Of a stretch of DNA of 64,000 bases, positions 1 through 64,000 are shown one piece after another. The stretch's first letter is position 1. Each line of letters begins with the position of its first letter. Source of the stretch: Planctomycetota bacterium (GTDB lineage Bacteria > Planctomycetota > Phycisphaerae > Phycisphaerales > SM1A02). The translations under genes and the position numbers were made by a program. The notes under the pieces are model-generated. The model did no database searches, was not told the origin of the DNA, and worked only from the letters and a program-made list of their open reading frames with translations. The stretch lies in assembly GCA_003671025.1 (NCBI GenBank), contig QWPW01000001.1:204461-268460 (forward strand), read 5' to 3'.

Positions 1-252
1 GCCGATGGCTATCACAACACCATGGCGCAGGATGGCTACAAGCCAGTGAGTGGCTACGCACCCGTGAATGGATACACGCCTGCGAGCGGCTATCGCCAGC
101 CCAACGGATACGTCGCGCCCAATGGTTACAACGGCGCGAACGCGAATGCGCGCTCAGGTGTGAGCGGCTACCACCCTTCGTATCATTCGGGCTACTCGTC
201 TGAGGCGGGACGCAGCGGTGGTGCTTCGTATCGCGGTGGCGGACGGCGTTGA
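1..252 (+). CDS. C-terminal end of a Tyr/Gly-rich repeat protein (partial at window start)
   Basis: The reading frame is open from the first base, so the start lies upstream of the window. The visible 83 residues are built from an irregular repeat around GY with variable linkers (SGY, NGY, PNGY), and end in a glycine/arginine tail, SYRGGGRR. Low-complexity proteins of this kind are usually exported surface or matrix proteins, but no domain is present to prove it. The RGGGRR tail resembles that of the large lipoprotein at 26824-29415, which suggests a shared family or sorting style. Function unknown. Confidence 0.6.
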   Translation, partial: ADGYHNTMAQDGYKPVSGYAPVNGYTPASGYRQPNGYVAPNGYNGANANARSGVSGYHPSYHSGYSSEAGRSGGASYRGGGRR

Positions 253-301
253 TGAGGCGTGAGGGGTTACACAAGCGCGCGAGTCTTTACACTCGTTGGG
301 C

Positions 302-1504
302 ATGAACGTGTCGCCAGTTGCAACACACACTTTGAAGTTGATGCGACGAGCCGTGATTGCGAGTTTTTCTCGCAGTCGCGGCTTGTTGCCATCGGCGGTG
401 AATGATGCGTTGTTTCATTTGCCGACGAGCGTCACCTGCGACACATTGGAGTTGGCGCGCGCGCGTGGATGGTTGGCCGCCGATCTCGGGGCGCGCACAA
501 TTCAGCTGCCCTCGCGATTGGCACTCGATGCGAGTGATGACCGTTTGCGCGATCTGCACTCGGCGGTATGCAGTCAAGAGCGCGGCCCATCGCTGTTTTC
601 CGCGGAGATTCCTCGCGGACGAGTCTTGGGACTCGGGTGTAGCGCCATCGCTGCACCAGGCATTGTGCTGACTGATGTCTGTCCTCATCGTGGCGTTGTC
701 GCGCAGCATCACCGCGCGCTGTCGTCGTATGTGATCGCTCGTCCGCCGCGACGATTGCCGGGAACGAGCGCGCTCATCGGCGCGATTGGTCATGACAATT
801 TTTATCACTGGATGTTTGATGTGTTGCCGCGCATTGGTTTGATCCGCGATGGCGCGCTTCGTTCCATCGATCAATGGATCGTGGCACGGACCACGCTGGC
901 CGTCGCGACCGAATTACTCGCACGAGCGGGCATCGACCGCTCATGCATCGTGGAGATTGGTCGCGGCGGACACATCGAATGCGAGCGACTCATCGTGACG
1001 AGTGCGCCCGGAGAAATCTGCGAGCCGACTCCGCGCAGCGTCGCGTTCTTGCGCGAGGCGTTGAGTCCAACCACGGCGATCAATGGGAACCCAGCGCCGA
1101 TTGCGCGACGCATCTATGTCGCGCGCCGCGGGCGACGTCGTGTCGCTAATGAAGCGTCACTCCAAGGATTGTTCACGCGCTTTGGAATCGAAGTGGTGTC
1201 CATGGAGGGACGATCACTCGATGAACAAATCGCGGCATTCTCCGGCGCGGAACTCATCATCGCGCCGCATGGCGCAGCGTTGGCGCACATCATTCATGCG
1301 CGCGTTGGTGCGACGCTGCTGGAGTTGATGCCGCCTGATTACAACAATCCGAGTTTCTTCGTACTCGCAGGAGCGTGCGGCATGCGCTACGGCGCGATCA
1401 GCGGCTCGCGCGCGACGGGCGCGCGCGGACACGCGAGTGAAGCGAACTTCGACATCGACAGCGCAACGCTCGAGCGAGCGCTCGAAGTGGCACTGCAAGG
1501 TTGA
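302..1504 (+). CDS. Glycosyltransferase family 61 (DUF563) protein
   Basis: The protein of about 400 residues carries the two hallmark regions of the GT61/DUF563 family. These are a GHDNFYHWMFDVLPR segment near residue 163 and an APHGAALAHI segment near residue 322, followed by a LELMPPDY-like stretch. GT61 enzymes are inverting transferases acting on cell-surface polysaccharides or glycans; the acceptor cannot be told from sequence. There is no signal peptide, which fits a cytoplasmic enzyme. An in-frame TTG at 296 is an alternative start; I prefer the ATG at 302. No sugar-nucleotide pathway genes adjoin it. Confidence 0.85.
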   Translation: MNVSPVATHTLKLMRRAVIASFSRSRGLLPSAVNDALFHLPTSVTCDTLELARARGWLAADLGARTIQLPSRLALDASDDRLRDLHSAVCSQERGPSLFSAEIPRGRVLGLGCSAIAAPGIVLTDVCPHRGVVAQHHRALSSYVIARPPRRLPGTSALIGAIGHDNFYHWMFDVLPRIGLIRDGALRSIDQWIVARTTLAVATELLARAGIDRSCIVEIGRGGHIECERLIVTSAPGEICEPTPRSVAFLREALSPTTAINGNPAPIARRIYVARRGRRRVANEASLQGLFTRFGIEVVSMEGRSLDEQIAAFSGAELIIAPHGAALAHIIHARVGATLLELMPPDYNNPSFFVLAGACGMRYGAISGSRATGARGHASEANFDIDSATLERALEVALQG

Positions 1505-1564
1505 GAAATCCATGATGTCGCGCCGCACCGCGATGCGTTGAAGCAAATGCGCGCGCGGCACAGT

Positions 1565-1837
1565 TCAGTGCGTCACATCAACGGGCGCGAATCCGCACTC
1601 TTTGATGAACCGACGGATCGATGCGATTTGGTGATCACTCTGCAGCGTGCTGCCGCTGCCGTGTGGGCCTTGAAAGGTCATCTCGCGTCCGCTGAGGCGT
1701 ACCTTGATGTGATCGCGTTTGGTCTCCTCCGTGGTGCCGCCGAGCGAATGAAACAACTGGATGACTTCGCGCCAGTGGAGGTTGTGAGAAGTGGGATGTG
1801 CAAAGAGTTGCGCGAGTGTTCGAACATTCTGTGCCAT
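1565..1837 (-). CDS. Small conserved protein with a HicA-like (dsRBD-fold) pattern
   Basis: A protein of about 90 residues with the layout of HicA-type mRNA-interferase-like proteins: an N-terminal helix carrying a WREVIQLFHSLG segment, a beta region with DHIKVRLSGREMTF and a PHG motif, and a C-terminal IRRFIKECGF helix. The conserved HicA histidine could be the one in DHIKV. No HicB-like antitoxin gene lies beside it, so a classical toxin-antitoxin pair is not supported; it may be a stand-alone housekeeping relative. The ATG at 1837 is chosen over a TTG at 1888. Confidence 0.6.
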   Translation of the reverse strand: MAQNVRTLAQLFAHPTSHNLHWREVIQLFHSLGGTTEETKRDHIKVRLSGREMTFQGPHGSGSTLQSDHQIASIRRFIKECGFAPVDVTH

Positions 1838-2163
1838 GAGGAATCTGGTTCTTTCGGCGCGAAAGTGGCCCGAGTGAGCGACGATCAACGCTGGGTGCGA
1901 GAGGTACGGACGCGTGATGATTCTCGCTACGACAATGTCATTTGGCGCGCGGAATCAGCGAGTTCGCGGTGCATTGGGGATTGTTCCTCAAGGTGCGGCG
2001 GGCTTCATTTCCAGAGTTGATGTCAGTCGAGCGCGCGTAGTCAGGATCATTCGCGACAACGCGCTCTCAACAGGAAGTTCCGCACCGTTGGTACAAGTAG
2101 TCGCGACCACTGGATGAACTCGTGGCTGGTTTGGGCGGTCATCGCGAACGATGACAGTCGCAT

Positions 2164-3408
2164 GTGATCACACCGCAGCTCAGACGATTGAAGGCGACGA
2201 ACCCGACCATGCATTGCACTCTTCACGCGCATTCGCGTTTGCATCGATCCCCCGCGCGCATCACCGCGCCCTGCATCGCTCTGGTGATGATGTTGTTTGC
2301 TGGTTGCGTCACTGAGCAATCGGCCTCGCCGTACTGCCCAACCAAAGATGCATGGGAACGAAAGTTGCCTGAGGAAGTTGGCTTCGACAGCGAGCGCCTC
2401 GCGGACGCGATTGCGTGGGCGCAGACGCAAGCGACCGACACGCCTGCGGATTTTTCGACGCAGAGTGAAGTCTTCGGCAGGCAGCTCGGTCCGATTCCGA
2501 AGAGCCGTGCGGCCACCAATGGAATCATCCTGCGTCATGGTTACATCGTGGCTGAGTTTGGTGACATCGAAGCGGTGGATCCGACCTACAGCGTGGCGAA
2601 GAGTTACTTGTCGACGCTTGTTGGTTTGACCATCGATCGCGGAATGATTGGCAGCGTCAGCGATCCCGTTCAGCTGGTTGTGAACGACGGCGGCTACGAC
2701 TCGCCGCAAAATTCCAAAGTCACATGGCGCCATCACGTGACGCAAACCAGCGAGTGGCAGGGCGAATTGTTCGGCAAGTCCACGTCGTTCATCGGTAAGG
2801 ACGAATACGGGCAGAGTGAAATGAAGGCCCGCGAAATGAATGAGCCAGGAACTCACTATGAATACAACGACGTGCGCGTCAATCGCCTTGCGTTGTCGTT
2901 GCTGCGGCTGTGGAAGCGCCCTCTTCCTGATGTGCTGAAGACGGAAATCATGGATCCCATCGGTGCCTCCAAGACATGGCGCTATATCCCCTACGACAAC
3001 GCGATCGTTGATGTCGATGGAACACAAATGGCGTCATCGAGCGGAGGCACGCGTTGGGGCGGAGGTCTTTGGATGAGTTCGCTCGACCACGCGCGCTTTG
3101 GTCTCTTCATTTCACGCAGTGGGAATTGGAATGGCCAGCAGCTCATTTCGCGCGAGTGGATTGCGCAAGCGACTTCGCTGCAAGGCGTGAATCCCGAGTA
3201 CGGCTACTTGTGGTGGCTCAACACAACTGGTCGCTGGCCCGCCGCGCCGAGGAGTAGTTTTTCAGCGCAAGGCTGGGGCGGCAATTCTATTTGGATTGAT
3301 CCGGAACACGATCTCGTGGTGGTCTGGCGTTGGCATGCCGGAGGAGGCGCGCAAGCCGAGTTTTACGAACGCATCGTGGGCGCGCTGGCTCACACCGACG
3401 CGAAGTGA
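2164..3408 (+). CDS. Beta-lactamase-fold serine hydrolase lipoprotein (class C/esterase family)
   Basis: An exported protein of about 414 residues. A hydrophobic stretch ending in LMMLFAGC is a lipoprotein signal with Cys as the acylation site. The body has the penicillin-binding/beta-lactamase fold motifs: SVAK (Ser143, Lys146) as the SxxK nucleophile motif, a YND motif in place of YxN, and a glycine-rich HAGGG segment near the C-terminus replacing KTG. These features fit the broad serine hydrolase family (esterases, D-amino-peptidases), not a proven beta-lactamase. The GTG at 2164 gives a long N-region; the ATG at 2209 is an alternative start. Confidence 0.85.
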   Translation: MITPQLRRLKATNPTMHCTLHAHSRLHRSPARITAPCIALVMMLFAGCVTEQSASPYCPTKDAWERKLPEEVGFDSERLADAIAWAQTQATDTPADFSTQSEVFGRQLGPIPKSRAATNGIILRHGYIVAEFGDIEAVDPTYSVAKSYLSTLVGLTIDRGMIGSVSDPVQLVVNDGGYDSPQNSKVTWRHHVTQTSEWQGELFGKSTSFIGKDEYGQSEMKAREMNEPGTHYEYNDVRVNRLALSLLRLWKRPLPDVLKTEIMDPIGASKTWRYIPYDNAIVDVDGTQMASSSGGTRWGGGLWMSSLDHARFGLFISRSGNWNGQQLISREWIAQATSLQGVNPEYGYLWWLNTTGRWPAAPRSSFSAQGWGGNSIWIDPEHDLVVVWRWHAGGGAQAEFYERIVGALAHTDAK

Positions 3409-3429
3409 TCGCACGCGGAACTTTGCACA

Positions 3430-3532
3430 AACGAACGCGCATCGGACGAACGCGCATGGGACAGGCACATTTTTTCGCAGCCTCGAAGTCGCGCTCGCGC
3501 GCACCGATTGAGCCGCGGACGTGCCTGTCCCC
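3430..3532. repeat. Inverted pair of the GGGACAGGCAC repeat, with a direct repeat at its left edge
   Basis: Between two convergent genes, TGGGACAGGCAC at 3457-3468 faces GTGCCTGTCCCC at 3521-3532, leaving about 50 bases between the arms. Just left of it the 11-mer CGAACGCGCAT occurs twice, 16 bases apart (about 3432-3457). The 16-mer ATGGGACAGGCACATT at 3456 recurs exactly at 30952. An inverted pair of a dispersed short palindromic unit in a convergent spacer resembles REP/BIME elements; no transposase is nearby. Confidence 0.7.
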
Positions 3533-3594
3533 GATAGAACCCAACTTGAACCCAACACAAACATGGAATTGATCGCGGAAATCCGCGCGACGCG

Positions 3595-4455
3595 TCAATC
3601 AAAAGTCATCGTCTGCGCAGCAGGAGCGGGGGATGTATCCACCGCAACGATTTTGAGATCAGCGCTCGCTTCACCGCCGCCTTGAACATTGGTGGTGATC
3701 TTGAACCATTTGAGATGGGTCACGCCAAGTTGGCTCAGATCGATCGAAGCCATCTTGAGTTCATAGGTTCCTGATTGTGGAGAACCATTCTGATTCCAGC
3801 GGCCAACCCACACCTTTGTGGGATTGATCGAAGCGATGTCCACGGCGCGCACTTCGACCGGCGTGCCGATCTCGTGAAGGTCGTCGTCGAGTGCTTGAAT
3901 CGTCATCACGCTGTTGCCCTGGTCTTCAAAGATGAAGAGTTCAGGACGCGAGTCTTGGGCAAAGTTACTGTCCCAAATCTGCGTCTCGAGTCCGACGATG
4001 AAGCCATAGCCGGCTTGCGTCTGAAGCTGAACCCGGTTGTTCAAATTCGCGTTGCCCCACGCGAGTTTCATGCGATCCGCAAACAGCAATCGATCTTGAT
4101 CAGAGATGCTGGCGGGGTTGCCGTCCTCGGCTTCGATGTAGCGAACTCCCGGAGTTCCCACTGTGGCGAGGTGCCCGTTTTGCGTGCGAAATCGCGCGAG
4201 CGGGCCGTTGTAAGTGAGTTGAAGCACCTGCCCTGGATAGACAAATTCACTCTCGTTCACCTGCACGCCGTCGCTGAACACAATGCGATTGAGAAGCACA
4301 TCGGCGACAACGGCATCACGTGGATTCGCGTAGCCCGGAGTGGTGGTGTAGATGTTCGGTCGTGAGCTCGAAGAGCCGCCGACAGGAGGGGCCGATGCTG
4401 CGCCGAGAGAAGCTGTCGCGAGAACAACGGCGGCAAGTGCGAAGCGAGTTGGCAT
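3595..4455 (-). CDS. Secreted protein of unknown function
   Basis: A 286-residue protein with a clear Sec signal peptide (MPTRFALAAVVLATASLGAA, cleavage near residue 22). A beta-rich mature part follows with no family I can name. It has segments such as DQDRLLFADRMKLAW and ELFIFEDQGNSVM, and ends in a short Ala/Pro-rich tail. The alternating hydrophobic pattern suggests an extracellular beta-sandwich. It is a single gene, convergent with the serine hydrolase and preceded by a 447-base spacer. The ATG at 4455 directly precedes the signal peptide, so the start is secure. Confidence 0.7.
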   Translation of the reverse strand: MPTRFALAAVVLATASLGAASAPPVGGSSSSRPNIYTTTPGYANPRDAVVADVLLNRIVFSDGVQVNESEFVYPGQVLQLTYNGPLARFRTQNGHLATVGTPGVRYIEAEDGNPASISDQDRLLFADRMKLAWGNANLNNRVQLQTQAGYGFIVGLETQIWDSNFAQDSRPELFIFEDQGNSVMTIQALDDDLHEIGTPVEVRAVDIASINPTKVWVGRWNQNGSPQSGTYELKMASIDLSQLGVTHLKWFKITTNVQGGGEASADLKIVAVDTSPAPAAQTMTFD

Positions 4456-4734
4456 AGTGTGATCCTCAAGTGTTCCCTCAGGGACGACCCGAGAAGAACG
4501 GTGCTAGACGAAGAGCTGACCAATCAGATTCAAATCAAGTCTGGGGTGAACTCCGCGCAAGAATGGGCAAGATGCTGCATGTTGCGGGTTGAATGACGCC
4601 GAATGTGACGATTGTGCAGCGCTACAGGCATCGGGAGCCGCCCCATTGTCGCCCATTACGACCATTCCGCGAGCCCGCACTCATGCCGAAACGGTGACTC
4701 ACGCGATGCCGTGCCATCAGTTTTCCCCGCGTAA

Positions 4735-4782
4735 TGGTGCCCGCCCTAAATCGCTCCCGCGAATGTGCCTGTCCTAAATCGC
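4735..4782. repeat. Imperfect direct repeat ending in CCTAAATCGC, with a GGACAGGCAC copy on the minus strand
   Basis: GGTGCCCGCCCTAAATCGC (4735-4753) and TGTGCCTGTCCTAAATCGC (4764-4782) are near-identical and 29 bases apart. Read on the minus strand, the second contains GGACAGGCACATTCG, which matches the copy at 30955-30969 inside the DUF2339 gene over 15 bases. It belongs to the repeat family seen at 3456. Confidence 0.6.
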
Positions 4783-4827
4783 GCGAACCGCAACCGCGCC
4801 TCGCGCCCAGTCGCTCATTCCACGCGT

Positions 4828-4877
4828 AAAAAAACACAGCGGCCCGTCGTTGATCTAAGTGGATCAACGCGGGCCGC
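4828..4877 (-). terminator. Factor-independent terminator of the EF-hand gene
   Basis: On the minus strand, GCGGCCC plus CGTTGATC (right arm 4862-4877, left arm 4839-4855) forms a stem of about 16 pairs with one bulge and a 6-base loop. It is followed by TGTGTTTTTTT (the run of A at 4828-4834 on the plus strand). It begins about 25 bases past the stop codon of the EF-hand gene. Confidence 0.9.
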
Positions 4878-4902
4878 CGTGAAGCAATCACATGTGCGCG
4901 AA

Positions 4903-5760
4903 TCAGTTGTTCGCTGGTGGGCGATTACCGCCACGGGAACCGCGCGCGCGTGGCGCTTCGGGGGCGTCGGCGCCTTCCGCTTCCTTTGATTCTTCGTTCT
5001 GGAAGAGTGAGTGGCCCGACTCTTCTGCGTCATGCAACTTCTTGACGCTGGCCTTTGCTGCGGCGGTGTCGCCGTTGAGGATGGCCTTCTCGATATCAAA
5101 CGAAATCATGATCACGTCGAGAATCTGGCGACGCAACTCCGACTGATACTTCGCGGTGTCCTCGCCGAACTTCGCCTTCGCCGCGTCAGACATCTTGACG
5201 CCCGCGATGCCGCCCTTGGAACCGACCAGCCCCATCTGAAGTGCTTGCACGCTTGCGAGATCCGCAGTGAGCGTCGATGCGTCGAGCGCCGATTTGTTGA
5301 GCGCCTGGAACCCGCGGTTGGCTTGCTTCATCGAGCCCTCGAAGCTCGGTGCGCCGCCACGACCTGCACCGCCTGCGCCCTGACCGCCGCCCTGACCAGC
5401 GCCTTGACCGCCGCGCAGGCCGCCTTCCTTCACGATGATCTCGATCTCGATCTTGTCGACGAAGCCATCCTTGTTGGTGTCGGCGCGATCGAAGATGCGC
5501 ACCGCCATTTGCTCTGGCATCTCGTCGCGCGAGAGCTTGCCGTCGCCGTTGGCATCGGCAGCCATCATGCGCTCAATCGCTTGAGCGGGATCGCCACCAC
5601 GCATGCCCTGACCTTGACCTTGGCCTTGACCCTGACCCTGACCTTGACCCTGGCCGCGTCCTTGTCCGCCAGCTGGAGGCGGAAACGTGCCGTCTTGCGC
5701 AAGAACGCTCGAGGCGAGTGCGAGGGTGAGAGCCGCGGCGAGAGTAGTCGTCAACTTCAT
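4903..5760 (-). CDS. Secreted EF-hand protein with a Gly-Gln repeat
   Basis: The mature protein follows a signal peptide (MKLTTTLAAALTLALASSVLAQ). A run of GQ dipeptides lies near residues 31-51, written in a degenerate hexamer. Two EF-hand Ca-binding loops follow, DANGDGKLSRDE and DTNKDGFVDKIE, then a Gly/Gln linker, a helical region of about 110 residues, and a disordered Arg/Gly/Pro tail. Paired EF-hands bind calcium; the partner is unknown. The ATG at 5760 is preferred over one 14 codons upstream because it opens the signal peptide. A strong terminator follows the gene. Confidence 0.85.
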   Translation of the reverse strand: MKLTTTLAAALTLALASSVLAQDGTFPPPAGGQGRGQGQGQGQGQGQGQGQGMRGGDPAQAIERMMAADANGDGKLSRDEMPEQMAVRIFDRADTNKDGFVDKIEIEIIVKEGGLRGGQGAGQGGGQGAGGAGRGGAPSFEGSMKQANRGFQALNKSALDASTLTADLASVQALQMGLVGSKGGIAGVKMSDAAKAKFGEDTAKYQSELRRQILDVIMISFDIEKAILNGDTAAAKASVKKLHDAEESGHSLFQNEESKEAEGADAPEAPRARGSRGGNRPPANN

Positions 5761-5895
5761 GTTCGATATGCCTGTTCTGCGGCCGAAAAAGGCCGACTTC
5801 ACACGGATGTGTTCTGCCGCGCGGCGCCCGACTTTGGGTGCCCGTGCGGTGTGCGTGATTCAACGCGCATCACCCGCGCGCGATTGCGCCATCAG

Positions 5896-5935
5896 CAAAA
5901 AGAAACGCGCGAGTGCCACTGTGGACACTCGCGCG
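5896..5935 (-). terminator. Factor-independent terminator of the propeller-cytochrome gene
   Basis: CGCGCGAGTG (5906-5915) and CACTCGCGCG (5926-5935) form a perfect 10-pair stem with a 10-base loop. On the minus strand it is followed by TTTCTTTTTG. It lies about 90 bases past the stop of the gene at 6025-8724. Confidence 0.85.
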
Positions 5936-6024
5936 GAATATATGAAAGACATCATCGCACGCGCGCTCGACACTCTCACGCGATGGGTGTGATCAACTCG
6001 CAGAGGCGCCGGTGCGAACCTGCG

Positions 6025-8724
6025 TTATGGACACGCGCCCCAACTGCTCAGCAGAATTGCCAGGTCAGCGGCATCGGTCGTGCCGCTCTGATTGAGGTCG
6101 CTCACGCCAGGCAGGTTCCAACCGCTCAACAACGCGGCGAGGTCGGCGCCGTTCACCACATGATCAAGCTGGCTCGGCGAGATATCGCCAAGACATGGTG
6201 ATGGCACGCTCGCTGCATTGGCGGGATCGCTGCCCGCATCGCGTTCATCGCGATCAAAGTATCCGTCGAGATCGCGATCAATGCCCAGCCGAGTTTGCGA
6301 GCCCGCAGGAACAAGCGTGTACGTGAGTTCACTGCCGGTACTCGCGAGCGCCAACAGCGCCGATGTCGTGAGCGTCGCGTCATCGGCGCGATCGCTGCGA
6401 AACACGCCACTCTGCAACATGTAACCGCGCGCAATGCCCGCGACGTTGCCTTTGACAATCAAGCCAGCGCTGTTGCCGTTGGCAATGCTGATCAATTGCG
6501 TGATGCGCGCGGTGTCGTTGTTCACGCCGTTCGCGGTGGTCTGTGCACCGATGCCCGCGTGAGTGCCCGCACCAAATGAAAGACAGAACGCTTCGACGTC
6601 GCGGCGTTGCTGCGCGCCGGTCGTGCCTGCTGGAAACGCGAAGCCCTGCGAGAGAACATCTTGCAACGTTGCTTCTTCGCCGTTGTGATCGAAACCAAAT
6701 CCGCGCAGCGCGGTGGTCGATGCGCGTGTCGCACCAGTCTTGCGCCACACATCACGCAGCGGCGCGTTCTTGCGATTCTGCGCTTCGCCTCCTGGCGCAG
6801 GAATGTCAACGATGTTGTTCGTTCCCGCGAGTCCAGAGTGACAGTTGAGACACGTGAGTCCCGGAGGCGCGCCGAAGATTTGCGCAGTATTGAAGATCGT
6901 TTGCCCAACGGTGGGGTTGCCCGTGCCACCAACTCCAGTGACCACGCCACCGACAATGGGAAGCGAAGTCTTCAGCGTGTTGTCAATGTTGCGATTGGGG
7001 TTGGGTGGGAACACCAACGACGCGAGGTAGTTTTGCAGCGAACTCATTTCCGCGACCGTGATCTCCGCGTCGCGACCTTGCAGATGAGTAAACGCCACAT
7101 TGAATTCAGTGAGGTCGTCCTTCTCGCCGCGCCAGTGAAACGGCTCATTGCCGATGATTCCCACCATCGTCTGGGTGGTCATCGGTCCCTTCATCGGATG
7201 CCAACTGATGCAGCCCGGCACTTGGCATGTTTCGTCGAACGCTTCCACTGCGCCAGTAGGATCACCCAGATCCCAACCGAGGCGATCACTGCGTCCATCG
7301 ATGTGACACGTCGCGCACGAAGTGTGTCCCAGTCCTGACGTTCGATTGGTGTCGAAGAGAAACTCGCGTCCCGCTTTCACCAGCGCGGGAGTCGTGTCGT
7401 GAAACGATGTGCGCGCACTCTCGACATACGAGCTCGTGCTGATCGCGCTGACCGAAGCGTCAAAACGATTAAGGGCGTAGACAAACGCGCCCGAAGGCGA
7501 CGCGACAATTCCGCTCGGTCCTTCGCCGACATCAATGCGCGCGAGCCGCGAACCCGTCGGCGAAAGCGCGATGACGCAATTGGAACCAAGTGCCGCGACG
7601 AAGATCGCGCTGCTATCGGGCAGCCACGCGACGCCGCGCGGATCACCGATCGATTGCCAACGCTCGAGTGCGGGAATGCTCGATGTCGCGTAAGTGAGAT
7701 GGGGATTGAGATCCACAATCGTCGGCGTGCCCACGCCACCTGCAGGAACAAACGCGCCCTGCATCTTGGCGAATTTTCCGTCGAGCTTCGGTTCGAAACG
7801 AATCTCGTTGCGCGCTTCGATGCCCACCGTGAAGATCGTTCCGTTGTTAGCAACGCCGATGCTAGCGACGCACGTCATCAAGCTGGGCACATACGTCGTC
7901 GCGAGTGTGCTCGCATTGACCACGGCGATGTCGTTGTCCACCACGCCCCACGTCACCAGCGAAGTCCAGTTGCGATTGTTGTCATCCAACCATTGATTGG
8001 CCGCGTTCTTGCGCACGATGTGCGCGACGCGCGGAGGATTCGGTTGACCAACAGTGCGCGGCGGATCAAACAACGTGCCCGAGTTGGGCGGAGGATTCAC
8101 GCCCGCGTAGGGACCCGCGGCGCTGTTCACGATTGTCCGCGGAATCACCGTGGTTTTGTTGCCCGACTCGAACACCGCGAGATACACCTTGGTGCCATCA
8201 GGACTCACCGCCAACGCGCGCGGCGATGCACCAAGAATCGCGGTGCTGGTGAGCACGGGGACGGCCAACGACGGATCGAAGCTCACGAGTTTGCTCGAAG
8301 CTGCGAGCGAAACAAACGCGCGCGCAGGCTTCGCGGTGAAGACGATGTCTGCAGGTTCATCGCCGACATTGATCGTGCGCACCACGCGCATCGATGGAAG
8401 ATCCACCACGCTCACCGAGTCGGAAATCTGATTCACCACCCAAACTTCGCTGCTACTGCGCGCGCGCACCGACACGGGATCAACTCCGACCGCGACGGCG
8501 CCGCGACGAACTGGCAGTCCGCTCACAAGATCAAAGACTTCGAGCTGTCCATCGGCGGTATTCACCGCAAGCAGCGTCGTGCCATCAGGGGTGACGTCGA
8601 TGGGATGTGATTGCGGCGACTCGAAGTTCACAAATGCGCCGGTTTGTGCATGCGAAAACGCCGCAGCGCCAAGAGCACTCAGCACGGCGGCGAGTGTGTG
8701 GACGCGCTTCATCTTGCGCGTCAT
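6025..8724 (-). CDS. Secreted YVTN-type beta-propeller / di-haem cytochrome c protein with dockerin-like C-terminus
   Basis: An exported protein of about 899 residues. The signal peptide is MTRKMKRVHTLAAVLSALGA. The N-terminal half has blades of the YVTN/WD40-like kind, with repeated VDLPSMRVVRTINVGDEPADI-type strands. The second half carries two CxxCH haem sites, CATCH and CLNCH, in a layout like MauG/di-haem peroxidase-type cytochromes. The last 60 residues contain two dockerin-like units, VNGADLAALLSGW and DLNQSGTTDAADLAILLSSW, with Ca-loop aspartates. Proteins ending this way are typical of Phycisphaerae. It is probably an extracytoplasmic redox protein; the substrate is unknown. An in-frame ATG at 8712 is an alternative start. 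Confidence 0.88.
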   Translation of the reverse strand: MTRKMKRVHTLAAVLSALGAAAFSHAQTGAFVNFESPQSHPIDVTPDGTTLLAVNTADGQLEVFDLVSGLPVRRGAVAVGVDPVSVRARSSSEVWVVNQISDSVSVVDLPSMRVVRTINVGDEPADIVFTAKPARAFVSLAASSKLVSFDPSLAVPVLTSTAILGASPRALAVSPDGTKVYLAVFESGNKTTVIPRTIVNSAAGPYAGVNPPPNSGTLFDPPRTVGQPNPPRVAHIVRKNAANQWLDDNNRNWTSLVTWGVVDNDIAVVNASTLATTYVPSLMTCVASIGVANNGTIFTVGIEARNEIRFEPKLDGKFAKMQGAFVPAGGVGTPTIVDLNPHLTYATSSIPALERWQSIGDPRGVAWLPDSSAIFVAALGSNCVIALSPTGSRLARIDVGEGPSGIVASPSGAFVYALNRFDASVSAISTSSYVESARTSFHDTTPALVKAGREFLFDTNRTSGLGHTSCATCHIDGRSDRLGWDLGDPTGAVEAFDETCQVPGCISWHPMKGPMTTQTMVGIIGNEPFHWRGEKDDLTEFNVAFTHLQGRDAEITVAEMSSLQNYLASLVFPPNPNRNIDNTLKTSLPIVGGVVTGVGGTGNPTVGQTIFNTAQIFGAPPGLTCLNCHSGLAGTNNIVDIPAPGGEAQNRKNAPLRDVWRKTGATRASTTALRGFGFDHNGEEATLQDVLSQGFAFPAGTTGAQQRRDVEAFCLSFGAGTHAGIGAQTTANGVNNDTARITQLISIANGNSAGLIVKGNVAGIARGYMLQSGVFRSDRADDATLTTSALLALASTGSELTYTLVPAGSQTRLGIDRDLDGYFDRDERDAGSDPANAASVPSPCLGDISPSQLDHVVNGADLAALLSGWNLPGVSDLNQSGTTDAADLAILLSSWGACP

Positions 8725-8909
8725 GAACGAAATCTGTGGTGTCGCAGGGGAGTGGATCATCGTGGTCGAGTTTGCCATCAAATTAGGGCGAGGGACATCG
8801 GGTCGCGAAAAATTCGAGCAATGCTTCAGTCCTTGTGCTGCCAACACTGCGGCGTCGCCGGCGAGGGTTGGTTACGGTGCGTTGGCTCGTCACCCATCGA
8901 AGGAAAATC

Positions 8910-9530
8910 ATGATCATGCACCAGTTCGGCCGTATCGCATTCGCACCGCTCTTGACAGTCACCATGCTTGGGGCGGCGTTGCTCATGAGCTCCTGCGCCA
9001 GCGACGGCGAGTCCAACGATGATCCGTACAACCAGAATCGCTTCGAGGCCATGAGCGAGAAACCAGTGATTGTCCGCGCGCTAGACGCTGATTTTTCAAT
9101 CTACTCGTTGGTGCTGGTGCTCGAGCCCATCATGGATGCAGACGCGTCGCAGAGCTCCGATGTTTCTATCGAGCAACAAACGAAGTTGCGCGAAACACTC
9201 GCCGCTGATTTGCGCACGAGCTTCGGCGACAAGTTTGGACTCGCGGCTGCAGTAGGTGCAAACGTGTTGATTGTGGAGAGCGAGATTGTGCGCGCGGTTC
9301 CCAATCAGCCTGCGCTCAATATTGCGCCGCAAACACAATTCGGACACCGCGGATACGGATACGCCGCGATTCGCATCACCCTCAAAGATGGTGCGACCAA
9401 CAAGGTGCTCTCCACGTTCACCCAGACGCAAGCAACCAAGCGCTTCGGCTTAGACAAACTCAGTGACTGGGGAAGCGTCGAGTCGAGCTTCAAAGCGTGG
9501 GCCAAGTCCGCGGTGTCGCTCACGAAGTAA
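8910..9530 (+). CDS. DUF3313-like lipoprotein
   Basis: A lipoprotein signal (residues 1-25, ending MLGAALLMSSC) is followed by about 180 residues. The order of elements matches DUF3313-type proteins: a helix with LRETLAADLRTSF, a strand ANVLIVESEIVRAVPNQPAL, then GYAAIRITLKDGATNKVL and a final helix with SFKAWAKS. These are usually small periplasmic outer-membrane lipoproteins of unknown role. The ATG at 8910 is preceded by AAGGAAAA at good spacing, which decides the start against an upstream ATG at 8835. Confidence 0.75.
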   Translation: MIMHQFGRIAFAPLLTVTMLGAALLMSSCASDGESNDDPYNQNRFEAMSEKPVIVRALDADFSIYSLVLVLEPIMDADASQSSDVSIEQQTKLRETLAADLRTSFGDKFGLAAAVGANVLIVESEIVRAVPNQPALNIAPQTQFGHRGYGYAAIRITLKDGATNKVLSTFTQTQATKRFGLDKLSDWGSVESSFKAWAKSAVSLTK

Positions 9531-9626
9531 CGCGTTGGGTGGCGATATGCATGAAGATTTGCGCGACGCGTCTGCGCCAGTGCACGGCCGCGCGAAAGTT
9601 TTCGATCCGAAGCGAGACTCCAGTTC

Positions 9627-11099
9627 ATGCATGAAACCCCGCACAAGGACGTCGAATCGCTGGACGATGAAGCCGGCGACGGCTCGACCTCGGCCGCGCG
9701 CATCGGCTTGTTCGTCGGACCATTGCTCGCCGCAGCGGCGGTGTTGATCACGCATCCGACAGTTGGCGCGATGGGTGGATTCTCTGCCGACGCATCGTGG
9801 GTGCTCGGGATGCTTGCGCTGATGGCTTCGTGGTGGGTGACTCTTGCAGTCGAGCCCGCGATCACTGGGCTGATTCCGATTGTCGCGTTGGCCGCACTCA
9901 AGATCGGCACGCCCAGCGAAATCGCGTCGTCGTATGCCAGCGATGTCATCTTCTTGTTTGGCGGCGGCGCGCTGTTAGGACTCGCGCTTGAGCGAACGCA
10001 AGTCTCCAAGAAATTCGCCGCACTCTTGATCAACCTCGCGGGCACCTCACCGTTGCGCGTGCTCGCCGCGTTGATGATCGCGTCGGCATTGTTGAGCGCG
10101 TTCGTTTCCAATCTCGCCACCGCCGCAACCATGATGCCGCTCGCGCTCGCGCTAGGAATGCAAGCGCGCACCTCGGCACAGACGCCGACCCAACGCGCCG
10201 CGGCGACGCGCTTCCTCACTTCGCTGCTACTTGGCGTCGCATTCGCATCGAGCATCGGCGGCGCACTCACGATCATCGGCAGCCCGCCCAATCCCATCGC
10301 CGTGGAGTGGTTGAGGAAGAACGGCGTGGAGATGACCTTCCTTGGTTGGCTGCGCTTCAGCGTGCCGACGACGCTGGTCTTCTTGCCCATCGCCATCGTC
10401 GTGCTCGGAGTGTGGCAATTTCCCGCGCGCGAACTCACGATTGTGCGGCTCGCGCGCGACGCGCATCCGCTCAATCGTGACGGAGTCGCAGCGCTGATCG
10501 TGTTTGGTTGCGCAGTCCTCGCCTGGGTCACGCGGCCGATGTACAGCGGCGTGTTTCCCGGAATCGAAGATGGAACCATCGCGGTGGCCGCAGCAACGAT
10601 TCTGTTTTTTATTCCCAGCGCATCGCGTCGCGGGGCAGCGATCCTCGAGCCGAGCGCGTTCGCACAGGTTCCATGGCGCGTGTTAGTTCTCTTCGGCGGC
10701 GGGCTCTCGCTCGCCGCAGCGATGCAACGCACAGGACTCTCCGCGGCGTTGGGCGAGATGATCGCAAGCGCAGGCACGCTTCCCTCGATCGCGCTGCTGT
10801 TGATCATGGTCACCACGATGGTGTTCGCCAGCGAAGTCGCTTCAAACACCACGCTCGCGGCGATGGCCGTCCCCATCGTCGGCGCGCTCGCGCCAGGACT
10901 TGGCGTTGCACCCGAAACGCTGGTCATCCCCGCAGTCTTCGCCGCGAGTTGGGCCTTCGCGCTTCCCGTGGGAACGCCACCCAACGCATTGATTTACGCG
11001 AGCGGTCACGTCAGAGCGAAGGACATGATGCGCACGGGGTTGATTCTCGACGTGTTCGCGATTGCAGTCATCGTGGTGATGGCGAAACTGCTGCTTTGA
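9627..11099 (+). CDS. DASS/SLC13 family anion:sodium symporter-type permease
   Basis: A membrane protein of 490 residues with about 11-12 hydrophobic segments. It contains the two re-entrant substrate/sodium motifs of the divalent anion:sodium symporter family. The first is SNLATAATMMPL (the usual SNT is SNL here), followed by the paired IIGSPPNPIA. The second is VASNTTLAAMAVPIV, followed by GTPPNALIYASG. Relatives move sulfate, phosphate or dicarboxylates; the substrate cannot be assigned. It is followed by an unrelated gene on the other strand. Confidence 0.88.
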   Translation: MHETPHKDVESLDDEAGDGSTSAARIGLFVGPLLAAAAVLITHPTVGAMGGFSADASWVLGMLALMASWWVTLAVEPAITGLIPIVALAALKIGTPSEIASSYASDVIFLFGGGALLGLALERTQVSKKFAALLINLAGTSPLRVLAALMIASALLSAFVSNLATAATMMPLALALGMQARTSAQTPTQRAAATRFLTSLLLGVAFASSIGGALTIIGSPPNPIAVEWLRKNGVEMTFLGWLRFSVPTTLVFLPIAIVVLGVWQFPARELTIVRLARDAHPLNRDGVAALIVFGCAVLAWVTRPMYSGVFPGIEDGTIAVAAATILFFIPSASRRGAAILEPSAFAQVPWRVLVLFGGGLSLAAAMQRTGLSAALGEMIASAGTLPSIALLLIMVTTMVFASEVASNTTLAAMAVPIVGALAPGLGVAPETLVIPAVFAASWAFALPVGTPPNALIYASGHVRAKDMMRTGLILDVFAIAVIVVMAKLLL

Positions 11100-11161
11100 C
11101 GGCCTGGGGCACAGGGACGTGCGCCTTCGGCTGAGTTGCCCTCAAGGCGAATCCAGGGCGC

Positions 11162-11494
11162 TCAGACGCGTTCGGCCTGCGCGGCGAGTTCGGCGGTTTC
11201 TTCGAGCATCTTGATGAGGTCGGCGGTCACCGCGATCGCGGCCTCGAGGCTGCTGGTTCCGCGCACTTGGCGGATCGGGTCGAGGCGCCGATCTTGAGCC
11301 AATTTATCCTCGATAACGCGACGATTGGCTTCGAGTTCGACCAATACCGCTCGGGCTTCCGTGAGCGCGGCGAGGGCGTTGAGCCCCATCGTGGCGGTCG
11401 GCGCATGCGCCCGTTTGCTCGGCGCCGTGGCGAGGCTGAGCGAGCCGGCATCGGCGAGGTTCGTGCGGTCAGATTGTCGAACGGGGAACTCCAT
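11162..11494 (-). CDS. Hypothetical helical protein
   Basis: A 110-residue soluble protein, mostly helical, with two heptad-like stretches ([22 protein letters not shown] and [19 protein letters not shown]) separated by a basic [12 protein letters not shown] turn. I recognise no family. The reading is supported by codon use like its neighbours and an ATG start. It may be a small coiled-coil hairpin. It is convergent with the DASS transporter. Confidence 0.5.
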
Positions 11495-11792
11495 CAGAAC
11501 GCGCGATGATTACAAAGAACCGTGGTCAAGGCAAGTCGGATCTTTACAAGCGATGGGGCTGAGAACTCGGGACGCGGACTGGGCGGTCTAAAGAGCGAAC
11601 CACGGCCGCGAATCGTCGACCGACGACCCGTCTCTTGTTGCAAGAGTTCCTCGATGCGATTCCTACGGGACGTTGCTTGGCGCGGGGTCGCGCGGGATAA
11701 CTCGACGAGAAACGGCGCGAAGTCCGCAATGCGCGGAGACTTGGGGCACGGCTTCGATGAGCTGCGCCGAGCGCGCGATCAACGCACGCACA
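11495..11792. other. 298-base spacer
   Basis: No coding frame here reads as a protein on either strand. A weak inverted pair, CCGTGGT (11521-11527) and ACCACGG (11600-11606), spans it, but the arms are too short and far apart to claim an RNA. It should contain the promoter of the 110-residue gene. Confidence 0.45.
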
Positions 11793-12179
11793 TCACAGCA
11801 CTTCGGATTCGATCGATGCAACTTCGCCGGCAATCTTCTTCGCGGCGTAGCGGCGAATCCAGTTCTCGAAGCTCTTGCCGCTGGCAGCATCTTTTCCGGT
11901 GAACGCGAGCGTGCGAATGTCGGCGAGGAGCACGGTCGTGCGCGTGTTCGAATCGGGCGGAAGAACGCGAATGCATTCGTTCGCGCCGTCGAGCTGCGCA
12001 TCGAATGCGTAGCCGAGGATCGCCACACCCGCGCGCGTGTGAATGGTGACGTCGCCGCGAAAGTCAACGGCTCGTCGCACGGCCTCGCGTAGCAACGCGC
12101 GATCGGTTCCATCCACCACCGATGGTGTCACATCACTGTGGTTGTTGCTGTCGTTCGTCGCCGTGGATTCACTGCTCAT
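11793..12179 (-). CDS. Conserved hypothetical protein
   Basis: 128 residues. After a Ser/Asn/Thr-rich leader of about 25 residues comes a compact domain. It has a helix (ALLREAVRRAVDFRGDVTI), beta strands (TRAGVAILGYAFDA, ECIRVLPPDSNTRTTVLLADI), and a final basic helix with GKSFENWIRRYAAKK. The pattern recalls small SH3/Sm-like beta barrels that respond to a modification or RNA, but no family name is certain. It lies 12 bases downstream of the 12192-12563 gene on the same strand and is probably co-transcribed with it. Confidence 0.6.
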   Translation of the reverse strand: MSSESTATNDSNNHSDVTPSVVDGTDRALLREAVRRAVDFRGDVTIHTRAGVAILGYAFDAQLDGANECIRVLPPDSNTRTTVLLADIRTLAFTGKDAASGKSFENWIRRYAAKKIAGEVASIESEVL

Positions 12180-12191
12180 CGTCGGTTGTCC

Positions 12192-12563
12192 TCATCGGTC
12201 GTCCTCATCGTCTTCGTCGCGAATCGGTGGATAGGGGATGTCCGACATCGGGTCGTACAACTGCCAACCGTGACTGCGCACCGCGCGGCCGAGTCGTCCG
12301 ATTTCGCCTTCGCAGCCCTGAAAAAGCGGCGCAAAGAGCTCTTCCTCGGTGACATGAATCATGAGTTGCAAGATCGGGTCTTCATTGGGCCGCAGCTCGA
12401 CGCGGATGCCAGGACCAAACAAGACATCGCTGCCGCTGCGGTCTGGTCCCGTGTTCATCGAGGCGAATACGTGGAGCACTTCGGCGCGCGTTCCGAGCGG
12501 TTCCAACGCGCCGACGTCGCGTTTGTGGCGGGGGCGTTGCAGGATGTAGAGGCTCGAAGGCAA
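12192..12563 (-). CDS. Conserved hypothetical protein
   Basis: About 123 residues, acidic at the C-terminus (DEDDEDDR). It has a central segment GIRVELRPNEDPILQLMIHVTEEELFAPLFQ that looks like a compact alpha/beta domain. The only start giving full length is TTG at 12563; a later ATG in ASMNTG would shorten it. Its stop is 12 bases from the next gene, so the two form a small operon of unknown function. Confidence 0.55.
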   Translation of the reverse strand: MPSSLYILQRPRHKRDVGALEPLGTRAEVLHVFASMNTGPDRSGSDVLFGPGIRVELRPNEDPILQLMIHVTEEELFAPLFQGCEGEIGRLGRAVRSHGWQLYDPMSDIPYPPIRDEDDEDDR

Positions 12564-12718
12564 TGGAGTTTCGTCAGAGGTTCGGTGCGAAGTGGAGGGG
12601 GGAGAATATCAGTTGGTTTGGATGCGGTGAAGGTAGGCGGTGACCTTTGCGTGAACGACAGGCTTTGTCTTCATCGACGAATCTTGCAGTGATCAAAAAC
12701 GTGGGCGCGCAACAAGGG

Positions 12719-13111
12719 TTACGCCTTAGTCGTGCCTAACAGTTCAGCTGCGGTGTCAAGCAATCGCGCGAGCGAAAGTGGTTTGACCAGATACGCACGC
12801 GCGCCAAGACCCAACGCGAACTCGCGATGACGCTTGCCCAGATTGGCAGTCATCATGATCACGGGAAACGAGAACTGTTCCTCATGCAGTTTCTCAAGCA
12901 CGAGCAATCCCGAGCTGCGCGGAAGCATCATGTCGAGCACAAGCAGATCGATCTTCGATTCGCGTACGAGGTGCAGCGCGCTCAGCCCATCGCTGGCCAC
13001 AAGCGTGTTCGCTCCCTCGTGACGAAACGCGAGTTCGACCGATTGCAGGATGTCGGGATCATCATCCACAATCGCGATCGATCGATTGGTGAACCGAGGG
13101 GCGCTGCTCAT
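12719..13111 (-). CDS. Stand-alone receiver-domain response regulator
   Basis: A single receiver domain of about 130 residues. It has the acidic pair in IVDDDPD, the phospho-acceptor Asp60 in LLVLDMMLP, the switch Thr in VIMMTAN and the Lys in AYLVKPLS. There is no output domain, so it works by protein contact or as a phosphate relay. The ATG at 13111 overlaps the stop of the upstream acyltransferase gene (ATGA), indicating translational coupling. No histidine kinase is in the window. It may tie acyl transfer to a signal, but that is inference from the overlap only. Confidence 0.88.
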   Translation of the reverse strand: MSSAPRFTNRSIAIVDDDPDILQSVELAFRHEGANTLVASDGLSALHLVRESKIDLLVLDMMLPRSSGLLVLEKLHEEQFSFPVIMMTANLGKRHREFALGLGARAYLVKPLSLARLLDTAAELLGTTKA

Positions 13112-14214
13112 CGCGCATCCTTCGACGATGAATCCATTGCGACGGCGGGCAAGCGATAGCGCTCTTCGATGGCACACGGTGCGCCGTCAAGGACCAGCGC
13201 GTTTGCGTCAACGGATGCAGCGAGCGGTTTGCCCAACTCATTGAGTAACGCGGGGGTCATCCAGGGAATCGTCTCAAGCTTCTTGCTCAACCGTTCCGGC
13301 ATCGGTTGACCTAAGCGCTCATGCTTGGGTCGCGAGTTCCAGCGACGATGCACCCACAGATACTGCTCGGGACTCTCGCGGATCATCCACTCGAGTGCGC
13401 GATTGAAGCGTGCGCCGATGTAGAGAATCGGATCCTCTTGATCGGCCCAATCGCTCGGTTCCACGATATCGGTGACTCGAAGTTCGTAGCGCAGCGCTCC
13501 ACCAATGCGTCGTGCGTAGCCGCAGACAATGGGGATCTGGTAGCGCAGCGCGAGCAACGGGATGGACTTGTACGTCGAGGCCAAACGCGAGAAAAACGGC
13601 ACAAACAGGCCGTCTGCACCAGCGTTTTGATCGGCGATGAACCCGACTTTCCCGCCCGACTCAATCACCGTTTGCAGTTCCTCCATCGCGCCCCATTTGG
13701 TGATGACCTTGAGCCCTGAGTTCTGTCGCACGCCGAGTAACCATTCGTTGATGAAACGATTGTCCAACGGACGCGCGAGCGCAGTCATCTCAAAACCAAC
13801 CAAGGCCAACACGTACCCGAGCATCTCCCAATTGCCGACATGGCCAGTGACGAACAGACATGGCTTGTCGCTCGTGAGGTGCTTCATGGCACGCCCAACA
13901 TTTCCTAAACGCACTCGATCTTGCCAATTTTCGTGACCGATCACGCGCGGCATGGCGAACGCGTCGACCATGAAGAGGCCGAGCATGTGACCGATGCACT
14001 CGTCGACGAGCTCGCCTTGAATCTTGGCATCGAGGGTGGGAAATGCACGCGCGACTCCCGCGCGTGCGCGTTCGCGACGCACGCGCGAATAGCGCGAATA
14101 CATTCGCGCGATCAACCGCGCGGTCTCGAGATTCTGCTCGGGATCAAACGGTGAAAACAACGCGGCGACCGTTCGGGCCGCCGCGTATTGGGTGAGTTCA
14201 GTTGCAATACCCAT
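13108..14214 (-). CDS. LpxL/HtrB-type lysophospholipid (lipid A) acyltransferase
   Basis: 368 residues of the LPS acyltransferase family. The catalytic HxxxxE motif is HVGNWE at residues 125-130, followed by ALARPLDNRFINEWL, a GGKVGFIADQNAGADG segment and FFSRLASTYKSIPLLAL. The C-terminal EQYLWVHRRWNSRP stretch is typical of the family. Such enzymes add the secondary acyl chains to lipid A at the inner face of the inner membrane. With kdsC and the lpt genes in this window it points to an LPS-bearing outer membrane. It is translationally coupled to a receiver protein. Confidence 0.88.
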   Translation of the reverse strand: MGIATELTQYAAARTVAALFSPFDPEQNLETARLIARMYSRYSRVRRERARAGVARAFPTLDAKIQGELVDECIGHMLGLFMVDAFAMPRVIGHENWQDRVRLGNVGRAMKHLTSDKPCLFVTGHVGNWEMLGYVLALVGFEMTALARPLDNRFINEWLLGVRQNSGLKVITKWGAMEELQTVIESGGKVGFIADQNAGADGLFVPFFSRLASTYKSIPLLALRYQIPIVCGYARRIGGALRYELRVTDIVEPSDWADQEDPILYIGARFNRALEWMIRESPEQYLWVHRRWNSRPKHERLGQPMPERLSKKLETIPWMTPALLNELGKPLAASVDANALVLDGAPCAIEERYRLPAVAMDSSSKDAR

Positions 14215-14321
14215 TGATGTTCTGAGCGTTGTCCATCGCCTGCGATGTCAGCAGCGAATCGTTGCATCGATCATCAGACACTGCGCTCCACACATGAACG
14301 GGCCACCAATCACGGCAGTGA

Positions 14322-15680
14322 TCAGCGGTTGACCGTGCCCGTCAGAGCTTCAAAGCGCGCCCAATTGAGCACAGGAATCTGTGCATCAGACGCGGTCTGG
14401 AAGAAGCGATCGTACGACTCGCGCGCGTTGCGCTGATCGGTATACGACAGCGTTTGCGCTTCGGTCGCGTCGGAAGGAAGTGGCGCAGGGAAGGGAGGCT
14501 GCACGCCGAGCACGAGGAAGTCGAGGTCGCCTGTGAGCGTTTCGCTCACGATGACTTCGCCGCCCCATTCGCGGATGCGGCTGGCGATGTAATCAGCCTC
14601 GCCCGTGGTTGGCTTGCCGTCGCTGTTGACATCAAACTTGCCGTGGACGAGGAACTTGAACTTGTAGTCAGGGTTGAATACCGCGTTAGCCGCGACATCG
14701 TCCTTGACGATCGGACGCGCGCCCGCTGCACGCAACACGCGGCACGTCGAAGTGGTGTCGCCAACCTTGGTGACTTGGATGCTCGCCTTGCCCCGTGTGC
14801 CATTGTTGGCGGCGGCGACGATGCCGGCGGCGTCATCGAAGAGTTCGAAAGTCATGCCCGGAACAACTCGTCGGTTGGAGCCGATGTCAATGAACACCGT
14901 GCCCGTCTTGATGTCGATGTCGACGACACGCGCATCAACGAGCGCCGCAGGATTCGCGGCCTTGGTGGAAGTCGAGTCGACCTTGCGCTGCAGCGCGCCG
15001 ATGCGGCTGTCGAGCACGCCGCGCTCGGTGCGCAGGTCGTCGATTTCCGACTGCAATGTGCTGGTTTCGCTGGAGAAACGCGCTTCGATATCGGTGCGCG
15101 ATTGATCGAGCGAAGCCTTCGCGGCATCGAACTCGGATCGGTAACCCTCAGCGGCTTGTTGATAGGAGGCGATGCTGCCAGTGATGGCGGCGATGGCCGA
15201 TTCACGCGCCGCTTCGGCCTCGACCAACTTGGCCTTTAGCGCATCGACTTCCTTAGTGAGGTCGTTCGACTTGGCCTTGAGGCTCGTCGCCTCTTGCGCG
15301 CGAGCGTCGCGATCTTGCTGCAACTTGCGCATCGAGTCCTTGACGGTCGAGTCGGCGGCAACTCCAAGCGCAGTGCGCATGACACCGATGTCAGCGTTGG
15401 CGTCTCCGAGCACGAAGCTCGACACCGCGCCTTGGCGCTCGGTGAGATTCTGGAACAGCGTCTTTCCGTCCGCGCCCAAGAGAAGCTTGGTCTCGGGACG
15501 ATCGCGCTGTTCGCTATCGATGTAGGAGTTGAGGTCGGATTGCGCGCGGTTTGCCGCAACTTCCGCGGACGATTTGCCCGCGTAAAGCACGATCGAAACT
15601 GCGAGGAGCGAAACGCTCAGCACAACGAACACCACGAGAGCAACGAGAATGCCAGTGGTACCACCAGATCGGGACGCCAT
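14322..15680 (-). CDS. Membrane-anchored coiled-coil protein with a BRCT-like C-terminal domain
   Basis: 452 residues. One transmembrane helix (about residues 9-31) precedes a long coiled coil (about 36-235) rich in heptads such as LTKEVDALKAKLVEAEAA. A beta domain with VDIDIKTGTVFIDIGSNRRVV follows. The C-terminal domain (about 330-450) has the outline of a BRCT fold: KFLVHGKFDVNSDGKPTTGE, then REWGGEVIVSETLTGDLDFLVLG. The layout suggests a cell-envelope scaffold. The start is fixed by a strong Shine-Dalgarno AAGGAGAT 8-9 bases upstream. Function unknown. Confidence 0.72.
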   Translation of the reverse strand: MASRSGGTTGILVALVVFVVLSVSLLAVSIVLYAGKSSAEVAANRAQSDLNSYIDSEQRDRPETKLLLGADGKTLFQNLTERQGAVSSFVLGDANADIGVMRTALGVAADSTVKDSMRKLQQDRDARAQEATSLKAKSNDLTKEVDALKAKLVEAEAARESAIAAITGSIASYQQAAEGYRSEFDAAKASLDQSRTDIEARFSSETSTLQSEIDDLRTERGVLDSRIGALQRKVDSTSTKAANPAALVDARVVDIDIKTGTVFIDIGSNRRVVPGMTFELFDDAAGIVAAANNGTRGKASIQVTKVGDTTSTCRVLRAAGARPIVKDDVAANAVFNPDYKFKFLVHGKFDVNSDGKPTTGEADYIASRIREWGGEVIVSETLTGDLDFLVLGVQPPFPAPLPSDATEAQTLSYTDQRNARESYDRFFQTASDAQIPVLNWARFEALTGTVNR

Positions 15681-15977
15681 CTTTGAGATCTCCTTATAGA
15701 GCCATAGAGGCTCGAGACGCAGAGTATCGGGTCTTTCGTGCGTCTCGTCAATCGCACACTCGGCAACGAAGTTTGGTCCGAGGTCGTGAAGGCGTGAAGT
15801 GCGGGCTTCGCACCTTTGACCCGAGTCGCTTCGTGCACGAACATTGCTTGAGATGAGCCCGTCGACGAACGACGCGCTAGCGCACGAATCTCAACTACGA
15901 CTGCGCATCCGTGTGCGCGAAACCCGCGCGAAATCAAGGCGAACAGCATCGTCGCGTGCGTCGCGATCCATCTTGTG
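15681..15977. other. 297-base spacer between the GspE and coiled-coil genes
   Basis: No protein-coding frame is credible. An 8-base inverted repeat, CGAGACGC at 15713-15720 and GCGTCTCG at 15740-15747, sits upstream of the Shine-Dalgarno of the coiled-coil gene and could be an operator or a 5'-leader hairpin. It has no T-tract on either side, so I do not call it a terminator. Confidence 0.5.
15687..15695 (-). promoter_or_regulatory. Strong Shine-Dalgarno of the coiled-coil/BRCT gene
   Basis: On the minus strand AAGGAGATC lies immediately upstream of ATG at 15680 with canonical spacing. It is one of the few textbook Shine-Dalgarno sites in the window and fixes the start. Confidence 0.85.
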
Positions 15978-17666
15978 TCAGTAGATCTTGACCGACGAGA
16001 GTGCTTCGCCCGCCGTGGTCATGCGCGCTGCGACCAACGTCGCCGCGCTGTCGCGCAAACTTGTGAAATTTCCGGCCGCGCGCGCGGCTTCGCAGATGCG
16101 CGATGAGCTCGAACGGCGCATGACTTCGTTGCGCACGTCCTCGTCAAACAGGAGGAGCTCGTAGCAGCCGATTCGCCCGCGATAGCCAGAATTACGGCAT
16201 TCGCGGCATCCCACCGCGTGCGCGACGAGTCCATCGCTGCCGCCAGTGAAGCCCGCTTGGACTTCCTCGGGAAGCGGTTCGCGCAGCGTGGCGCACGCGC
16301 GGCAGACGCGACGGAGCAGACGCTGCGCGAGCACACCTTCGACCGTACTCGCGACGAGAAACGGTTCGATGCCCATGTCCAGCAATCGCGTGGCGGCGCC
16401 CGCAGCGTCGTTGGTGTGCAACGTCGAGAGCACCAAATGTCCCGTGAGCGAAGCCTGCACCGCAGCGTTGGCGGTTTCACCGTCGCGAATTTCGCCAATC
16501 ATGATGATGTCGGGATCGTGGCGCAAAATCGCGCGCAATCCCGCGGCAAAATCGAGACCGACCTGATGATTCACTTGAATCTGATTCACGCCGGGCACGT
16601 TGTATTCGACGGGATCTTCCACAGTGATCGCTTTGACATCGCCGTTGACGATTTGTTTGAGCGATGCATAGAGCGTGGTGGATTTACCGCTTCCGGTTGG
16701 ACCAGTGACGAGCACGATGCCGTGGGGACGCGCGACCAGTGCACTCCAATCCTTGAGCAATCCCGGGGGAAATCCCAATTCGTCGAGACCCACCATCACC
16801 GCGTCTTTGGCCAAAATGCGCAGCACCACGCCTTCGCCGTAGAGCATGGGAATCACTGACAAGCGCAGGTCGTACTCCTGCAATTTTTGTCCGTTGGGTC
16901 GATGACGCAATGTAATACGACCATCTTGCGGGCGACGCTTTTCGGCGATGTTGAGGTTCGCCATGATCTTGAGGCGACTGGTGATCGCGTGGCGAAAACG
17001 ATGAATCGCCGCAGGAACGCCCGCGTTGGACATCACACCATCGATGCGATAGCGCACGTGGAGTTCATGTTCGTAAGGCTCGATGTGAATGTCGGTCGCG
17101 CGTTCGCGAATCGCTTCGAACAACAAATCGTTGACCAAGCGCACCACACTGGCTTCGCTCGCGTCATCGACTTCGGCGCCCTCGGCGCGCGAGTCCTGCG
17201 CAGTGCCGTGTTCGTCGGCGGCTTCGAGTGCTTCGAGCACATCACCAGCAACGCCGTAGCGCGCGCGAATCTGTGCGCCGATGTCGTGATCTTCGGCAAT
17301 CAGCAATTCGATGGGCATTCCCGCAGCAACACGCAGTTGGTCAAACGAATCAAGACGCAACGGATCACTGGTGGCAACCAAGAGTCGATCGTTCTCGATG
17401 CGCAGCGGAAGCATGCGGAGGCGAAACACCAATCGCGGTGGAACCAGTCGCACCGCAGCCTCATCGATTTCAGTTTCATCGAGTCGCACAAAGGGCAGCG
17501 CCAATTCATCGGCGAGCGCGCGCAACACTTGTTCGTTACTCGCGATTCCCAGTCGCGCGAGCGTTTGCTCGAGGCGTTCACCCGCGCGCAGTTGCTCGAT
17601 GCGCGCAGTTTCCAATTGCGAATCGGAGAGAAGCCCTTGAGTAACGAGGATCGCGCCCAGTGCCAT
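15978..17666 (-). CDS. gspE: GspE/PilB-type secretion or pilus ATPase
   Basis: 562 residues with the standard layout. An N-terminal MshEN-like domain (about 1-145) is followed by a spacer and the ATPase core, with Walker A TGPTGSGKST at 321-330, an Asp box IMIGEIRDGETA, and a His box STLHTND. The zinc-binding CRAC...CREC cysteines come near residues 460-490, and a C-terminal GRIGCYELL. It powers assembly of the pseudopilus or pilus at the inner membrane. The pseudopilin genes at 55-58.7 kb are likely partners; no gspD, gspF or prepilin peptidase is in this window. Confidence 0.93.
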   Translation of the reverse strand: MALGAILVTQGLLSDSQLETARIEQLRAGERLEQTLARLGIASNEQVLRALADELALPFVRLDETEIDEAAVRLVPPRLVFRLRMLPLRIENDRLLVATSDPLRLDSFDQLRVAAGMPIELLIAEDHDIGAQIRARYGVAGDVLEALEAADEHGTAQDSRAEGAEVDDASEASVVRLVNDLLFEAIRERATDIHIEPYEHELHVRYRIDGVMSNAGVPAAIHRFRHAITSRLKIMANLNIAEKRRPQDGRITLRHRPNGQKLQEYDLRLSVIPMLYGEGVVLRILAKDAVMVGLDELGFPPGLLKDWSALVARPHGIVLVTGPTGSGKSTTLYASLKQIVNGDVKAITVEDPVEYNVPGVNQIQVNHQVGLDFAAGLRAILRHDPDIIMIGEIRDGETANAAVQASLTGHLVLSTLHTNDAAGAATRLLDMGIEPFLVASTVEGVLAQRLLRRVCRACATLREPLPEEVQAGFTGGSDGLVAHAVGCRECRNSGYRGRIGCYELLLFDEDVRNEVMRRSSSSRICEAARAAGNFTSLRDSAATLVAARMTTAGEALSSVKIY

Positions 17667-17762
17667 GACTCTCTAGCGTATCGATGCATGCTCGCGCATC
17701 CAAGTCGCTCGTGGAATATGTTTGTGAGGCGTGTCTCACGATGAGTTGACGCGGTCGCGTAA

Positions 17763-18986
17763 TCAAGACCCATGCGCGCGCAGCGTGATCACCGAGACCA
17801 TGCCGTCAAGCGCGTACGCGCGGTTTCCCGCAGGACCGATGGCACCGACTCCGTGGAGTCCAATGGAGGGGGTGCGGCCCAATCGCCGCGCGATCAACTC
17901 AACTTCGGTGTCGGGCGCGGCGAAGCTCTCCTGTTGTCGCGAAGCGCTCGAGCACACCAGGACCGCCGCGGGCTTTGCATGTGATTGCTCGGCTTCGAGC
18001 GCCATGTCAAGGTCGTCGTGCGCGTGTTCAGGATCCATCAACGCGAAACGCACGCGACTTCCTTCACGCACCAACTGCGCGGTGAGAAGTGAGCCGCGCG
18101 CCTCATCAATGCGCAGAATCTCGCGCGTGAGAAACCCGGTGTGTACGGAGGCGGTGGTCGAGCATGTTTGCTCGATGGAGACCCAGATTCCGTGCGCCAT
18201 GAGTTGACGCCTCGCTGCGCTAAAATTGTGCAGCGCCTCGGTCATGACCGTAAGCGCGGGACGATTGTTGAGTTCGATGATCTCGTTACGCGCGGCCCTT
18301 GTGATCGTCAAACGCGCACCAACGGGCGTCATCGCGTGGCTCACGATTCCCCCGATTTCGACATCACCAAAGATGGAGAGTCCAACCAGTCCCGTGTGAG
18401 TAATCTTGCGATTCACCGCTAAAACATGCAGTCCCGCGTGACGACGATCACCGGTCACTGCGCCGCGAATCTGCGCGCCCATCGGTCCAGCACTCGCGTC
18501 AATTGCGGTGAGCGCTTCGTCGAGTTGAATGGAACGCGGATCCGCGATCATCAGAATACCTGCGTGTCGCAGCGCTCCAAGATCACCGGGCAACGTGATT
18601 CGCTCGCGAATGAATGCATCGCTCCACACCGAGGGCGGACCGTCGTCAAGTTCAAACCAAAACGGATGAATACTCGTGTGCGGCAGCGTGAGCGCAATCG
18701 CGGTGAGTCCCGGGCCTTCTTCGATATTGCGGGCGTCGTGGGTCACGCCCTCAGCGGTCGACGCGAGCAGGTGCACGGGGCGGAGCACGTCGCGAAACAC
18801 TTCAAGCGCGTCACTGAAGAGAGCGCGGTGATGGAAGGAGCCGAACACAACCAAGACCGACGGCCTGGTCAAGCAGCGCGCCGCGAGGCTCGCCGCGATC
18901 TCGTGCGCGGCAGTGGTGCTCACGCTGTGAGTCGAGTAGGCGGACTCGGCGGTTGGAACGGCTCGGGTTTGCACTGGTGTCGACAT
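17763..18986 (-). CDS. FIST-domain sensor-type protein
   Basis: About 407 residues matching the FIST_N plus FIST_C arrangement. The N-terminal half has ARPSVLVVFGSFHHR-like and HLLASTAEGV strands and an internal GLVGLSIFGDVEIGG. The C-terminal half carries ALMDPEHAHDDLDMALE, AVLVCSSASRQQESFAAPDTEVELI and a final AYALDGMVSVI. FIST proteins bind small molecules such as amino acids and usually sit beside signalling genes, but here no kinase or cyclase adjoins it. The ATG at 18986 is chosen over an upstream in-frame start. Confidence 0.8.
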   Translation of the reverse strand: MSTPVQTRAVPTAESAYSTHSVSTTAAHEIAASLAARCLTRPSVLVVFGSFHHRALFSDALEVFRDVLRPVHLLASTAEGVTHDARNIEEGPGLTAIALTLPHTSIHPFWFELDDGPPSVWSDAFIRERITLPGDLGALRHAGILMIADPRSIQLDEALTAIDASAGPMGAQIRGAVTGDRRHAGLHVLAVNRKITHTGLVGLSIFGDVEIGGIVSHAMTPVGARLTITRAARNEIIELNNRPALTVMTEALHNFSAARRQLMAHGIWVSIEQTCSTTASVHTGFLTREILRIDEARGSLLTAQLVREGSRVRFALMDPEHAHDDLDMALEAEQSHAKPAAVLVCSSASRQQESFAAPDTEVELIARRLGRTPSIGLHGVGAIGPAGNRAYALDGMVSVITLRAHGS

Positions 18987-19316
18987 CAGAATCGAGGAAA
19001 CCTTCTTGGCGGCAAACTCGTTTCGAAGTTTCTGCAACAGAGGCTACTTTTGCGACTGAGCGACTCGAGGCCCGCCGATGGTCCCGCTTCGAGAAGTACA
19101 GAATCGCGTTGCGTTGAACGATGGATTCATACGCGGGGATTGAGCCGAGTCGGCGCTCAAACGCAGGGGTATCGGGCTTCGTCGACATGCAAAGCACGAG
19201 GTCGGTGGAGCGCTGCCCCTCTCGCCAACAGGACTTTCGGCGACCAAAGGCCTTGCATGAACGCGCGAAACAAGGCATGATCCGCGATCCACTAGTTCGA
19301 GAACCAAGGAACGACC
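18987..19316. other. 330-base divergent promoter region (FIST gene / rpsT)
   Basis: It lies between genes transcribed outward. No protein in any frame looks real. It must hold both promoters, but I could not identify -35/-10 elements with confidence. Confidence 0.5.
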
Positions 19317-19589
19317 GTGCCAAATACCGAATCAGCCAAGAAGCGAGTCCGTCAGTCCGCCGAGCGCAACGCGCGCAACCTGTGGCGCAAGCGCCGCCTG
19401 AAGTCCGACACCGGCGACTTTGCCAAGGCCATCATCGGCGGCGACCCTGTGGTTGCTGCTGCAGAAATGCGCAAAGCCGCGCGCACGCTCGACAAGATCG
19501 CAGCGACGGGCACCATTCATAAGAACACGGCTGCACGCAAGAAGAGTCGCATGGCGGCCAAGCTTGCGACGCTCACCAAAGCCAAGTGA
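19317..19589 (+). CDS. rpsT: 30S ribosomal protein S20
   Basis: A basic 90-residue protein of S20 size and pattern: an N-terminal AKKRVRQSAERNARNLWRKR helix, a central AAEMRKAARTLDKIAATG, then IHKNTAARKKSRMAAKL. It binds 16S rRNA in the small subunit. Translation starts at GTG 19317, with AAGGA at 19306-19310 giving 6-base spacing. GTG starts are common for S20 genes. It is followed by a spacer with direct repeats. Confidence 0.95.
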   Translation: MPNTESAKKRVRQSAERNARNLWRKRRLKSDTGDFAKAIIGGDPVVAAAEMRKAARTLDKIAATGTIHKNTAARKKSRMAAKLATLTKAK

Positions 19590-19640
19590 TTGCGAATCGC
19601 GAGTGATCGCGCTGTGCAGCATGAGTGCCTATGTCAGAAT

Positions 19641-19680
19641 GATCATGATTGATCATGATTGATAACGGTTGATCATGTGC
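19641..19680. repeat. 10-bp direct repeat array (GATCATGATT-like, 4 units)
   Basis: Two exact GATCATGATT units (19641-19660) are followed by degenerate units GATAACGGTT and GATCATGTGC, all 10 bases long. The array sits between rpsT and the CPBP gene. A period of one helical turn with palindromic TGATCA cores could bind a protein on one face, but no function is shown. Confidence 0.7.
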
Positions 19681-19723
19681 GCAGCGGCTGATTCGCCGCG
19701 CGACCGCATCAACACGGATCAAG

Positions 19724-20587
19724 GTGGCCTCCAAGTTGCATGCTGCATTGAAGAGCCAAACGAAACGACCCGCTCCCGCCCCTAAAGGCAAGAGCGGGTT
19801 GTTGCATTCACAAGCCATCGCCGGCGGCGAGAACGGATACTTCGAAGTGTCGCGCCGCCCGCTGGAGATCCTGTTTTTTCTCCTGCCCTTCATCGCGTTC
19901 TACGAATACGAATTGGTGCGCGCACTTAGTTCGCCCGACGGATTGGTCACCAACGGCGCGCATCTCGCGATCTTGCGCCTCATCGATGCGCTCGGCTTTG
20001 ATGCGCTCGGTCGTCAAGCAGTCGCGCTCTCGTTGCCGGGATATCTGCTCATCGCGATCTTTATGGTCTGGCAATGCGTGACGCGCGCGCGCTGGGTGGT
20101 TGATCTCTCGGTGGTCGCGCGCATGTTTGTCGAGAGTGCCGCGCTGGCACTTCCGCTGCTCGTCTTTGGCGCGTTGGTGGCGCGCACCGTGCCCGTCGCC
20201 GCGGCGGTCGATGGATTCGAATCGTTGCCTTTAGTGGCGCGCATCGCAGTGTCGGTGGGCGCGGGGCTGTACGAAGAGCTGCTCTTTCGCATGGCGCTGA
20301 TCGCGGCGTTGCTCGGCGTGCTTTGCGACGTGCTCAACTTGGAGCGCATGACTGCGACCATCATCGCGATCTGTTTGAGTGCGCTCGCGTTCGCGGCGTA
20401 TCACCCGCTGCACTCGGCGGGCGGAGTGTTCATGCCGCAGCGATTCATTTTCTTTCTCGGTGCTGGCTTGTACTTCGGCATTCTGTTTGTGAGTCGTGGC
20501 TTTGGCATCGCCGCTGCAACCCACGCGCTCTACGACATTGCTACGGCGCTGTTGCTCGGTTCGAGCACGAATGATGGAGTACTCTGA
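19724..20587 (+). CDS. CPBP-family intramembrane metalloprotease
   Basis: 287 residues with about seven hydrophobic segments. The CPBP (Abi/CAAX protease) motifs are present: YEELLFR at residues 183-189 gives the EExxxR motif, and FAAYHPLH near 230 supplies a conserved His. An N-terminal basic leader precedes a GYFEVSRRPLEILFFLLP segment that starts the membrane part. Such enzymes cleave within membranes; the substrate is unknown. The GTG at 19724 is the first plausible start. The gene overlaps the next by 17 bases, so the two are co-transcribed. Confidence 0.85.
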   Translation: MASKLHAALKSQTKRPAPAPKGKSGLLHSQAIAGGENGYFEVSRRPLEILFFLLPFIAFYEYELVRALSSPDGLVTNGAHLAILRLIDALGFDALGRQAVALSLPGYLLIAIFMVWQCVTRARWVVDLSVVARMFVESAALALPLLVFGALVARTVPVAAAVDGFESLPLVARIAVSVGAGLYEELLFRMALIAALLGVLCDVLNLERMTATIIAICLSALAFAAYHPLHSAGGVFMPQRFIFFLGAGLYFGILFVSRGFGIAAATHALYDIATALLLGSSTNDGVL

Positions 20588-21599
20588 ATCAATGTGGCCT
20601 GCAGCTTCGCCGCGATTATCGAAAGACTCTCCCTTAGGTGAGTCAGTGCTCATGGGAATTCGCGCCGCGCAAACAGCGGTCAATCTCAATCAAACAATTC
20701 ATGAGGCGCTCGAAGATCTGCGTATGCGCACCATCGACGGACCACTGGTGTCGGTCTATGCGCTCGACGATGACGATCGCTTGGTGGGACAAGTCTCCGC
20801 ACGCGAATTGCTGTTTTCGCCGCCTAAAACGCTGATTCGCGAGGTGATGACCAGCGACTTCACTGTCGTGACTATCAACACCTCGATGGCGGAGGCACTT
20901 GAAGTCTTTCACCAAAAGCGTCTGGTCGCGCTCCCCGTGATTGATGACGAAGGACGATTGGTGGGCAGCATCGAACTCGAGCAGTACGCACGGGAAAGTC
21001 TCGCTCGTGCCGAGCGCGAACATGTGCGTCAAGTGTTTCAAACACTCGGACTCGCGGTTGGTGCGAGTGAACACATGACTGCGATGGAAAGTTTTCGCAT
21101 GCGCATGCCGTGGTTGTGCTGCAACTTGGGGGGCGGAATTTTGTGTGCGTTGATTGGTTGGATGTTTGAGGACTTGCTGCAACAAGTTGTGCTGCTCGCG
21201 TTTTTCCTACCCCTAGTATTGACGCTGGGCGAGAGCATCGCCATGCAATCCGTGTCACTCGCCGTCGGAAGTGATTCGTCTTCGCGCAGCCTCGCGCATG
21301 CGATGCGTGGTATTCGCGTCGAAGCCGCAGCGGCGTTGATGATGGGCGTGCTGTGCGGCGTGCTTGTCGCAGTGACGAGTTTGCTGTGGGGCGGTGGCGC
21401 GTCGGCGGCTATGACCATGTTTGCGGCAGTCTCGGTGAGCATGTTCTTCGCCGCGGTGTGCGGCGGGGCGGTGCCCATGATTCTCCAGTGGCTGCGTTTG
21501 AATCCCAGCGTCGCTGCAGGTCCAATTGCACTGGTGATCGCGGATACCGGCTCGCTCGCGATCTACTTCACGCTGGGACTCTTGATCTTGATGCCGTGA
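20571..21599 (+). CDS. MgtE-like (SLC41-type) transporter with tandem CBS domains, lacking the MgtE N-domain
   Basis: About 342 residues. Two CBS domains fill the first 135 residues (VMTSDFTVVTINTSMAEALEVF marks the second). The five-helix MgtE membrane domain follows from MPWLCCNLGGGILCALIGW. The usual N-terminal superhelical MgtE_N domain is absent. The canonical GGN-G-Q motif reads GESIAMQ, but the acidic residue of the last helix is kept (IADTGSLAIYF). Transport of Mg2+ or another divalent ion is likely but the selectivity is uncertain. The start is at ATG 20571 (or 20574). Confidence 0.82.
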   Translation: MMEYSESMWPAASPRLSKDSPLGESVLMGIRAAQTAVNLNQTIHEALEDLRMRTIDGPLVSVYALDDDDRLVGQVSARELLFSPPKTLIREVMTSDFTVVTINTSMAEALEVFHQKRLVALPVIDDEGRLVGSIELEQYARESLARAEREHVRQVFQTLGLAVGASEHMTAMESFRMRMPWLCCNLGGGILCALIGWMFEDLLQQVVLLAFFLPLVLTLGESIAMQSVSLAVGSDSSSRSLAHAMRGIRVEAAAALMMGVLCGVLVAVTSLLWGGGASAAMTMFAAVSVSMFFAAVCGGAVPMILQWLRLNPSVAAGPIALVIADTGSLAIYFTLGLLILMP

Positions 21600-21666
21600 T
21601 GCGCGTTGAAGCTGCAACGCGTCGCGCGCGATCCATCAAGCAGGCTGCGAGTACACTCGCGCCACT

Positions 21667-22236
21667 GTGCCACTCGCAAGAATCCGACTTCTCTGCCTCG
21701 ATGTTGATGGCGTTCTCACCGACGGCGGAATCTCGATTGACGATGCTGGCCACGAGACAAAACGGTTTCACGTGCGCGACGGCGCAGCGCTGCGCATGTG
21801 GTCGCGCTTAGGCTTTGAGACCGCAGTCATCACTGGTCGCAGCGGCATGGCCTTGCGTCATCGATTGCGCGAACTCGGTGTCAAACATGTCATCTCGGGC
21901 TCGAAGGAAAAAGGCGCGGCGTTTGAGGCGTTGCTCCTCGAAATGAAACTCGAGGCGAGCGACGCCGCGATGATTGGTGATGACATTCCCGACTTACCGA
22001 TTCTGCGTCGTTGTGGATTTCCCATCGCGGTGCGCGACGCTTCGCCCGAAGTGCTTGCGGTTGCCGCGTTGATCACTTCGCGTGCGGGCGGCAATGGCGC
22101 GGTGCGCGATGCGATTGAACACATTCTCAAAGCGAAGGGACGCTGGTCCGACGCAGTGCGCACCTTTGATGCGGAGTTTCGTGACAGTGCCGAGTCGACC
22201 GCGGGTGAAACAACGTGCGAAGGAATGGGCGCATGA
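21667..22236 (+). CDS. kdsC: 3-deoxy-D-manno-octulosonate-8-phosphate phosphatase
   Basis: A 189-residue C0-type HAD phosphatase. It has LDVDGVLTDG with nucleophile and acid Asp12/Asp14 near the N-terminus, then FHVRDGAALRMW, TGRSGMALRHR (motif II), a GSKEKGAAFE Lys motif and IGDDIPDLPIL (motif III). All are as in KdsC, which hydrolyses KDO-8-phosphate to KDO for LPS. The start is GTG 21667. Its stop overlaps the next gene (ATGA at 22233-22236), linking KDO supply to LPS transport in one operon, as kdsC-lptC-lptA are linked in proteobacteria. Confidence 0.93.
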   Translation: MPLARIRLLCLDVDGVLTDGGISIDDAGHETKRFHVRDGAALRMWSRLGFETAVITGRSGMALRHRLRELGVKHVISGSKEKGAAFEALLLEMKLEASDAAMIGDDIPDLPILRRCGFPIAVRDASPEVLAVAALITSRAGGNGAVRDAIEHILKAKGRWSDAVRTFDAEFRDSAESTAGETTCEGMGA

Positions 22237-25200
22237 GTTTGCAAACGCTTCTGCGCGATCGACGAGGACTTGTGTTCGCCGTGCCTGCGGGCGCGCTCGC
22301 CGTGTTGGTGGTGGTGGCCGCGCTCAATCTCGATTCAGGCTCGACAAAACAAAGCCGCGTGAGTCGCATTGGTGACGCGGAAGCGCTGCTCGCCCCGCGC
22401 ACCGCGACGACGGACGAATTGTCGCGCGCGAGCAATTCAGTCGAGGATCAAGCATCGATTTCGCTCGCGTCAGGCGCGTGGATTCAAGTGGCCGACGAGA
22501 CTGGTCGCCTCGCGCAGCAGTACAGCGCGACCAAGTTGGATCCGATGCCCGGTAGTCAACTGGCGATGACCGAGCCGCGCGCGATGATGTACATGAAGGA
22601 CGGTCGCGTGTTGGTGCTTTCGTCGCGCAAAGGCGTCGCGTTTGCGCCGCGCCGCGCGTTGGAATCAGGCACGCTCGAAGAAGATGTCGTCGTGCGGTTG
22701 TTCAAACCTGCGCGCAACAGCGACGGCAAGATCGAAGCGGAAGTCGATGTCGATCACGACATCCCTGCGGTGGTGATCACCGCGGAGCAAGCGCAGTTCG
22801 ACGGAATTCTCGGCGAGGTTCGTTGCGACAAAGCGGTGCGCGTCGCCACCGAAGCGGGCAGCTTTGCGGGTGAGGGTCTGTCGCTGGTGCTCGATGCCGA
22901 TGGCGATGGACTCGAACGACTCGTCGTCGAACGCGCGACCGAACCGATCCGCATCGACCGCGCCGCGCGCGCGATGGCCGCGAAACGAAGCAACGACAAC
23001 AGCACGAATCCTGCGGAAAAACCAGACACAACGCAGCCTCCGGCGATTCATGATCCGAGCGATGTCGCGCTCGACACGAAACCAAAGAAGAACAAAAAAA
23101 CCAAGCCGAACGCATCGTTCTATCGCTTGGTGCTTTCGGGTGGAGTTGAGATCGTGCGCGTTCGTCGCGGCGAGATCAGCACGGTGAAGGGCGATGAATT
23201 GGTCGCGATCTTCAATCTTGAATCGCATGGGATCGATGATGTCGCGTTCGCCCCCACACGCAGTGACGACGGCAACGACGGGACGAAACTCGCGACGAAC
23301 GAATTAATCATGCATCCACGATCTTGGCTTTCTCCTCGCCATCACTCGGCGACGTTGATGGCGCCGACCGCGCTTGCGGTGAGTGCGCTCGCGTTCGCGC
23401 AACCGCAAGTTTCCAGCGGCGCGTCGACTGCGACTCCTTCACGTGATCTCGCATCGAGCAACTCCGCGCCCGACGATGGCGACAGCGTCACCGTCACATT
23501 CGGCGGGCGACTGGTCATGCTTCCTGCGATCGATCCCGACGATCAACTCGCGCACAAGGATGACATTCGTTTTGATGTGATCGGTCCGCGTGTCGAACTT
23601 CTCGACGGACGCAGCTCTTCGCGCATCACCTGTTCACGCTTGCGTTACAGCGTGCGCGATGAACGCGTCGAAGCAGAAGGACGCGAAGGATTTCCGCTGC
23701 GCGTGACCAGTCCGCGCATGCAACTCGAAGGTTCGCGCTTCTGGGCCAATCTCAGTAACGAGGGAATTGACGCAGGAAAAGGCCGACTCGAAGGCGCGGG
23801 CAGCATGGCCTTCTCGCGTGCGGATGCTCAGCGCGTCTCGTTGTTGCAGTGGGCGCCGACGATGGTGGTCGATGCTTCGCGCATGTTGGTGAGCGCGGAT
23901 CCGGGCGCAGTGTTGATGGTGCAGTCGACGCCGCCAGCGACAGAGTTTCGATTTGATCCATCGACGCAAGACCTCGAAATTAAATGGACGGGCGGCGTTG
24001 ATCTGCGATTCACTGAAGGCGGCGATCAAGCGAAACTTTCGCTCGCGCGCTTTGAAGGCGGAGTCAATGTGTTTGGTCGTCAGTTCGAGATGGATGCGGC
24101 GAGCCTCGAAGTCGCGTTTGCTCCTGATGATTCGCAGCGCATCGACGCGATCATTGCCGATGGCGGAACCAAAGTGCGTCGTCTCGGTGGCGAAGGATCG
24201 ATGAACGCGGAGCGCCTCGAATTGTTCCTCGGCACTAACAGCGCCGGCGATCCCATCCCACGACGATTGGTCGCGCGCACCGCGGTCGAAGCGCGTGATG
24301 CGCGTCAAGTGATTTGGACCGAAGACCTTGTCGTGGGATTTCGCGAAAAGGTTGCGCCCGCAGTTGACGCAGCGATTGCGGCGAATTCCCTCACCGCCAC
24401 CGGCGCGGCATTTGAGGTTGCGCAAGGTGGGGGCGCGCTCGGCGACAACCTTGGCGACATCGATATCGAGAGCGTTCATGCCAAAGGCGGCGTGCAGATT
24501 TTGTTGAAAGAAGGCGCGCGCGTCTTCGCGCAAGAGCTCATCGGTGATGCGAGCAAGCGCAAGCTGCGACTCACGGGAGACAACGTCGCCATCGTGCGCA
24601 CCAATGTTGTCGCCGACAATTTGCGCGACCTCCGTTTTGATGATGCAACGCGCAGCGCGCGTAGTGAAGGCCCGGGCCGCTTCCGCGTGTTCCGCGAGCC
24701 GCTGACTCTCGGCGAAGGCAAAGTCGAGCGACCCAATCCCCAAGGCCGTCCTTCGATGGAGGCATCGTGGAGCGAATCGCTCGACTACTCCGAAGTCGCG
24801 GAAACCCGCGGAAATGTAGATATTCGCGGCGATGTCAAAGTGCGCAGTCGGCCCAGCGACACCACCAGCGACGCGATCGATGCGCAATCAATCTTGCTTG
24901 AACTTGGCATCGATCCAAAATCGAAAGGCGCCGCCTCGTCGAAAGACACGGTACCGCATGGCGCCGCGGGCTCATCACAAGAACTCGCCAACGCAGAACG
25001 CTCACTCGATCACTTCATCGCCAAGGGCGGAGCGCGTCTTGAGAGTCGCACCTTCGCTACTGCGGAGCGCGTGGGCGAACCGCGCGTGTTTCGCGTGAGT
25101 GGTGAACACATCGAATACGACTTGCGCACGCGCGAAGGTCTGGTCGTCGGCGACGGCGGCATCTTGGTGAACATGCCCAAGAGCGCGCAAGCCGCGGTGA

Positions 25201-25769
25201 GCGAAACCGCACCAACAAAGCCATCGACCACCGCCAAGGCGCAAGGATCAATCGCGCTCGGCGCTGATGGAACCACGCGCTTTCGCTGGAAAGAGCGCAT
25301 GGCTATCGAGCATCAGTACGACGATGTGTTCAAGATCGTGATGCAGCGCGATGTCGAATTGTTGCATGCAGGATTGCGCGTCGATGACACGATGTCGATG
25401 CGCTGCGACACGCTCGAAGCAATGGTCAAGCGTCCGCTCGAGAAGAAAGACAGCGTCATCGATGAGACAGGCGCAAGCGGAGAACGCGGCGTCGATCTTG
25501 GTGGTCCCGCAGAAATGCTGAGCATCAAAGGCTCGGGCGCGGTCATCATTCGCACGGCCGAACAGGACATCGAGTGCGGCGAGTTTGATTACTCGCTCGC
25601 CACGGGAATTGCCACGCTCACTGCAGCGCCAGGACGCACTGTGACTGTCGCGATGAAAGGGCAACCTTCACCGATTCGCGCGCAGCAAATGATTTGGGAT
25701 CTGCGCAACGGGCGACTGCAGGTCTCGAAGGTGTCCGGTGTCGGCGCGGCGGGTTCCGGCGGACGATAG
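22233..25769 (+). CDS. Giant LptC/LptA (OstA)-like LPS transport protein
   Basis: About 1178 residues, roughly five times a normal LptA. A single transmembrane helix at about residues 10-32 (LVFAVPAGALAVLVVVAALN) anchors it, as in LptC. The rest is beta-rich with repeated patterns of the OstA/LptA beta-jellyroll type, such as VVITAEQAQFDGILGEVRCD, KGDELVAIFNLE, HIEYDLRTREGLVVGDGG and MRCDTLEAMVKRP, and a final IRAQQMIWDLRNGRLQVSKV. It overlaps kdsC by ATGA. It would span the periplasm as an LPS bridge, replacing separate LptC and LptA. Functional assignment rests on pattern and gene order. Confidence 0.78.
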   Translation: MSLQTLLRDRRGLVFAVPAGALAVLVVVAALNLDSGSTKQSRVSRIGDAEALLAPRTATTDELSRASNSVEDQASISLASGAWIQVADETGRLAQQYSATKLDPMPGSQLAMTEPRAMMYMKDGRVLVLSSRKGVAFAPRRALESGTLEEDVVVRLFKPARNSDGKIEAEVDVDHDIPAVVITAEQAQFDGILGEVRCDKAVRVATEAGSFAGEGLSLVLDADGDGLERLVVERATEPIRIDRAARAMAAKRSNDNSTNPAEKPDTTQPPAIHDPSDVALDTKPKKNKKTKPNASFYRLVLSGGVEIVRVRRGEISTVKGDELVAIFNLESHGIDDVAFAPTRSDDGNDGTKLATNELIMHPRSWLSPRHHSATLMAPTALAVSALAFAQPQVSSGASTATPSRDLASSNSAPDDGDSVTVTFGGRLVMLPAIDPDDQLAHKDDIRFDVIGPRVELLDGRSSSRITCSRLRYSVRDERVEAEGREGFPLRVTSPRMQLEGSRFWANLSNEGIDAGKGRLEGAGSMAFSRADAQRVSLLQWAPTMVVDASRMLVSADPGAVLMVQSTPPATEFRFDPSTQDLEIKWTGGVDLRFTEGGDQAKLSLARFEGGVNVFGRQFEMDAASLEVAFAPDDSQRIDAIIADGGTKVRRLGGEGSMNAERLELFLGTNSAGDPIPRRLVARTAVEARDARQVIWTEDLVVGFREKVAPAVDAAIAANSLTATGAAFEVAQGGGALGDNLGDIDIESVHAKGGVQILLKEGARVFAQELIGDASKRKLRLTGDNVAIVRTNVVADNLRDLRFDDATRSARSEGPGRFRVFREPLTLGEGKVERPNPQGRPSMEASWSESLDYSEVAETRGNVDIRGDVKVRSRPSDTTSDAIDAQSILLELGIDPKSKGAASSKDTVPHGAAGSSQELANAERSLDHFIAKGGARLESRTFATAERVGEPRVFRVSGEHIEYDLRTREGLVVGDGGILVNMPKSAQAAVSETAPTKPSTTAKAQGSIALGADGTTRFRWKERMAIEHQYDDVFKIVMQRDVELLHAGLRVDDTMSMRCDTLEAMVKRPLEKKDSVIDETGASGERGVDLGGPAEMLSIKGSGAVIIRTAEQDIECGEFDYSLATGIATLTAAPGRTVTVAMKGQPSPIRAQQMIWDLRNGRLQVSKVSGVGAAGSGGR

Positions 25770-25795
25770 CGCGGAGCATCCGCTAGTCTGTCGCC

Positions 25796-26593
25796 GTGAA
25801 TACGACCTACGGAAGCTATCTCAAAGTTCAACCGCTGCTTGATTTGCAGTGCTCGCTCTCGGTACATCCCACGACGGGCGAGCCCGAGCATGACGAGATG
25901 TTGTTCATCATCATCCATCAGGTGTATGAACTTTGGTTCAAGCAGCAACTGCATGAGGGCGACCATTTGGCGCGCTCGCTCATCGCGGGCGATCAGGTGC
26001 AAGCGAGTTCCACGCTCAAGCGCATGCTCACGATTCTGAAGACCATGGTGCAACAGATCGACGTCTTGGAAACGATGACGCCGATTTCGTTTCTGTCGTT
26101 TCGCGATTTTCTCTCGAGCGCGAGCGGGTTTCAGAGTTGGCAGTTCCGCGAGTTCGAGTGTCTGCTGGGCAACAAGAATCCGCGGATCCTCGGCCACAAT
26201 CCCGAAGGATCTCACGAGCGCGCCACCATCGAGCGACGCTATCACGCGCCCACGCTCTACGACGCGTTTGCACGCTTCATTGCCAAGAGCGGACACGCGG
26301 TTCCCGCAGAGTTGCTCGCGCGCGATTGCACGCAGCCGCCGCAAGAATGGGTTGCGTTTCAAGACACGCTCATCGCGCTCTATCGCACGCATCCGGTCGA
26401 GCGGCAAATCTGCGAGCTGCTCGTTGATCTCGATGAAGGCGTGCAAGAGTGGCGCTACCGACACGTCAAGATGGTCGAGCGCACCATCGGATTCAAGCAG
26501 GGAACTGGCGGAAGTCCCGGCGCGGCGTATCTGCGCACCACGCTGTTTACTCCGCTGTTTCCTGACTTGTGGGCGATTCGCACGCGGCTGTAG
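25796..26593 (+). CDS. kynA: Tryptophan 2,3-dioxygenase
   Basis: 265 residues with full-length TDO features: the FIIIHQVYELWFKQ helix at 37-50, where His41 contacts the substrate, and EPEHDEMLF just before it. The proximal haem ligand His223 is in YRHVKMVERTIG, followed by the KQGTGGS substrate loop at 234-240. It opens the indole ring of L-Trp to N-formyl-kynurenine in the cytoplasm. It stands alone: no kynurenine formamidase or kynureninase gene adjoins it. Start at GTG 25796. Confidence 0.95.
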   Translation: MNTTYGSYLKVQPLLDLQCSLSVHPTTGEPEHDEMLFIIIHQVYELWFKQQLHEGDHLARSLIAGDQVQASSTLKRMLTILKTMVQQIDVLETMTPISFLSFRDFLSSASGFQSWQFREFECLLGNKNPRILGHNPEGSHERATIERRYHAPTLYDAFARFIAKSGHAVPAELLARDCTQPPQEWVAFQDTLIALYRTHPVERQICELLVDLDEGVQEWRYRHVKMVERTIGFKQGTGGSPGAAYLRTTLFTPLFPDLWAIRTRL

Positions 26594-26823
26594 TGCGAGT
26601 GGAATGGGTGCGGGATGCGTCAGCACTTTTTTGATCGCACCTCGCAGTCGAGTCGCAAAGCACACGAACCTAGCGCGCATGAAACCGTAACGATTGCGCG
26701 CAGGCGGTCGCTATGCTGCGCCCCTTGCTTGCGTTTCTGTATCGAGCTCCGATGGGGAATCGAGCACGACGCGGCACACTTTAGGAACACACTCGATTGC
26801 TCACACTTCACAGGGAACACGCC

Positions 26824-29415
26824 ATGCGCACGGTCATGCAATTCACGACTTTCCTCTTGTCAATCTTCGTGCTCGTATGCATGGGCGCTTGCGTGCCCAA
26901 GGCAGGTTCGAGCGGCATGGTCGCGGCACCCGCGAGTCAGAACGGAAACACCGTCGTCGCGCAAGCAGCACCCGCGTTGCCCGCTGACGCGGTGGAAGAT
27001 TCGTGGCCGCGCACCTTCACCATGGGCACCGATGCCATCACGATCTATCCGCCCAACATTCAATCGTGGAGTGGCACGGTCGTCACCGGAACATGCGCCT
27101 TCTCGCGCGCAGTCGTCGGCGCCAAGGGCCAGACCTACGGAACGATGTCGTTTACCGCCGCGACTGAAGTGAACAAACTCAATCGCATGGTGACGCTCTC
27201 CACCATTCAGATCACTGGACTTTCGCTGCCAGAAAACCCAGCAGATCAATCGACGATCCTCGGCGAAATCTCGGGTCGCTCCAGCGGCAAGTCAATCAAC
27301 ATCGCGCTCGATCGATTTGAAGCGGCTGTTCCCGGCATGTCCACCGCGCCGAGCGTTTCGACTGCGCCGCTGCAGAACAATCCTCCACAACTTTCGATCG
27401 TGACGCTTCCCACAGTGCTCGTTCCGATTCAGGGCGCGCCTGTGATGCAGCCGCTGCCAGGCACGAGTCTGCAACGCGTGATCAACACGCCGATGTTGTT
27501 GGTTCAAGACACGAGCGGAAACTTCTGGCTCAAGATTGCCGACGGTTGGATGACTGCATCGGCGCTCAACGCCGCATGGACCGTTGCTTCACCCGCAGTG
27601 GGGCAATCGTCGACCGCCGACCTTCTCGTTGCCGCGCAGTGGGCCGTGTCGCAACCTTCGATCAACTTGCTCGCGCCGTCGAGCAGTGATGCCGCGTTGG
27701 GTTCGGATAAATCGCAGACCGCATCGCTCGCCGTCAGCGCGCCCGTCATTGTGGTTTCCACGACGCCCGCGGAAGTCTTGGTCATCGAAGGCATCCCTAA
27801 GTGGGTTCCCGCGGGACAAAGCGGTTTGTTGTATGTGTCAAACACGAGCGCAAACATCTTTCAACTCCAAGCGACCGCGACAACGTATGTGACGATCTCG
27901 GGTCGTTGGTTTAGCGCCTCCTCGATCGCGGGTCCGTGGACTTATGTTTCGCCCGACACACTGCCGGGCGCGTTCATGATGATTCCTCAAGACAGTCCCA
28001 AAGAGAACGTGCTCGCTTCGATCCCCGGAACTGTTCAAGCGCAAGAAGCCACGATTGCGAATTCGGTGCCGCAGATGGCACGCGTTCCAATCACGCAGGT
28101 CCTGCCTCCGCCGGTAGTGATTGGTGGCAGCGAGAAGTGGCAGCCTGTCACGGGCACGTCGGTGATGGTGCTCTCCAACTGCGCGACTCCAGTGTTTCGC
28201 ACCTCTCCTAATACATATTTCGCGGTGGAGAACGGCATTTGGTTCACCACCACCAATCTGAAGACTGGGTGGGTGGTCGCTTCGTGGGTTCCACCAGCGA
28301 TCTACGCGATTCCCCCGTCAAATCCCTATTACTACGTCACCTATGTGCGCGTGTACAACGCGACTCCAACCTATGTACTCGTGGGTTACACCCCGGGATA
28401 TTTCGGCGCTTATATGCAAGGCGGAGTGGTGGTGTATGGAACGGGTTACGCCTATGTTCCATATTGCTCGACCGTGTGGGTTCCCGTTCCTATGACATAC
28501 GGTTCTTGTGCCTCGATGACTTACAACCCGTGGGCGGGTTGGGCGGTTGGATTTGGCATGGGTATGGCGGTTGGCTGGGCCATGGGCTCGAGCAGCTGGC
28601 ACTGCGGTCCGTATCCCTACTGGGGTCCATACTGCGGTGGCGGATACGGTCCTCACGGTGCTGCAGCTTGGGGCCCTCACGGATGGGCCGCGACCACGGG
28701 CAATGTTTATCACCAGTGGGGCAGCGTGACTTCGATGAGTCGCTCGAGCGCGGGTTACAACTCGTGGACGGGCAATGAATGGTCAGCACATACAAACGCT
28801 GCTTACAATTCCACGACTGGCGCACGCGCGGCAGGTCAGACCGGTCATGTGCAGAACGCCTACACCGGCAACTGGGCTGATGGCGCGCGTGGTGCTGGCT
28901 ACAACCCAACCACGGGCAACTACGCCGCAGGCAAGGGCGTCGTTGCGGGAACTCCTGGTGGGACGACTGTCGCTGCCGGTGCAGCCACGATTGGAAACAC
29001 GAAGACTGGACAGAGCGCATCTGTCGCAGGTGTCTCGACCGCCAACGGAACTTGGGGGGTCGCGCACGGTGAGAACGGAACTGCGGTTGCCACGGGCAAC
29101 AACGTCTACGGCATGCAAGATGGCAACGCCTACAAGTACGACGACACCACCAACTCGTGGCAGCAAGCGGGCAAGGACTCGAGCGGCAACAGTGGATGGA
29201 ATAGTGTGAACAACTCCAGCACCACCGACTCGCTCAATCAGCAGAAGGCCACGCGTGATGACGGAGATGCGCGCGCGTCCAACTCGGATCGCTGGCAGTC
29301 CGGCGGAAGCGGCTACAGCGGCAACTCGCAGCGCAGCTCTAGCAGCAGCTGGGGCGGCGGCGGCGGATCTCGCGGCGGTGGTGGCGGATCCCGCGGTGGT
29401 GGCGGGCGACGTTGA
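26824..29415 (+). CDS. Large Tyr/Trp/Gly-rich lipoprotein of the carbohydrate-binding V/XII-like type
   Basis: 863 residues. A lipoprotein signal ends in VLVCMGAC. The first 480 residues are beta-rich, with repeated WFSASSIAGPWTYVS- and WFTTTNLKTGWVVASW-like modules. A YYVTYVRVYNATPTYVLVGY segment follows, then a glycine/tryptophan-rich membrane-like stretch (GWAVGFGMGMAVGWAMG). A repeat region follows (SWTGNEW, NSTTGARAAGQTG, NPTTGNYAAG, NTKTGQSASV). The tail is SSSSWGGGGGS then RGGGGRR. Proteins of this type are exported surface proteins of unproven function. The ATG at 26824 is chosen as start because the signal peptide begins there. A strong terminator follows. Confidence 0.75.
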   Translation: MRTVMQFTTFLLSIFVLVCMGACVPKAGSSGMVAAPASQNGNTVVAQAAPALPADAVEDSWPRTFTMGTDAITIYPPNIQSWSGTVVTGTCAFSRAVVGAKGQTYGTMSFTAATEVNKLNRMVTLSTIQITGLSLPENPADQSTILGEISGRSSGKSINIALDRFEAAVPGMSTAPSVSTAPLQNNPPQLSIVTLPTVLVPIQGAPVMQPLPGTSLQRVINTPMLLVQDTSGNFWLKIADGWMTASALNAAWTVASPAVGQSSTADLLVAAQWAVSQPSINLLAPSSSDAALGSDKSQTASLAVSAPVIVVSTTPAEVLVIEGIPKWVPAGQSGLLYVSNTSANIFQLQATATTYVTISGRWFSASSIAGPWTYVSPDTLPGAFMMIPQDSPKENVLASIPGTVQAQEATIANSVPQMARVPITQVLPPPVVIGGSEKWQPVTGTSVMVLSNCATPVFRTSPNTYFAVENGIWFTTTNLKTGWVVASWVPPAIYAIPPSNPYYYVTYVRVYNATPTYVLVGYTPGYFGAYMQGGVVVYGTGYAYVPYCSTVWVPVPMTYGSCASMTYNPWAGWAVGFGMGMAVGWAMGSSSWHCGPYPYWGPYCGGGYGPHGAAAWGPHGWAATTGNVYHQWGSVTSMSRSSAGYNSWTGNEWSAHTNAAYNSTTGARAAGQTGHVQNAYTGNWADGARGAGYNPTTGNYAAGKGVVAGTPGGTTVAAGAATIGNTKTGQSASVAGVSTANGTWGVAHGENGTAVATGNNVYGMQDGNAYKYDDTTNSWQQAGKDSSGNSGWNSVNNSSTTDSLNQQKATRDDGDARASNSDRWQSGGSGYSGNSQRSSSSSWGGGGGSRGGGGGSRGGGGRR

Positions 29416-29430
29416 GTTCGTCTCGGTGCA

Positions 29431-29463
29431 TGATCAGTACGTGATCAGTACATGATCAGTACA
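29431..29463. repeat. 11-bp direct repeat (TGATCAGTAC + G/A), 3 units
   Basis: TGATCAGTACG, TGATCAGTACA, TGATCAGTACA follow one another exactly, just after the stop of the large lipoprotein gene. The TGATCA core is palindromic and a helical turn apart in each unit. Confidence 0.8.
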
Positions 29464-29540
29464 CGACACGATCGATGGAGAACGTGTCGTAGTTCACCGC
29501 GAAAGCTCGTGCCGGGATCATCTCCCACACTGCTTCGCGC

Positions 29541-29570
29541 AAAGACAAAGACAAAGACAAAGACAAAGAC
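29541..29570. repeat. AAAGAC hexamer array, 5 units
   Basis: Five perfect AAAGAC units abut the left arm of the terminator hairpin. Their complement, GTCTTT, is found again to the right of the hairpin (29612-29617), so the last unit can extend the stem and may give a T-rich tract for minus-strand transcripts. Confidence 0.85.
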
Positions 29571-29619
29571 CCACGAGTCAGGCCTCACATCGAGGCGCTG
29601 ACTCGTGGGTCAGTCTTTT
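29570..29619 (+). terminator. Factor-independent terminator after the large lipoprotein gene
   Basis: CCCACGAGTCAG (29570-29581) pairs with CTGACTCGTGGG (29598-29609), continued by GCCTC/GAGGC and a 5-base loop, giving a stem of about 17 pairs. It is followed by TCAGTCTTTT. It is the strongest hairpin in the window and, with the flanking AAAGAC units, may act in both directions. Confidence 0.9.
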
Positions 29620-29742
29620 GATGGTGGTAGGTGCTTCTGTCGGCCGTGCACGCGCGAAGATCTGTGTGCTCGTCGAGCCATCAACTCGTCACGCAAGCAA
29701 CGCGAAGTTGCGCGTAAAGATTTTTGGTGCGACGATTTGTCC

Positions 29743-32448
29743 ATGACGAATCCCACGCAGCCCGAGGGTCAGTTCGAATCGACACCACCACCAGGCGGCA
29801 CTGCACCAGCGAATGCGCGGGAACAATTGTCTTCACTCGAGGCGGAAAACGCCGCGCTACGCTTGCGCATCGCGCAACTCGAAGCGTTGATCAGCGCGCA
29901 TTCCGCGCCGACGATCGCGCCACTAGCCGCGCCTGATCATCGTGCGGGGAACGCCGTAGTTCCGGGCGCAACGCCGCTTCGCTACGCAACCACGACGCCG
30001 CCGCGCGTTCCGCCTGCCGAGGGCAACCCATCGCATCCTGCGGTACCGACACTTCCTTCCTCGACAGCGGTGCCCGCCACTGCAGATTCCTCGCGCACCG
30101 AACCCGGGTTCGAACTCTTCGTCGGTCGCAACATCGTGCCCTTCATGGGCGCGATCGCGGTGCTTGCGGCGATTGGATTTCTCGTCGACTACGGAATCGA
30201 AATCGGTTTGTTTGGCCGCATGCCAGCAGAGTTCCGCTTTGGCATCGGCATCGTCGCGAGCTTCGCACTCCTTGGCGCCGGTGAAATTTCGCGCCGACGC
30301 TGGAGCGCCGCTGCGGCGGTTGGTCTTGACGCGGCAGGAGTCGGCGGGCTGATGGTGAGCGTCGCGCTGGGCGTTTTTAGTCTCGGGCTGTTTGGCCCCG
30401 CGACAGGCGCGCTGTGCGTGATGGGAGCGGGCATCTTCGGCGTGGCGTGGAGCATCCGCGCCGACTCACTCGTGGTCGCGTTGGTCGCGGTGATCGGCTT
30501 GTTCGGATCGGTCGCAGGGTTTGATCTCTTCCGAGAGCACCCACTGCTCGCGGCGATCCACTTGACGGTGGCGCTGGCAGCGGCGCTGTCGTTGTCTGCG
30601 TTTGGAGGCCACCGATTTTGGCCGATTCGCTATCTCGCGCTGGTCGCAATTCTGCTCCTCGGCACCGTGACGGTCTTCGGACGTTTACCCGACGTGACCA
30701 ACACGGGATTTGCCGCCGCGTGGTGGGGACTGTTTGCCGTGGAAGCAACATTCGCGGCGCTCCGCGGGCGCAACCGCATCGCGAACGCGTGGTTACTCGC
30801 GATCGCATCGACGGCCATGATTGCCATGCACGCCGCCAACTGGACGGGGTTCCTCGGATTCGCCCCGCTGTGCGTCGCCGCCGCCCTCTTGGGACAGGCA
30901 CTTTTCTTGCGCGGGTTCGCCGTCGAGGGAGACGACGAAGAGGCGCCTCCGATGGGACAGGCACATTCGATGGGTCAGGCACCGTTCTCGCGCCGGGCCG
31001 CTGTCGATGGCGCGGAAAGTGATGCGGGGCAGACGCGGGCGGTCGCTTCCGCGTGCGGACTGCTCGCGCTCACCGCGTCCGGCCTCGCGATAGCCGCGGG
31101 TCTTGACGGCATCGCCTCAATGATCGACTACCGCGCCATAGCGCCGCTGCTTTGTGCCGGCGCGCTCACTGCCGCGTGGATCGCGACACGAGTGCGGTTC
31201 CCACTGTTTGATGTCGTGGCCGTGCTCGCGGCGCTGGGCGCGTTCATTGCAGCGATTGTGGCGACATCAAGCCAACCTGGCGTATTCACTTCAGCCCCAA
31301 CCGTCAGCACGCCCGCGCTGTTTGGAATCTTTCCGGTGACGTGGGATCTCAGCATTGAGATCCTCGTTCTCGCCGCGGTCGCGCTTGCGTTGATGAGCGC
31401 AAGCAAGATCGGCGCGCGCCTCGTGGCCGCAATCATGCTCGCGCTCATCGGTGCCATCGCGTGGATTTCGGCGTCGGCGATGGCGACCGACGGCGACTTC
31501 GCGCTCCCGTGCATGGTGCTCCCCGCGTTCATCGTGATGTGGATGCCGCGCGCCACGCTGACCATGGTCATCACCGCGCTGGCGCTTGCGTTCACCGCCT
31601 CAGCGACATGGGTGGTGATGATTTTGAGTGGTTTTTATCGATTTGGAGACGACTCTTTGCTGCCAGGGATTGGAGCGCAACTCGCGTTCGCCTCTGTCGC
31701 AACCGTATTGATGGCGAATCATCCGCGGCTAGGGAAGGCGCGCTTGACACTCACCATCATCATGGTGATTTTCGGCGGACTCGAATGGACAGTCTTCGGT
31801 TCGATGGTCGGTCGCAGCTATGGATTGAGCGCGCAGAACTTGGTGCTGCTGTTCATCGTGATACAAGCGCTCATGGGCGCGTTGATCATGGCCAGTGCGC
31901 GGCTCATCAACAAACCGCATGTGGCGATTTCCGGCGCATGGATGTCTGCCTTGAGTGTGCTCATCGGTGCGTTCATGGGATTCGTCCGACTGTTCTCGTA
32001 CGGTGAGAGCGCTGCAGACAATCCATGGCTTGCGTACTGCGCGGTGTTGAGTGCCGCGCTGGCGTATTTGGTGGCGCGCGTCTTCGTCGTTGAGCAAACC
32101 ATGGGTTCATCGCAACGCCGCGTCGCCGACGCGATCGGCGCGGCCGCAATTGCTCCGCTGGGAGCGCTTGCCATCGCGGCGGCGCTCGGTGGTTCGATCG
32201 CTGGTCCCTTCGCGGCGATTTGGATGGTCATCGTCGCCAGCACCGAGGTTTTGCTGGGTTTCCGCCGAGATTGGGCGCCGCTGCGTTGGGCTGGCCTCGC
32301 GACATTATTCATGTTGGTGGCGCGACTGTACGCAGTTGATCTCGTGGGAACGCCTGCGCCGATGCGTATCGCGTTGCTGTTCATCTCGGGACTGGTGTTG
32401 GTGACGGTTGGAATCATCTACGCGCGCAAACAGCGCGCGGCGACCTAA
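29743..32448 (+). CDS. DUF2339 multi-spanning membrane protein
   Basis: 901 residues. An N-terminal cytoplasmic helix (LSSLEAENAALRLRIAQLEALI) and a Pro/Thr-rich linker precede FELFVGRNIVPFMGAIAVLAAIGFLVDYGIE, the typical start of the DUF2339 membrane domain. About 20 or more hydrophobic helices follow. The family is widespread and its function unknown. A hydrophilic loop near residues 385-420 (EGDDEEAPPMGQAHSMGQAP) contains copies of the GGGACAGGCAC DNA repeat and looks like an insertion between helices. The ATG at 29743 is used; an upstream in-frame ATG would add an unlikely leader. Confidence 0.83.
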   Translation: MTNPTQPEGQFESTPPPGGTAPANAREQLSSLEAENAALRLRIAQLEALISAHSAPTIAPLAAPDHRAGNAVVPGATPLRYATTTPPRVPPAEGNPSHPAVPTLPSSTAVPATADSSRTEPGFELFVGRNIVPFMGAIAVLAAIGFLVDYGIEIGLFGRMPAEFRFGIGIVASFALLGAGEISRRRWSAAAAVGLDAAGVGGLMVSVALGVFSLGLFGPATGALCVMGAGIFGVAWSIRADSLVVALVAVIGLFGSVAGFDLFREHPLLAAIHLTVALAAALSLSAFGGHRFWPIRYLALVAILLLGTVTVFGRLPDVTNTGFAAAWWGLFAVEATFAALRGRNRIANAWLLAIASTAMIAMHAANWTGFLGFAPLCVAAALLGQALFLRGFAVEGDDEEAPPMGQAHSMGQAPFSRRAAVDGAESDAGQTRAVASACGLLALTASGLAIAAGLDGIASMIDYRAIAPLLCAGALTAAWIATRVRFPLFDVVAVLAALGAFIAAIVATSSQPGVFTSAPTVSTPALFGIFPVTWDLSIEILVLAAVALALMSASKIGARLVAAIMLALIGAIAWISASAMATDGDFALPCMVLPAFIVMWMPRATLTMVITALALAFTASATWVVMILSGFYRFGDDSLLPGIGAQLAFASVATVLMANHPRLGKARLTLTIIMVIFGGLEWTVFGSMVGRSYGLSAQNLVLLFIVIQALMGALIMASARLINKPHVAISGAWMSALSVLIGAFMGFVRLFSYGESAADNPWLAYCAVLSAALAYLVARVFVVEQTMGSSQRRVADAIGAAAIAPLGALAIAAALGGSIAGPFAAIWMVIVASTEVLLGFRRDWAPLRWAGLATLFMLVARLYAVDLVGTPAPMRIALLFISGLVLVTVGIIYARKQRAAT
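30889..30982 (+). repeat. Three GGGACAGGCAC-family copies inside the DUF2339 gene
   Basis: TTGGGACAGGCAC at 30889-30901, TGGGACAGGCAC at 30953-30964 and the variant TGGGTCAGGCAC at 30971-30982 are all read in the same phase as (M/L)GQA. The copy at 30952 shares 16 identical bases with 3456-3471 in an intergenic repeat. This suggests that the dispersed repeat entered a coding gene in a tolerated loop. Confidence 0.75.
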
Positions 32449-32577
32449 TCAGTGGAGCGCATCCTGCGAGCCATCATGCAAGAGTTCCAGAAGCGACAGA
32501 ATGACACGCGCGTTGTTGGATGTTGCATCGCCGTGCAGCGTTGCTCATCGAGCAGCAGCGTCGTTGGTCGCGCGCGC

Positions 32578-33612
32578 ATGACGATGGTCAAAGTCGTCAC
32601 CGTCATGATCGTCATGTCTGGCATGACACTCGTGAGCTGCACCAAGATGCGACGGCCCACTGAGTTCGTGCTGGGCACAGGAACGATTGCACAACCTGTG
32701 ACTTTACAAGCGGTGACGGCGAGCGAAGAAACGATGACCGAGTCAGAGGCCAAGGCACTGCTCATCGAGTCGAGGGAGTGGACGCAGTTGATGCTGCACG
32801 ATGCGGAGGTGCCGACGCGCGGCGTTTGTGTTCTGTTGCCAGGAATCGTCGGCAAATCCTCCGCGCTCTTGACGAGGTATGCGTTGCGCAAAGATGGTTG
32901 GCACGTCATTGAAGTCGCACCGCCACTCATTGCGAGAGTGAAAGAGGTGCTCGCGCAGAACGAACATCTCGACGCGCGCGCGCAGGGGAGAGCGGTCGGA
33001 ACAGCCGTAGATGTGCTGATTTCTGCCGCGACTCAGGTCACGATTGCGCAGCTCGTGTGTCTGAGCGTGATCGCTCCCGAGGTGCGCACGGCGCCGCTGT
33101 TTATCGTCGGTGAAAGTTTGGGCGCGATCATGGGCGTCGGACTCGCCGCAACTGGAGCGGTTGCGCACGACGCCCTCGTCCTCGTCGCTGGTGGCGGTTC
33201 GTTGCTTGATGTCGCATCAACCAGCGCGATCCGCGGACTCGTCTTGAGCGAACAAATGTTTGAAGACCCCGAGTTTCGCGCAGGATTCGTCGAGTATTGC
33301 CGGCTCGATCCGCTCAGGGCAGCGCCAGCGCTTGCAGGTTGCCCCGTGGTGGTGATCTCTGCGGAGAGAGACCTCATCGTTCCCAGCGCAACCCAAGAGG
33401 CGTTGTGGATTGCGTTAGGCAAGCCGCCGCGATTCGTCTACGAAGGCGGTCACCTCGCGCTGTTCGTCGACGCGTTTGGAAGCATTGTTCCTGTGTTGCG
33501 TGAGACTGCTGAACTGATCGCCAAGAATCATCAGGCATCGCAGAAGTGGTACGCGCAAATCGAAAGGTCTCGGCGGGAGATTCTTGACGCGCCGATGGTG
33601 GAGTCTGAGTGA
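32578..33612 (+). CDS. Alpha/beta-hydrolase-fold lipoprotein
   Basis: About 344 residues. A lipoprotein signal (MTMVKVVTVMIVMSGMTLVSC) is followed by a hydrolase-like body: VCVLLPGIVGKS (oxyanion region), FIVGESLGAIMG with a GxSxG nucleophile elbow, an acid candidate in VISAERDLIVPS and a catalytic His in YEGGHLALFVD. The full triad is therefore present. The substrate is unknown; peptide or ester hydrolysis at the envelope is likely. The ATG at 32578 starts the signal; an in-frame GTG at 32452 adds 42 residues of implausible leader. The gene follows DUF2339. Confidence 0.82.
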   Translation: MTMVKVVTVMIVMSGMTLVSCTKMRRPTEFVLGTGTIAQPVTLQAVTASEETMTESEAKALLIESREWTQLMLHDAEVPTRGVCVLLPGIVGKSSALLTRYALRKDGWHVIEVAPPLIARVKEVLAQNEHLDARAQGRAVGTAVDVLISAATQVTIAQLVCLSVIAPEVRTAPLFIVGESLGAIMGVGLAATGAVAHDALVLVAGGGSLLDVASTSAIRGLVLSEQMFEDPEFRAGFVEYCRLDPLRAAPALAGCPVVVISAERDLIVPSATQEALWIALGKPPRFVYEGGHLALFVDAFGSIVPVLRETAELIAKNHQASQKWYAQIERSRREILDAPMVESE

Positions 33613-33673
33613 ACACTCTCGCGCTTCGCGGCTGAGCCCAAGCGCACCCGTTGCTCGCGGTAGCATTCGCCTT

Positions 33674-34375
33674 GTGCCCAACACCGCGGTCACCATCGGC
33701 GGCATCGATGTCGAGCTCATGCCTGAGCGCGCGTTGTTCGTACCGAGCGCGCGCGCACTCGTCGTCGCCGACATCATGATGAGTACGCGCGAGTCGCAGC
33801 GGCGCGTTGGTGTCGCGACCACGCACGAACTCGACGAAGAGACATTGGTGCGACTCGGGCGCGCGGCGATGCGTGCGGGTGCCAAAGTGATCGTGGTCAT
33901 CGGCGAACTGACCTCCGCCCTTACCGAGCCCGATGACGCGCAAATGGCGCTTTTTGAAGCGTTTCGCGAGCGGTGCGCGCTTCCCATTCGCTTGTGTGAA
34001 GGTCCGCGTGATCGCGGCGTGCGCACATTGCCTAGCGCGTGGTGCATCGACCGCGTCGGCGAAAAGTTTGCACTGGGCGGATTTTGTTTTCGTCATCAAC
34101 CGATCGTGTCGACTTTGCCGCAGTGGTCTCTGTGCGGATGTTTGAATCCCAGTTGCGCGGATCCGTCGTTTGCGAACGGACGACCGTTGCCTGCGTTCGT
34201 CATCGATCACGAGTTGAAGAGTGTGGCGCTGCCCGCGTTTTCAAAGTCTGCGCGCGACTCTGCGGTGACGCCGCGCGCGGGCGTTGAGATCTATGCGATT
34301 CACGACGCCGTGGTTTCTGGTCCTGTGAGTTCGACTCCCACGCATAACCCAACTGTCGGTCCTGCATGTGAATGA
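33674..34375 (+). CDS. PdeM-like metallophosphoesterase that has lost its metal ligands (pseudoenzyme)
   Basis: About 233 residues that follow the calcineurin-like PdeM (ligase-associated DNA phosphodiesterase) family from end to end: LMPERALFVPSARALVVAD, then HELDEETLVRLGRAAMRAGA, VVIGE, GPRD and LCGCLNP. Every key motif is changed: the DxH pair reads DIM, GD reads GE, GNHD reads GPRD and GHLHP reads GCLNP; only the first Asp and one His in FRHQP remain. It probably cannot hold two metals. The start is GTG 33674. The frame and codon use are intact, so it is kept as a protein. It begins 61 bases after the alpha/beta hydrolase. Confidence 0.75.
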   Translation: MPNTAVTIGGIDVELMPERALFVPSARALVVADIMMSTRESQRRVGVATTHELDEETLVRLGRAAMRAGAKVIVVIGELTSALTEPDDAQMALFEAFRERCALPIRLCEGPRDRGVRTLPSAWCIDRVGEKFALGGFCFRHQPIVSTLPQWSLCGCLNPSCADPSFANGRPLPAFVIDHELKSVALPAFSKSARDSAVTPRAGVEIYAIHDAVVSGPVSSTPTHNPTVGPACE

Positions 34376-34445
34376 ACCGCATGCCGCGCTCGCTCGCGTT
34401 GCTGTTGCTCTTCGCGATGAGCGTGCCGGTGTGCAGCGCGTGTGC

Positions 34446-36446
34446 TCACGCATTCGCAAGGGGATGAGCATCCGTGCTCGTGTCGCGCCGCGGTGTACTC
34501 TCATCTCTGCGAGGCTCAGTCTGCAACACCACCATGGTGGCGTAGCGACCACTGCTGCGAATGAGTTCGTCGTGGGTTCCGCGCTCGACGACTTTTCCGT
34601 CTTCCATCACCAAGATGAGATCCGCTTCGCGAATGGTGGAGAGTCGATGCGCGATCACAAAACTCGTGCGTCCACGCAGGATTTCGCCTAGCGCCGCTTG
34701 AATATGCCGTTCACTTTCGGTGTCGAGATTGCTCGTCGCTTCATCGAGAATCAGAATGCGCGGATCGGCCAACACCGCGCGCGCGAGTGCCAGTCGCTGT
34801 CGCTCGCCACCACTGAGTTTGACGCCGCGCTCGCCGATGCGCGTGTCGAACTTCTCTTCCAACTTTGCGATGAACACGTCCGCGCGCGCGACTTTGGCCG
34901 CGTGCGCAATCGCCGCGTCGCTGGCATCGGGCCGCGCATAGGCGATGTTCTCGCGAATGGATCCGTCAAAGAGAAACACATCCTGTTCGACGATGCCCAA
35001 CAACCTGCGGTAGGACGCAAGTTCAATATCGCGAATGTCGTGTCCATCGATCGTGACCGCGCCGCGGGTGGGATCGTGGAAGCGTGCGACGAGATTGGAG
35101 AGCGTGGTTTTTCCGGCGCCAGAATGGCCCACCAGCGCCACGGTGGTGCCCGCGTTCGCCGCGAAACTCACGCCATCGAGCACGAGCCGCTCCGAACCTG
35201 CGTAGTGAAATGACACATCGTCAAAGCGCACATCACCGCGCACTTGCGCGGGTGCAAGCTTGAGGGTCGCGCGCGCCGCCGACTGTGCAAACTCATCTTC
35301 TTCGCCCAGTAAATCAAGGGTGCGATCAAGACTGGCCAGACCAGTCTGCAAGTTGGTCGCGGTGTTGGCCAACACTTCGAGCGGACCAAGCAGAAGCGTG
35401 ACGTAGGTCAAGAACATCACCAAGTCACCAGCGGTCAATCGTCCGTTGACGACCTGCATTCCGCCGTACCAGAGCAATCCTGCGGTGGCCATGGGGATGA
35501 AGAGTTCCCATGCAATCTCGACTCCGCGACTCCACCACCACACGAGAAGTTCGGTGCGCGCTTGAAGATTGGTGCCGCGAGCAAATCGCGCGGCTTCCGC
35601 TTCTTCGCGGGCGAATCCGCGCACAACGCGAATGCCGCTGAAGCTTTCAGAGGCGTGTCCATCGATCTCGTCGCGCAACTTTTTGAGATCGCGATAGATC
35701 GGGCGAATGCGACCAACCCACGTGCGATGACTGAACCAGACCATGGGCAAGAGCACGATCGCGCCCACCAGCAAACGCCAATCGGTCCACGCGAGAATGA
35801 TCAGACTGCCCGTGAGTTGAATGACTGCGCGAAACGGGTTGTACAGCAGACCAAAGAGCAGCTCGCCCGCAGCGCCCGCATCTTCGCGAATGAGACTGGC
35901 CACTCCGCCCGCTTTGAGTTCGTGCACGCGCGCGAGGGGCAGGTGAATCGCCTTGGCAAACGCGCGGCGACGCAGCGCAACTTGCAACAACTTGGCAACC
36001 ACCGTGGCTCGCGTGCGTCCAACCAAACTCACGCACACCTTGATCATGATGGTGATGAGCGTGACGCCTGCCACCAACGCGAGCACCGCGCTGCGGTCGG
36101 AGAGATTGATCCAACTCGGCGCCCATCGCTGCACGATCGGCGGCAATGGTTGATCACCAAACACACTGTCAATGGCAATCTTGATTCCCGCAGGAGGAAT
36201 GAGCGCGAGCGATGTCGCGATGGCCAGCGCAATAAAGGCAACCGTCACCTGCGGGCGATAGGGAGCGAGCAAACCCAAGTACGCGCGAATCAGCGCGCCG
36301 AAAGAACGTTGGAGCGCGCCCTTTGGTTTTCCGCGTGCGTCTTCACGTTTCTCACGCGCGCGTCGAGTGAGTTCATCGCGGTAACGCCGAAAGCGTGCAC
36401 TGCTCGATCCCGTGCGTGGCGCGACATCATGCTTGATCTTGCTCAC
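34446..36446 (-). CDS. ABC exporter (membrane domain fused to ATPase), MsbA-like
   Basis: 666 residues. A basic N-terminal tail (about 1-45) precedes six transmembrane helices of the ABC exporter fold. The nucleotide-binding domain has Walker A GHSGAGKTT, Q-loop IVEQDVFLFDGSIREN, the signature LSGGERQR, Walker B RILILDEATSNLD and a His switch VIAHRLS. As a homodimer it exports a lipid or peptide; an LPS-core flippase role is possible given the context but unproven. It starts with GTG at 36446, overlapping the rlmN stop (GTGA), so the pair is one transcript. Confidence 0.92.
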   Translation of the reverse strand: MSKIKHDVAPRTGSSSARFRRYRDELTRRAREKREDARGKPKGALQRSFGALIRAYLGLLAPYRPQVTVAFIALAIATSLALIPPAGIKIAIDSVFGDQPLPPIVQRWAPSWINLSDRSAVLALVAGVTLITIMIKVCVSLVGRTRATVVAKLLQVALRRRAFAKAIHLPLARVHELKAGGVASLIREDAGAAGELLFGLLYNPFRAVIQLTGSLIILAWTDWRLLVGAIVLLPMVWFSHRTWVGRIRPIYRDLKKLRDEIDGHASESFSGIRVVRGFAREEAEAARFARGTNLQARTELLVWWWSRGVEIAWELFIPMATAGLLWYGGMQVVNGRLTAGDLVMFLTYVTLLLGPLEVLANTATNLQTGLASLDRTLDLLGEEDEFAQSAARATLKLAPAQVRGDVRFDDVSFHYAGSERLVLDGVSFAANAGTTVALVGHSGAGKTTLSNLVARFHDPTRGAVTIDGHDIRDIELASYRRLLGIVEQDVFLFDGSIRENIAYARPDASDAAIAHAAKVARADVFIAKLEEKFDTRIGERGVKLSGGERQRLALARAVLADPRILILDEATSNLDTESERHIQAALGEILRGRTSFVIAHRLSTIREADLILVMEDGKVVERGTHDELIRSSGRYATMVVLQTEPRRDESTPRRDTSTDAHPLANA

Positions 36447-37633
36447 GAGTCGTTCGTCCTCAGTGGGTTGTGTTCCGAGGTTTCGTTGCTGTTGCGCATC
36501 GGCACGCGCACCTTCACCAGCGGCGCGTAGTTGCCGTCGTCACCAAGCACTTTGCGATGGCGGATTTTTTCGTTGCCCAACTGTCCGCACGCGGCCATCA
36601 CTTGTCGTCCTTTGGTGCCGCGTCGTTTGGTGAACTGACCGTTGGCCAACGCGCGGGCGATGAATCGTTCAATCGACGCTTCATCGGGTGCAGGCCACGG
36701 TGAGTTTCGTCGCGGGTTGTAGGGAATGACATTGAAGGAGCAGCGGATGTCGCGCAAGAACGCGCACACTTCATCGCAGTGTTCGTCCGAGTCGTTGACG
36801 CCGGGAATCAGCACATACTCCACGCAAAACGCTGATTGCGAGAAGCGCGGAAACGCCGCCAGCGCGCTCTTGAGTCGCGCCATCGGCCACGCTTTGTTCA
36901 CGGGCATGATGCTGCTACGAATCGCGTCGTTGGGTGCGTTGAGCGAGAGCGCGAGGTTGAGGCGATGGAAGCCGACTTCACTCACCAACGCGCCAATCTT
37001 CTCGATGCCCTCGGGGTTTCCCACGGTGGAGATGGAAATGTTTGACGCGGGAATCATCGCGCCGTCGTGATCAACCAACACGCGCACTGATTGAATCACC
37101 GCATCGATGTTGTCGGTGGGCTCGCCCATGCCCATGAAGACGATGTTCTTGATCACGCGGGCAGATGCCGAGGGTTCGCCAGCGCTCGAAGCGCGTTGCA
37201 CTCGATGAGTCGCGGCCCACCATTGATGCACGATCTGATCGGCGCGCAAGTTTTTCAGCAGACCCATCTGCGCCGTCTCGCAAAAACCGCAGCCCATCGC
37301 GCATCCCACTTGACTCGAAACACACAATGTGGTGGTGGTTCCCGATGCGCGCGGCATGGGAATGAGCACGCTTTCGGTTTCCAAGCCATCCTCGTGACGA
37401 AGCACAAACTTTGAAGTTTCGCCTTCAACGAGCGTTGCGGTCACGGGATAGTCGGCGACTTCGCACCACGCGGGCACGATTCCCTGACGGAACAGCGCCT
37501 TGTACTCATCGCGCGCAGTTGCCGCCTTTGTGCCACGCGCTTGCGCTGCTTCGACGAACTGCACACGAGTCAAACCCAGTGGGTGAAGTGGCCCCGCCAA
37601 AGGATGAAGTGGCTCCGCGTGCGTGTGCGACAT
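36443..37633 (-). CDS. rlmN: Dual-specificity rRNA/tRNA adenosine-C2 methyltransferase RlmN
   Basis: 396 residues from ATG 37633. It is a radical-SAM methyltransferase with the CAMGCGFC cluster motif (Cys111, Cys115, Cys118). It has the SSQVGCAMGCGF context, NIVFMGMGEPTDN, the SAM-contact ISTVGNPEG segment and a final AACGQLG with the catalytic methyl-carrying Cys. It methylates A2503 of 23S rRNA and A37 of some tRNAs. Its leader has a short PLHPLAGPLHPLG repeat before the usual N-domain. Longer in-frame starts exist (GTG 37813) but overlap the divergent ferredoxin gene. The stop overlaps the ABC exporter gene. Confidence 0.93.
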   Translation of the reverse strand: MSHTHAEPLHPLAGPLHPLGLTRVQFVEAAQARGTKAATARDEYKALFRQGIVPAWCEVADYPVTATLVEGETSKFVLRHEDGLETESVLIPMPRASGTTTTLCVSSQVGCAMGCGFCETAQMGLLKNLRADQIVHQWWAATHRVQRASSAGEPSASARVIKNIVFMGMGEPTDNIDAVIQSVRVLVDHDGAMIPASNISISTVGNPEGIEKIGALVSEVGFHRLNLALSLNAPNDAIRSSIMPVNKAWPMARLKSALAAFPRFSQSAFCVEYVLIPGVNDSDEHCDEVCAFLRDIRCSFNVIPYNPRRNSPWPAPDEASIERFIARALANGQFTKRRGTKGRQVMAACGQLGNEKIRHRKVLGDDGNYAPLVKVRVPMRNSNETSEHNPLRTNDS

Positions 37634-37684
37634 CAAAGCGAGCGTATCATGCGCCGCCTCGCACACGCGAGAACGAGCCAATCT

Positions 37685-38098
37685 ATGCATCTCAAACGCG
37701 ACGACGATCATCAACACGGACCTCCGGTCATCTCCATCACTTTCGAATTGGAAGATCCCGAAGGCCTCACGGGCACCGGTCAGAAGACATGGAATGTTCT
37801 CGGCGGTGAACACGAATCACTGCTCGAAGTTGCCATCGACAACGGCATCAACATCGAGCATGCATGCGGCGGAGTTTGTGCCTGCTCGACCTGTCACATC
37901 TATCTCGAGCGCGGTGGCGAGCAAGTAAACGATGCGAGCGAAGCAGAAGAAGATCGCGTTGAAGAAGCGCCGGGCATTCGTCGCAGTTCGCGTCTCGCGT
38001 GCCAATGCGAACTGAAAGATCTCGGCGCACAGCGCGGCCCGATCGTCATTCGCGTGCCTTCGTGGAATCGCAACGCAGTAAAAGAGATTCCGCACTAA
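37685..38098 (+). CDS. fdx: [2Fe-2S] adrenodoxin/ISC-type ferredoxin
   Basis: 138 residues. After a histidine-rich leader, the plant/vertebrate-type ferredoxin fold carries CGGVCACSTC. Cys61, Cys67 and Cys70, with Cys106 in SSRLACQCEL, give the C-x5-C-x2-C...C cluster set of ISC-type ferredoxins. It donates electrons for Fe-S cluster assembly. The next gene is iscX, which supports the ISC link. No iscS, iscU, hscA or hscB is in the window. It is divergent from rlmN, whose product needs an Fe-S cluster. An in-frame ATG at 37649 is possible. Confidence 0.92.
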   Translation: MHLKRDDDHQHGPPVISITFELEDPEGLTGTGQKTWNVLGGEHESLLEVAIDNGINIEHACGGVCACSTCHIYLERGGEQVNDASEAEEDRVEEAPGIRRSSRLACQCELKDLGAQRGPIVIRVPSWNRNAVKEIPH

Positions 38099-38138
38099 CA
38101 CTTCTTGCGAAACGTCCTCACGTAGAAAGTGATGCGCG

Positions 38139-38336
38139 ATGCACTGGCTCGACATACAAGAGATTGCGGAAGCACTCGCTGCTGCGCACGACGACATCGA
38201 TCCCACCATTGTCAGTTTTCCTACGCTGAATGCGCTCGTGCTGTCCTTGCCGAATTTTGCGGAAAAACAAGGGCATCCCTGCAATGAACGCATTCTCGAA
38301 GCGATCCAACAAGCGTGGATAGATGAGCGTGACTGA
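38139..38336 (+). CDS. iscX: Fe-S assembly protein IscX (YfhJ)
   Basis: A 65-residue acidic protein with the full IscX pattern: WLDIQEIAEALAAAHDDIDP, then TLNALVLSLPNF and NERILEAIQQAWIDE. IscX modulates cysteine desulfurase and iron delivery in Fe-S assembly. It lies 40 bases downstream of the ferredoxin gene in the same direction, as at the end of proteobacterial isc operons. Confidence 0.93.
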   Translation: MHWLDIQEIAEALAAAHDDIDPTIVSFPTLNALVLSLPNFAEKQGHPCNERILEAIQQAWIDERD

Positions 38337-38387
38337 GCCGCGCGGCATCACGACGACCACGCACGACCCTCTCTCTGAAGTAGCCGC

Positions 38388-39512
38388 ATGAACGACACAC
38401 ACTCGACTCCGCCGACGCGCCGCGATTTTCTAGGAACCGTCGCGGTGGGCGCGGCGAGTGCAGCACTGCCGAGCGTGAATGCGAGCGTGACGCACGCCGA
38501 ACCGATTAAGACAGGCGTGCGCAATTCAGTCGAGCGCTATCACGCGGCGGCGATTCAAACAGCATTTGAAAACCCCAAGACGCGCGCAGAAATTCCCGCG
38601 CGCGTGGCACGCATGATTGCCATGGCTGAGCAAACGGTCGCGGGATACGCGCCGTTTTTTGATGTGCGATTAGTTGCGTTTCCCGAGTTCGCGCATGCGG
38701 CGCCGGTGTACTTCACGCAAGCGGAACTGCTGGAGCATCTCGCGGTGGAACTGCCCAATGAACACACAGAGGCGTACACGCGCTTCGCGAAGAACACTGG
38801 GTGCTACGTGCAAACGGGAACCTTCATCGAGCGCGATGCGAAGTATCCCGGCGCGGTGTTCAACACCACGTGCTTGATCGGTCCAACGGGAATTCTCGCG
38901 AAGTATCGCAAGGTGAATCCGTGGATTCCCTGGGAAGTGCACACCAGCCCGCACGATCTCGCCAACTATCAAGAGAACCCGTTCCCCGTGGTCGACACCG
39001 AAATCGGCAAGCTCGGTTGCGCGATTTGTTACGACTGGTTGTTTCCCGAATCGATTCGTCAACTCGCGTTCAACGGCGCCGAGGTGCTTATTCGCGTGAG
39101 TGCGTACATGGATCCGTGGGGCGCAACGGCGCCGATGGATTGGTGGACAACGATCAATCGCGCGCGCGCCATCGAGAACACTGCCTATGTTCTCGCGTGT
39201 AATCAAGGCGCGACGTTTGAGGGCTATCCGCCGTTTTCATGGCCGGGTGGATCGATGGGAATCGATTTCGATGGCCGCATCTTGGCGCAAGCCGATGCGG
39301 GCGCGGGCGAGAAAGTAGTGGTGATGCCCATCGATTTAGCCGCGCTGCGTGAGGCGCGGCAACGCCGTCGCGGCCATGACATGCGCGCTCACTATCGCGC
39401 GGAAGTTCATCCTTACGCCGCGACTCCGCGCTTTGCCAGAGCAGGTGACGGCGCGATTGATATTGCCAGCAACGACGCGCGTATTGCGGCAGCGAAGCTG
39501 TTGTTGCCTTGA
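38388..39512 (+). CDS. Tat-exported nitrilase-superfamily amidohydrolase
   Basis: 374 residues. The N-terminus TPPTRRDFLGTVAVGAASAA carries a twin-arginine motif and hydrophobic core. The carbon-nitrogen hydrolase triad is complete: Glu100 in VAFPEFAHA, Lys175 in KYRKVNPW and Cys214 in GCAICYDW. The fold also has RARAIENTAYVLACNQG and a PGGSMGIDFDGRIL segment. It probably hydrolyses an amide or nitrile outside the cytoplasm. Export by Tat is uncommon for this superfamily. It is the last gene before the three-gene cytochrome cluster; whether it belongs to it is unknown. Confidence 0.9.
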   Translation: MNDTHSTPPTRRDFLGTVAVGAASAALPSVNASVTHAEPIKTGVRNSVERYHAAAIQTAFENPKTRAEIPARVARMIAMAEQTVAGYAPFFDVRLVAFPEFAHAAPVYFTQAELLEHLAVELPNEHTEAYTRFAKNTGCYVQTGTFIERDAKYPGAVFNTTCLIGPTGILAKYRKVNPWIPWEVHTSPHDLANYQENPFPVVDTEIGKLGCAICYDWLFPESIRQLAFNGAEVLIRVSAYMDPWGATAPMDWWTTINRARAIENTAYVLACNQGATFEGYPPFSWPGGSMGIDFDGRILAQADAGAGEKVVVMPIDLAALREARQRRRGHDMRAHYRAEVHPYAATPRFARAGDGAIDIASNDARIAAAKLLLP

Positions 39513-39556
39513 GTCGACGACGCGTTGACGACGCGTCGACGACGCGTTGACGACAG
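39513..39556. repeat. 11-bp direct repeat (GTCGACGACGC-like, 4 units)
   Basis: GTCGACGACGC, GTTGACGACGC, GTCGACGACGC and GTTGACGACAG follow the stop codon of the nitrilase gene without gaps. They alternate C/T at position 3. The array holds two perfect ACGCGT hexamers. Confidence 0.85.
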
Positions 39557-39620
39557 GTACTGAAGTCTGTTGATGCCGCGAGCGAAGTCATGGTTGCGAC
39601 GTCGCGAATATGCTGCGCTC

Positions 39621-42600
39621 ATGATTCAAACTCAAGCGCGAACAAGAATGGTTGCACTGCTGCTGATGAGCATCGCTCTCGCGTCGTGCGACCAAGATGT
39701 TTCAACTCCGTCGACTGCTGGCGCAACTCCATCCACAGCAACATCAACGCAAGACGCAACGAGTGCCCCGCAAAGCGACTCCAATGCGCCGCCGCTGGAG
39801 ACGATGAATCATGCGGTGGGATTGATGGGACGGTTTGAATTCGAGCGCGCGCAAGCGGAGTTCGCGCGCATTGCCGCCGCACCGAACGCGCCCGCCGAGG
39901 CGCAACTCAATCACGCGATCGCGACGCTCAATCAATCGCATGAAGGCGCGCAAGATGAAGCGCTCGCGCTCCTTGACGCGCTTCTGAAGTCCAAGCCCAC
40001 GAGCGAGATTGCCCAGCGCGCGCAGTACTGCCAAGGGGTGTGCTTGCTCTATCTCGGTCGTGCGAAAGAAGCGCAGGCAATGCTGCTGCCACTGGCGCAA
40101 GCACAGTCATCAGACGCCTACACCTGCTACCTCGCCGCGCAGAGCTTGGAGCAGAACAACGAGTACGCGATGGCATTGCAGTGGTATGACCGCGCCACGA
40201 TCGAGGACTCGTCACTCAAGAGTGCACAACTTGGTGTGCAGCGGTGTGCGCAACGACTGGGAAACGAAGCAAAAGCGAGCGCCGCGTTGGCCGCATTCGA
40301 AGCGCTCACGCTCAACCCGCGCGCGCGCACCGCCGAGTTCAAATACTCGCGCATGGGTCCACTGGCGATGGCCATCGTCGAGCAAGCGAATGCGATCGCG
40401 CCGCAACCGCAGCTTCCAGGGGAATTCTTTTCGGAAGAGCATGAACTGGTCGTGCACTGGCCTGAAGGAGAAACGCCCGCGTGGGGAAACGATGTCGAGC
40501 AGCACGCGGCGTCGGTCGATCTCGACGGTGACGGAAAACTCGACATCGTCATTGCTCGCGGACTTGCGGCAAAGCCAGGATCAAGCGCGCGGGCGTTGGT
40601 ATTGCACGCGCGCGGCGATGGAAGTTACGACGCGCTTACGCAGCATCCGCTGGCAACACTCGCGGGCGGCAGCGTGAACTCGATGCTCTTTGGCGACATC
40701 GATGAAGACGGTCGCACCGATCTCTACTGCTGCGCGCGCGATGGCAACCGTCTCTTGCTCGCGACGACCGACGGAGGCTTTCGTGACGCGACTGAATCAA
40801 GCAAAACCCGCGGCGCGGGGGTGAATTGCCTCGACGGCGCGCTGGCGGACCTTGATCACGATGGTGATCTCGATCTCTTTGTGATCTATCGCGACGGCGC
40901 CAACGAGTTGTTCATCAACAACTCTGATGGAACCTTTCGTGAGATCGCGCGCGCTGCAGGAATCGCCGACGCTCCGCGCAATCCGCAAAGCGTGATCATC
41001 GCCGACTTCGATTTCGATCGCGACGCAGACATCTTCATCCTCAACAAGACGATGCCTCATCAGTTGCTGCTCAACGATCGGCTCTGCCATTGGAGCGAAG
41101 GCTTGGCCGAGGGCGTTTCGCAAGAACAACTCGACAATTCTGCAGTGGCAGCGGCGGTGGTGGAACTCACAGGAATTCCGCTGCGTCGGTTGATGCTCGC
41201 AACCGGGACCTATCTGCGTTTGCCCACTCGCATGGAACAACTCACGCGCAATCGTTCCGTGGAAATCGCAGTGGCCGATGTCACTGGTGATGGACGTGCC
41301 GATGTGTTTTTGCTGGGCGCCGACGCGATCACTATGCACAGCGATGGTGGTCGTGAAGTGATGCAATGGCCTGTCGCGCAAGGCACGGTGCGCACGCAGT
41401 TGCTCATGCTCGATGCGTTGCACGGTGCATCACTTCTTGCCCTGCGCGTTGGCGGAGCGCCGCTGGTGCGAGACGCAGGTGCGGGTCGAGGTGCATTCGT
41501 TGCGTTGAAGTTGAGTGGTCGCACTGAAGCGTCGCAATCGATGCGCTCCAACAGCAGCGGCATCGGAACCAGTTACGCCGCGCGCGTTGGTGCGACGTGG
41601 TCCGGTGGCGAAACGTTTCGCAATCACACGGGGCGTGGTCAATCGCTTGCGCCCGTCGCCATCGGTGTGGGCGGGTATGGCAAAGCGGATTTCGTCGAGT
41701 TCGAGTGGTCCGATGGCGTGTTGCAAAGCGAACTTGATCTCGCGGCGGGATCGTTGCACACCATCAGTGAGACGCAGCGACAGATCTCGTCGTGCCCAGT
41801 GATCTTTGCGTTTGACGGCCAAAAGATGCGGTTTGTCACCGACATTCTTGGCGTCGGCGGTTTGGGATATCTGCTCGCGCCCGGCGTCTACAGCGAGCCG
41901 CGACCGTGGGAAGTGTTGGTGTTACCCGTCAACGCACTGCAACCGCGCGCTGGGGGAACGCTCTCGCTCACGCTCGCCGAGCCGATGGAAGAGTCATGCA
42001 TGCTCGACCGCGTTCGACTGCGTGCGATTGATCTTCCGCAAGGTTGGGACATCGCGCCCGATGAGCGACTCGCGATCGGTGGTGCGGCGCCCACGGGCGA
42101 AATTGTCGCGTGGCGCACGTGTTGGTTGCCGCAGAAGAATGATGCGCTCGCTCGCGTCGATCTCATCGCCCCTGATGTGGGTCCGCTTGACAGGCGATTC
42201 ATCGGACGACTCGCAGGTGAGCAGGTGATTGAACTCGAGTTTGATACTGCGATCGATGCCATCGATGACCCATGGCTCGTGATCGATGGTTGGGTTGAGT
42301 ATCCCTATTGCCAAACGATGTTCGCGGCATGGCAAGCCAACGCGCGCTACACGGCGCCAAGTTTGCAGGCGCGCACGCGCGATGGTGTGTGGGTCGATCT
42401 CGTCGCCGAGTGGGGCTATCCCGCAGGAATGCCGCGACGAATGGCGTTGCCCATCCCGAAGTCTGCGTTGCCCGCAGGTGCGACTGCGCTGCGCATGAGC
42501 ACCACCATGCAGGTCTACTTCGACAGTGTGCGTTTGGTCGCACGCGAAACACTGCCCAGCGAAGCGAGCGAACTGCAGCTCACACGCGCGTCGCTGGCCT

Positions 42601-42989
42601 CCGTGGGTTTCGCGCAGCGATCAACTGGTCCGCAGCATCAACCGTTTTACGATCACGATCGTTTGCTTCCATTGTGGGACTGCCGATTTCAGCGGGGTCT
42701 GTACACCGAGTTTGGTGATGTGCGCGCCTTGTGCGAGCAGGTCGATGGCGCGCTGGTTGTGTTTGGCCCTGGCGAAGAGGTCGCACTTGATTTCGTATCG
42801 CCTCCGCACAACGCCCTTGCGGGTGCAACGCGTCGCTACATCCTCGAGGTCAACGGTTGGTGCAAAGACATGGACTTGTTTACCCGCGACGGCGAAACTA
42901 TCGCGCCGCTGCCGGAGATTGCCGCGATGACGGAGGCTGCGCGAGCATTGATGCGCAGCACACGAACCCGTCCAATGGGTGGGCGATGA
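39621..42989 (+). CDS. Lipoprotein with TPR, FG-GAP and UnbV-like domains
   Basis: About 1122 residues. A lipoprotein signal (LLMSIALASC) is followed by a TPR region (about 45-250). Next come FG-GAP/VCBS beta-propeller repeats with Ca-loops: VDLDGDGKLDIV, GDIDEDGRTDLY, ADLDHDGDLDLF and ADFDFDRDADIF. An ASPIC/UnbV-like segment, GTSYAARVGATWSGGETF, follows, then a large beta-rich C-terminal module with FVTDILGVGGLGYLLAPGVY. It is probably attached to the outer membrane and calcium dependent. It leads the cluster: the five-haem cytochrome gene starts 22 bases after its stop. An ATG at 39648 is an alternative start. Confidence 0.82.
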   Translation: MIQTQARTRMVALLLMSIALASCDQDVSTPSTAGATPSTATSTQDATSAPQSDSNAPPLETMNHAVGLMGRFEFERAQAEFARIAAAPNAPAEAQLNHAIATLNQSHEGAQDEALALLDALLKSKPTSEIAQRAQYCQGVCLLYLGRAKEAQAMLLPLAQAQSSDAYTCYLAAQSLEQNNEYAMALQWYDRATIEDSSLKSAQLGVQRCAQRLGNEAKASAALAAFEALTLNPRARTAEFKYSRMGPLAMAIVEQANAIAPQPQLPGEFFSEEHELVVHWPEGETPAWGNDVEQHAASVDLDGDGKLDIVIARGLAAKPGSSARALVLHARGDGSYDALTQHPLATLAGGSVNSMLFGDIDEDGRTDLYCCARDGNRLLLATTDGGFRDATESSKTRGAGVNCLDGALADLDHDGDLDLFVIYRDGANELFINNSDGTFREIARAAGIADAPRNPQSVIIADFDFDRDADIFILNKTMPHQLLLNDRLCHWSEGLAEGVSQEQLDNSAVAAAVVELTGIPLRRLMLATGTYLRLPTRMEQLTRNRSVEIAVADVTGDGRADVFLLGADAITMHSDGGREVMQWPVAQGTVRTQLLMLDALHGASLLALRVGGAPLVRDAGAGRGAFVALKLSGRTEASQSMRSNSSGIGTSYAARVGATWSGGETFRNHTGRGQSLAPVAIGVGGYGKADFVEFEWSDGVLQSELDLAAGSLHTISETQRQISSCPVIFAFDGQKMRFVTDILGVGGLGYLLAPGVYSEPRPWEVLVLPVNALQPRAGGTLSLTLAEPMEESCMLDRVRLRAIDLPQGWDIAPDERLAIGGAAPTGEIVAWRTCWLPQKNDALARVDLIAPDVGPLDRRFIGRLAGEQVIELEFDTAIDAIDDPWLVIDGWVEYPYCQTMFAAWQANARYTAPSLQARTRDGVWVDLVAEWGYPAGMPRRMALPIPKSALPAGATALRMSTTMQVYFDSVRLVARETLPSEASELQLTRASLASVGFAQRSTGPQHQPFYDHDRLLPLWDCRFQRGLYTEFGDVRALCEQVDGALVVFGPGEEVALDFVSPPHNALAGATRRYILEVNGWCKDMDLFTRDGETIAPLPEIAAMTEAARALMRSTRTRPMGGR

Positions 42990-43010
42990 GATCCCGTTAG
43001 ACTTTCGAGT

Positions 43011-46000
43011 GTGACGAAATTTCGACCCGCCGTTGGTCCGCGATTGGCATGGCTGCTTGCGGCGGTGTTTTGTTTGTTCGCGTTGTTGATGGTGAACAGC
43101 GCGTACCTCGCGTCGATCACTCTGCTCGAGTGGTTCACCAACGAGACGTTGCAAAACCAGTTTTATCTGTGGAACTTCTTGGCACACCTCGTGCTCGGCT
43201 TCGCCATCGTGGTGCCGACGATTGTGTTCGGTGCGTTGCATTGGCGCAACGTTCACAACCGACCGAACCCACGCGCGATCTCTGCAGGCATCGCCACTTT
43301 CGTCGCGGCGATCGTGCTGTTGGCGACAGGTGTTGCGCTCACGCGTGTTGAACTTGCGGGCACCACCATCGGACTGCGCGAGCCCATGTGGCGCGACAGC
43401 GCGTATTGGATTCACGTCATCGCGCCGCTATTGGTCGCGTGGTTGTTCGTGCTCCATCGACTTTCGGGTCGTCGCATGAAGTGGAAAGTCGGCGCTCGCT
43501 GGACCATGGCCACCGCCGCCGCAGCGATAGCCGCAGTGCTTGGGCACTACGCGATTCCCTCGGCAAAACCAGTGGTTCCCAGCGACGGCGAGCGTTACTT
43601 CGAACCGTCGTTGGCCAAGACCAACACCGGTGGATTCATTCCCGCGCAGGGTTTGATGGCCAACGAATACTGCCTTGAGTGCCACCAAGACGTCGTGCAT
43701 TCATGGGCGCACTCAGCGCACGCGGCGAGCTCGTTCAACAATCCGCTCTACACCGCGAGCGTGCGCGAGACGCGGCAACAAGCGTTCGCGCGCGAAGGCA
43801 AAGTCAACGACGCGCGCTTTTGCGCCGGTTGTCACGACCCGGTTCCGTTTCTCTCGGGATCGTTTGAAGACCCCAAGTGGGACGATCCTGCCTACGACGT
43901 TGCCAACGATCCGCTCGGGCGCGCGAGCATCACCTGCACGGTGTGTCACGGAATCATCTCCGTCGACTCACCGCGGGGAAATGCTGACTACACGTTGCGT
44001 GAGAGCCCGCACTATCCCTTCGCGTTCAGCGATTCGCCGCTGTTGCAATGGGCGTCGAGTCAACTCATCAAAGCGAAACCGTCGTTTCACAAGCGCACGT
44101 TTCTCAAGGACGAAGTCCATCGCTCGAGCGAATTCTGCGGCGCATGCCACAAAGTATTTTTGCCCGAAGCGCTCAACGATTACAAGTGGTTGCGCGGACA
44201 AGATCATTACGATTCGTTCCTCTATTCCGGCCGCAGTGGCCACGGCGTCCTCGGTTGGTACTACCCCGAGAAAGCGGCGACCGATTGCAACACGTGTCAC
44301 ATGCCCGCGATGATCAGCGACGATTTCGCTGCGCGCACACGCGACGGCAGCGGTCAACGCAGCGTGCTCTCCCATGCATTTCCCAGCGCGAATACCGCGC
44401 TTTCTTGCGTGATCGACATGAGCGTTGGTGCGATGTTGCCTGACTCGGCCGCCTATGTCGGCGAGGGCGAAGTGTCGAATGAAACGGCGGAGCAAGCGCG
44501 CGCCGCGATCGCCGCTGCGGCTGCGGGCTTCAACGCGAAGACGCTGCGGCTTGATCTCTTTGCGCTGCGTGAAGGTGGAACGATTGATGGCGCGTTGCAT
44601 GTCATCCGTCCCTCACTTCCGACTCTGCGCGCGGGTCAAACCTATCTGCTCGAAGTCGTGGTGCGCACACTCGACATTGGCCACGAGTTCACCCAAGGCA
44701 CTGCTGATTCCAACGAAGCATGGTTGTACGCGCGCGCTTCGATGGAAGGCCGTGAGATCGGCAGCATCGGTGCGCTGGGAACACGTGGCGCGCTCGATCC
44801 TTGGAGCCGAACCTACAACGCGTTCGTGATCGATCGCGAAGGCAATCGTATTGATCGCCGCAACCCACAGGATATTTTTCTGGCGCTGTTCAACAACCAG
44901 ATTCCTCCTGGCGCGGGCGATGTGACGCATCTTCTGTTCACCGTTCCACTCGAGGCCAACGCGCCGATTGAGATTGAGAGCGAAGTGCGCTATCGCAAGT
45001 TCGATACGACCTACATGGAGTTCGTCTATGGAGCCGATCGTGTGAACGATTTGCCGGTGATGATTCTCACGCGTGACAGCATCACGCTTCCCGTGCAAGA
45101 TCGCGATGGCGTCGTGCACGGCAAGACCACGATGGACGCGCGCGCGTTCCCTCCGTGGCAACGTTGGTACGACTACGGCATTGGTCTCTTGCGTGAGGCT
45201 GATCGCGGTGCAGGTCGTGGTGCCGTGCGTCAAGCCGAAGAAGCGTTCGTCGAAGTCGAAACGTTGGTGCCTTCGGTTGGCGCACTCGCGCAGGCGCGAT
45301 TGCAGATTCGCGAAGGACGTCTCGACGAAGCCGCCGCGTCACTCGCGCGCGCTTCGACTGCGGCAGCAGGGGGCGCGATTCCTTCGACTCCATGGACCAT
45401 CACCTATTTCACGGCGTTGGCGGACAAGCAAAACGGCAACTTTTCCGCAGCAATCGAGGGGTTTCAGCGGGTGTTGGCCACCGACTTCGCTGGCGCGCGC
45501 GAACGCGGATTTGATTTCTCTATCGACACACGCGTGCTCAACGAACTCGCGGAGACCACACTCGAAGCGGCGCGTCTTGAGCGAGGCGAGAGTCAGCGCG
45601 CGCACGTCGTGCAATTGCTCGAACAAAGCCAGCAGTCGCTTCGCGCTTCGTTGAAGGTCGATCCCGAGCAAGCGCAAGCGTGGTGGTTGCTTGCGCGCGC
45701 GTGCGATGAACTCGGCCAAGTCGACGAGGCCAAGGTCGCGCGCGAGCAGCACGCGAAATACAAGCTCGACGAAAACGCGCGTGATCGTGCAGCTCGCTTG
45801 GCGCGCGAAAAATATCCGTGGGCCGATCATGCCGCGGAGGCCACCGTGTTTTACGACCTCATGCGACCGGAGCGATTCGTCGGAGGTCTTCTGCCAGGGA
45901 CTCGTTTGGAAGTTCCCAAAGTTTTACCACCGCCGCTCACGCCGTCAGCTTCGCCGCCACCATCTTTGGCACCACCATCTTTGGCACCACCATCTTTAGC

Positions 46001-46034
46001 ACCACCAGTACTCGGCACGTCTTCCAACCGTTGA
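43011..46034 (+). CDS. Membrane-anchored five-haem cytochrome c with TPR domain
   Basis: 1007 residues. Four to five transmembrane helices fill the first 190 residues. A periplasmic domain then carries five CxxCH haem sites: CLECH, CAGCH, CTVCH, CGACH and CNTCH, with the HSWAHSAHA segment typical of multihaem cytochromes. A beta domain follows, then TPR-like helices (YWYDYG region, QARLQIREGRLDEAAASLARA) near residues 720-950. The C-terminus has a PPSLA tandem repeat. It likely takes electrons from the membrane quinone pool to periplasmic partners. Genes on both sides code FG-GAP proteins. Start at GTG 43011. Confidence 0.87.
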   Translation: MTKFRPAVGPRLAWLLAAVFCLFALLMVNSAYLASITLLEWFTNETLQNQFYLWNFLAHLVLGFAIVVPTIVFGALHWRNVHNRPNPRAISAGIATFVAAIVLLATGVALTRVELAGTTIGLREPMWRDSAYWIHVIAPLLVAWLFVLHRLSGRRMKWKVGARWTMATAAAAIAAVLGHYAIPSAKPVVPSDGERYFEPSLAKTNTGGFIPAQGLMANEYCLECHQDVVHSWAHSAHAASSFNNPLYTASVRETRQQAFAREGKVNDARFCAGCHDPVPFLSGSFEDPKWDDPAYDVANDPLGRASITCTVCHGIISVDSPRGNADYTLRESPHYPFAFSDSPLLQWASSQLIKAKPSFHKRTFLKDEVHRSSEFCGACHKVFLPEALNDYKWLRGQDHYDSFLYSGRSGHGVLGWYYPEKAATDCNTCHMPAMISDDFAARTRDGSGQRSVLSHAFPSANTALSCVIDMSVGAMLPDSAAYVGEGEVSNETAEQARAAIAAAAAGFNAKTLRLDLFALREGGTIDGALHVIRPSLPTLRAGQTYLLEVVVRTLDIGHEFTQGTADSNEAWLYARASMEGREIGSIGALGTRGALDPWSRTYNAFVIDREGNRIDRRNPQDIFLALFNNQIPPGAGDVTHLLFTVPLEANAPIEIESEVRYRKFDTTYMEFVYGADRVNDLPVMILTRDSITLPVQDRDGVVHGKTTMDARAFPPWQRWYDYGIGLLREADRGAGRGAVRQAEEAFVEVETLVPSVGALAQARLQIREGRLDEAAASLARASTAAAGGAIPSTPWTITYFTALADKQNGNFSAAIEGFQRVLATDFAGARERGFDFSIDTRVLNELAETTLEAARLERGESQRAHVVQLLEQSQQSLRASLKVDPEQAQAWWLLARACDELGQVDEAKVAREQHAKYKLDENARDRAARLAREKYPWADHAAEATVFYDLMRPERFVGGLLPGTRLEVPKVLPPPLTPSASPPPSLAPPSLAPPSLAPPVLGTSSNR
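45957..46001 (+). repeat. 15-bp coding tandem repeat (PPSLA, 3 units)
   Basis: CCACCATCTTTGGCA occurs at 45957-45971 and 45972-45986, with one change in the third unit (45987-46001). It codes for PPSLA three times at the C-terminus of the cytochrome. A length-variable Pro-rich tail is likely. Confidence 0.9.
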
Positions 46035-46059
46035 CCGCAAACTCTGCACAGCACCAGCG

Positions 46060-48039
46060 ATGACTCAGCCAACGCAAGACTTTCGTAACGAGCGCGATCG
46101 CCATCCAGCCAAATCGCCATCGAGTGACGTGCGCGACAACAAACTTGGCGCGGACGAAACTCCAGGTGACGACCGCTTGGTCGCGCGTGGTTTTTGGCGC
46201 TCCGTCATCGTGATGTTTCTGTTGGCTCTGATCACCTTTGCCATCGTGCAATGGCGCACGAAACCCGCAGCAATTCCTGGTTCTGCGAACAACGCAGGTT
46301 CGCCCATTGCTCCGCCCTCGGCGGGAGTCACGCCCTCAGCGGGCGTCGTATTTGACGATGTCTCGCAACAAGCCCTCGGCGCGTTTGCCCATACTTCAGG
46401 CGCACGCGGCGCGAAGTTGCTTCCCGAATGTCTGAGCGGTGGCGTGGCCATCGTCGATCTTGATGGCGATGGAAAGCTCGACCTCGTCTTTGCGCAAGGC
46501 CAACCGCTCGAACCCGCTGCCGCAGCGGACGGCGCGAATCGCGGCGGAATCCAAGTGTTTCGCAACATCACGATTCAGCAGGGCGCCATCAGGTTCGAAG
46601 CGATCGAACTCCCCGACCCACTTGCGCGTGCGATGTATGCCAACGCCATCGCAGTGGGCGACATCAACGGTGATGGGCGAACAGATTTGTTCGTGACCAC
46701 TGTGGGACGAAATCGATTGCTGCTCAATCAATCGTCAGGTGAAGGGTCGATCGCGTTCGTCGACGCGAGTGATGCGTGGAACGTTCCGCGCGACGATCAG
46801 TGGAGCACCAGCGCGGGAATGTTTGACGCGGACAGCGACGGCGATCTTGATGTAGTGGTCACGCACTATGTGCAGTGGTCTCCGACAATCGATCGTGCCG
46901 TCGACTATCGACTCGATGGAATCGGTCGCGCCTATGGACCGCCCAGTGGATTCGAAGGGACATCGCTTTCGTTGCTGCTCAATGACGGCGTCACATTGCG
47001 CGATGCCACACTCGCGTCAGGCGTCGCCATCACCAATCCTGTGACGGGCGCGCCGTACGGCAAGACGCTGGGTCTTGCGTTTGTCGATGCTGACCGCGAT
47101 GGTCGCACCGACATTCTCGTGGCCAACGATCGCACGCCGAAGTTTCTCTTGCGCAACATGGGCGTGAGCGACAGTGGCGTGCCGCACTTCGCGGATATCG
47201 CGACGGAAGTTGGCTTTGCCTACGACCGTGATGGAAGTGCAACTGGCGCGATGGGCATCGACTTCGCATGGCCGCGCAACAACGCAGAACTTGCGGTGGC
47301 GGTGGGCAATTTCGCGAACGAACCGAGCTCGCTCTATATCGCCCATCCCAGCGCAGGCCGCGGTGAGCTGACGTTTTCAGACGAGGCGCTCGGTCAAGGA
47401 TTCGGCGCTCCAACGCGGCGCTTCCTGACCTTTGGCATGTTGTTTCTCGATGTTGATCTCGATGGCGACGAAGATCTGCTGCAAGCGAACGGGCATCTCG
47501 AGCCCGAGATCGCGCGCATTCAACCGAGTCAAACCTATGCGCAGCGCGGACAACTGTTCGAGAACCGCGGCGCCGAATCGGTGCCGTTGTTTGTCGAAGC
47601 GGCACCCGAACTCACAGGAGCGTTGGCCACGCCCGCAGTTGGTCGCGCGTTGGCGTGGGGAGATCTTGATCGCGATGGCGATCCTGATTTGGTGTTGACC
47701 GATCTCGGTAGCGCGCCGCGTGTGTTGGTCAATCAACAGACACGCGGCAATCACTGGATCGCGATCGCGCTCAATAGTGGTAACAAACCCGGGCGCGCGT
47801 TGAGTGCGGAGGTGGAGATCGACGCGGTCATCGGCGGGGTCTTTGGAGAGCGCAAAGTCACCCAACGACGCACGATTTCACCCACGCGCAGCTATCTCTC
47901 GCAGTGCGAGGCAGTCGCGCACTTTGGACTTGGTCAAGCGACGCGCGTTGACGAGGTGCGAGTTCGCAGCAGCGATGGCGTGGTCACGACGTTGAATAGC
48001 GTGCGCATCGACGCGCTCACCACCATCAATCTCGAATAA
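46060..48039 (+). CDS. CRTAC1-type FG-GAP/UnbV protein, membrane anchored
   Basis: 659 residues. One transmembrane helix (about 45-63, SVIVMFLLALITFAIVQW) after a hydrophilic leader makes it a type II anchored periplasmic protein. At least six FG-GAP/Ca-loop units follow, including VDLDGDGKLDLVFAQG, GDINGDGRTDLFVTT, FDADSDGDLDVVVTH, VDADRDGRTDILVAN and GDLDRDGDPDLVLTD. The C-terminal ASPIC/UnbV domain ends SYLSQCEAVAHFGLGQATRVDEV. CRTAC1 proteins are calcium-dependent beta-propellers, sometimes beside cytochromes. It lies 25 bases after the cytochrome gene, and its TAA stop begins an A-run that serves as part of the opposing terminator. Confidence 0.88.
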   Translation: MTQPTQDFRNERDRHPAKSPSSDVRDNKLGADETPGDDRLVARGFWRSVIVMFLLALITFAIVQWRTKPAAIPGSANNAGSPIAPPSAGVTPSAGVVFDDVSQQALGAFAHTSGARGAKLLPECLSGGVAIVDLDGDGKLDLVFAQGQPLEPAAAADGANRGGIQVFRNITIQQGAIRFEAIELPDPLARAMYANAIAVGDINGDGRTDLFVTTVGRNRLLLNQSSGEGSIAFVDASDAWNVPRDDQWSTSAGMFDADSDGDLDVVVTHYVQWSPTIDRAVDYRLDGIGRAYGPPSGFEGTSLSLLLNDGVTLRDATLASGVAITNPVTGAPYGKTLGLAFVDADRDGRTDILVANDRTPKFLLRNMGVSDSGVPHFADIATEVGFAYDRDGSATGAMGIDFAWPRNNAELAVAVGNFANEPSSLYIAHPSAGRGELTFSDEALGQGFGAPTRRFLTFGMLFLDVDLDGDEDLLQANGHLEPEIARIQPSQTYAQRGQLFENRGAESVPLFVEAAPELTGALATPAVGRALAWGDLDRDGDPDLVLTDLGSAPRVLVNQQTRGNHWIAIALNSGNKPGRALSAEVEIDAVIGGVFGERKVTQRRTISPTRSYLSQCEAVAHFGLGQATRVDEVRVRSSDGVVTTLNSVRIDALTTINLE

Positions 48040-48065
48040 AAAATCCACGCCGCATTCGGCGTGGA
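48038..48065 (-). terminator. Factor-independent terminator of the zinc-ribbon gene
   Basis: TCCACGCCG (48044-48052) pairs with CGGCGTGGA (48057-48065) around a 4-base loop, a 9-pair GC-rich stem. On the minus strand it is followed by TTTTTT (A-run 48038-48043). It lies 43 bases past the stop of the zinc-ribbon gene and its A-run overlaps the CRTAC1-like gene's stop codon on the plus strand. Confidence 0.88.
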
Positions 48066-48107
48066 CTTGAATGTTGACGTCAAATGGCGTCGTTGCGGCG
48101 CGCGCGC

Positions 48108-48863
48108 TTACTTTTTCGTCTTCTCGACCGGCCGATTGGCCTCGAGCAGATGAAGAATGCGCGTGCATGCCTTGCACTGAATCAACACCTCCGACGTCGA
48201 GGCCAACTTGGCGTACGCCTCGAAGGGGACTTCGATGTGACACACGCCGCACGCGAATTCGCGATGACGCATGTCGACGATCGTGACCTCAGCCATCGCT
48301 TCGCCGTCCATTTCTTCGGCGACCTTGTCAAACAACTTTCGCTCGCGCGTAGGAATGAGCGTGCCCGCGCGGTCGCGTTCACTTTCGAGTTCAGAGAGTC
48401 GCGAGCCAACATCGTTCATGCACTCGTCGAGCTTCGATTGTGCGACTTCGCGAATCTTGCGCCGCTCGATGATGGTGGCAACGTGCGTGTCGAGGCGCTT
48501 CTTGGTGTCCTCGGCGCGTTGCATGTCATCAAGTGTGCGCTTGACGCTCTCGTCCTTCTGCGACTCCAACATCTTGAGTTCGTTGAGGATCGCTTTGTAT
48601 TGCTTGTCGTTGGTCGAGGTGTTGAGTTCGGAGCGCAACTTGTCAACGCGCTCTTGCGCGGACGCTTGCTCCATCTCAAGGTTGTGCACTGCGGCCTTCA
48701 GCTGACGCTCCTGCGTTTCCAGTTCGAGCTTCTGTCGATCGAGCGTGGTGAGCAGTTTCTCCTGTGCTGCAAGATAGGTCGTTGCGGAATCAACCCGGCT
48801 GCGCAGGGCGCGAACTTGGCTGTCGACTCGGTGCAGTGTCAGAAGATTGTCAAGGAGCGCCAT
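48108..48863 (-). CDS. Coiled-coil protein with C-terminal C4 zinc ribbon
   Basis: 251 residues from ATG 48863. A long coiled coil covers about residues 1-175 (EKLLTTLDRQKLELETQERQL). It is followed by a zinc ribbon with CGVC and CKAC spaced about 30 residues apart near the C-terminus. This is the layout of the C4-type zinc-ribbon coiled-coil family (DUF164/CT398-like), widespread and often next to metabolic or envelope genes; its function is not settled. It ends with a charged tail. Confidence 0.85.
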   Translation of the reverse strand: MALLDNLLTLHRVDSQVRALRSRVDSATTYLAAQEKLLTTLDRQKLELETQERQLKAAVHNLEMEQASAQERVDKLRSELNTSTNDKQYKAILNELKMLESQKDESVKRTLDDMQRAEDTKKRLDTHVATIIERRKIREVAQSKLDECMNDVGSRLSELESERDRAGTLIPTRERKLFDKVAEEMDGEAMAEVTIVDMRHREFACGVCHIEVPFEAYAKLASTSEVLIQCKACTRILHLLEANRPVEKTKK

Positions 48864-49011
48864 AGAGCGTCGGATGCTAGCACAATCCGTACCGCGTTTC
48901 GCTCGACGATTCGCGTGCATCGAAGTGATGCACATCGTGGTGAATCGCCTTCGCAACCGCGAATTTTTCGATGTTGTTCGCAAGTCGCAGACATTGCTCA
49001 CAGGTCGTGGA

Positions 49012-49890
49012 CTAGACGGCACTCGTGAGCAAGAGCAGCCAGTACACGATTGGCCCTGCAAAGAGCGGGCTGTCCAAGACATCGAGCACGCCGCCCATTC
49101 CCGGAAGCAACGCGCCCGAGTCTTTCAATCCTGCGTCGCGTTTGAACGCGCTCTCCGCAAGATCGCCCGCTTGTCCGATCACTGCGACCAGCGCGCCGCC
49201 GAACGCGCCGACCCAAATCGGAATGTGATCAGCAGCGTCGATGCATTGCCAAGAAAAATGCGCGAGCGTGCCGCCGATGATGCTCGCGGTGATCACGCCG
49301 CCGGCAAGACCTTCCCATGTCTTCTTCGGTGAGAGCCACGGAATCATCTTGTGTCGGCCCAAAGCGCGACCGGTGAAGTACGCGCCGATGTCGCACGATT
49401 TAGTGGTGAGCACAGCGCCAACCAGAATCCACGGTGAGTGTTCCAAGCGCAGCAACATCCAGAATCCCAGCAGCACGCCGCCATACACGCCCACCAACAA
49501 TGTTGAGCCCGCGAGCATCATCGAGCCATGCGGATCACGATTGCGCGCCATGCGCAGCAATGCGAGAAGCAGCATCGCGGCGAGCGCAGTGGCGATGATT
49601 CCAGCAGCGCGCGCGCTTGACGGCGCGAGCGCGCTCAACGTGGTGGCGATGAGTCCAAGCAATGCGGCAGTGGTTGCGACGACGGGACAGACGACGATCT
49701 TCGCGGCGCGCAGAAACACCGACATTTCGCGGGCGATGAGCACGCTGAGCACACACGCGAATGCGAAGAGAACCAGTCCGTGCGGCAGCGCGTTGGCGGA
49801 TGCGCGCTCATCGAGTGATGCGTCAAACCACACGACACCGATGACGAGCGCGATGAGCAGAGGGCCGGTGATGAGTCGTTGCCAGAGCAT
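49012..49890 (-). CDS. cdsA: Phosphatidate cytidylyltransferase
   Basis: 292 residues with about seven to eight hydrophobic helices. It has the CdsA signature in TKSCDIGAYFTGRALGRHK and SPKKTWEGLAGG. The final catalytic block is GDLAESAFKRDAGLKDSG followed by LPGMGGVLDVLDSPLF, where the usual PGHGG His is Met and the DR of the classic motif is DV. The enzyme makes CDP-diacylglycerol from CTP and phosphatidate in the inner membrane, the branch point of phospholipid synthesis. It is a single gene, 148 bases from the zinc-ribbon gene. Confidence 0.92.
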   Translation of the reverse strand: MLWQRLITGPLLIALVIGVVWFDASLDERASANALPHGLVLFAFACVLSVLIAREMSVFLRAAKIVVCPVVATTAALLGLIATTLSALAPSSARAAGIIATALAAMLLLALLRMARNRDPHGSMMLAGSTLLVGVYGGVLLGFWMLLRLEHSPWILVGAVLTTKSCDIGAYFTGRALGRHKMIPWLSPKKTWEGLAGGVITASIIGGTLAHFSWQCIDAADHIPIWVGAFGGALVAVIGQAGDLAESAFKRDAGLKDSGALLPGMGGVLDVLDSPLFAGPIVYWLLLLTSAV

Positions 49891-49927
49891 TCGTCGTTGT
49901 GGGTTGCGTCATCGCGACAAGCGCGTA

Positions 49928-50320
49928 TCAGTAGGTCGGCATCGAGACGTCAATGTCACGCGCCCACAGATGAACTCCACCCGCGAGACTGGTCACGTTG
50001 GTGAATCCCGCGGCGCGCATGATGTATGTCGCCGTCAAACTGCGTCGCCCGTGATGACAGTGCACCACGATTTGCCGGGTGAGATCGTCATCGAGTTCGG
50101 CCTTGAGTTCATCGAGTCGACGCTCGAGATCTTGCAGTGGAATGAGTTTGGCGCCGTGGAGTCGGCAGATGTCCCACTCCAAATGGGTGCGCACATCAAG
50201 CACGATGGGGCACGTCGCGTCGCCTTGTCGCTGCAACGCATCGAGCTCACGCGGCGTGGTTTCGTCTTCGCGACGAAAGGCGTAACCGAGCGGAATTCCT
50301 CGATTGTCAAGAGCGCTCAT
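49928..50320 (-). CDS. Rhodanese-like sulfurtransferase domain protein
   Basis: A single rhodanese domain of about 130 residues. It has LDVRTHLEWDICRLHGAKLI, the active-site loop VVHCHHGRRS with the persulfide-carrying Cys, and GFTNVTSLAGGVHLW. It would carry sulfur as a persulfide. The ATG at 50320 overlaps the stop of the lipoprotein gene (ATGA, 50317-50320). Confidence 0.88.
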   Translation of the reverse strand: MSALDNRGIPLGYAFRREDETTPRELDALQRQGDATCPIVLDVRTHLEWDICRLHGAKLIPLQDLERRLDELKAELDDDLTRQIVVHCHHGRRSLTATYIMRAAGFTNVTSLAGGVHLWARDIDVSMPTY

Positions 50321-50838
50321 TCGACGGCGCTCGCGGCAGTGCAGCGGGCGCACGCATTTGGACAGCGCAACGTGGTGGTGGGAGGAACTTGAATCATGCG
50401 CACGGGCATGACCGCGAGATCAAAGCCCGCATGAATCGGCGAGGTGAAGATCTCGCTCCAATCGCCATTCGTGTTGAGCAATGGCGAGCGATAGAAGGGA
50501 AACGTTTCCGTCTCTGCGCTAGGCATGTTGACCGTGACAACGTTCCAACTTGCGCGCGAGCTCCACGGCGAACTTTCGTGCGGAGTGATCGAGGTCGTGT
50601 TTGTAACCAGGCCTGTTGCAGTTGTTTCACCTTGGAGCGCCGGCAGCGATGTGCCCATCGGGCCGTCCGATTGATTGAGCGCACCGGTGCAACCTGCGAG
50701 CGTGGTGCAACTCATCACCGCAGTGGCGAGCATGAGATTCGCGCGCGTTGGTGATGATGACGCCCGCGTCGTGAGCGGCCGCGAGAGGATGTGTTGCAAC
50801 AGGAAATGAAACATGCGCGGGATGCTAACACGCAGCAT
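50317..50838 (-). CDS. Putative lipoprotein of unknown function
   Basis: A 173-residue protein with a hydrophobic stretch and a lipobox ending in TTLAGC (residue 50). If translation starts at ATG 50838, a Ser/Thr/Arg-rich leader precedes the signal; a start at the internal Met36 would give a textbook signal, MLATAVMSCTTLAGC. The mature part has TNTTSITPHESSPWSSRASW and a DWSEIFTSPIHAGFDLAVMPVRM segment resembling small unknown envelope proteins. It is translationally coupled to the rhodanese gene. Confidence 0.55.
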   Translation of the reverse strand: MLRVSIPRMFHFLLQHILSRPLTTRASSSPTRANLMLATAVMSCTTLAGCTGALNQSDGPMGTSLPALQGETTATGLVTNTTSITPHESSPWSSRASWNVVTVNMPSAETETFPFYRSPLLNTNGDWSEIFTSPIHAGFDLAVMPVRMIQVPPTTTLRCPNACARCTAASAVE

Positions 50839-50950
50839 TAGTCATGCAGAGGCGAGACCATGCGTACCCGTTCGACGGAAGACATCAAACCGGCTTACCG
50901 CGCGACGCAATCACGTCGCTCAATCACATGCATGACTGAGGCACGAGTGC

Positions 50951-51547
50951 TCAGCGCAACCAACCGTTAGAAACCAGCTCTTTCACCGTGTTTGCTGCAT
51001 GTTTTCCGCCGCCGAGAACTTTGTTGACCTCGGCGCGCGTGGCGCTGCCCTTGGACGCGAGGAACTCCAAAGCAGAGGTGAACAAGCGTTGCGAAGAGGC
51101 GGCGGCGGTGACACGCGCGGCTTGCGCTGCGTTCCATGCCGCGCCGACTTTGACGCCGACGGCCTGTGCTGCGGCGAGAGGAATCGTCACGGTTGCTTGT
51201 GAGTCAAACGAAAGCAGCCACGACTGGCCATCCTTCGATGGACGAATCGACTTGATGGTTCCGCTCACCGATGCGGACTTCGCAGAAGCGCTCTTTGCCG
51301 CGGGCTTGGAGGCCTGTGGTTTCATTGCCGCAACTTTCGTCGCAACTGGTTTCTTGACTTGCGGCTTCGACTTCGATGCGGTCTTCGCGGGCGCAGCCGA
51401 TTTTTTCGTCGACGTCACAACCGGCTTCACGGTGGCTTTCACCGCGCTCTTGGCGGGCTTCTTAGCCGTCGCCGTTGCAGTGGCTTTGCTCTTGACTGAT
51501 TTGGTCGACGCGGTTTTCGCAAGAGCACTCTTTGATTTTTTAGCCAT
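50951..51547 (-). CDS. Lys/Ala-rich histone-H1-like tail fused to a RecX-like N-terminal domain
   Basis: 198 residues. Residues 1-93 are almost only Lys, Ala, Ser, Thr, Pro and Val (SKATATATAKKPAKSAVKA), as in bacterial H1/Hc1-like proteins that bind DNA without sequence preference. Residues 94-198 follow the start of RecX: SGTIKSIRPSKDGQSWLLSF, a strand pair, AQAVGVKVGAAWNAAQAARV, then the first three-helix unit FTSALEFLASKGSATRAEVNKV and LVSNGWLR. The remaining RecX repeats are missing, so it is not a normal RecA inhibitor. It is probably nucleoid-associated. No recA is nearby. Confidence 0.7.
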   Translation of the reverse strand: MAKKSKSALAKTASTKSVKSKATATATAKKPAKSAVKATVKPVVTSTKKSAAPAKTASKSKPQVKKPVATKVAAMKPQASKPAAKSASAKSASVSGTIKSIRPSKDGQSWLLSFDSQATVTIPLAAAQAVGVKVGAAWNAAQAARVTAAASSQRLFTSALEFLASKGSATRAEVNKVLGGGKHAANTVKELVSNGWLR

Positions 51548-51640
51548 GATGAAGCTCGCTTGATCTGTTGTGATCGAGAAACAATTTGGATGCGCTGCGA
51601 CTTCGTGGACAAACGAAGGCGTGACCGAGAAGCGGGTGTT

Positions 51641-51997
51641 CTACGCGATGTCGTCGAGGTATGCCTCGAGTTCACTCGCGGCGTGGCGGTCTCCCACCAA
51701 ATTCGCGCGCTTCAAACCGTCGCGCAAAACCGCAGCGACTTCCGCTGCGCGCCCTGCTTGTTCGAGCGCTTTGCCTTTGTGAAAGAACGCGTAACACTGC
51801 TTAGGGTCCGCCGCAATCGCGCGATCGTAAAACTCGATTGCCTGCGCGAAACGGCTCAATTTCTGGCATTCCTGGGCCAGCCCATAGAGGATGAATCCGT
51901 CATCAGGCTCGAGGTTGAGCAAGGCGAGCAGGCTGGTCAATCGTGGGGAGTCGTCGGTCATTGCGTCGGTCACTGCGTGAGTCATCGAGTCGGTCAT
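51641..51997 (-). CDS. Small TPR-domain protein
   Basis: About 118 residues of TPR-like helix pairs: DDGFILYGLAQECQKLSRF, AIEFYDRAIAADPKQCYAFFHKGKALEQAGRAAEVAAVLRDG and a C-terminal helix. It probably mediates a protein contact; the partner is unknown. The N-terminal 16 residues are four 12-bp repeats (MTDS, MTHA, VTDA, MTDD). In-frame ATG codons of the array and a GTG all could start translation; the upstream alternative is a TTG at 52018. I use the first ATG at 51997. It is divergent from the propeller lipoprotein. Confidence 0.7.
   Translation of the reverse strand: MTDSMTHAVTDAMTDDSPRLTSLLALLNLEPDDGFILYGLAQECQKLSRFAQAIEFYDRAIAADPKQCYAFFHKGKALEQAGRAAEVAAVLRDGLKRANLVGDRHAASELEAYLDDIA
51950..51997 (-). 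repeat. 12-bp coding tandem repeat with several start codons (4 units)
   Basis: Read on the minus strand, four 12-base units, ATGACCGACTCG, ATGACTCACGCA, GTGACCGACGCA and ATGACCGACGAC, form the first 16 codons of the TPR gene. Each unit begins with a possible start codon. Loss or gain of a unit would move the start by four codons without breaking the frame. Confidence 0.85.
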
Positions 51998-52053
51998 CGT
52001 CGCGAGATTGCCGTGCAACCGTAGCGCGAGCGACGTGGTTACTCTATCGCTCC

Positions 52054-53883
52054 ATGCTGCGCAACTTTACGCGTGACCAAGAGATGTCCCCTCGTTCGAG
52101 TCGCACGAGGCGTTGCAGCCGTTGGACAAATGGGCTCGCGACGGGCGCATGCGGACTGTGCATGCTGGCAAGTTCGCTGCTTCCTTTGGGTTGCTCGGAT
52201 GCGATTCCTGGCACGCGCGTCGTCGATGAATCGGAAGCGAAACTCGTCCCCACGCCCAAGTCCATGCGGATCACCAGTTCATTCGGTGGCGTGCATCACA
52301 ACATGGAAATCGTTGGCGGCGTCTGGTTTCAGAGTTACGCGAATCGGCTGCTGATGCTCGATTCGCAAAGCGGAACCATGCTCACGGATCTCGAGTTGGC
52401 GCCGCGCGGAACTACCGGCGTGCTCGTCGATTTTCTGGTGATGGGCAACACGATCCTCGCCGTGCTCAACGACGATCAAGTCGTCGCTATTGACATCACC
52501 ATCGTGCGCACACCGATCATCACCGCTCGATGGACGCGCGCCGAATTGGGCATTTCGCCCCGCGAAATCTCCCTCGTGCAAGGCGAAGCGTTTGTCTCAG
52601 GCGTCGGCGGCGCGGTGCGTCTTGATGACGCGAAACCAGTGGGAACAATCGTCGACGAAGTGGACGACAAAGGCGAACCCATCGTGCCTGTCGCTCCGAC
52701 GCCGATGTTGGCGGGAAAGACCGTTGGTTGCATCGTCGATGCCGTCGCTGGTCCAGTCGCATGCGTTGGTCGCCGCATCGTGCGTCTTTCCGATGGAACC
52801 TATGTCGGTGCCGCGAGTGTGTTGCTTCCCTTGCCAAGTTCCCTCGGTGGCGGATACGCCTTCGCGTTGCAAGCTCCCGAGGGCGCGCAAGTCGGCTTGA
52901 TGGGCAGCGATTTTCGTGAGCGCTCCACCAGTGCGTTGCCCGGCGAGGTGCATCGCATTCGCGTGTTTGATGGACGTTTGTTCGCGGTGAACGATTTCGA
53001 GATTGCCACATGGAAGATCGAAGCGGCGAGCGCCGACGGCTCCGTTGCGAGTGCGACTCTTGCGTCCACACCAGCAAGCACCGCGGCGCTGAATGCACCG
53101 AACACGATCACGTCAAGCGATGCCGCCAACGCAGCGCCGCCCCAGAAATTTGCTTTAGGTGCGTTGCTCTCCGTTCCAGTGAAGGGCGCGCAGGATGTCG
53201 CGATGGTGAAGCGAAATCGCTACGCCGTCGCGGGTTCCTTCGGCCGTTCGCTCTATCGCTATCTGCCTGAAGGTGATCAACCGGGCGACACCTTCTATTG
53301 GGCACAGCGACAACCAGGACGACTCGATGTGTGTGTGAGTGATCGGCGGCGCGTGCTCGCCGCGAGTCGCGAGGGTTCGTGGATGTATCTCATCGGCGAC
53401 AAGGGCGAGCTCACCGAGCGTGCCATCGCTTCGCCTGATCGTCCAGACTTCAAGGTCGGAGCGTCATGGGGTGAGGCAACGTGCAACGAAGCACTCGATG
53501 AAGTGAGCTTTCAATACGACGATCGCGCCATCACGCTCAAGCCTTCACGCGGCGGATTGATTTCGACGTTGGCTCTCGCCGACGGTCGCATTTGGATGGG
53601 CCATGATGGCGGCATTGATGTCGTCGGATTTGATCCACTGAAGCGCGAAGTGATCGTGGAAGACTCCATCGTGCTTGATGGACCGATCTTGGCGATCTAT
53701 TCCAATCGTGTCGGCGGCGGTGTGACTTACGTGGCGCACTTCGATGGATTCGGCGTGATTCGCCCCGTGAATATCGATGCGCCTCCCACCATCACCGCGG
53801 GTTGCGTGAACGGTGAGCCGAAGGCCGCGGTGGTGGTTCCTGTCACCGCAACTCCTGCGAAATCAGGGAAAAACGCCAAGTGA
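52054..53883 (+). CDS. Beta-propeller lipoprotein
   Basis: About 609 residues. The signal ends in LASSLLPLGC (lipobox). The mature protein shows repeated strand pairs of a WD40/PQQ-like propeller: SYANRLLMLDSQSGTMLTDLE, MGNTILAVLNDDQVVAIDIT, GEAFVSGVGGAVRLDD, VFDGRLFAVNDFEIATWKIE and LADGRIWMGHDGGIDVVGFD. No catalytic motif is recognised. It may be a scaffold at the outer membrane. An orphan NtrC-type regulator starts 34 bases after its stop. ATG 52054 is used; ATG 52084 is an alternative start. Confidence 0.72.
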   Translation: MLRNFTRDQEMSPRSSRTRRCSRWTNGLATGACGLCMLASSLLPLGCSDAIPGTRVVDESEAKLVPTPKSMRITSSFGGVHHNMEIVGGVWFQSYANRLLMLDSQSGTMLTDLELAPRGTTGVLVDFLVMGNTILAVLNDDQVVAIDITIVRTPIITARWTRAELGISPREISLVQGEAFVSGVGGAVRLDDAKPVGTIVDEVDDKGEPIVPVAPTPMLAGKTVGCIVDAVAGPVACVGRRIVRLSDGTYVGAASVLLPLPSSLGGGYAFALQAPEGAQVGLMGSDFRERSTSALPGEVHRIRVFDGRLFAVNDFEIATWKIEAASADGSVASATLASTPASTAALNAPNTITSSDAANAAPPQKFALGALLSVPVKGAQDVAMVKRNRYAVAGSFGRSLYRYLPEGDQPGDTFYWAQRQPGRLDVCVSDRRRVLAASREGSWMYLIGDKGELTERAIASPDRPDFKVGASWGEATCNEALDEVSFQYDDRAITLKPSRGGLISTLALADGRIWMGHDGGIDVVGFDPLKREVIVEDSIVLDGPILAIYSNRVGGGVTYVAHFDGFGVIRPVNIDAPPTITAGCVNGEPKAAVVVPVTATPAKSGKNAK

Positions 53884-53917
53884 AGCAATCGCGGCACTTG
53901 AGTAGTGAGGAATGAGA

Positions 53918-55300
53918 ATGCCCAGCAACGGTCAAGTGCGTGCGCAAGTTTTAGTTGTCGACGATGAACACGATCACGCGGAGGCGATGGCCGAGGCGCT
54001 GCGCAAACCTGGGCATGTGTGCACGATTGTTCACTCGCTCGCGGCAGCAAAGGATGAACTTGTTCACGGTCACTTCGATGTGATCGTCACCGACTTGGTG
54101 ATGGAATCGGAAGTCGCGGGTCTTGAAGTGCTCGCCTTCGCACGCGCGCAACAGCCGCACGCCGAGACCATCATGATCACCGCACACGGTGATATTCCCA
54201 CCGCCAAGAAAGCGCTGCAAGGCGGCGCGTACGACTTCATCGAGAAGCCCATCGATCTCGTGGTCTTACGCAACGTGGTCTATCACGCCGCCGAAGCGGT
54301 GATGTTGCGCGGACAGAATGAAGCGCTCAAGGGACAAGTTGATTCGGCGTATGGCTTCGAGGGAATTCTCGGCGAGAGCTTGGCGATGCGTCAGGTCATC
54401 ACCATGGTGCGTCAGTTGGCACCGAGCACGTTGCCGGTGTTGGTCACGGGTGAATCAGGCACGGGCAAAGAACTCGTTGCGCGTGCGATTCATACGTTGT
54501 CCAAACGCGCATCGCGTCGCTACGTGACCTTCAACGCTGCGGGACAAGCGGAGAGTTTGCTGGAGGATCAGCTGTTTGGTCATGTGCGCGGCGCATTCAC
54601 CGGAGCCGACAAAGATCGTGAAGGAGTCTTCGAGTACTCCGATCGCGGCACGGTGTTCTTGGATGAGATTGGCGACATGCCACTCACGATGCAGCCCAAG
54701 TTGTTGCGCGTGTTGGAGACGGGGGACATCGTGCGTCTAGGCGCCAACGAGCCCAAGCGCATCGACGTGCGCCTTGTGAGCGCCACCAATCGCGATCTTA
54801 AGAAAATGGCTTCTGACGGCCAATTCCGTGAGGATTTGTACTTCCGCCTCAAGGGCGCGGAGATCCACATTCCGCCGCTGCGTGATCGTCGTGAGGATAT
54901 TCCGTTGCTGGTGAATCACGCGATCGGAAAGTATTCCGCCGAACTCAATCGCACGCGTCCCACCATCACTCAACCCGCGCTCATGCGATTGGTCGCGTAT
55001 GACTGGCCGGGAAATGTGCGTGAAGTGTTTCAACTCATCCATCGCATGGTGGTGATGACGGCGGCCGATGCGATTGATGTGCGCGACATTCCCGATGAGA
55101 TCCGTGCACTCGATGATGCCAGCGAGGGACCAGCGCAAACGCGTGCAGGTCTCGCTGGCGTTGGACTGGACAAGTTGGAGAAAGAGGCGATTCGTCAGAC
55201 GCTGGCCATGACCGCGGGCAACCGTGAACTCACGGCGCAGATGCTGGGCATCGGCGAGCGCACGCTCTATCGCAAGTTGAAGGAATATGGTTTGCGCTGA
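53918..55300 (+). CDS. NtrC-family sigma-54-dependent response regulator
   Basis: About 460 residues. A receiver domain has the acidic pair in VVDDEHD, phospho-acceptor Asp59 in VIVTDLVME and the switch Lys in DFIEKP. An AAA domain has Walker A GESGTGKE near 178, the sigma-54 contact GAFTGA, Walker B VFLDEIGDMPL and sensor II RDRREDIP. A Fis-like helix-turn-helix ends it (LTAQMLGIGERTLYRKLKEYGL). It opens sigma-54 promoters after phosphorylation. No histidine kinase is present. The ATG at 53918 has GAGG 7 bases upstream; ATG 53912 is an alternative start. Confidence 0.94.
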   Translation: MPSNGQVRAQVLVVDDEHDHAEAMAEALRKPGHVCTIVHSLAAAKDELVHGHFDVIVTDLVMESEVAGLEVLAFARAQQPHAETIMITAHGDIPTAKKALQGGAYDFIEKPIDLVVLRNVVYHAAEAVMLRGQNEALKGQVDSAYGFEGILGESLAMRQVITMVRQLAPSTLPVLVTGESGTGKELVARAIHTLSKRASRRYVTFNAAGQAESLLEDQLFGHVRGAFTGADKDREGVFEYSDRGTVFLDEIGDMPLTMQPKLLRVLETGDIVRLGANEPKRIDVRLVSATNRDLKKMASDGQFREDLYFRLKGAEIHIPPLRDRREDIPLLVNHAIGKYSAELNRTRPTITQPALMRLVAYDWPGNVREVFQLIHRMVVMTAADAIDVRDIPDEIRALDDASEGPAQTRAGLAGVGLDKLEKEAIRQTLAMTAGNRELTAQMLGIGERTLYRKLKEYGLR

Positions 55301-55321
55301 GCGCGAAGCTCGGTGCGCGGC

Positions 55322-55882
55322 TTATCGCGCGACAAGACGGGTGCGACCAGCACAGAGAGTCCACTGCGCGATGTTGGCTTTTTCAGCAGAGAGCGTGAGC
55401 TCCTTGATGCGATCGTCGCGTGTGCCCAGTGCATCAAACTGCGCGACGACGTGCGCATCGATCTGCTCCTCATCGATGACGTTGTCGCCTTCGTCGATGA
55501 AGTTGCGAACGTGCAGCGATGTCGTGGTGAACTCGCTCAACGCGCCGTGGCCAAATGAGCGCTTCGTTCCTGTGAGTTCTGATTCGGGCGAGCTCGCCAG
55601 CGCCAGCCACCATCCCGATCCATTCTCCGCGGCAACCATGACTACGGCCTCTGCACGCGCGAGCGATTCGGTGCGCGCGCGTCGCAAATCTGCTTCGAGC
55701 ATTTCTTGAATCGGTTGCGCCAAGGGAACGCGCGCTCCGGCGACGCCAGGAATCACCACCATCGCGAAGAGCGCGAGCACACCGAGCACGACCATGAGTT
55801 CGATGAACGTCATGGCGCGACGAATGTGTGCGCGTGATGTCGTGAATTCGCGCGAGTGATGTTGGCGAACAACTCGCGTCAT
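55322..55882 (-). CDS. Pseudopilin GspH/FimT-like
   Basis: 186 residues. A prepilin-type N-terminus, RRAMTFIELMVVLGVLALFAMVV, has the +5 Glu and a hydrophobic helix; the residue before the cut is Ala instead of the usual Gly. The globular part includes LRRARTESLARAEAVVMVAAENGSGWWLAL, typical of GspH/FimT minor pseudopilins. It is the last of a four-gene operon, each gene overlapping the next by ATGA, so the four are made in step. Confidence 0.82.
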   Translation of the reverse strand: MTRVVRQHHSREFTTSRAHIRRAMTFIELMVVLGVLALFAMVVIPGVAGARVPLAQPIQEMLEADLRRARTESLARAEAVVMVAAENGSGWWLALASSPESELTGTKRSFGHGALSEFTTTSLHVRNFIDEGDNVIDEEQIDAHVVAQFDALGTRDDRIKELTLSAEKANIAQWTLCAGRTRLVAR

Positions 55883-57552
55883 CGATCGCCTCCATGATTC
55901 GATCGATCAAAACCGAGCGAGACCAAATGGGTGCGGCCATGAGGGCCGTCGTCGCCGAAGATCTCGCGCAGTCGAGCCATTGCGCGCTCGGATCGTTCGC
56001 GTGCGCGACGACGCATCGATGACCTGGACGATTCGGAAGCTTCACCATCGAGCGGCGAAGCGACAACCGCACTGGCGCTCGCCACCGCGATGGCGCCGTG
56101 CGCAACACTGGGCGAATCAGGCTCAATTCCGCTGACTTGCGCGAACTCAGTGAGTTCCGCGCTGTCGAGCGCCGCGACTTCGCGCACACTCGGCTCGACC
56201 ACTCCATCTGCGGACCAGACTCCAGAGAGTCGATTGCTCCAACCGCGACGCATATCGAGCGCAGGATCGTAGAAGAGCGCAACGCCTTCATGAAGCGTGA
56301 TGCGATTTCCCAGCAGCCGTCCATACACCGCGCTGCGCAATTCGAGATCGATGCGTGCTTGCGGCGCGTACACCTGTCCCTTGAGCACGCTGCCTTGCGT
56401 GAGCAGCACGCGTTGATCGCCAGAGACAAAGATGGAGATACGTGAGGCGCCATGATCGTAAAGGGCGCCACCTGAGGCATCGCGTCCCTCGGCCATATCA
56501 CTGCGCAATCCGCCGATATACGCACTGTCTGCGGTGATGTCGCCCATCGCGAGAATCGTGAGCGAGCCCGTGGGACTCACTTCAACATCACACGCGTCGA
56601 ACACAATGTTGCCGCGCACGATCACCAACAGCGCGCCTTCGACCGTCAAGCGACAGCCGCGGTCCAACCAAAGATTGCCGCCAACATCGAGCGTGACTGC
56701 ATCGCGCACTGTGGCCGCAGCTCGTGCAGGGACACGCACGTCGCCGATGGCGGTCGCGTCGTGTGTCAGTAGTCCATCGAGTGCGAGAGTCGCGACGGCA
56801 TCCTGATTGATCTGCGACGCGGGCGTGGGCGCATCGGGCACATGAATGTCCGCAGGAATTGGGCAAATCTTGTCGGCGAGATCTTCGTCGGCATCTTCGG
56901 CGCGCGGCGCAAATGCAGAGTGGCGCAGTTCGACGCATCCGTGCACGGTGGCGCGCGAGTCGACATGAACTTGTTGCGCGGATCCGTTGACCGCGCCAAA
57001 GCGCACGGCCTCACTGAGCACACTCAGTGGAGAGGCGCGCCACAAACCAACGTGCGCGTCACCTTGGATCGAGAGTTGATCGGTCGCGAGCAATGCGAAC
57101 TCCGAGCAATCGAGATCCGCGCGCAACGAATCGTTCGCGCGCGTGATGCGTCCGACTGCACGCGCAGTTTGCACGATGCCTGATGCATCACCGCGCACGA
57201 TGATTTCGACCGCTGAAGTCATTTCATCTGCGGGCAAGCCAGTGGTGAGATCGTTGATTTCCGCGCGCACGCGCGTCGCGCCAATGGCGAGACCATCGAA
57301 GAGCGTTCCCTGCGCGTTGGCGATGACGGCGGGATCGTTGAGCATTTCTCCCGCGACATCGAGTGCGCCCGCCGCGGCCGCGCGCGCCGACGCCGCTTTG
57401 GCGAGGTTGTCGCTGGTGGCGAGGGTGGAGTCGCGCGTGCCCGCCAACGCGAGCCCGATCAGAGTGGCGATGCCGACGGCGATCAGAGCCAAAATCACGG
57501 CAAATCCGCGATGAGGGCGCTGGCGATTGGTGTGCTTCATCGCGTCTTTCAT
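55879..57552 (-). CDS. PilX-like minor pilin with a large beta-helix-like domain
   Basis: 557 residues. An N-terminal hydrophobic helix (FAVILALIAVGIATLIGLALAG) after a short basic leader resembles PilX/GspK-type proteins. A long beta-rich region follows with a GCRLTVEGALLVIVRGNIVFDACDVEV segment, as in DUF7305-type surface proteins. A basic-acidic tail closes it. It may cap a pseudopilus or pilus and carry an adhesin-like domain. It overlaps both neighbours by ATGA. Confidence 0.75.
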   Translation of the reverse strand: MKDAMKHTNRQRPHRGFAVILALIAVGIATLIGLALAGTRDSTLATSDNLAKAASARAAAAGALDVAGEMLNDPAVIANAQGTLFDGLAIGATRVRAEINDLTTGLPADEMTSAVEIIVRGDASGIVQTARAVGRITRANDSLRADLDCSEFALLATDQLSIQGDAHVGLWRASPLSVLSEAVRFGAVNGSAQQVHVDSRATVHGCVELRHSAFAPRAEDADEDLADKICPIPADIHVPDAPTPASQINQDAVATLALDGLLTHDATAIGDVRVPARAAATVRDAVTLDVGGNLWLDRGCRLTVEGALLVIVRGNIVFDACDVEVSPTGSLTILAMGDITADSAYIGGLRSDMAEGRDASGGALYDHGASRISIFVSGDQRVLLTQGSVLKGQVYAPQARIDLELRSAVYGRLLGNRITLHEGVALFYDPALDMRRGWSNRLSGVWSADGVVEPSVREVAALDSAELTEFAQVSGIEPDSPSVAHGAIAVASASAVVASPLDGEASESSRSSMRRRARERSERAMARLREIFGDDGPHGRTHLVSLGFDRSNHGGDR

Positions 57553-58169
57553 CGCAGTGGCTCCTGTGTTTGCGCAGGCGAAAGTCGCATGCGTGCGGAT
57601 GCGCCGTGTGCTTCAAGAATCATTTCCACCACGCCGGTTTTCTCGTTGCGCATGAAGCTGGTGTTGTTGATGCCTTCACAAAGCAGCGCGCTCGATAGCG
57701 CACCCTCATCACGCAAGTGAGCCATGCTCGCGAGCAAGTCGTCGTCAAACGCGAATTCGGTTTCGAGCGAACGATCGGCGAGAAACGCGTCGCGATTGAC
57801 GCGCTCGAGCACGAGCTCGTTTGTTTCGCGGCAGTAGCGCACGCAACCAAGTTCGCTCAAATGCACAGTGTTGCTCGGCACTTCGTCACCGAGCCAGATC
57901 GCGCAGGCATCATCGTTCACTTGCACCACTGCGCGCATCGATGGCACCAAGGCGGCCAAGCGGCGAATGGCCAGTGTCGCTTCGATCGCAGGATCACTGA
58001 CGCGCGCGCGGCTCGCCGCTCCAGTGGTGAATGCGCTGAGAAACGCCAACATCGCTGTGCCGACGACGCCAAGCAGCGCAGACGCAACCATCACTTCGAT
58101 GAGCGTGAATCCGCGACGCGCTTTGCGTGAGATGAACTTCGCACGAGCATCGCACGCGAGTGCCATCAT
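57549..58169 (-). CDS. Pseudopilin, GspJ/PilW-like
   Basis: 206 residues. It has a textbook prepilin motif, RRGFTLIEVMVASALLGVVGTAM, with Gly before the cut and Glu at +5. The C-terminal globular part has AIEATLAIRRLAALVPSMRAV and ELVLERVNRDAF, in the GspJ/PilW size class. It is coupled by ATGA to the genes before and after. Confidence 0.87.
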   Translation of the reverse strand: MMALACDARAKFISRKARRGFTLIEVMVASALLGVVGTAMLAFLSAFTTGAASRARVSDPAIEATLAIRRLAALVPSMRAVVQVNDDACAIWLGDEVPSNTVHLSELGCVRYCRETNELVLERVNRDAFLADRSLETEFAFDDDLLASMAHLRDEGALSSALLCEGINNTSFMRNEKTGVVEMILEAHGASARMRLSPAQTQEPLR

Positions 58170-58705
58170 GGTTCGACCTCCGCGGCACCATGGGGCGCGA
58201 GTCGCTCCACCGAAGCCAGCAGCGCGCCATCTTCGGTGGTCACTTCTGCAACAAGACGCACGACGGGAACGCGCACCATCGAACCGCTGCCCGATGCGAG
58301 CCGAGTGAATTCGTGGATTTCGCTCACGGTGATGGTGCAGCCCGCGAGCGCTTCGCTGCCATCGTTGGCGGGAATGAGTTCACTGCTGTTTGCCGATCGG
58401 TTGTTGCGCACAGCATCCGCGGCATGGCTCAGTGCACGCTCCGCTTCCACCGAAGCCATCGCATGTCGACGCGCATGCAAACTCGCGGCGTCACCGCTAG
58501 CGAGAAGTTCCAGCGCGGCCAGTCCGGCAATCGAGAGAATCACCGAGGCCACGAGCACTTCGATGAGCGTGAGCCCCGAACGCGCGCGTGTATGCGACGA
58601 ACGCTCGCGGCCGCTTCGGGCAACGAAGCTCGTCCAACCATGCGTCCGCTTCGAAGCGGTACGGGTCGCAAGGCGTGTTGCAAGATGAGATCGGACCGAT
58701 TGCAT
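58166..58705 (-). CDS. Pseudopilin, GspI/PilV-like
   Basis: 179 residues. After a basic leader of about 43 residues, SGLTLIEVLVASVILSIAGLAALE is a prepilin helix (Gly-Leu-Thr-Leu-Ile-Glu) of the GspI/PilV kind. A SLHARRHAMASVEAERALSHA helix and a C-terminal beta part follow. It is the first gene of the four-gene operon. The leader is longer than usual, so the real start could be inside it. Confidence 0.82.
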   Translation of the reverse strand: MQSVRSHLATRLATRTASKRTHGWTSFVARSGRERSSHTRARSGLTLIEVLVASVILSIAGLAALELLASGDAASLHARRHAMASVEAERALSHAADAVRNNRSANSSELIPANDGSEALAGCTITVSEIHEFTRLASGSGSMVRVPVVRLVAEVTTEDGALLASVERLAPHGAAEVEP

Positions 58706-58934
58706 AGATCGTGATCAATTGCTCTCAACCACGCACATGACGCGCGCATCGATCGATGCGCAGCAACGTCAGTCGTACAAACCGTCGGAAACAAACCGAA
58801 CTCGGGCGAGTGGCGCAGCGCGGAGCGAACGATTGGGGGTGTTCGCTCCTCGGTCTGTGTGGTCTGGTCCAAAGATGCAGTCGTGACCACCAAGTTGCGA
58901 GAACGCGCAGAAGACGCGAATATGGGTGGCCCAC

Positions 58935-60596
58935 ATGTCGCGCACCCTCACTTCGCACATCGTGGCGGACCTCCTCCGCATCATGACCCTCACCGCCAGC
59001 GTGCTGGTCGCGGTGATTGCCTTCGGTGCGGCGATTCGTCCCATCATGCAAAACTTGATTGGCGGCGCCGAATTACCCCACTTTGTTGGTCTCGCCAGTG
59101 TGCCCATGCTGCAGTTCGCGCTTCCCTTTGCAGGCGCCTTTGCGGGAACGATCGTGTACGGCCGTCTCGCCGCCGACAACGAAATTCTTTCCATGTCTGC
59201 GGCGGGCATGTCCTATCGCAAGATTCTCTTTCCCGCGGCGGTGTTGGGGTTCGTGATGTTTTTCGCCATGGCGATCTTGGTCGATGTGGCGGTGCCGCGA
59301 TTTTGGACTTCGATCGAACGCTTGATCACGAAAGATCCGACGCGGCTCTTCATCACTGCAGTCGAGAAGGGCGAAGCCTTCGCGGTGCCAGGTACGGGCA
59401 CCCAGCTCTACGCCGATGAAGCGAAGATCATGGACACGCCCAAGGGTCCGGGCGCGCCCGTCACGCGACTCGCGTTGGCGGGAGTTGCAGCGATTGAGGT
59501 CGGTCCTGATGGTCGAACCGAGACCGAGTTCACCGCCGAGTTTGCCACTGTTGACATCTATCGCGAGAACGACAGCGCGTACCTCAAGTTGCTCTTTCGC
59601 AACGCCACTGCGTTTCGCGACGGTGAAGAGGCGCTGGTCTATGTGCCGCTGGCCGAGCCCGAGGCGATCGACCTGGGCAAAGGCATTCGGCTCAAGCCAA
59701 AGCACATGGATTTGCGCGGATTGCTTGCGGTGTGGAATGACATCGATGCGTATCACGCCGTGCGCGAGGCGCGCAGCGATGCCGAAGCTGCGTTGTCCGC
59801 GAGCGATCGTTGGCGTTGTGTGCAAACATCGATTGAGCAAACAGGAATACTGCGTCTAGGCGATGTTGGTGCGCGCCGCATTTACGAGATTCGCAACGCG
59901 CGTCTCGTGGGAACGAGTGTGCTTCCACGCACGGGAACCCAAGTTGAATTGGTGGAACTCGAACGAGGCATCGCAACGCGACGCGCGTTCGTGAACGAGG
60001 CGACCTTCCTCGCAGAGACTCGTACTCGCGTGGGCGGCGTGCATTTCGAATTGCTTGCGCGCGCGGATACCGTCGCGGATTTGCGCGGGCTCGGTGGCGG
60101 AGGACGTTGGCCGCCGCGCATCGTGGGACTGATGCCCGAAGGATGCACGACCAATGTGCGTGACGGCATGCCTGCGCAACAACTGATCGATGAGTGTCGC
60201 GGCGAAACCATTGCGGCGGTCGCGGCCAACGCGCAATCTCCCATCGTTCAGGCAGAGGCGGCAGCACGAAGCGCGGGCGTCGAGTTGGCGCGGCAGATTC
60301 AGCGCACGCGCGCTGACATCGTGGCGCGCATTGTGCAACGCATCAATCAATCGCTGGCCGCGCCGCTCATGCTTCTTCTCGGTGCCGCGTTGGCGGTGCG
60401 CCTGCGCGGAGCGAATCCGCTGCAGGTCTACTTGCTCGCGTTTATCCCTTCCATTCTCGACATTTTGCTCATCTCGGGCGGCGAGCAAATGCTCAAGCAA
60501 GCCACCACCGTGAGCGGTGTCTTGGTGGCCACCAGCGGAAATGTCGCGCTGTGTCTCATGATCCTCGTGGCCTATCGCCAGATCGCGAGAAACTGA
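58935..60596 (+). CDS. LptF/LptG-family LPS export permease
   Basis: About 553 residues. Three transmembrane helices precede a large periplasmic beta-jellyroll (about residues 120-455) and three more helices (LAAPLMLLLGAALAVRLRGA onward), the LptF/LptG layout. Near the N-terminus are QFALPFAGAFAGTIVYGRLAADNE and SMSAAGMSYRKILFP, the conserved coupling-helix region. With its partner and the LptB ATPase it extracts LPS from the inner membrane; no lptB is in the window. It is longer than the usual 360 residues because of the periplasmic insert. A GTG at 58926 is an alternative start. Confidence 0.9.
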   Translation: MSRTLTSHIVADLLRIMTLTASVLVAVIAFGAAIRPIMQNLIGGAELPHFVGLASVPMLQFALPFAGAFAGTIVYGRLAADNEILSMSAAGMSYRKILFPAAVLGFVMFFAMAILVDVAVPRFWTSIERLITKDPTRLFITAVEKGEAFAVPGTGTQLYADEAKIMDTPKGPGAPVTRLALAGVAAIEVGPDGRTETEFTAEFATVDIYRENDSAYLKLLFRNATAFRDGEEALVYVPLAEPEAIDLGKGIRLKPKHMDLRGLLAVWNDIDAYHAVREARSDAEAALSASDRWRCVQTSIEQTGILRLGDVGARRIYEIRNARLVGTSVLPRTGTQVELVELERGIATRRAFVNEATFLAETRTRVGGVHFELLARADTVADLRGLGGGGRWPPRIVGLMPEGCTTNVRDGMPAQQLIDECRGETIAAVAANAQSPIVQAEAAARSAGVELARQIQRTRADIVARIVQRINQSLAAPLMLLLGAALAVRLRGANPLQVYLLAFIPSILDILLISGGEQMLKQATTVSGVLVATSGNVALCLMILVAYRQIARN

Positions 60597-61741
60597 TGGG
60601 CCTGCTCGATCGCTGGATCGCCATGCGATTTCTCGGAAACTTCGCACTGATCTTCTCGGTGATGTTTTTGTTCGGCGTGTCGATCGACACGATTCTGCAA
60701 TTGGATTCGTACATCGACGCCTCGCGTATGGCGGTGGATGCTGGTCGCTTCTCGAGTCTGTGGACCGCAGTGCCCGTCGCAGTCGTTGACTTCAACGCAC
60801 CGCGCGTGTTTCAGTTCTTCGCATATCTTTTAGGACTCTGTTCCGTGGCGGCCGCGGGCTTCACGGTGACGCAGATGGTGCGCACGCGCGAGTTGGTGGC
60901 GATGCTCTCCGCGGGTGTGAGTCTGTGGCGCGTTGGCTTGGCCATGGTCGCGGTCGCGGTTGGACTCAACCTCTTGCAACTGATCAACGGTGAACTCATT
61001 CTGCCGCGATTGGCACCGATGCTCGTGCGCGAAACAGAATCCATTTTGCAAGCAGGGGTGCGCGGCTTTCCCGTGCGATTGGTGCAAGACATCAACGGCA
61101 CATTGATACTCGCGCAGAGCTTCGAACCCGCGACAGAAACGGCGCAGCACTTTCTGGTGATCGAGCGCGACGAGCGCGGCGGAGCCACGCGGCGCATCGA
61201 AGCGCGCAGCGCGACATGGAATCAAGAGCGCGGCGGTTGGACGTTGGTCGAAGGACTTGCCTCGGGCCGAGCGGCGCCGGCAAACTCGGGTGACGCGAGT
61301 CGCGCCAACCCCAACGCGGCGCGCATCGATCGCAGCGAAGCGATTGATTTTGTCGCGACTGACATTTCGCCAAAATCCATTTTGGCTCGACGTTTTCGCG
61401 GGTTTGCGCAGTTGTTGTCTGCTCCGCAGATTGCGGAACTCGCGCGCGATGGCGGACTCGATCAAGGCGTGGCTACGCGCATCGTCGGCCAACGCTTCGC
61501 AGGCGCGTGCGTGAACTTACTCATGCTGGTGATTTGCTTGCCCTTCTTCTTGTTGCGCGAGCCGCAGAAGATGTTGCGTCCGAGCGTGGTCTGCGCGGTG
61601 GTGTCAGTCACGGGCCTGCTGGGCAGTTTGTTTGTGATGACGGTGCCGCTACCGTTCTTGCCCGCGACGGTCGGCGTGTTCTTGCCCGTTGCATTGCTCA
61701 TGCCAATCGCAGCAGGGCGTGTGGGATCACTGCGCACATAA
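60596..61741 (+). CDS. LptF/LptG-family LPS export permease (second subunit)
   Basis: About 381 residues with the same three-plus-three helix layout. It has FLGNFALIFSVMFLFGVSIDTILQL at the start, MVRTRELVAMLSAGVSLWRVG as the coupling segment, and CLPFFLLREPQKMLRP before the last helices. Its ATG overlaps the stop of the previous gene (TGATG), so both permease subunits are translated together. Which is LptF and which LptG is not decided. Confidence 0.9.
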   Translation: MGLLDRWIAMRFLGNFALIFSVMFLFGVSIDTILQLDSYIDASRMAVDAGRFSSLWTAVPVAVVDFNAPRVFQFFAYLLGLCSVAAAGFTVTQMVRTRELVAMLSAGVSLWRVGLAMVAVAVGLNLLQLINGELILPRLAPMLVRETESILQAGVRGFPVRLVQDINGTLILAQSFEPATETAQHFLVIERDERGGATRRIEARSATWNQERGGWTLVEGLASGRAAPANSGDASRANPNAARIDRSEAIDFVATDISPKSILARRFRGFAQLLSAPQIAELARDGGLDQGVATRIVGQRFAGACVNLLMLVICLPFFLLREPQKMLRPSVVCAVVSVTGLLGSLFVMTVPLPFLPATVGVFLPVALLMPIAAGRVGSLRT

Positions 61742-61765
61742 ACGTGACCCACGCGAGCGAAGACG

Positions 61766-62776
61766 TTAGCGCGGCCGCGTGGGCTCACTCGCGGCATCAA
61801 ACGCAGCATCAAAGATCGTGACTCCTTCAAGCGACGAGAGTTCGCGCGCGAGCGCGTCCATCAGCAGGCGCTCACGGCTGAGCCGCAACATGGCGCGGCA
61901 CTCTTCGCGCGAGGCACTCATGCTGACGCCATCCGCAGGAAACTCTTCGATCGGTTGCACGAGATAGAAGCGACCAGAGTCAAACACGGGCGCACCGATG
62001 CGATTGATGTTGGCTGTGAATATCGCCGCGCGCAGCGACTCGGGATAGCTCGGGTCACGACGCGTGATTGGCGCAAGCAAGCCACCGCGCGTGGCACTCT
62101 CGTGCAGCGAACGAGCGACCGCGAGGTCAGAAAAAGTTTGACCGTTGTTCACCGCGGTGATGAACTGTTCAGCGTCGGCGAGCGACGTGAGCACTGCGAG
62201 TCGCGCAACACGCTTGGGTCCATGAAGCATGTCAAACGCGTTTTGCATTCCTTCTTCATCGAGCGTGATCGTGGGCGCGATCAGCGCGCGCAATCCAGCG
62301 TTTCGTCGTAGCAGCGCCGAAAAACGCTGCTTGCCGAGTCCTTGTCGATTGCGGATTTCGCCGAGCAATTCCAGCGCGCGTGCTCCGTCAGGCGACAGGG
62401 TGCTCAAGAGCAGCGCTCGTTCCGCTTCGATCTTCTCACTGGTGATTTCAATGCGCGCCGCACGCAAGCGCTCTGCTAAGCGAACATCGAGCACTGCATC
62501 GCGCAAGATCGCTTGGCCAGTTGACTCGATGAGAGCCGTGCGCAATTGATCGAATCCAATCGCGCTGCCGTCGACGAGTGCGACCAATGTGCCGCCATCC
62601 TCTTGCGCGATTGAGCTCGCGGCGGTGGATGACGTGGTTGCGCTGGCATGCACTGGATCGGTGAGAAGTGCAGAAGGTTTTGAGGCGCAGCCGTACTGAA
62701 CAAGACTTACCGCACTCAGCGGCGCGAGTGCCGCGAGCGCAACGCTGTTGCGCAAAACATTTATTGTGATTCGCAT
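61766..62776 (-). CDS. PpiC/SurA-like peptidyl-prolyl isomerase-type lipoprotein
   Basis: 336 residues. A signal ends in SLVQYGC (lipobox). The N-terminal helical part has GQAILRDAVLDVRLAERLRA, as in SurA/PrsA chaperone domains. A parvulin-like region then gives VARLAVLTSLADAEQFITAVNNGQTFSDLAVARSLHESATRGGLLAPI and a RRDPSYPESLRAAIF block. It may assist folding of outer-membrane or LPS-export proteins. It is convergent with the LptG-like gene. Confidence 0.8.
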   Translation of the reverse strand: MRITINVLRNSVALAALAPLSAVSLVQYGCASKPSALLTDPVHASATTSSTAASSIAQEDGGTLVALVDGSAIGFDQLRTALIESTGQAILRDAVLDVRLAERLRAARIEITSEKIEAERALLLSTLSPDGARALELLGEIRNRQGLGKQRFSALLRRNAGLRALIAPTITLDEEGMQNAFDMLHGPKRVARLAVLTSLADAEQFITAVNNGQTFSDLAVARSLHESATRGGLLAPITRRDPSYPESLRAAIFTANINRIGAPVFDSGRFYLVQPIEEFPADGVSMSASREECRAMLRLSRERLLMDALARELSSLEGVTIFDAAFDAASEPTRPR

Positions 62777-62946
62777 TGTTGCAGGGTATCGGGGCGCGCT
62801 TTGCTGCGTACCGAAGGCCTCGCGTGCATAGTGACGAGCGCGAGAAGTCCCCGCGAAGGCGCCTTGGTGAGTCCATCGCTGATTTGCACGCGAATCTTCC
62901 GCTTGATGAAATCTGCAGCAACCGCGCGATGAGGTTCGCTACTCTC

Positions 62947-62994
62947 TGATCCACACACTGATCCACACACTGATGCACACACTGATCCACACAC
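62947..62994. repeat. 12-bp tandem repeat directly before a start codon (4 units)
   Basis: TGATCCACACAC occurs at 62947, 62959 and 62983, with one variant TGATGCACACAC at 62971. The array ends one base before the GTG start of the zinc-ribbon gene and takes up the whole place where a Shine-Dalgarno should be. Confidence 0.92.
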
Positions 62995-62995
62995 T

Positions 62996-63997
62996 GTGAG
63001 TGACGCACTCGCCATCCTCTGTCCTTACTGCGGGCATATGCAGAAACCCGCGCACAACTGCGAGTCGTGCGGCGGTCACTTTGATGTGTGGAGCCTCGCC
63101 GCGACCCACAACGAAATGGGCACGTGGTTCGTGCGTGATTCGCGTAATCCGCATTTCGTAGGACTCAGCTACAACGCGATGCTCGAGATGATTCGTCGCC
63201 ACGAGATCGGCCGCGACACGGTTGTGCGCGGACCGACCACGGGGCAGTTCTGGACCTTCGCTCGTCGCGCGCCGGGGTTGGCGCAGTACTTCGGCCGATG
63301 CGTTGCGTGCCAGTTTCCCATGGATGAATCGGCGCACGCGTGCACCGCCTGTCACGCGCTCGCGGGCAGGGCGACGGAACGCAACGACTACGGACTGCCA
63401 CCCACCACGCGCATCATCAAGCCCGTCGATGCGCGACCAGATTTCGCTGGATTCCTCGAGGATTCCAACGTGTTGTTGGTGCGCGTCGAACCCGCCCCCG
63501 CAGTGGCTGGCTCGATTTCTTCCACGACAACCGCCACGACATCTGCCACGACATCTTCAGCAACCTCTTCATCAGCCTCGGCCATCGCGCTCATCGCGGA
63601 GCCGCCGCGCACGGCGCCTCCCGTTCGCGCGACTGCACGCACGGTCACGCCTGCGGGCATGTCGCTCGACAGCACGCAAGAGAGTGCGGTGGCGCAACAT
63701 CGAGTGGCGATGATCGAGAACTCCCACATCGATCGTGGTCGCCTGCTCGAGCGATGGAATCGGTTTCTCTTGGCCGCGGCCGTGATGGGATTTGTCTCGG
63801 CGGTGATTCTCGCGCTGCTGTATGTGCGCGAAGTGGATCGCCGCGAGACCGAGACCATACAGGCGAAAAACGCCGCAAAACAAGCCAGTAAACGCGACGC
63901 CAGTGCCGACACGCAACGTTCCGCGCCGCTTGCTCCGACGACGGCGCCCGCATTGCCCGCGCTGCGCGAACCAGGTGTTGGCGCGGCCTCACGCTGA
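62996..63997 (+). CDS. Zinc-ribbon/GYF-like membrane protein
   Basis: 333 residues. An N-terminal zinc ribbon (CPYC and CESC) is followed by a GYF-like region, TWFVRDSRNPHFVGLSYNAM and VRGPTTGQFWTFARRAPGL, and a second cysteine set (CVAC, CTAC). A long Ser/Thr/Ala/Pro linker and one transmembrane helix (about residues 256-276) follow, then a basic tail. Such proteins are tail-anchored scaffolds of unknown role in planctomycetes. The GTG at 62996 is the only start before an in-frame stop at 62930. No Shine-Dalgarno is present; a 12-bp repeat array fills the leader. Confidence 0.75.
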   Translation: MSDALAILCPYCGHMQKPAHNCESCGGHFDVWSLAATHNEMGTWFVRDSRNPHFVGLSYNAMLEMIRRHEIGRDTVVRGPTTGQFWTFARRAPGLAQYFGRCVACQFPMDESAHACTACHALAGRATERNDYGLPPTTRIIKPVDARPDFAGFLEDSNVLLVRVEPAPAVAGSISSTTTATTSATTSSATSSSASAIALIAEPPRTAPPVRATARTVTPAGMSLDSTQESAVAQHRVAMIENSHIDRGRLLERWNRFLLAAAVMGFVSAVILALLYVREVDRRETETIQAKNAAKQASKRDASADTQRSAPLAPTTAPALPALREPGVGAASR

Positions 63998-64000
63998 CTC

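Follow-up and report, generated by a model that had tools for sequence, protein, structure and literature searches.

The window, the whole stretch of 64,000 nucleotides analysed here, carries a cytochrome gene (gene 2) whose pairing with the CRTAC1-type gene that follows it (gene 3) is conserved in distant relatives. Since a predicted haem-b/c membrane protein is usually encoded beside one propeller protein, this pairing suggests that the two products may act as a joint electron-transfer unit in planctomycetes. What is conserved widely is genes 2 and 3 as a pair and not the trio, gene 1 being mainly a lineage-specific addition. We found no description of such a cytochrome-CRTAC1 unit in the literature searched, and consider it new as a combination of domains that are already known.

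The reading frames confirm the three adjacent same-strand genes of the original prediction, with spacers of 21 and 25 bases. They also reveal that the same-strand run begins further 5′, with genes for a ferredoxin, IscX and a carbon-nitrogen hydrolase, which the prediction did not mention. The features are as follows.

37685..38098, + strand: 2Fe-2S ferredoxin, to which the CxxCH at 37883 belongs; neighbour, no partnership claimed
38139..38336, + strand: iscX; neighbour, no partnership claimed
38388..39512, + strand: carbon-nitrogen hydrolase, directly 5′ of gene 1; neighbour, no partnership claimed
39621..42989, + strand: gene 1, TPR/FG-GAP lipoprotein, 1122 residues (open frame, Pfam, model)
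43011..46034, + strand: gene 2, cytochrome with DUF4405-type membrane module, predicted pentahaem c module, beta domain and TPR tail, 1007 residues
43038..43553, + strand: five predicted membrane helices of gene 2 (residues 10-181, including His 59, 77, 135 and 149)
43671..44300, + strand: five CxxCH putative haem c sites of gene 2 (first base of the first to last base of the fifth)
45153..45836, + strand: TPR helices of gene 2 (residues 715-942; Pfam, model)
46060..48039, + strand: gene 3, CRTAC1-type protein of 659 residues (hydrophobic segment at the N terminus, FG-GAP propeller, UnbV_ASPIC domain)
47806..48018, + strand: UnbV_ASPIC domain of gene 3 (residues 583-653; Pfam)
48041..48068, no strand assigned: terminator-like hairpin between gene 3 and the convergent gene at 48108-48935, with its T run on the - strand

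The hairpin is a weak call because a consensus scan returned 8 terminator-like sites against 11.9 expected. CxxCH-type DNA matches on both strands of the window numbered 18 against 5.8 expected (0 of 100 shuffles reached 18), and five of them lie within gene 2 (43671-44300). The carbon-nitrogen hydrolase was present at all 23 loci of the window's group, with E100, K175, E183 and C214 kept in each, compared to 0 of 40 other stretches; because of this absence outside the group, and because a Tat-like signal was detected in only 4 of the 23 loci, we rejected it as a periplasmic partner and treat it as a mere neighbour.

Conservation of the cytochrome-CRTAC1 pair

We compared 63 loci (43 of tier-1 type, 20 of tiers 2 and 3), of which 23 belong to the window's group and 40 lie outside it; 59 of the 63 had a downstream gene. 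CRTAC1 was the next same-strand gene after the cytochrome in 49 of these 59 loci, down to 23% cytochrome identity, and lay within six genes downstream in 6 further loci; 23 of the 49 gene pairs overlap or abut. Compared to this, a same-strand gene with at least three CxxCH motifs adjoined only 1 of 45 other CRTAC1-like genes, or 9 of 45 under a laxer test that accepted any gene with one CxxCH no more than two genes away. A general rule that CRTAC1 implies a multihaem neighbour was thus not borne out (1/45), while the concern that the genes might rarely be neighbours in relatives was answered by an adjacency conserved far above that of other CRTAC1 genes. The dedicated unit of the original prediction finds support for genes 2 and 3. 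Within the window's group, 22 of 23 loci have the gene 1 lipoprotein immediately 5′ of the cytochrome, but none of the 36 loci elsewhere does. Beyond CRTAC1 and gene-1-like proteins, no neighbour family (neighbours being compared as families) recurred at more than a handful of the 40 outside-group loci. A strong match to gene 2 was absent in 3 of 37 family genomes (G023, none; G024, 1e-6; G033, 4e-28).

In the CRTAC1 tree, all 44 usable linked CRTAC1 proteins of tiers 1 and 2 (a set that takes in the window's group) fell into one clade (support 1.0), and the four other UnbV paralogues of the window's genome fell outside it. The clade also contains 2 unlinked members, which adjoin no such cytochrome (L184 and a second copy in L093). 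Mirror-tree comparison gave a correlation between cytochrome and CRTAC1 distances (r = 0.931, n = 54; 0 of 2000 permutations as high) that partly reflects shared species history. In the CRTAC1 tree, unlinked proteins separate the tier 3 clade from that of tiers 1 and 2, and two loci (L049 and L057) group with tier 1, whereas the cytochrome tree joins them to the window's group; therefore, the pairing may have had more than one origin, or the trees may be incompletely resolved. Planctomycetes have many CRTAC1-type proteins, with up to 28 UnbV matches in one of 59 genomes, and in the literature searched we met no tested function for bacterial CRTAC1-type proteins. Because this clade is tied to one cytochrome, a role becomes testable.

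Domain composition of the three proteins

In the gene 2 product, a di-haem b membrane module of DUF4405 type appears to be fused to a pentahaem c module and to TPRs, all haems being predicted. The protein has five CxxCH motifs in frame and passes the gathering score of Cytochrome_C554 (PF13435; 23.8 versus a cut-off of 20.8 bits), and its predicted model (overall pLDDT 72.5) shows five helices at the N terminus and ends in a TPR-like tail. The fold search with this model listed mostly TPR proteins and so says little about the haem and membrane parts. His 59, 77, 135 and 149 of the membrane helices, the five C..C.H sites, and His 237, 360, 455 and 558 aligned in 63 of 63 loci, the four membrane histidines and five c sites being candidate haem ligands kept down to 23% identity. 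The CbcL-type quinone dehydrogenases of Geobacter are similar in layout, with multihaem c and di-haem b membrane parts in one protein, but are not known to have a CRTAC1 partner.

Judged by sequence comparison, the membrane part shares ancestry with DUF4405 membrane cytochromes, in agreement with the quinone-side multihaem cytochrome that had been proposed. Alignment with two DUF4405 partners (L138 and L139) gave an hhalign probability of 95.2 (E = 2.5e-8), and both have the same four-His spacing of 18 and 14 that links gene 2 to the DUF4405/cytochrome b561-like membrane cytochromes (PF14358). The module alone scores 14.4 bits against PF14358, under the cut-off of 26.7, and is therefore called DUF4405-homologous and not a Pfam member; 7 of 27 family members match the profile at E up to 1 (best 1.3e-5). 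Unlike the DUF4405 cytochromes, gene 2 is fused to a pentahaem c module and TPRs and has five predicted helices. According to PMC11334425, a DUF4405 protein gave haem b spectra in vitro.

The b-type and pentahaem modules are encoded by separate adjoining genes beside an FTR1 iron permease in Shinella and Nitratiruptor. These imelysin-DUF4405-multihaem cytochrome-FTR1 clusters have in common with gene 2 a pentahaem core with five CxxCH and four other invariant histidines, but in gene 2 the b-type module is fused and a TPR tail is added, and the planctomycete loci carry CRTAC1 instead of any detected FTR1 or imelysin homologue. Occurring both split and fused, these b and c modules tie planctomycete electron transport to the FTR1-linked clusters and to the DUF4405 membrane cytochromes.

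Gene 3 combines an N-terminal hydrophobic segment and FG-GAP repeats with a UnbV_ASPIC domain (PF07593) above the Pfam cut-off (49.6 versus 23.4 bits). The segment, as for a membrane anchor or signal, was detected in 34 of 35 tier-1 type gene 3 proteins. Conservation of residues W273, D278, Y292, K335, E421 and E481 reaches at least 95% among tier 1 type proteins and 100% among those of tier 2, but 6-15% among 33 unlinked CRTAC1 proteins. Murine CRTAC1 (PDB 9etn) likewise has a propeller and a UnbV-type domain, as does the gene 1 model; gene 3 differs in being tied to a cytochrome, and gene 1 in its added TPR and large C-terminal region.

The gene 1 product bears a lipobox (LASC, Cys23), in line with the single lipoprotein predicted, and the strict pattern was seen in 15 of 23 relatives. 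The claim that genes 1 and 2 share TPRs holds for the gene 2 tail, whereas gene 1 scores weakly (TPR_16, E = 0.018) and presents a TPR-like helical solenoid in its model (residues 59-230), which matched the TPR protein MamA in the fold search (Z = 20). FG-GAP repeats are common to genes 1 and 3 as claimed (gene 1, FG-GAP_3, E = 1.7e-30); the UnbV part of gene 1 falls under the Pfam cut-off (11.4 versus 23.4 bits), but residues 266-719 of the model superpose on 9etn (Z = 31.2, rmsd 3.0, 429 aligned). The C-terminal region (residues 720-1122) is beta-rich, conserved and matched to no named kind. A region of this type was also observed near an unrelated CRTAC1 (L201). Querying the plasmid collection with gene 1 gave no match.

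Proposed electron-transfer unit and alternatives

We consider it probable that gene 2 is a membrane-bound cytochrome exchanging electrons between the quinone pool and the periplasm, with CRTAC1 as a fixed partner and gene 1 as an accessory subunit. One b haem would sit on His59/His135 at the periplasmic side of the membrane and the other on His77/His149 at the cytoplasmic side, occupancy and sidedness both being predicted, so that the two would span the membrane and the five c haems would extend the path outside, in a direction and with a quinone contact that are likewise putative. The TPR arm of gene 2 could dock a partner. The anchored calcium propeller of gene 3 would be the fixed partner subunit in a physical complex, and the gene 1 lipoprotein an accessory one in the window's lineage. 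As a more tentative proposal, which we hold as possible, an unrecognised redox complex widespread in Planctomycetota would join a fused di-haem b/pentahaem c quinone oxidoreductase to one CRTAC1 clade as second subunit. The polar residues conserved in this clade (W273, D278, Y292, K335, E421, H479 and E481) may form a pocket, and the propeller would bind a substrate or the next carrier; if true, this would be a first functional role for a bacterial CRTAC1 clade.

Conservation in the haem part bears on a rather unlikely alternative, a periplasmic enzyme in which a single c haem of the five would be open and catalytic, acting for instance on oxo compounds of nitrogen or sulfur, and would be fed via the b haems. 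His 237, 360, 455 and 558 are the only invariant non-CxxCH histidines there, and position 399 carries His at 42 of the 43 loci of tier-1 type but Glu, Asp or Gln at all 20 of tiers 2 and 3. The best solved relative of this part is MccSep (MccSep/ExtKL; PDB 9wt8, NF040886), with sequence likeness that spans roughly haems 1-3 (profile positions 189-314, E = 1e-5), gene 2 lying under the NCBIfam cut-off for ExtKL (24.7 versus 250 bits). According to PMC12758564, CRTAC1 genes are also located among genes for hydrazine-synthase homologues. However, the haem ligand roles are guessed from conservation, and outside the window's group CRTAC1 is the sole regular companion gene of the cytochrome.

Slightly less likely again is an exchange of electrons between the pentahaem module and periplasmic iron or another metal, which its FTR1-linked relatives may also carry out, CRTAC1 replacing the FTR1 permease as metal-binding partner. 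FTR1 or an FTR1-like frame adjoins the pentahaem gene in 4 of 5 plasmid-collection records examined (Shinella HZN7, Nitratiruptor YY08-14, Shinella PSBB067 and Aeromonas caviae), the DUF4405-like cytochrome FezC is a ferrosome component according to PMC11334425, and ferredoxin and iscX lie upstream in the window. Against this, the fifth record (Granulicella) has CRTAC1 beside the homologue and no annotated FTR1, and the Aeromonas stretch yielded neither DUF4405 nor imelysin. In a profile search, none of 61 relatives had FTR1 above the cut-off. BLAST queries with FTR1 from Shinella and Nitratiruptor and with Shinella imelysin gave 0 homologues at E 1e-3 among the 771 genes called in the 63 loci, and the FTR1 permease neighbour of an FTR1-linked iron uptake cluster was not found at these loci.

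The inner-to-outer-membrane electron path of the original prediction, a conduit for extracellular electron transfer, now seems very improbable. A multihaem c domain, a lipoprotein and repeat proteins that could span the periplasm would suit it, but the search for an outer-membrane porin partner returned MtrB/PioB in 0 of 61 relatives at E 1e-3, no porin-candidate neighbour family (neighbours being compared as families) recurs outside the window's group, and the N-terminal segment of gene 3 has the character of a membrane anchor or signal. A similarly low probability attaches to an assembly or maturation factor for other membrane cytochromes with merely structural haems. Assembly factors often contain TPR and propeller parts, and the TPRs of gene 2 weakly resemble the CcmH/CycH TPR domain (Pfam); however, candidate ligands of all seven haems are kept down to the most divergent loci, as for an electron path. 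The combination of di-haem b with multihaem c matches that of a quinol:cytochrome oxidoreductase, but replacement of complex III by gene 2 is scarcely credible and was rejected as a general role, because the window's genome has its own NrfD (contig 45) and cytochrome b (contig 12) genes near COX1, and NrfD was matched in 58 and cytochrome b in 21 of 61 relatives.

Organization and distribution of the gene cluster

The original prediction described three adjacent same-strand genes, and these were found at the coordinates claimed, with intergenic spacers of 21 bases (genes 1 and 2) and 25 bases (genes 2 and 3):

39621-42989, + strand, gene 1, open frame (TPR/FG-GAP lipoprotein)
43011-46034, + strand, gene 2, open frame (membrane cytochrome with a pentahaem c part)
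46060-48039, + strand, gene 3, open frame (CRTAC1-type protein)

The same-strand run starts before gene 1 with ferredoxin, iscX, and carbon-nitrogen hydrolase genes; the assembly holding the window is 3.25 Mb in 68 contigs. Genes 1 and 3 had been said to share FG-GAP and UnbV parts. Pfam supported FG-GAP in both, but among the three genes UnbV (PF07593) exceeded its cut-off solely in gene 3. The TPRs ascribed to genes 1 and 2 scored under the single-model Pfam cut-offs, but TPR-like helices were visible in the predicted models of both. The gene 1 model (pLDDT 77.7) combines a TPR-like solenoid with a propeller carrying a UnbV-like domain, and the best structural match of the latter part was murine CRTAC1 (9etn; Z 31.2, 429 residues, rmsd 3.0). 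Residues 720-1122 form a conserved region, which the structural matches listed in the whole-protein model search scarcely cover. Gene 2 matched Cytochrome_C554 above cut-off and contains five in-frame CxxCH motifs (residues 221, 271, 309, 376, and 426).

Gene 2 was matched in 42 of 61 related genomes, strongly (E < 1e-100) in 35; 34 of these 35 belong to the window's own family (37 genomes, 3 without a strong match). Gene 1 (E < 1e-180) was present in 34 of the 35 genomes with strong gene 2 and in none of the remaining 26. An even draw across the phylum gave gene 2 in 86 of 294 genomes (E 1e-10). The 22 named relatives of gene 2 were labeled planctomycete (18), "uncultured bacterium" (3), or Limnohabitans (1), and the assignment of the window to the planctomycetes rests on these labels. 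We compared 63 loci: the window and 22 loci of named relatives (the window's group), 20 loci with strong matches from the phylum draw (tier 1), and 20 with weaker matches from the same draw, divided into tier 2 (11 loci, 27-31% identity) and tier 3 (9 loci, 23-28% identity).

Association of the cytochrome with CRTAC1

CRTAC1 was the next same-strand gene in 49 of the 59 loci having any downstream gene (window's group, 10/19; tier 1, 20/20; tier 2, 10/11; tier 3, 9/9), and 23 of these 49 gene pairs abut or overlap. Six further loci of the window's group have CRTAC1 within six genes downstream, with insertions between, and three (L037, L038, L044) reach the contig end without it. Both remaining called genes of the tier 2 exception, L115, are unrelated; in L116, also tier 2, CRTAC1 was called in two pieces. 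In L037, L038, L040, L041, L045, L046, and L054, the cytochrome is followed on the same strand by genes of protein clusters 13 and/or 14, whose products look by eye like an AAA-type ATPase and a von-Willebrand-type protein; in several of these loci they lie between cytochrome and CRTAC1.

As a control, we inspected 40 regions around other UnbV genes, including the four remaining paralogues of this genome. Only 1 of 45 CRTAC1-like genes (in L178) had a same-strand neighbor with at least 3 CxxCH motifs, and 9 of 45 had any CxxCH-bearing gene at most two genes away. Pairing with the cytochrome is a property of particular CRTAC1 clades, not of CRTAC1 at large.

Phylogenetic analysis of 87 CRTAC1 proteins placed all 44 usable partners of cytochromes from the window's group, tier 1, and tier 2 in one clade (support 1.0), which also included two unlinked proteins, and the nine partners of tier 3 cytochromes in a separate clade (support 1.0). 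Because unlinked and Granulicella proteins are placed between the two clades, the tier 3 cytochromes may have gained their partner in an independent event. Rooted on Granulicella, the cytochrome tree separates tier 3 first and tier 2 next from the remaining loci. Tree distances of the two proteins were correlated (r = 0.931, 54 pairs; reached in 0 of 2000 permutations), a value to which species history contributes; the correlation was 0.901 within the window's group plus tier 1 (35 pairs) and 0.735 within tier 2 (n = 9). L049 and L057 are positioned differently in the two trees. Residues W273, D278, Y292, K335, G416, E421, F458, and E481 of the tier 1 and 2 clade are rare elsewhere; H479 is invariant in it, yet occurs in 42% of unlinked proteins.

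Gene 1 lies directly upstream of the cytochrome gene in 22 of 23 loci of the window's group, in contrast to 0 of 36 other loci having an upstream gene. L055 contains the full cluster, and in the cytochrome tree it diverges below both tier 1 and the other members of the window's group; the association with gene 1 may therefore predate the family, with loss elsewhere. A distant gene-1-like protein, including the C-terminal region, is encoded somewhere in the stretch at five loci outside the window's group (L096, L097, L103, L120, L128).

Downstream of the pair, the distant relatives L050-L053 and L055 carry a second cluster beside the first (e.g., L051:14741-21602), consisting of an FG-GAP protein, a di-haem DHOR protein with a dockerin-like tail, a TPR protein, and another CRTAC1 (domains checked in L051 alone). 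The window's own genome has, on another contig (L193, contig 54), a set with similar gene order, sizes, and haem motifs.

Candidate haem ligands and a split version of the cytochrome

All 63 loci conserve, at aligned positions, the five C..C.H sites together with His 237, 360, 455, and 558. Four residues separate the cysteines of the first site in the three tier 3 examples inspected, and of the fifth site in L100. Among the 43 loci of the window's group and tier 1, 42 carry His at position 399, whereas all 20 loci of tiers 2 and 3 have Glu, Asp, or Gln; this position is therefore ruled out as a universal haem ligand. His 59, 77, 135, and 149 are likewise aligned and invariant in 63/63 loci. 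In the gene 2 model, which begins with five helices (10-43, 50-81, 87-111, 125-150, and 158-181), His 59 and 77 fall in helix 2 and His 135 and 149 in helix 4. Such paired histidines on two helices match the arrangement found in di-haem b modules. We infer the membrane sides of these histidines by assuming the N-terminus in and the haem domain out.

A search of a plasmid collection found gene 2 homologues in six records: Granulicella, Shinella (2), Nitratiruptor (2), and Aeromonas. Neighborhoods were examined in five, leaving out the second Nitratiruptor plasmid. In Shinella HZN7 and Nitratiruptor YY08-14, the pentahaem gene is directly preceded by a gene matching the membrane cytochrome family DUF4405 (PF14358; cut-off 26.7 bits), at 23.7 bits in the former, where it is annotated as DUF4405, and 31.9 bits in the latter. 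In both, the iron permease gene FTR1 is directly downstream and imelysin farther upstream. All four genes were found by tblastn in Shinella PSBB067. In Aeromonas, the frame that immediately follows the pentahaem gene is FTR1-like; neither DUF4405 nor imelysin was found in that stretch. Pentahaem-FTR1 loci (L138, L139, L169, L170) were seen in three genera: Nitratiruptor and Shinella, where DUF4405 and imelysin accompany them, and Aeromonas. This neighborhood may represent a quinone-linked FTR1 system, on which our literature search found no paper.

The two DUF4405 partners (Shinella and Nitratiruptor) have the same His spacing as the planctomycete membrane part (18 and 14 residues). Profile comparison with 27 planctomycete membrane parts gave a probability of 95.2 (E 2.5e-8), and BLAST matched the Shinella protein to the L098 cytochrome at E 9.6e-6 among 771 genes. 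PF14358 matches 7 of the 27 parts and cytochrome b561 (PF01292) 6, at E up to 1. A purified DUF4405 protein gave haem b-typical spectra, as reported in PMC11334425.

The Granulicella, Nitratiruptor, and Shinella homologues keep the five haem sites and the four other invariant histidines. In Granulicella, an acidobacterium, CRTAC1 is directly upstream of the pentahaem-TPR gene, and the association therefore extends to another phylum; this CRTAC1 belongs to a different clade than the planctomycete partners.

Function of the pair

We consider it reasonably probable that the cytochrome would trade electrons between quinone and a partner in the periplasm, with the CRTAC1 protein as its fixed subunit. 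Our confidence is slightly lowered because the tier 3 CRTAC1 proteins are not joined directly to the others and three family genomes lack a strong gene 2. An iron redox unit, a less probable alternative, is suggested by the FTR1 neighbors of the plasmid relatives, but FTR1 was above cut-off in 0 of 61 related genomes. Further alternatives are an enzyme having one open haem, an assembly factor, and an outer-membrane conduit. The last corresponds to the inner-to-outer-membrane electron path that the original prediction put forward beside a redox-coupled assembly; MtrB/PioB matched in 0 of 61 related genomes. Respiratory-gene searches argue against the cytochrome serving generally as complex III.

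No description of the cytochrome-CRTAC1 pair was found in the literature searched, most subscription papers and preprints lying outside it. Nearest are PMC11334425 and PMC12758564, the latter placing CRTAC1 genes among hydrazine-synthase homologue genes; PMC3174227 concerns a different subject.

Three other frames in the window were recorded:

6025-8847, - strand, 940 aa protein, matching a lactonase-like propeller and, under cut-off, a di-haem peroxidase (CCP_MauG)
22233-25769, + strand, 1178 aa frame, no Pfam match at E 1e-3
26824-29415, + strand, 863 aa frame, no Pfam match at E 1e-3
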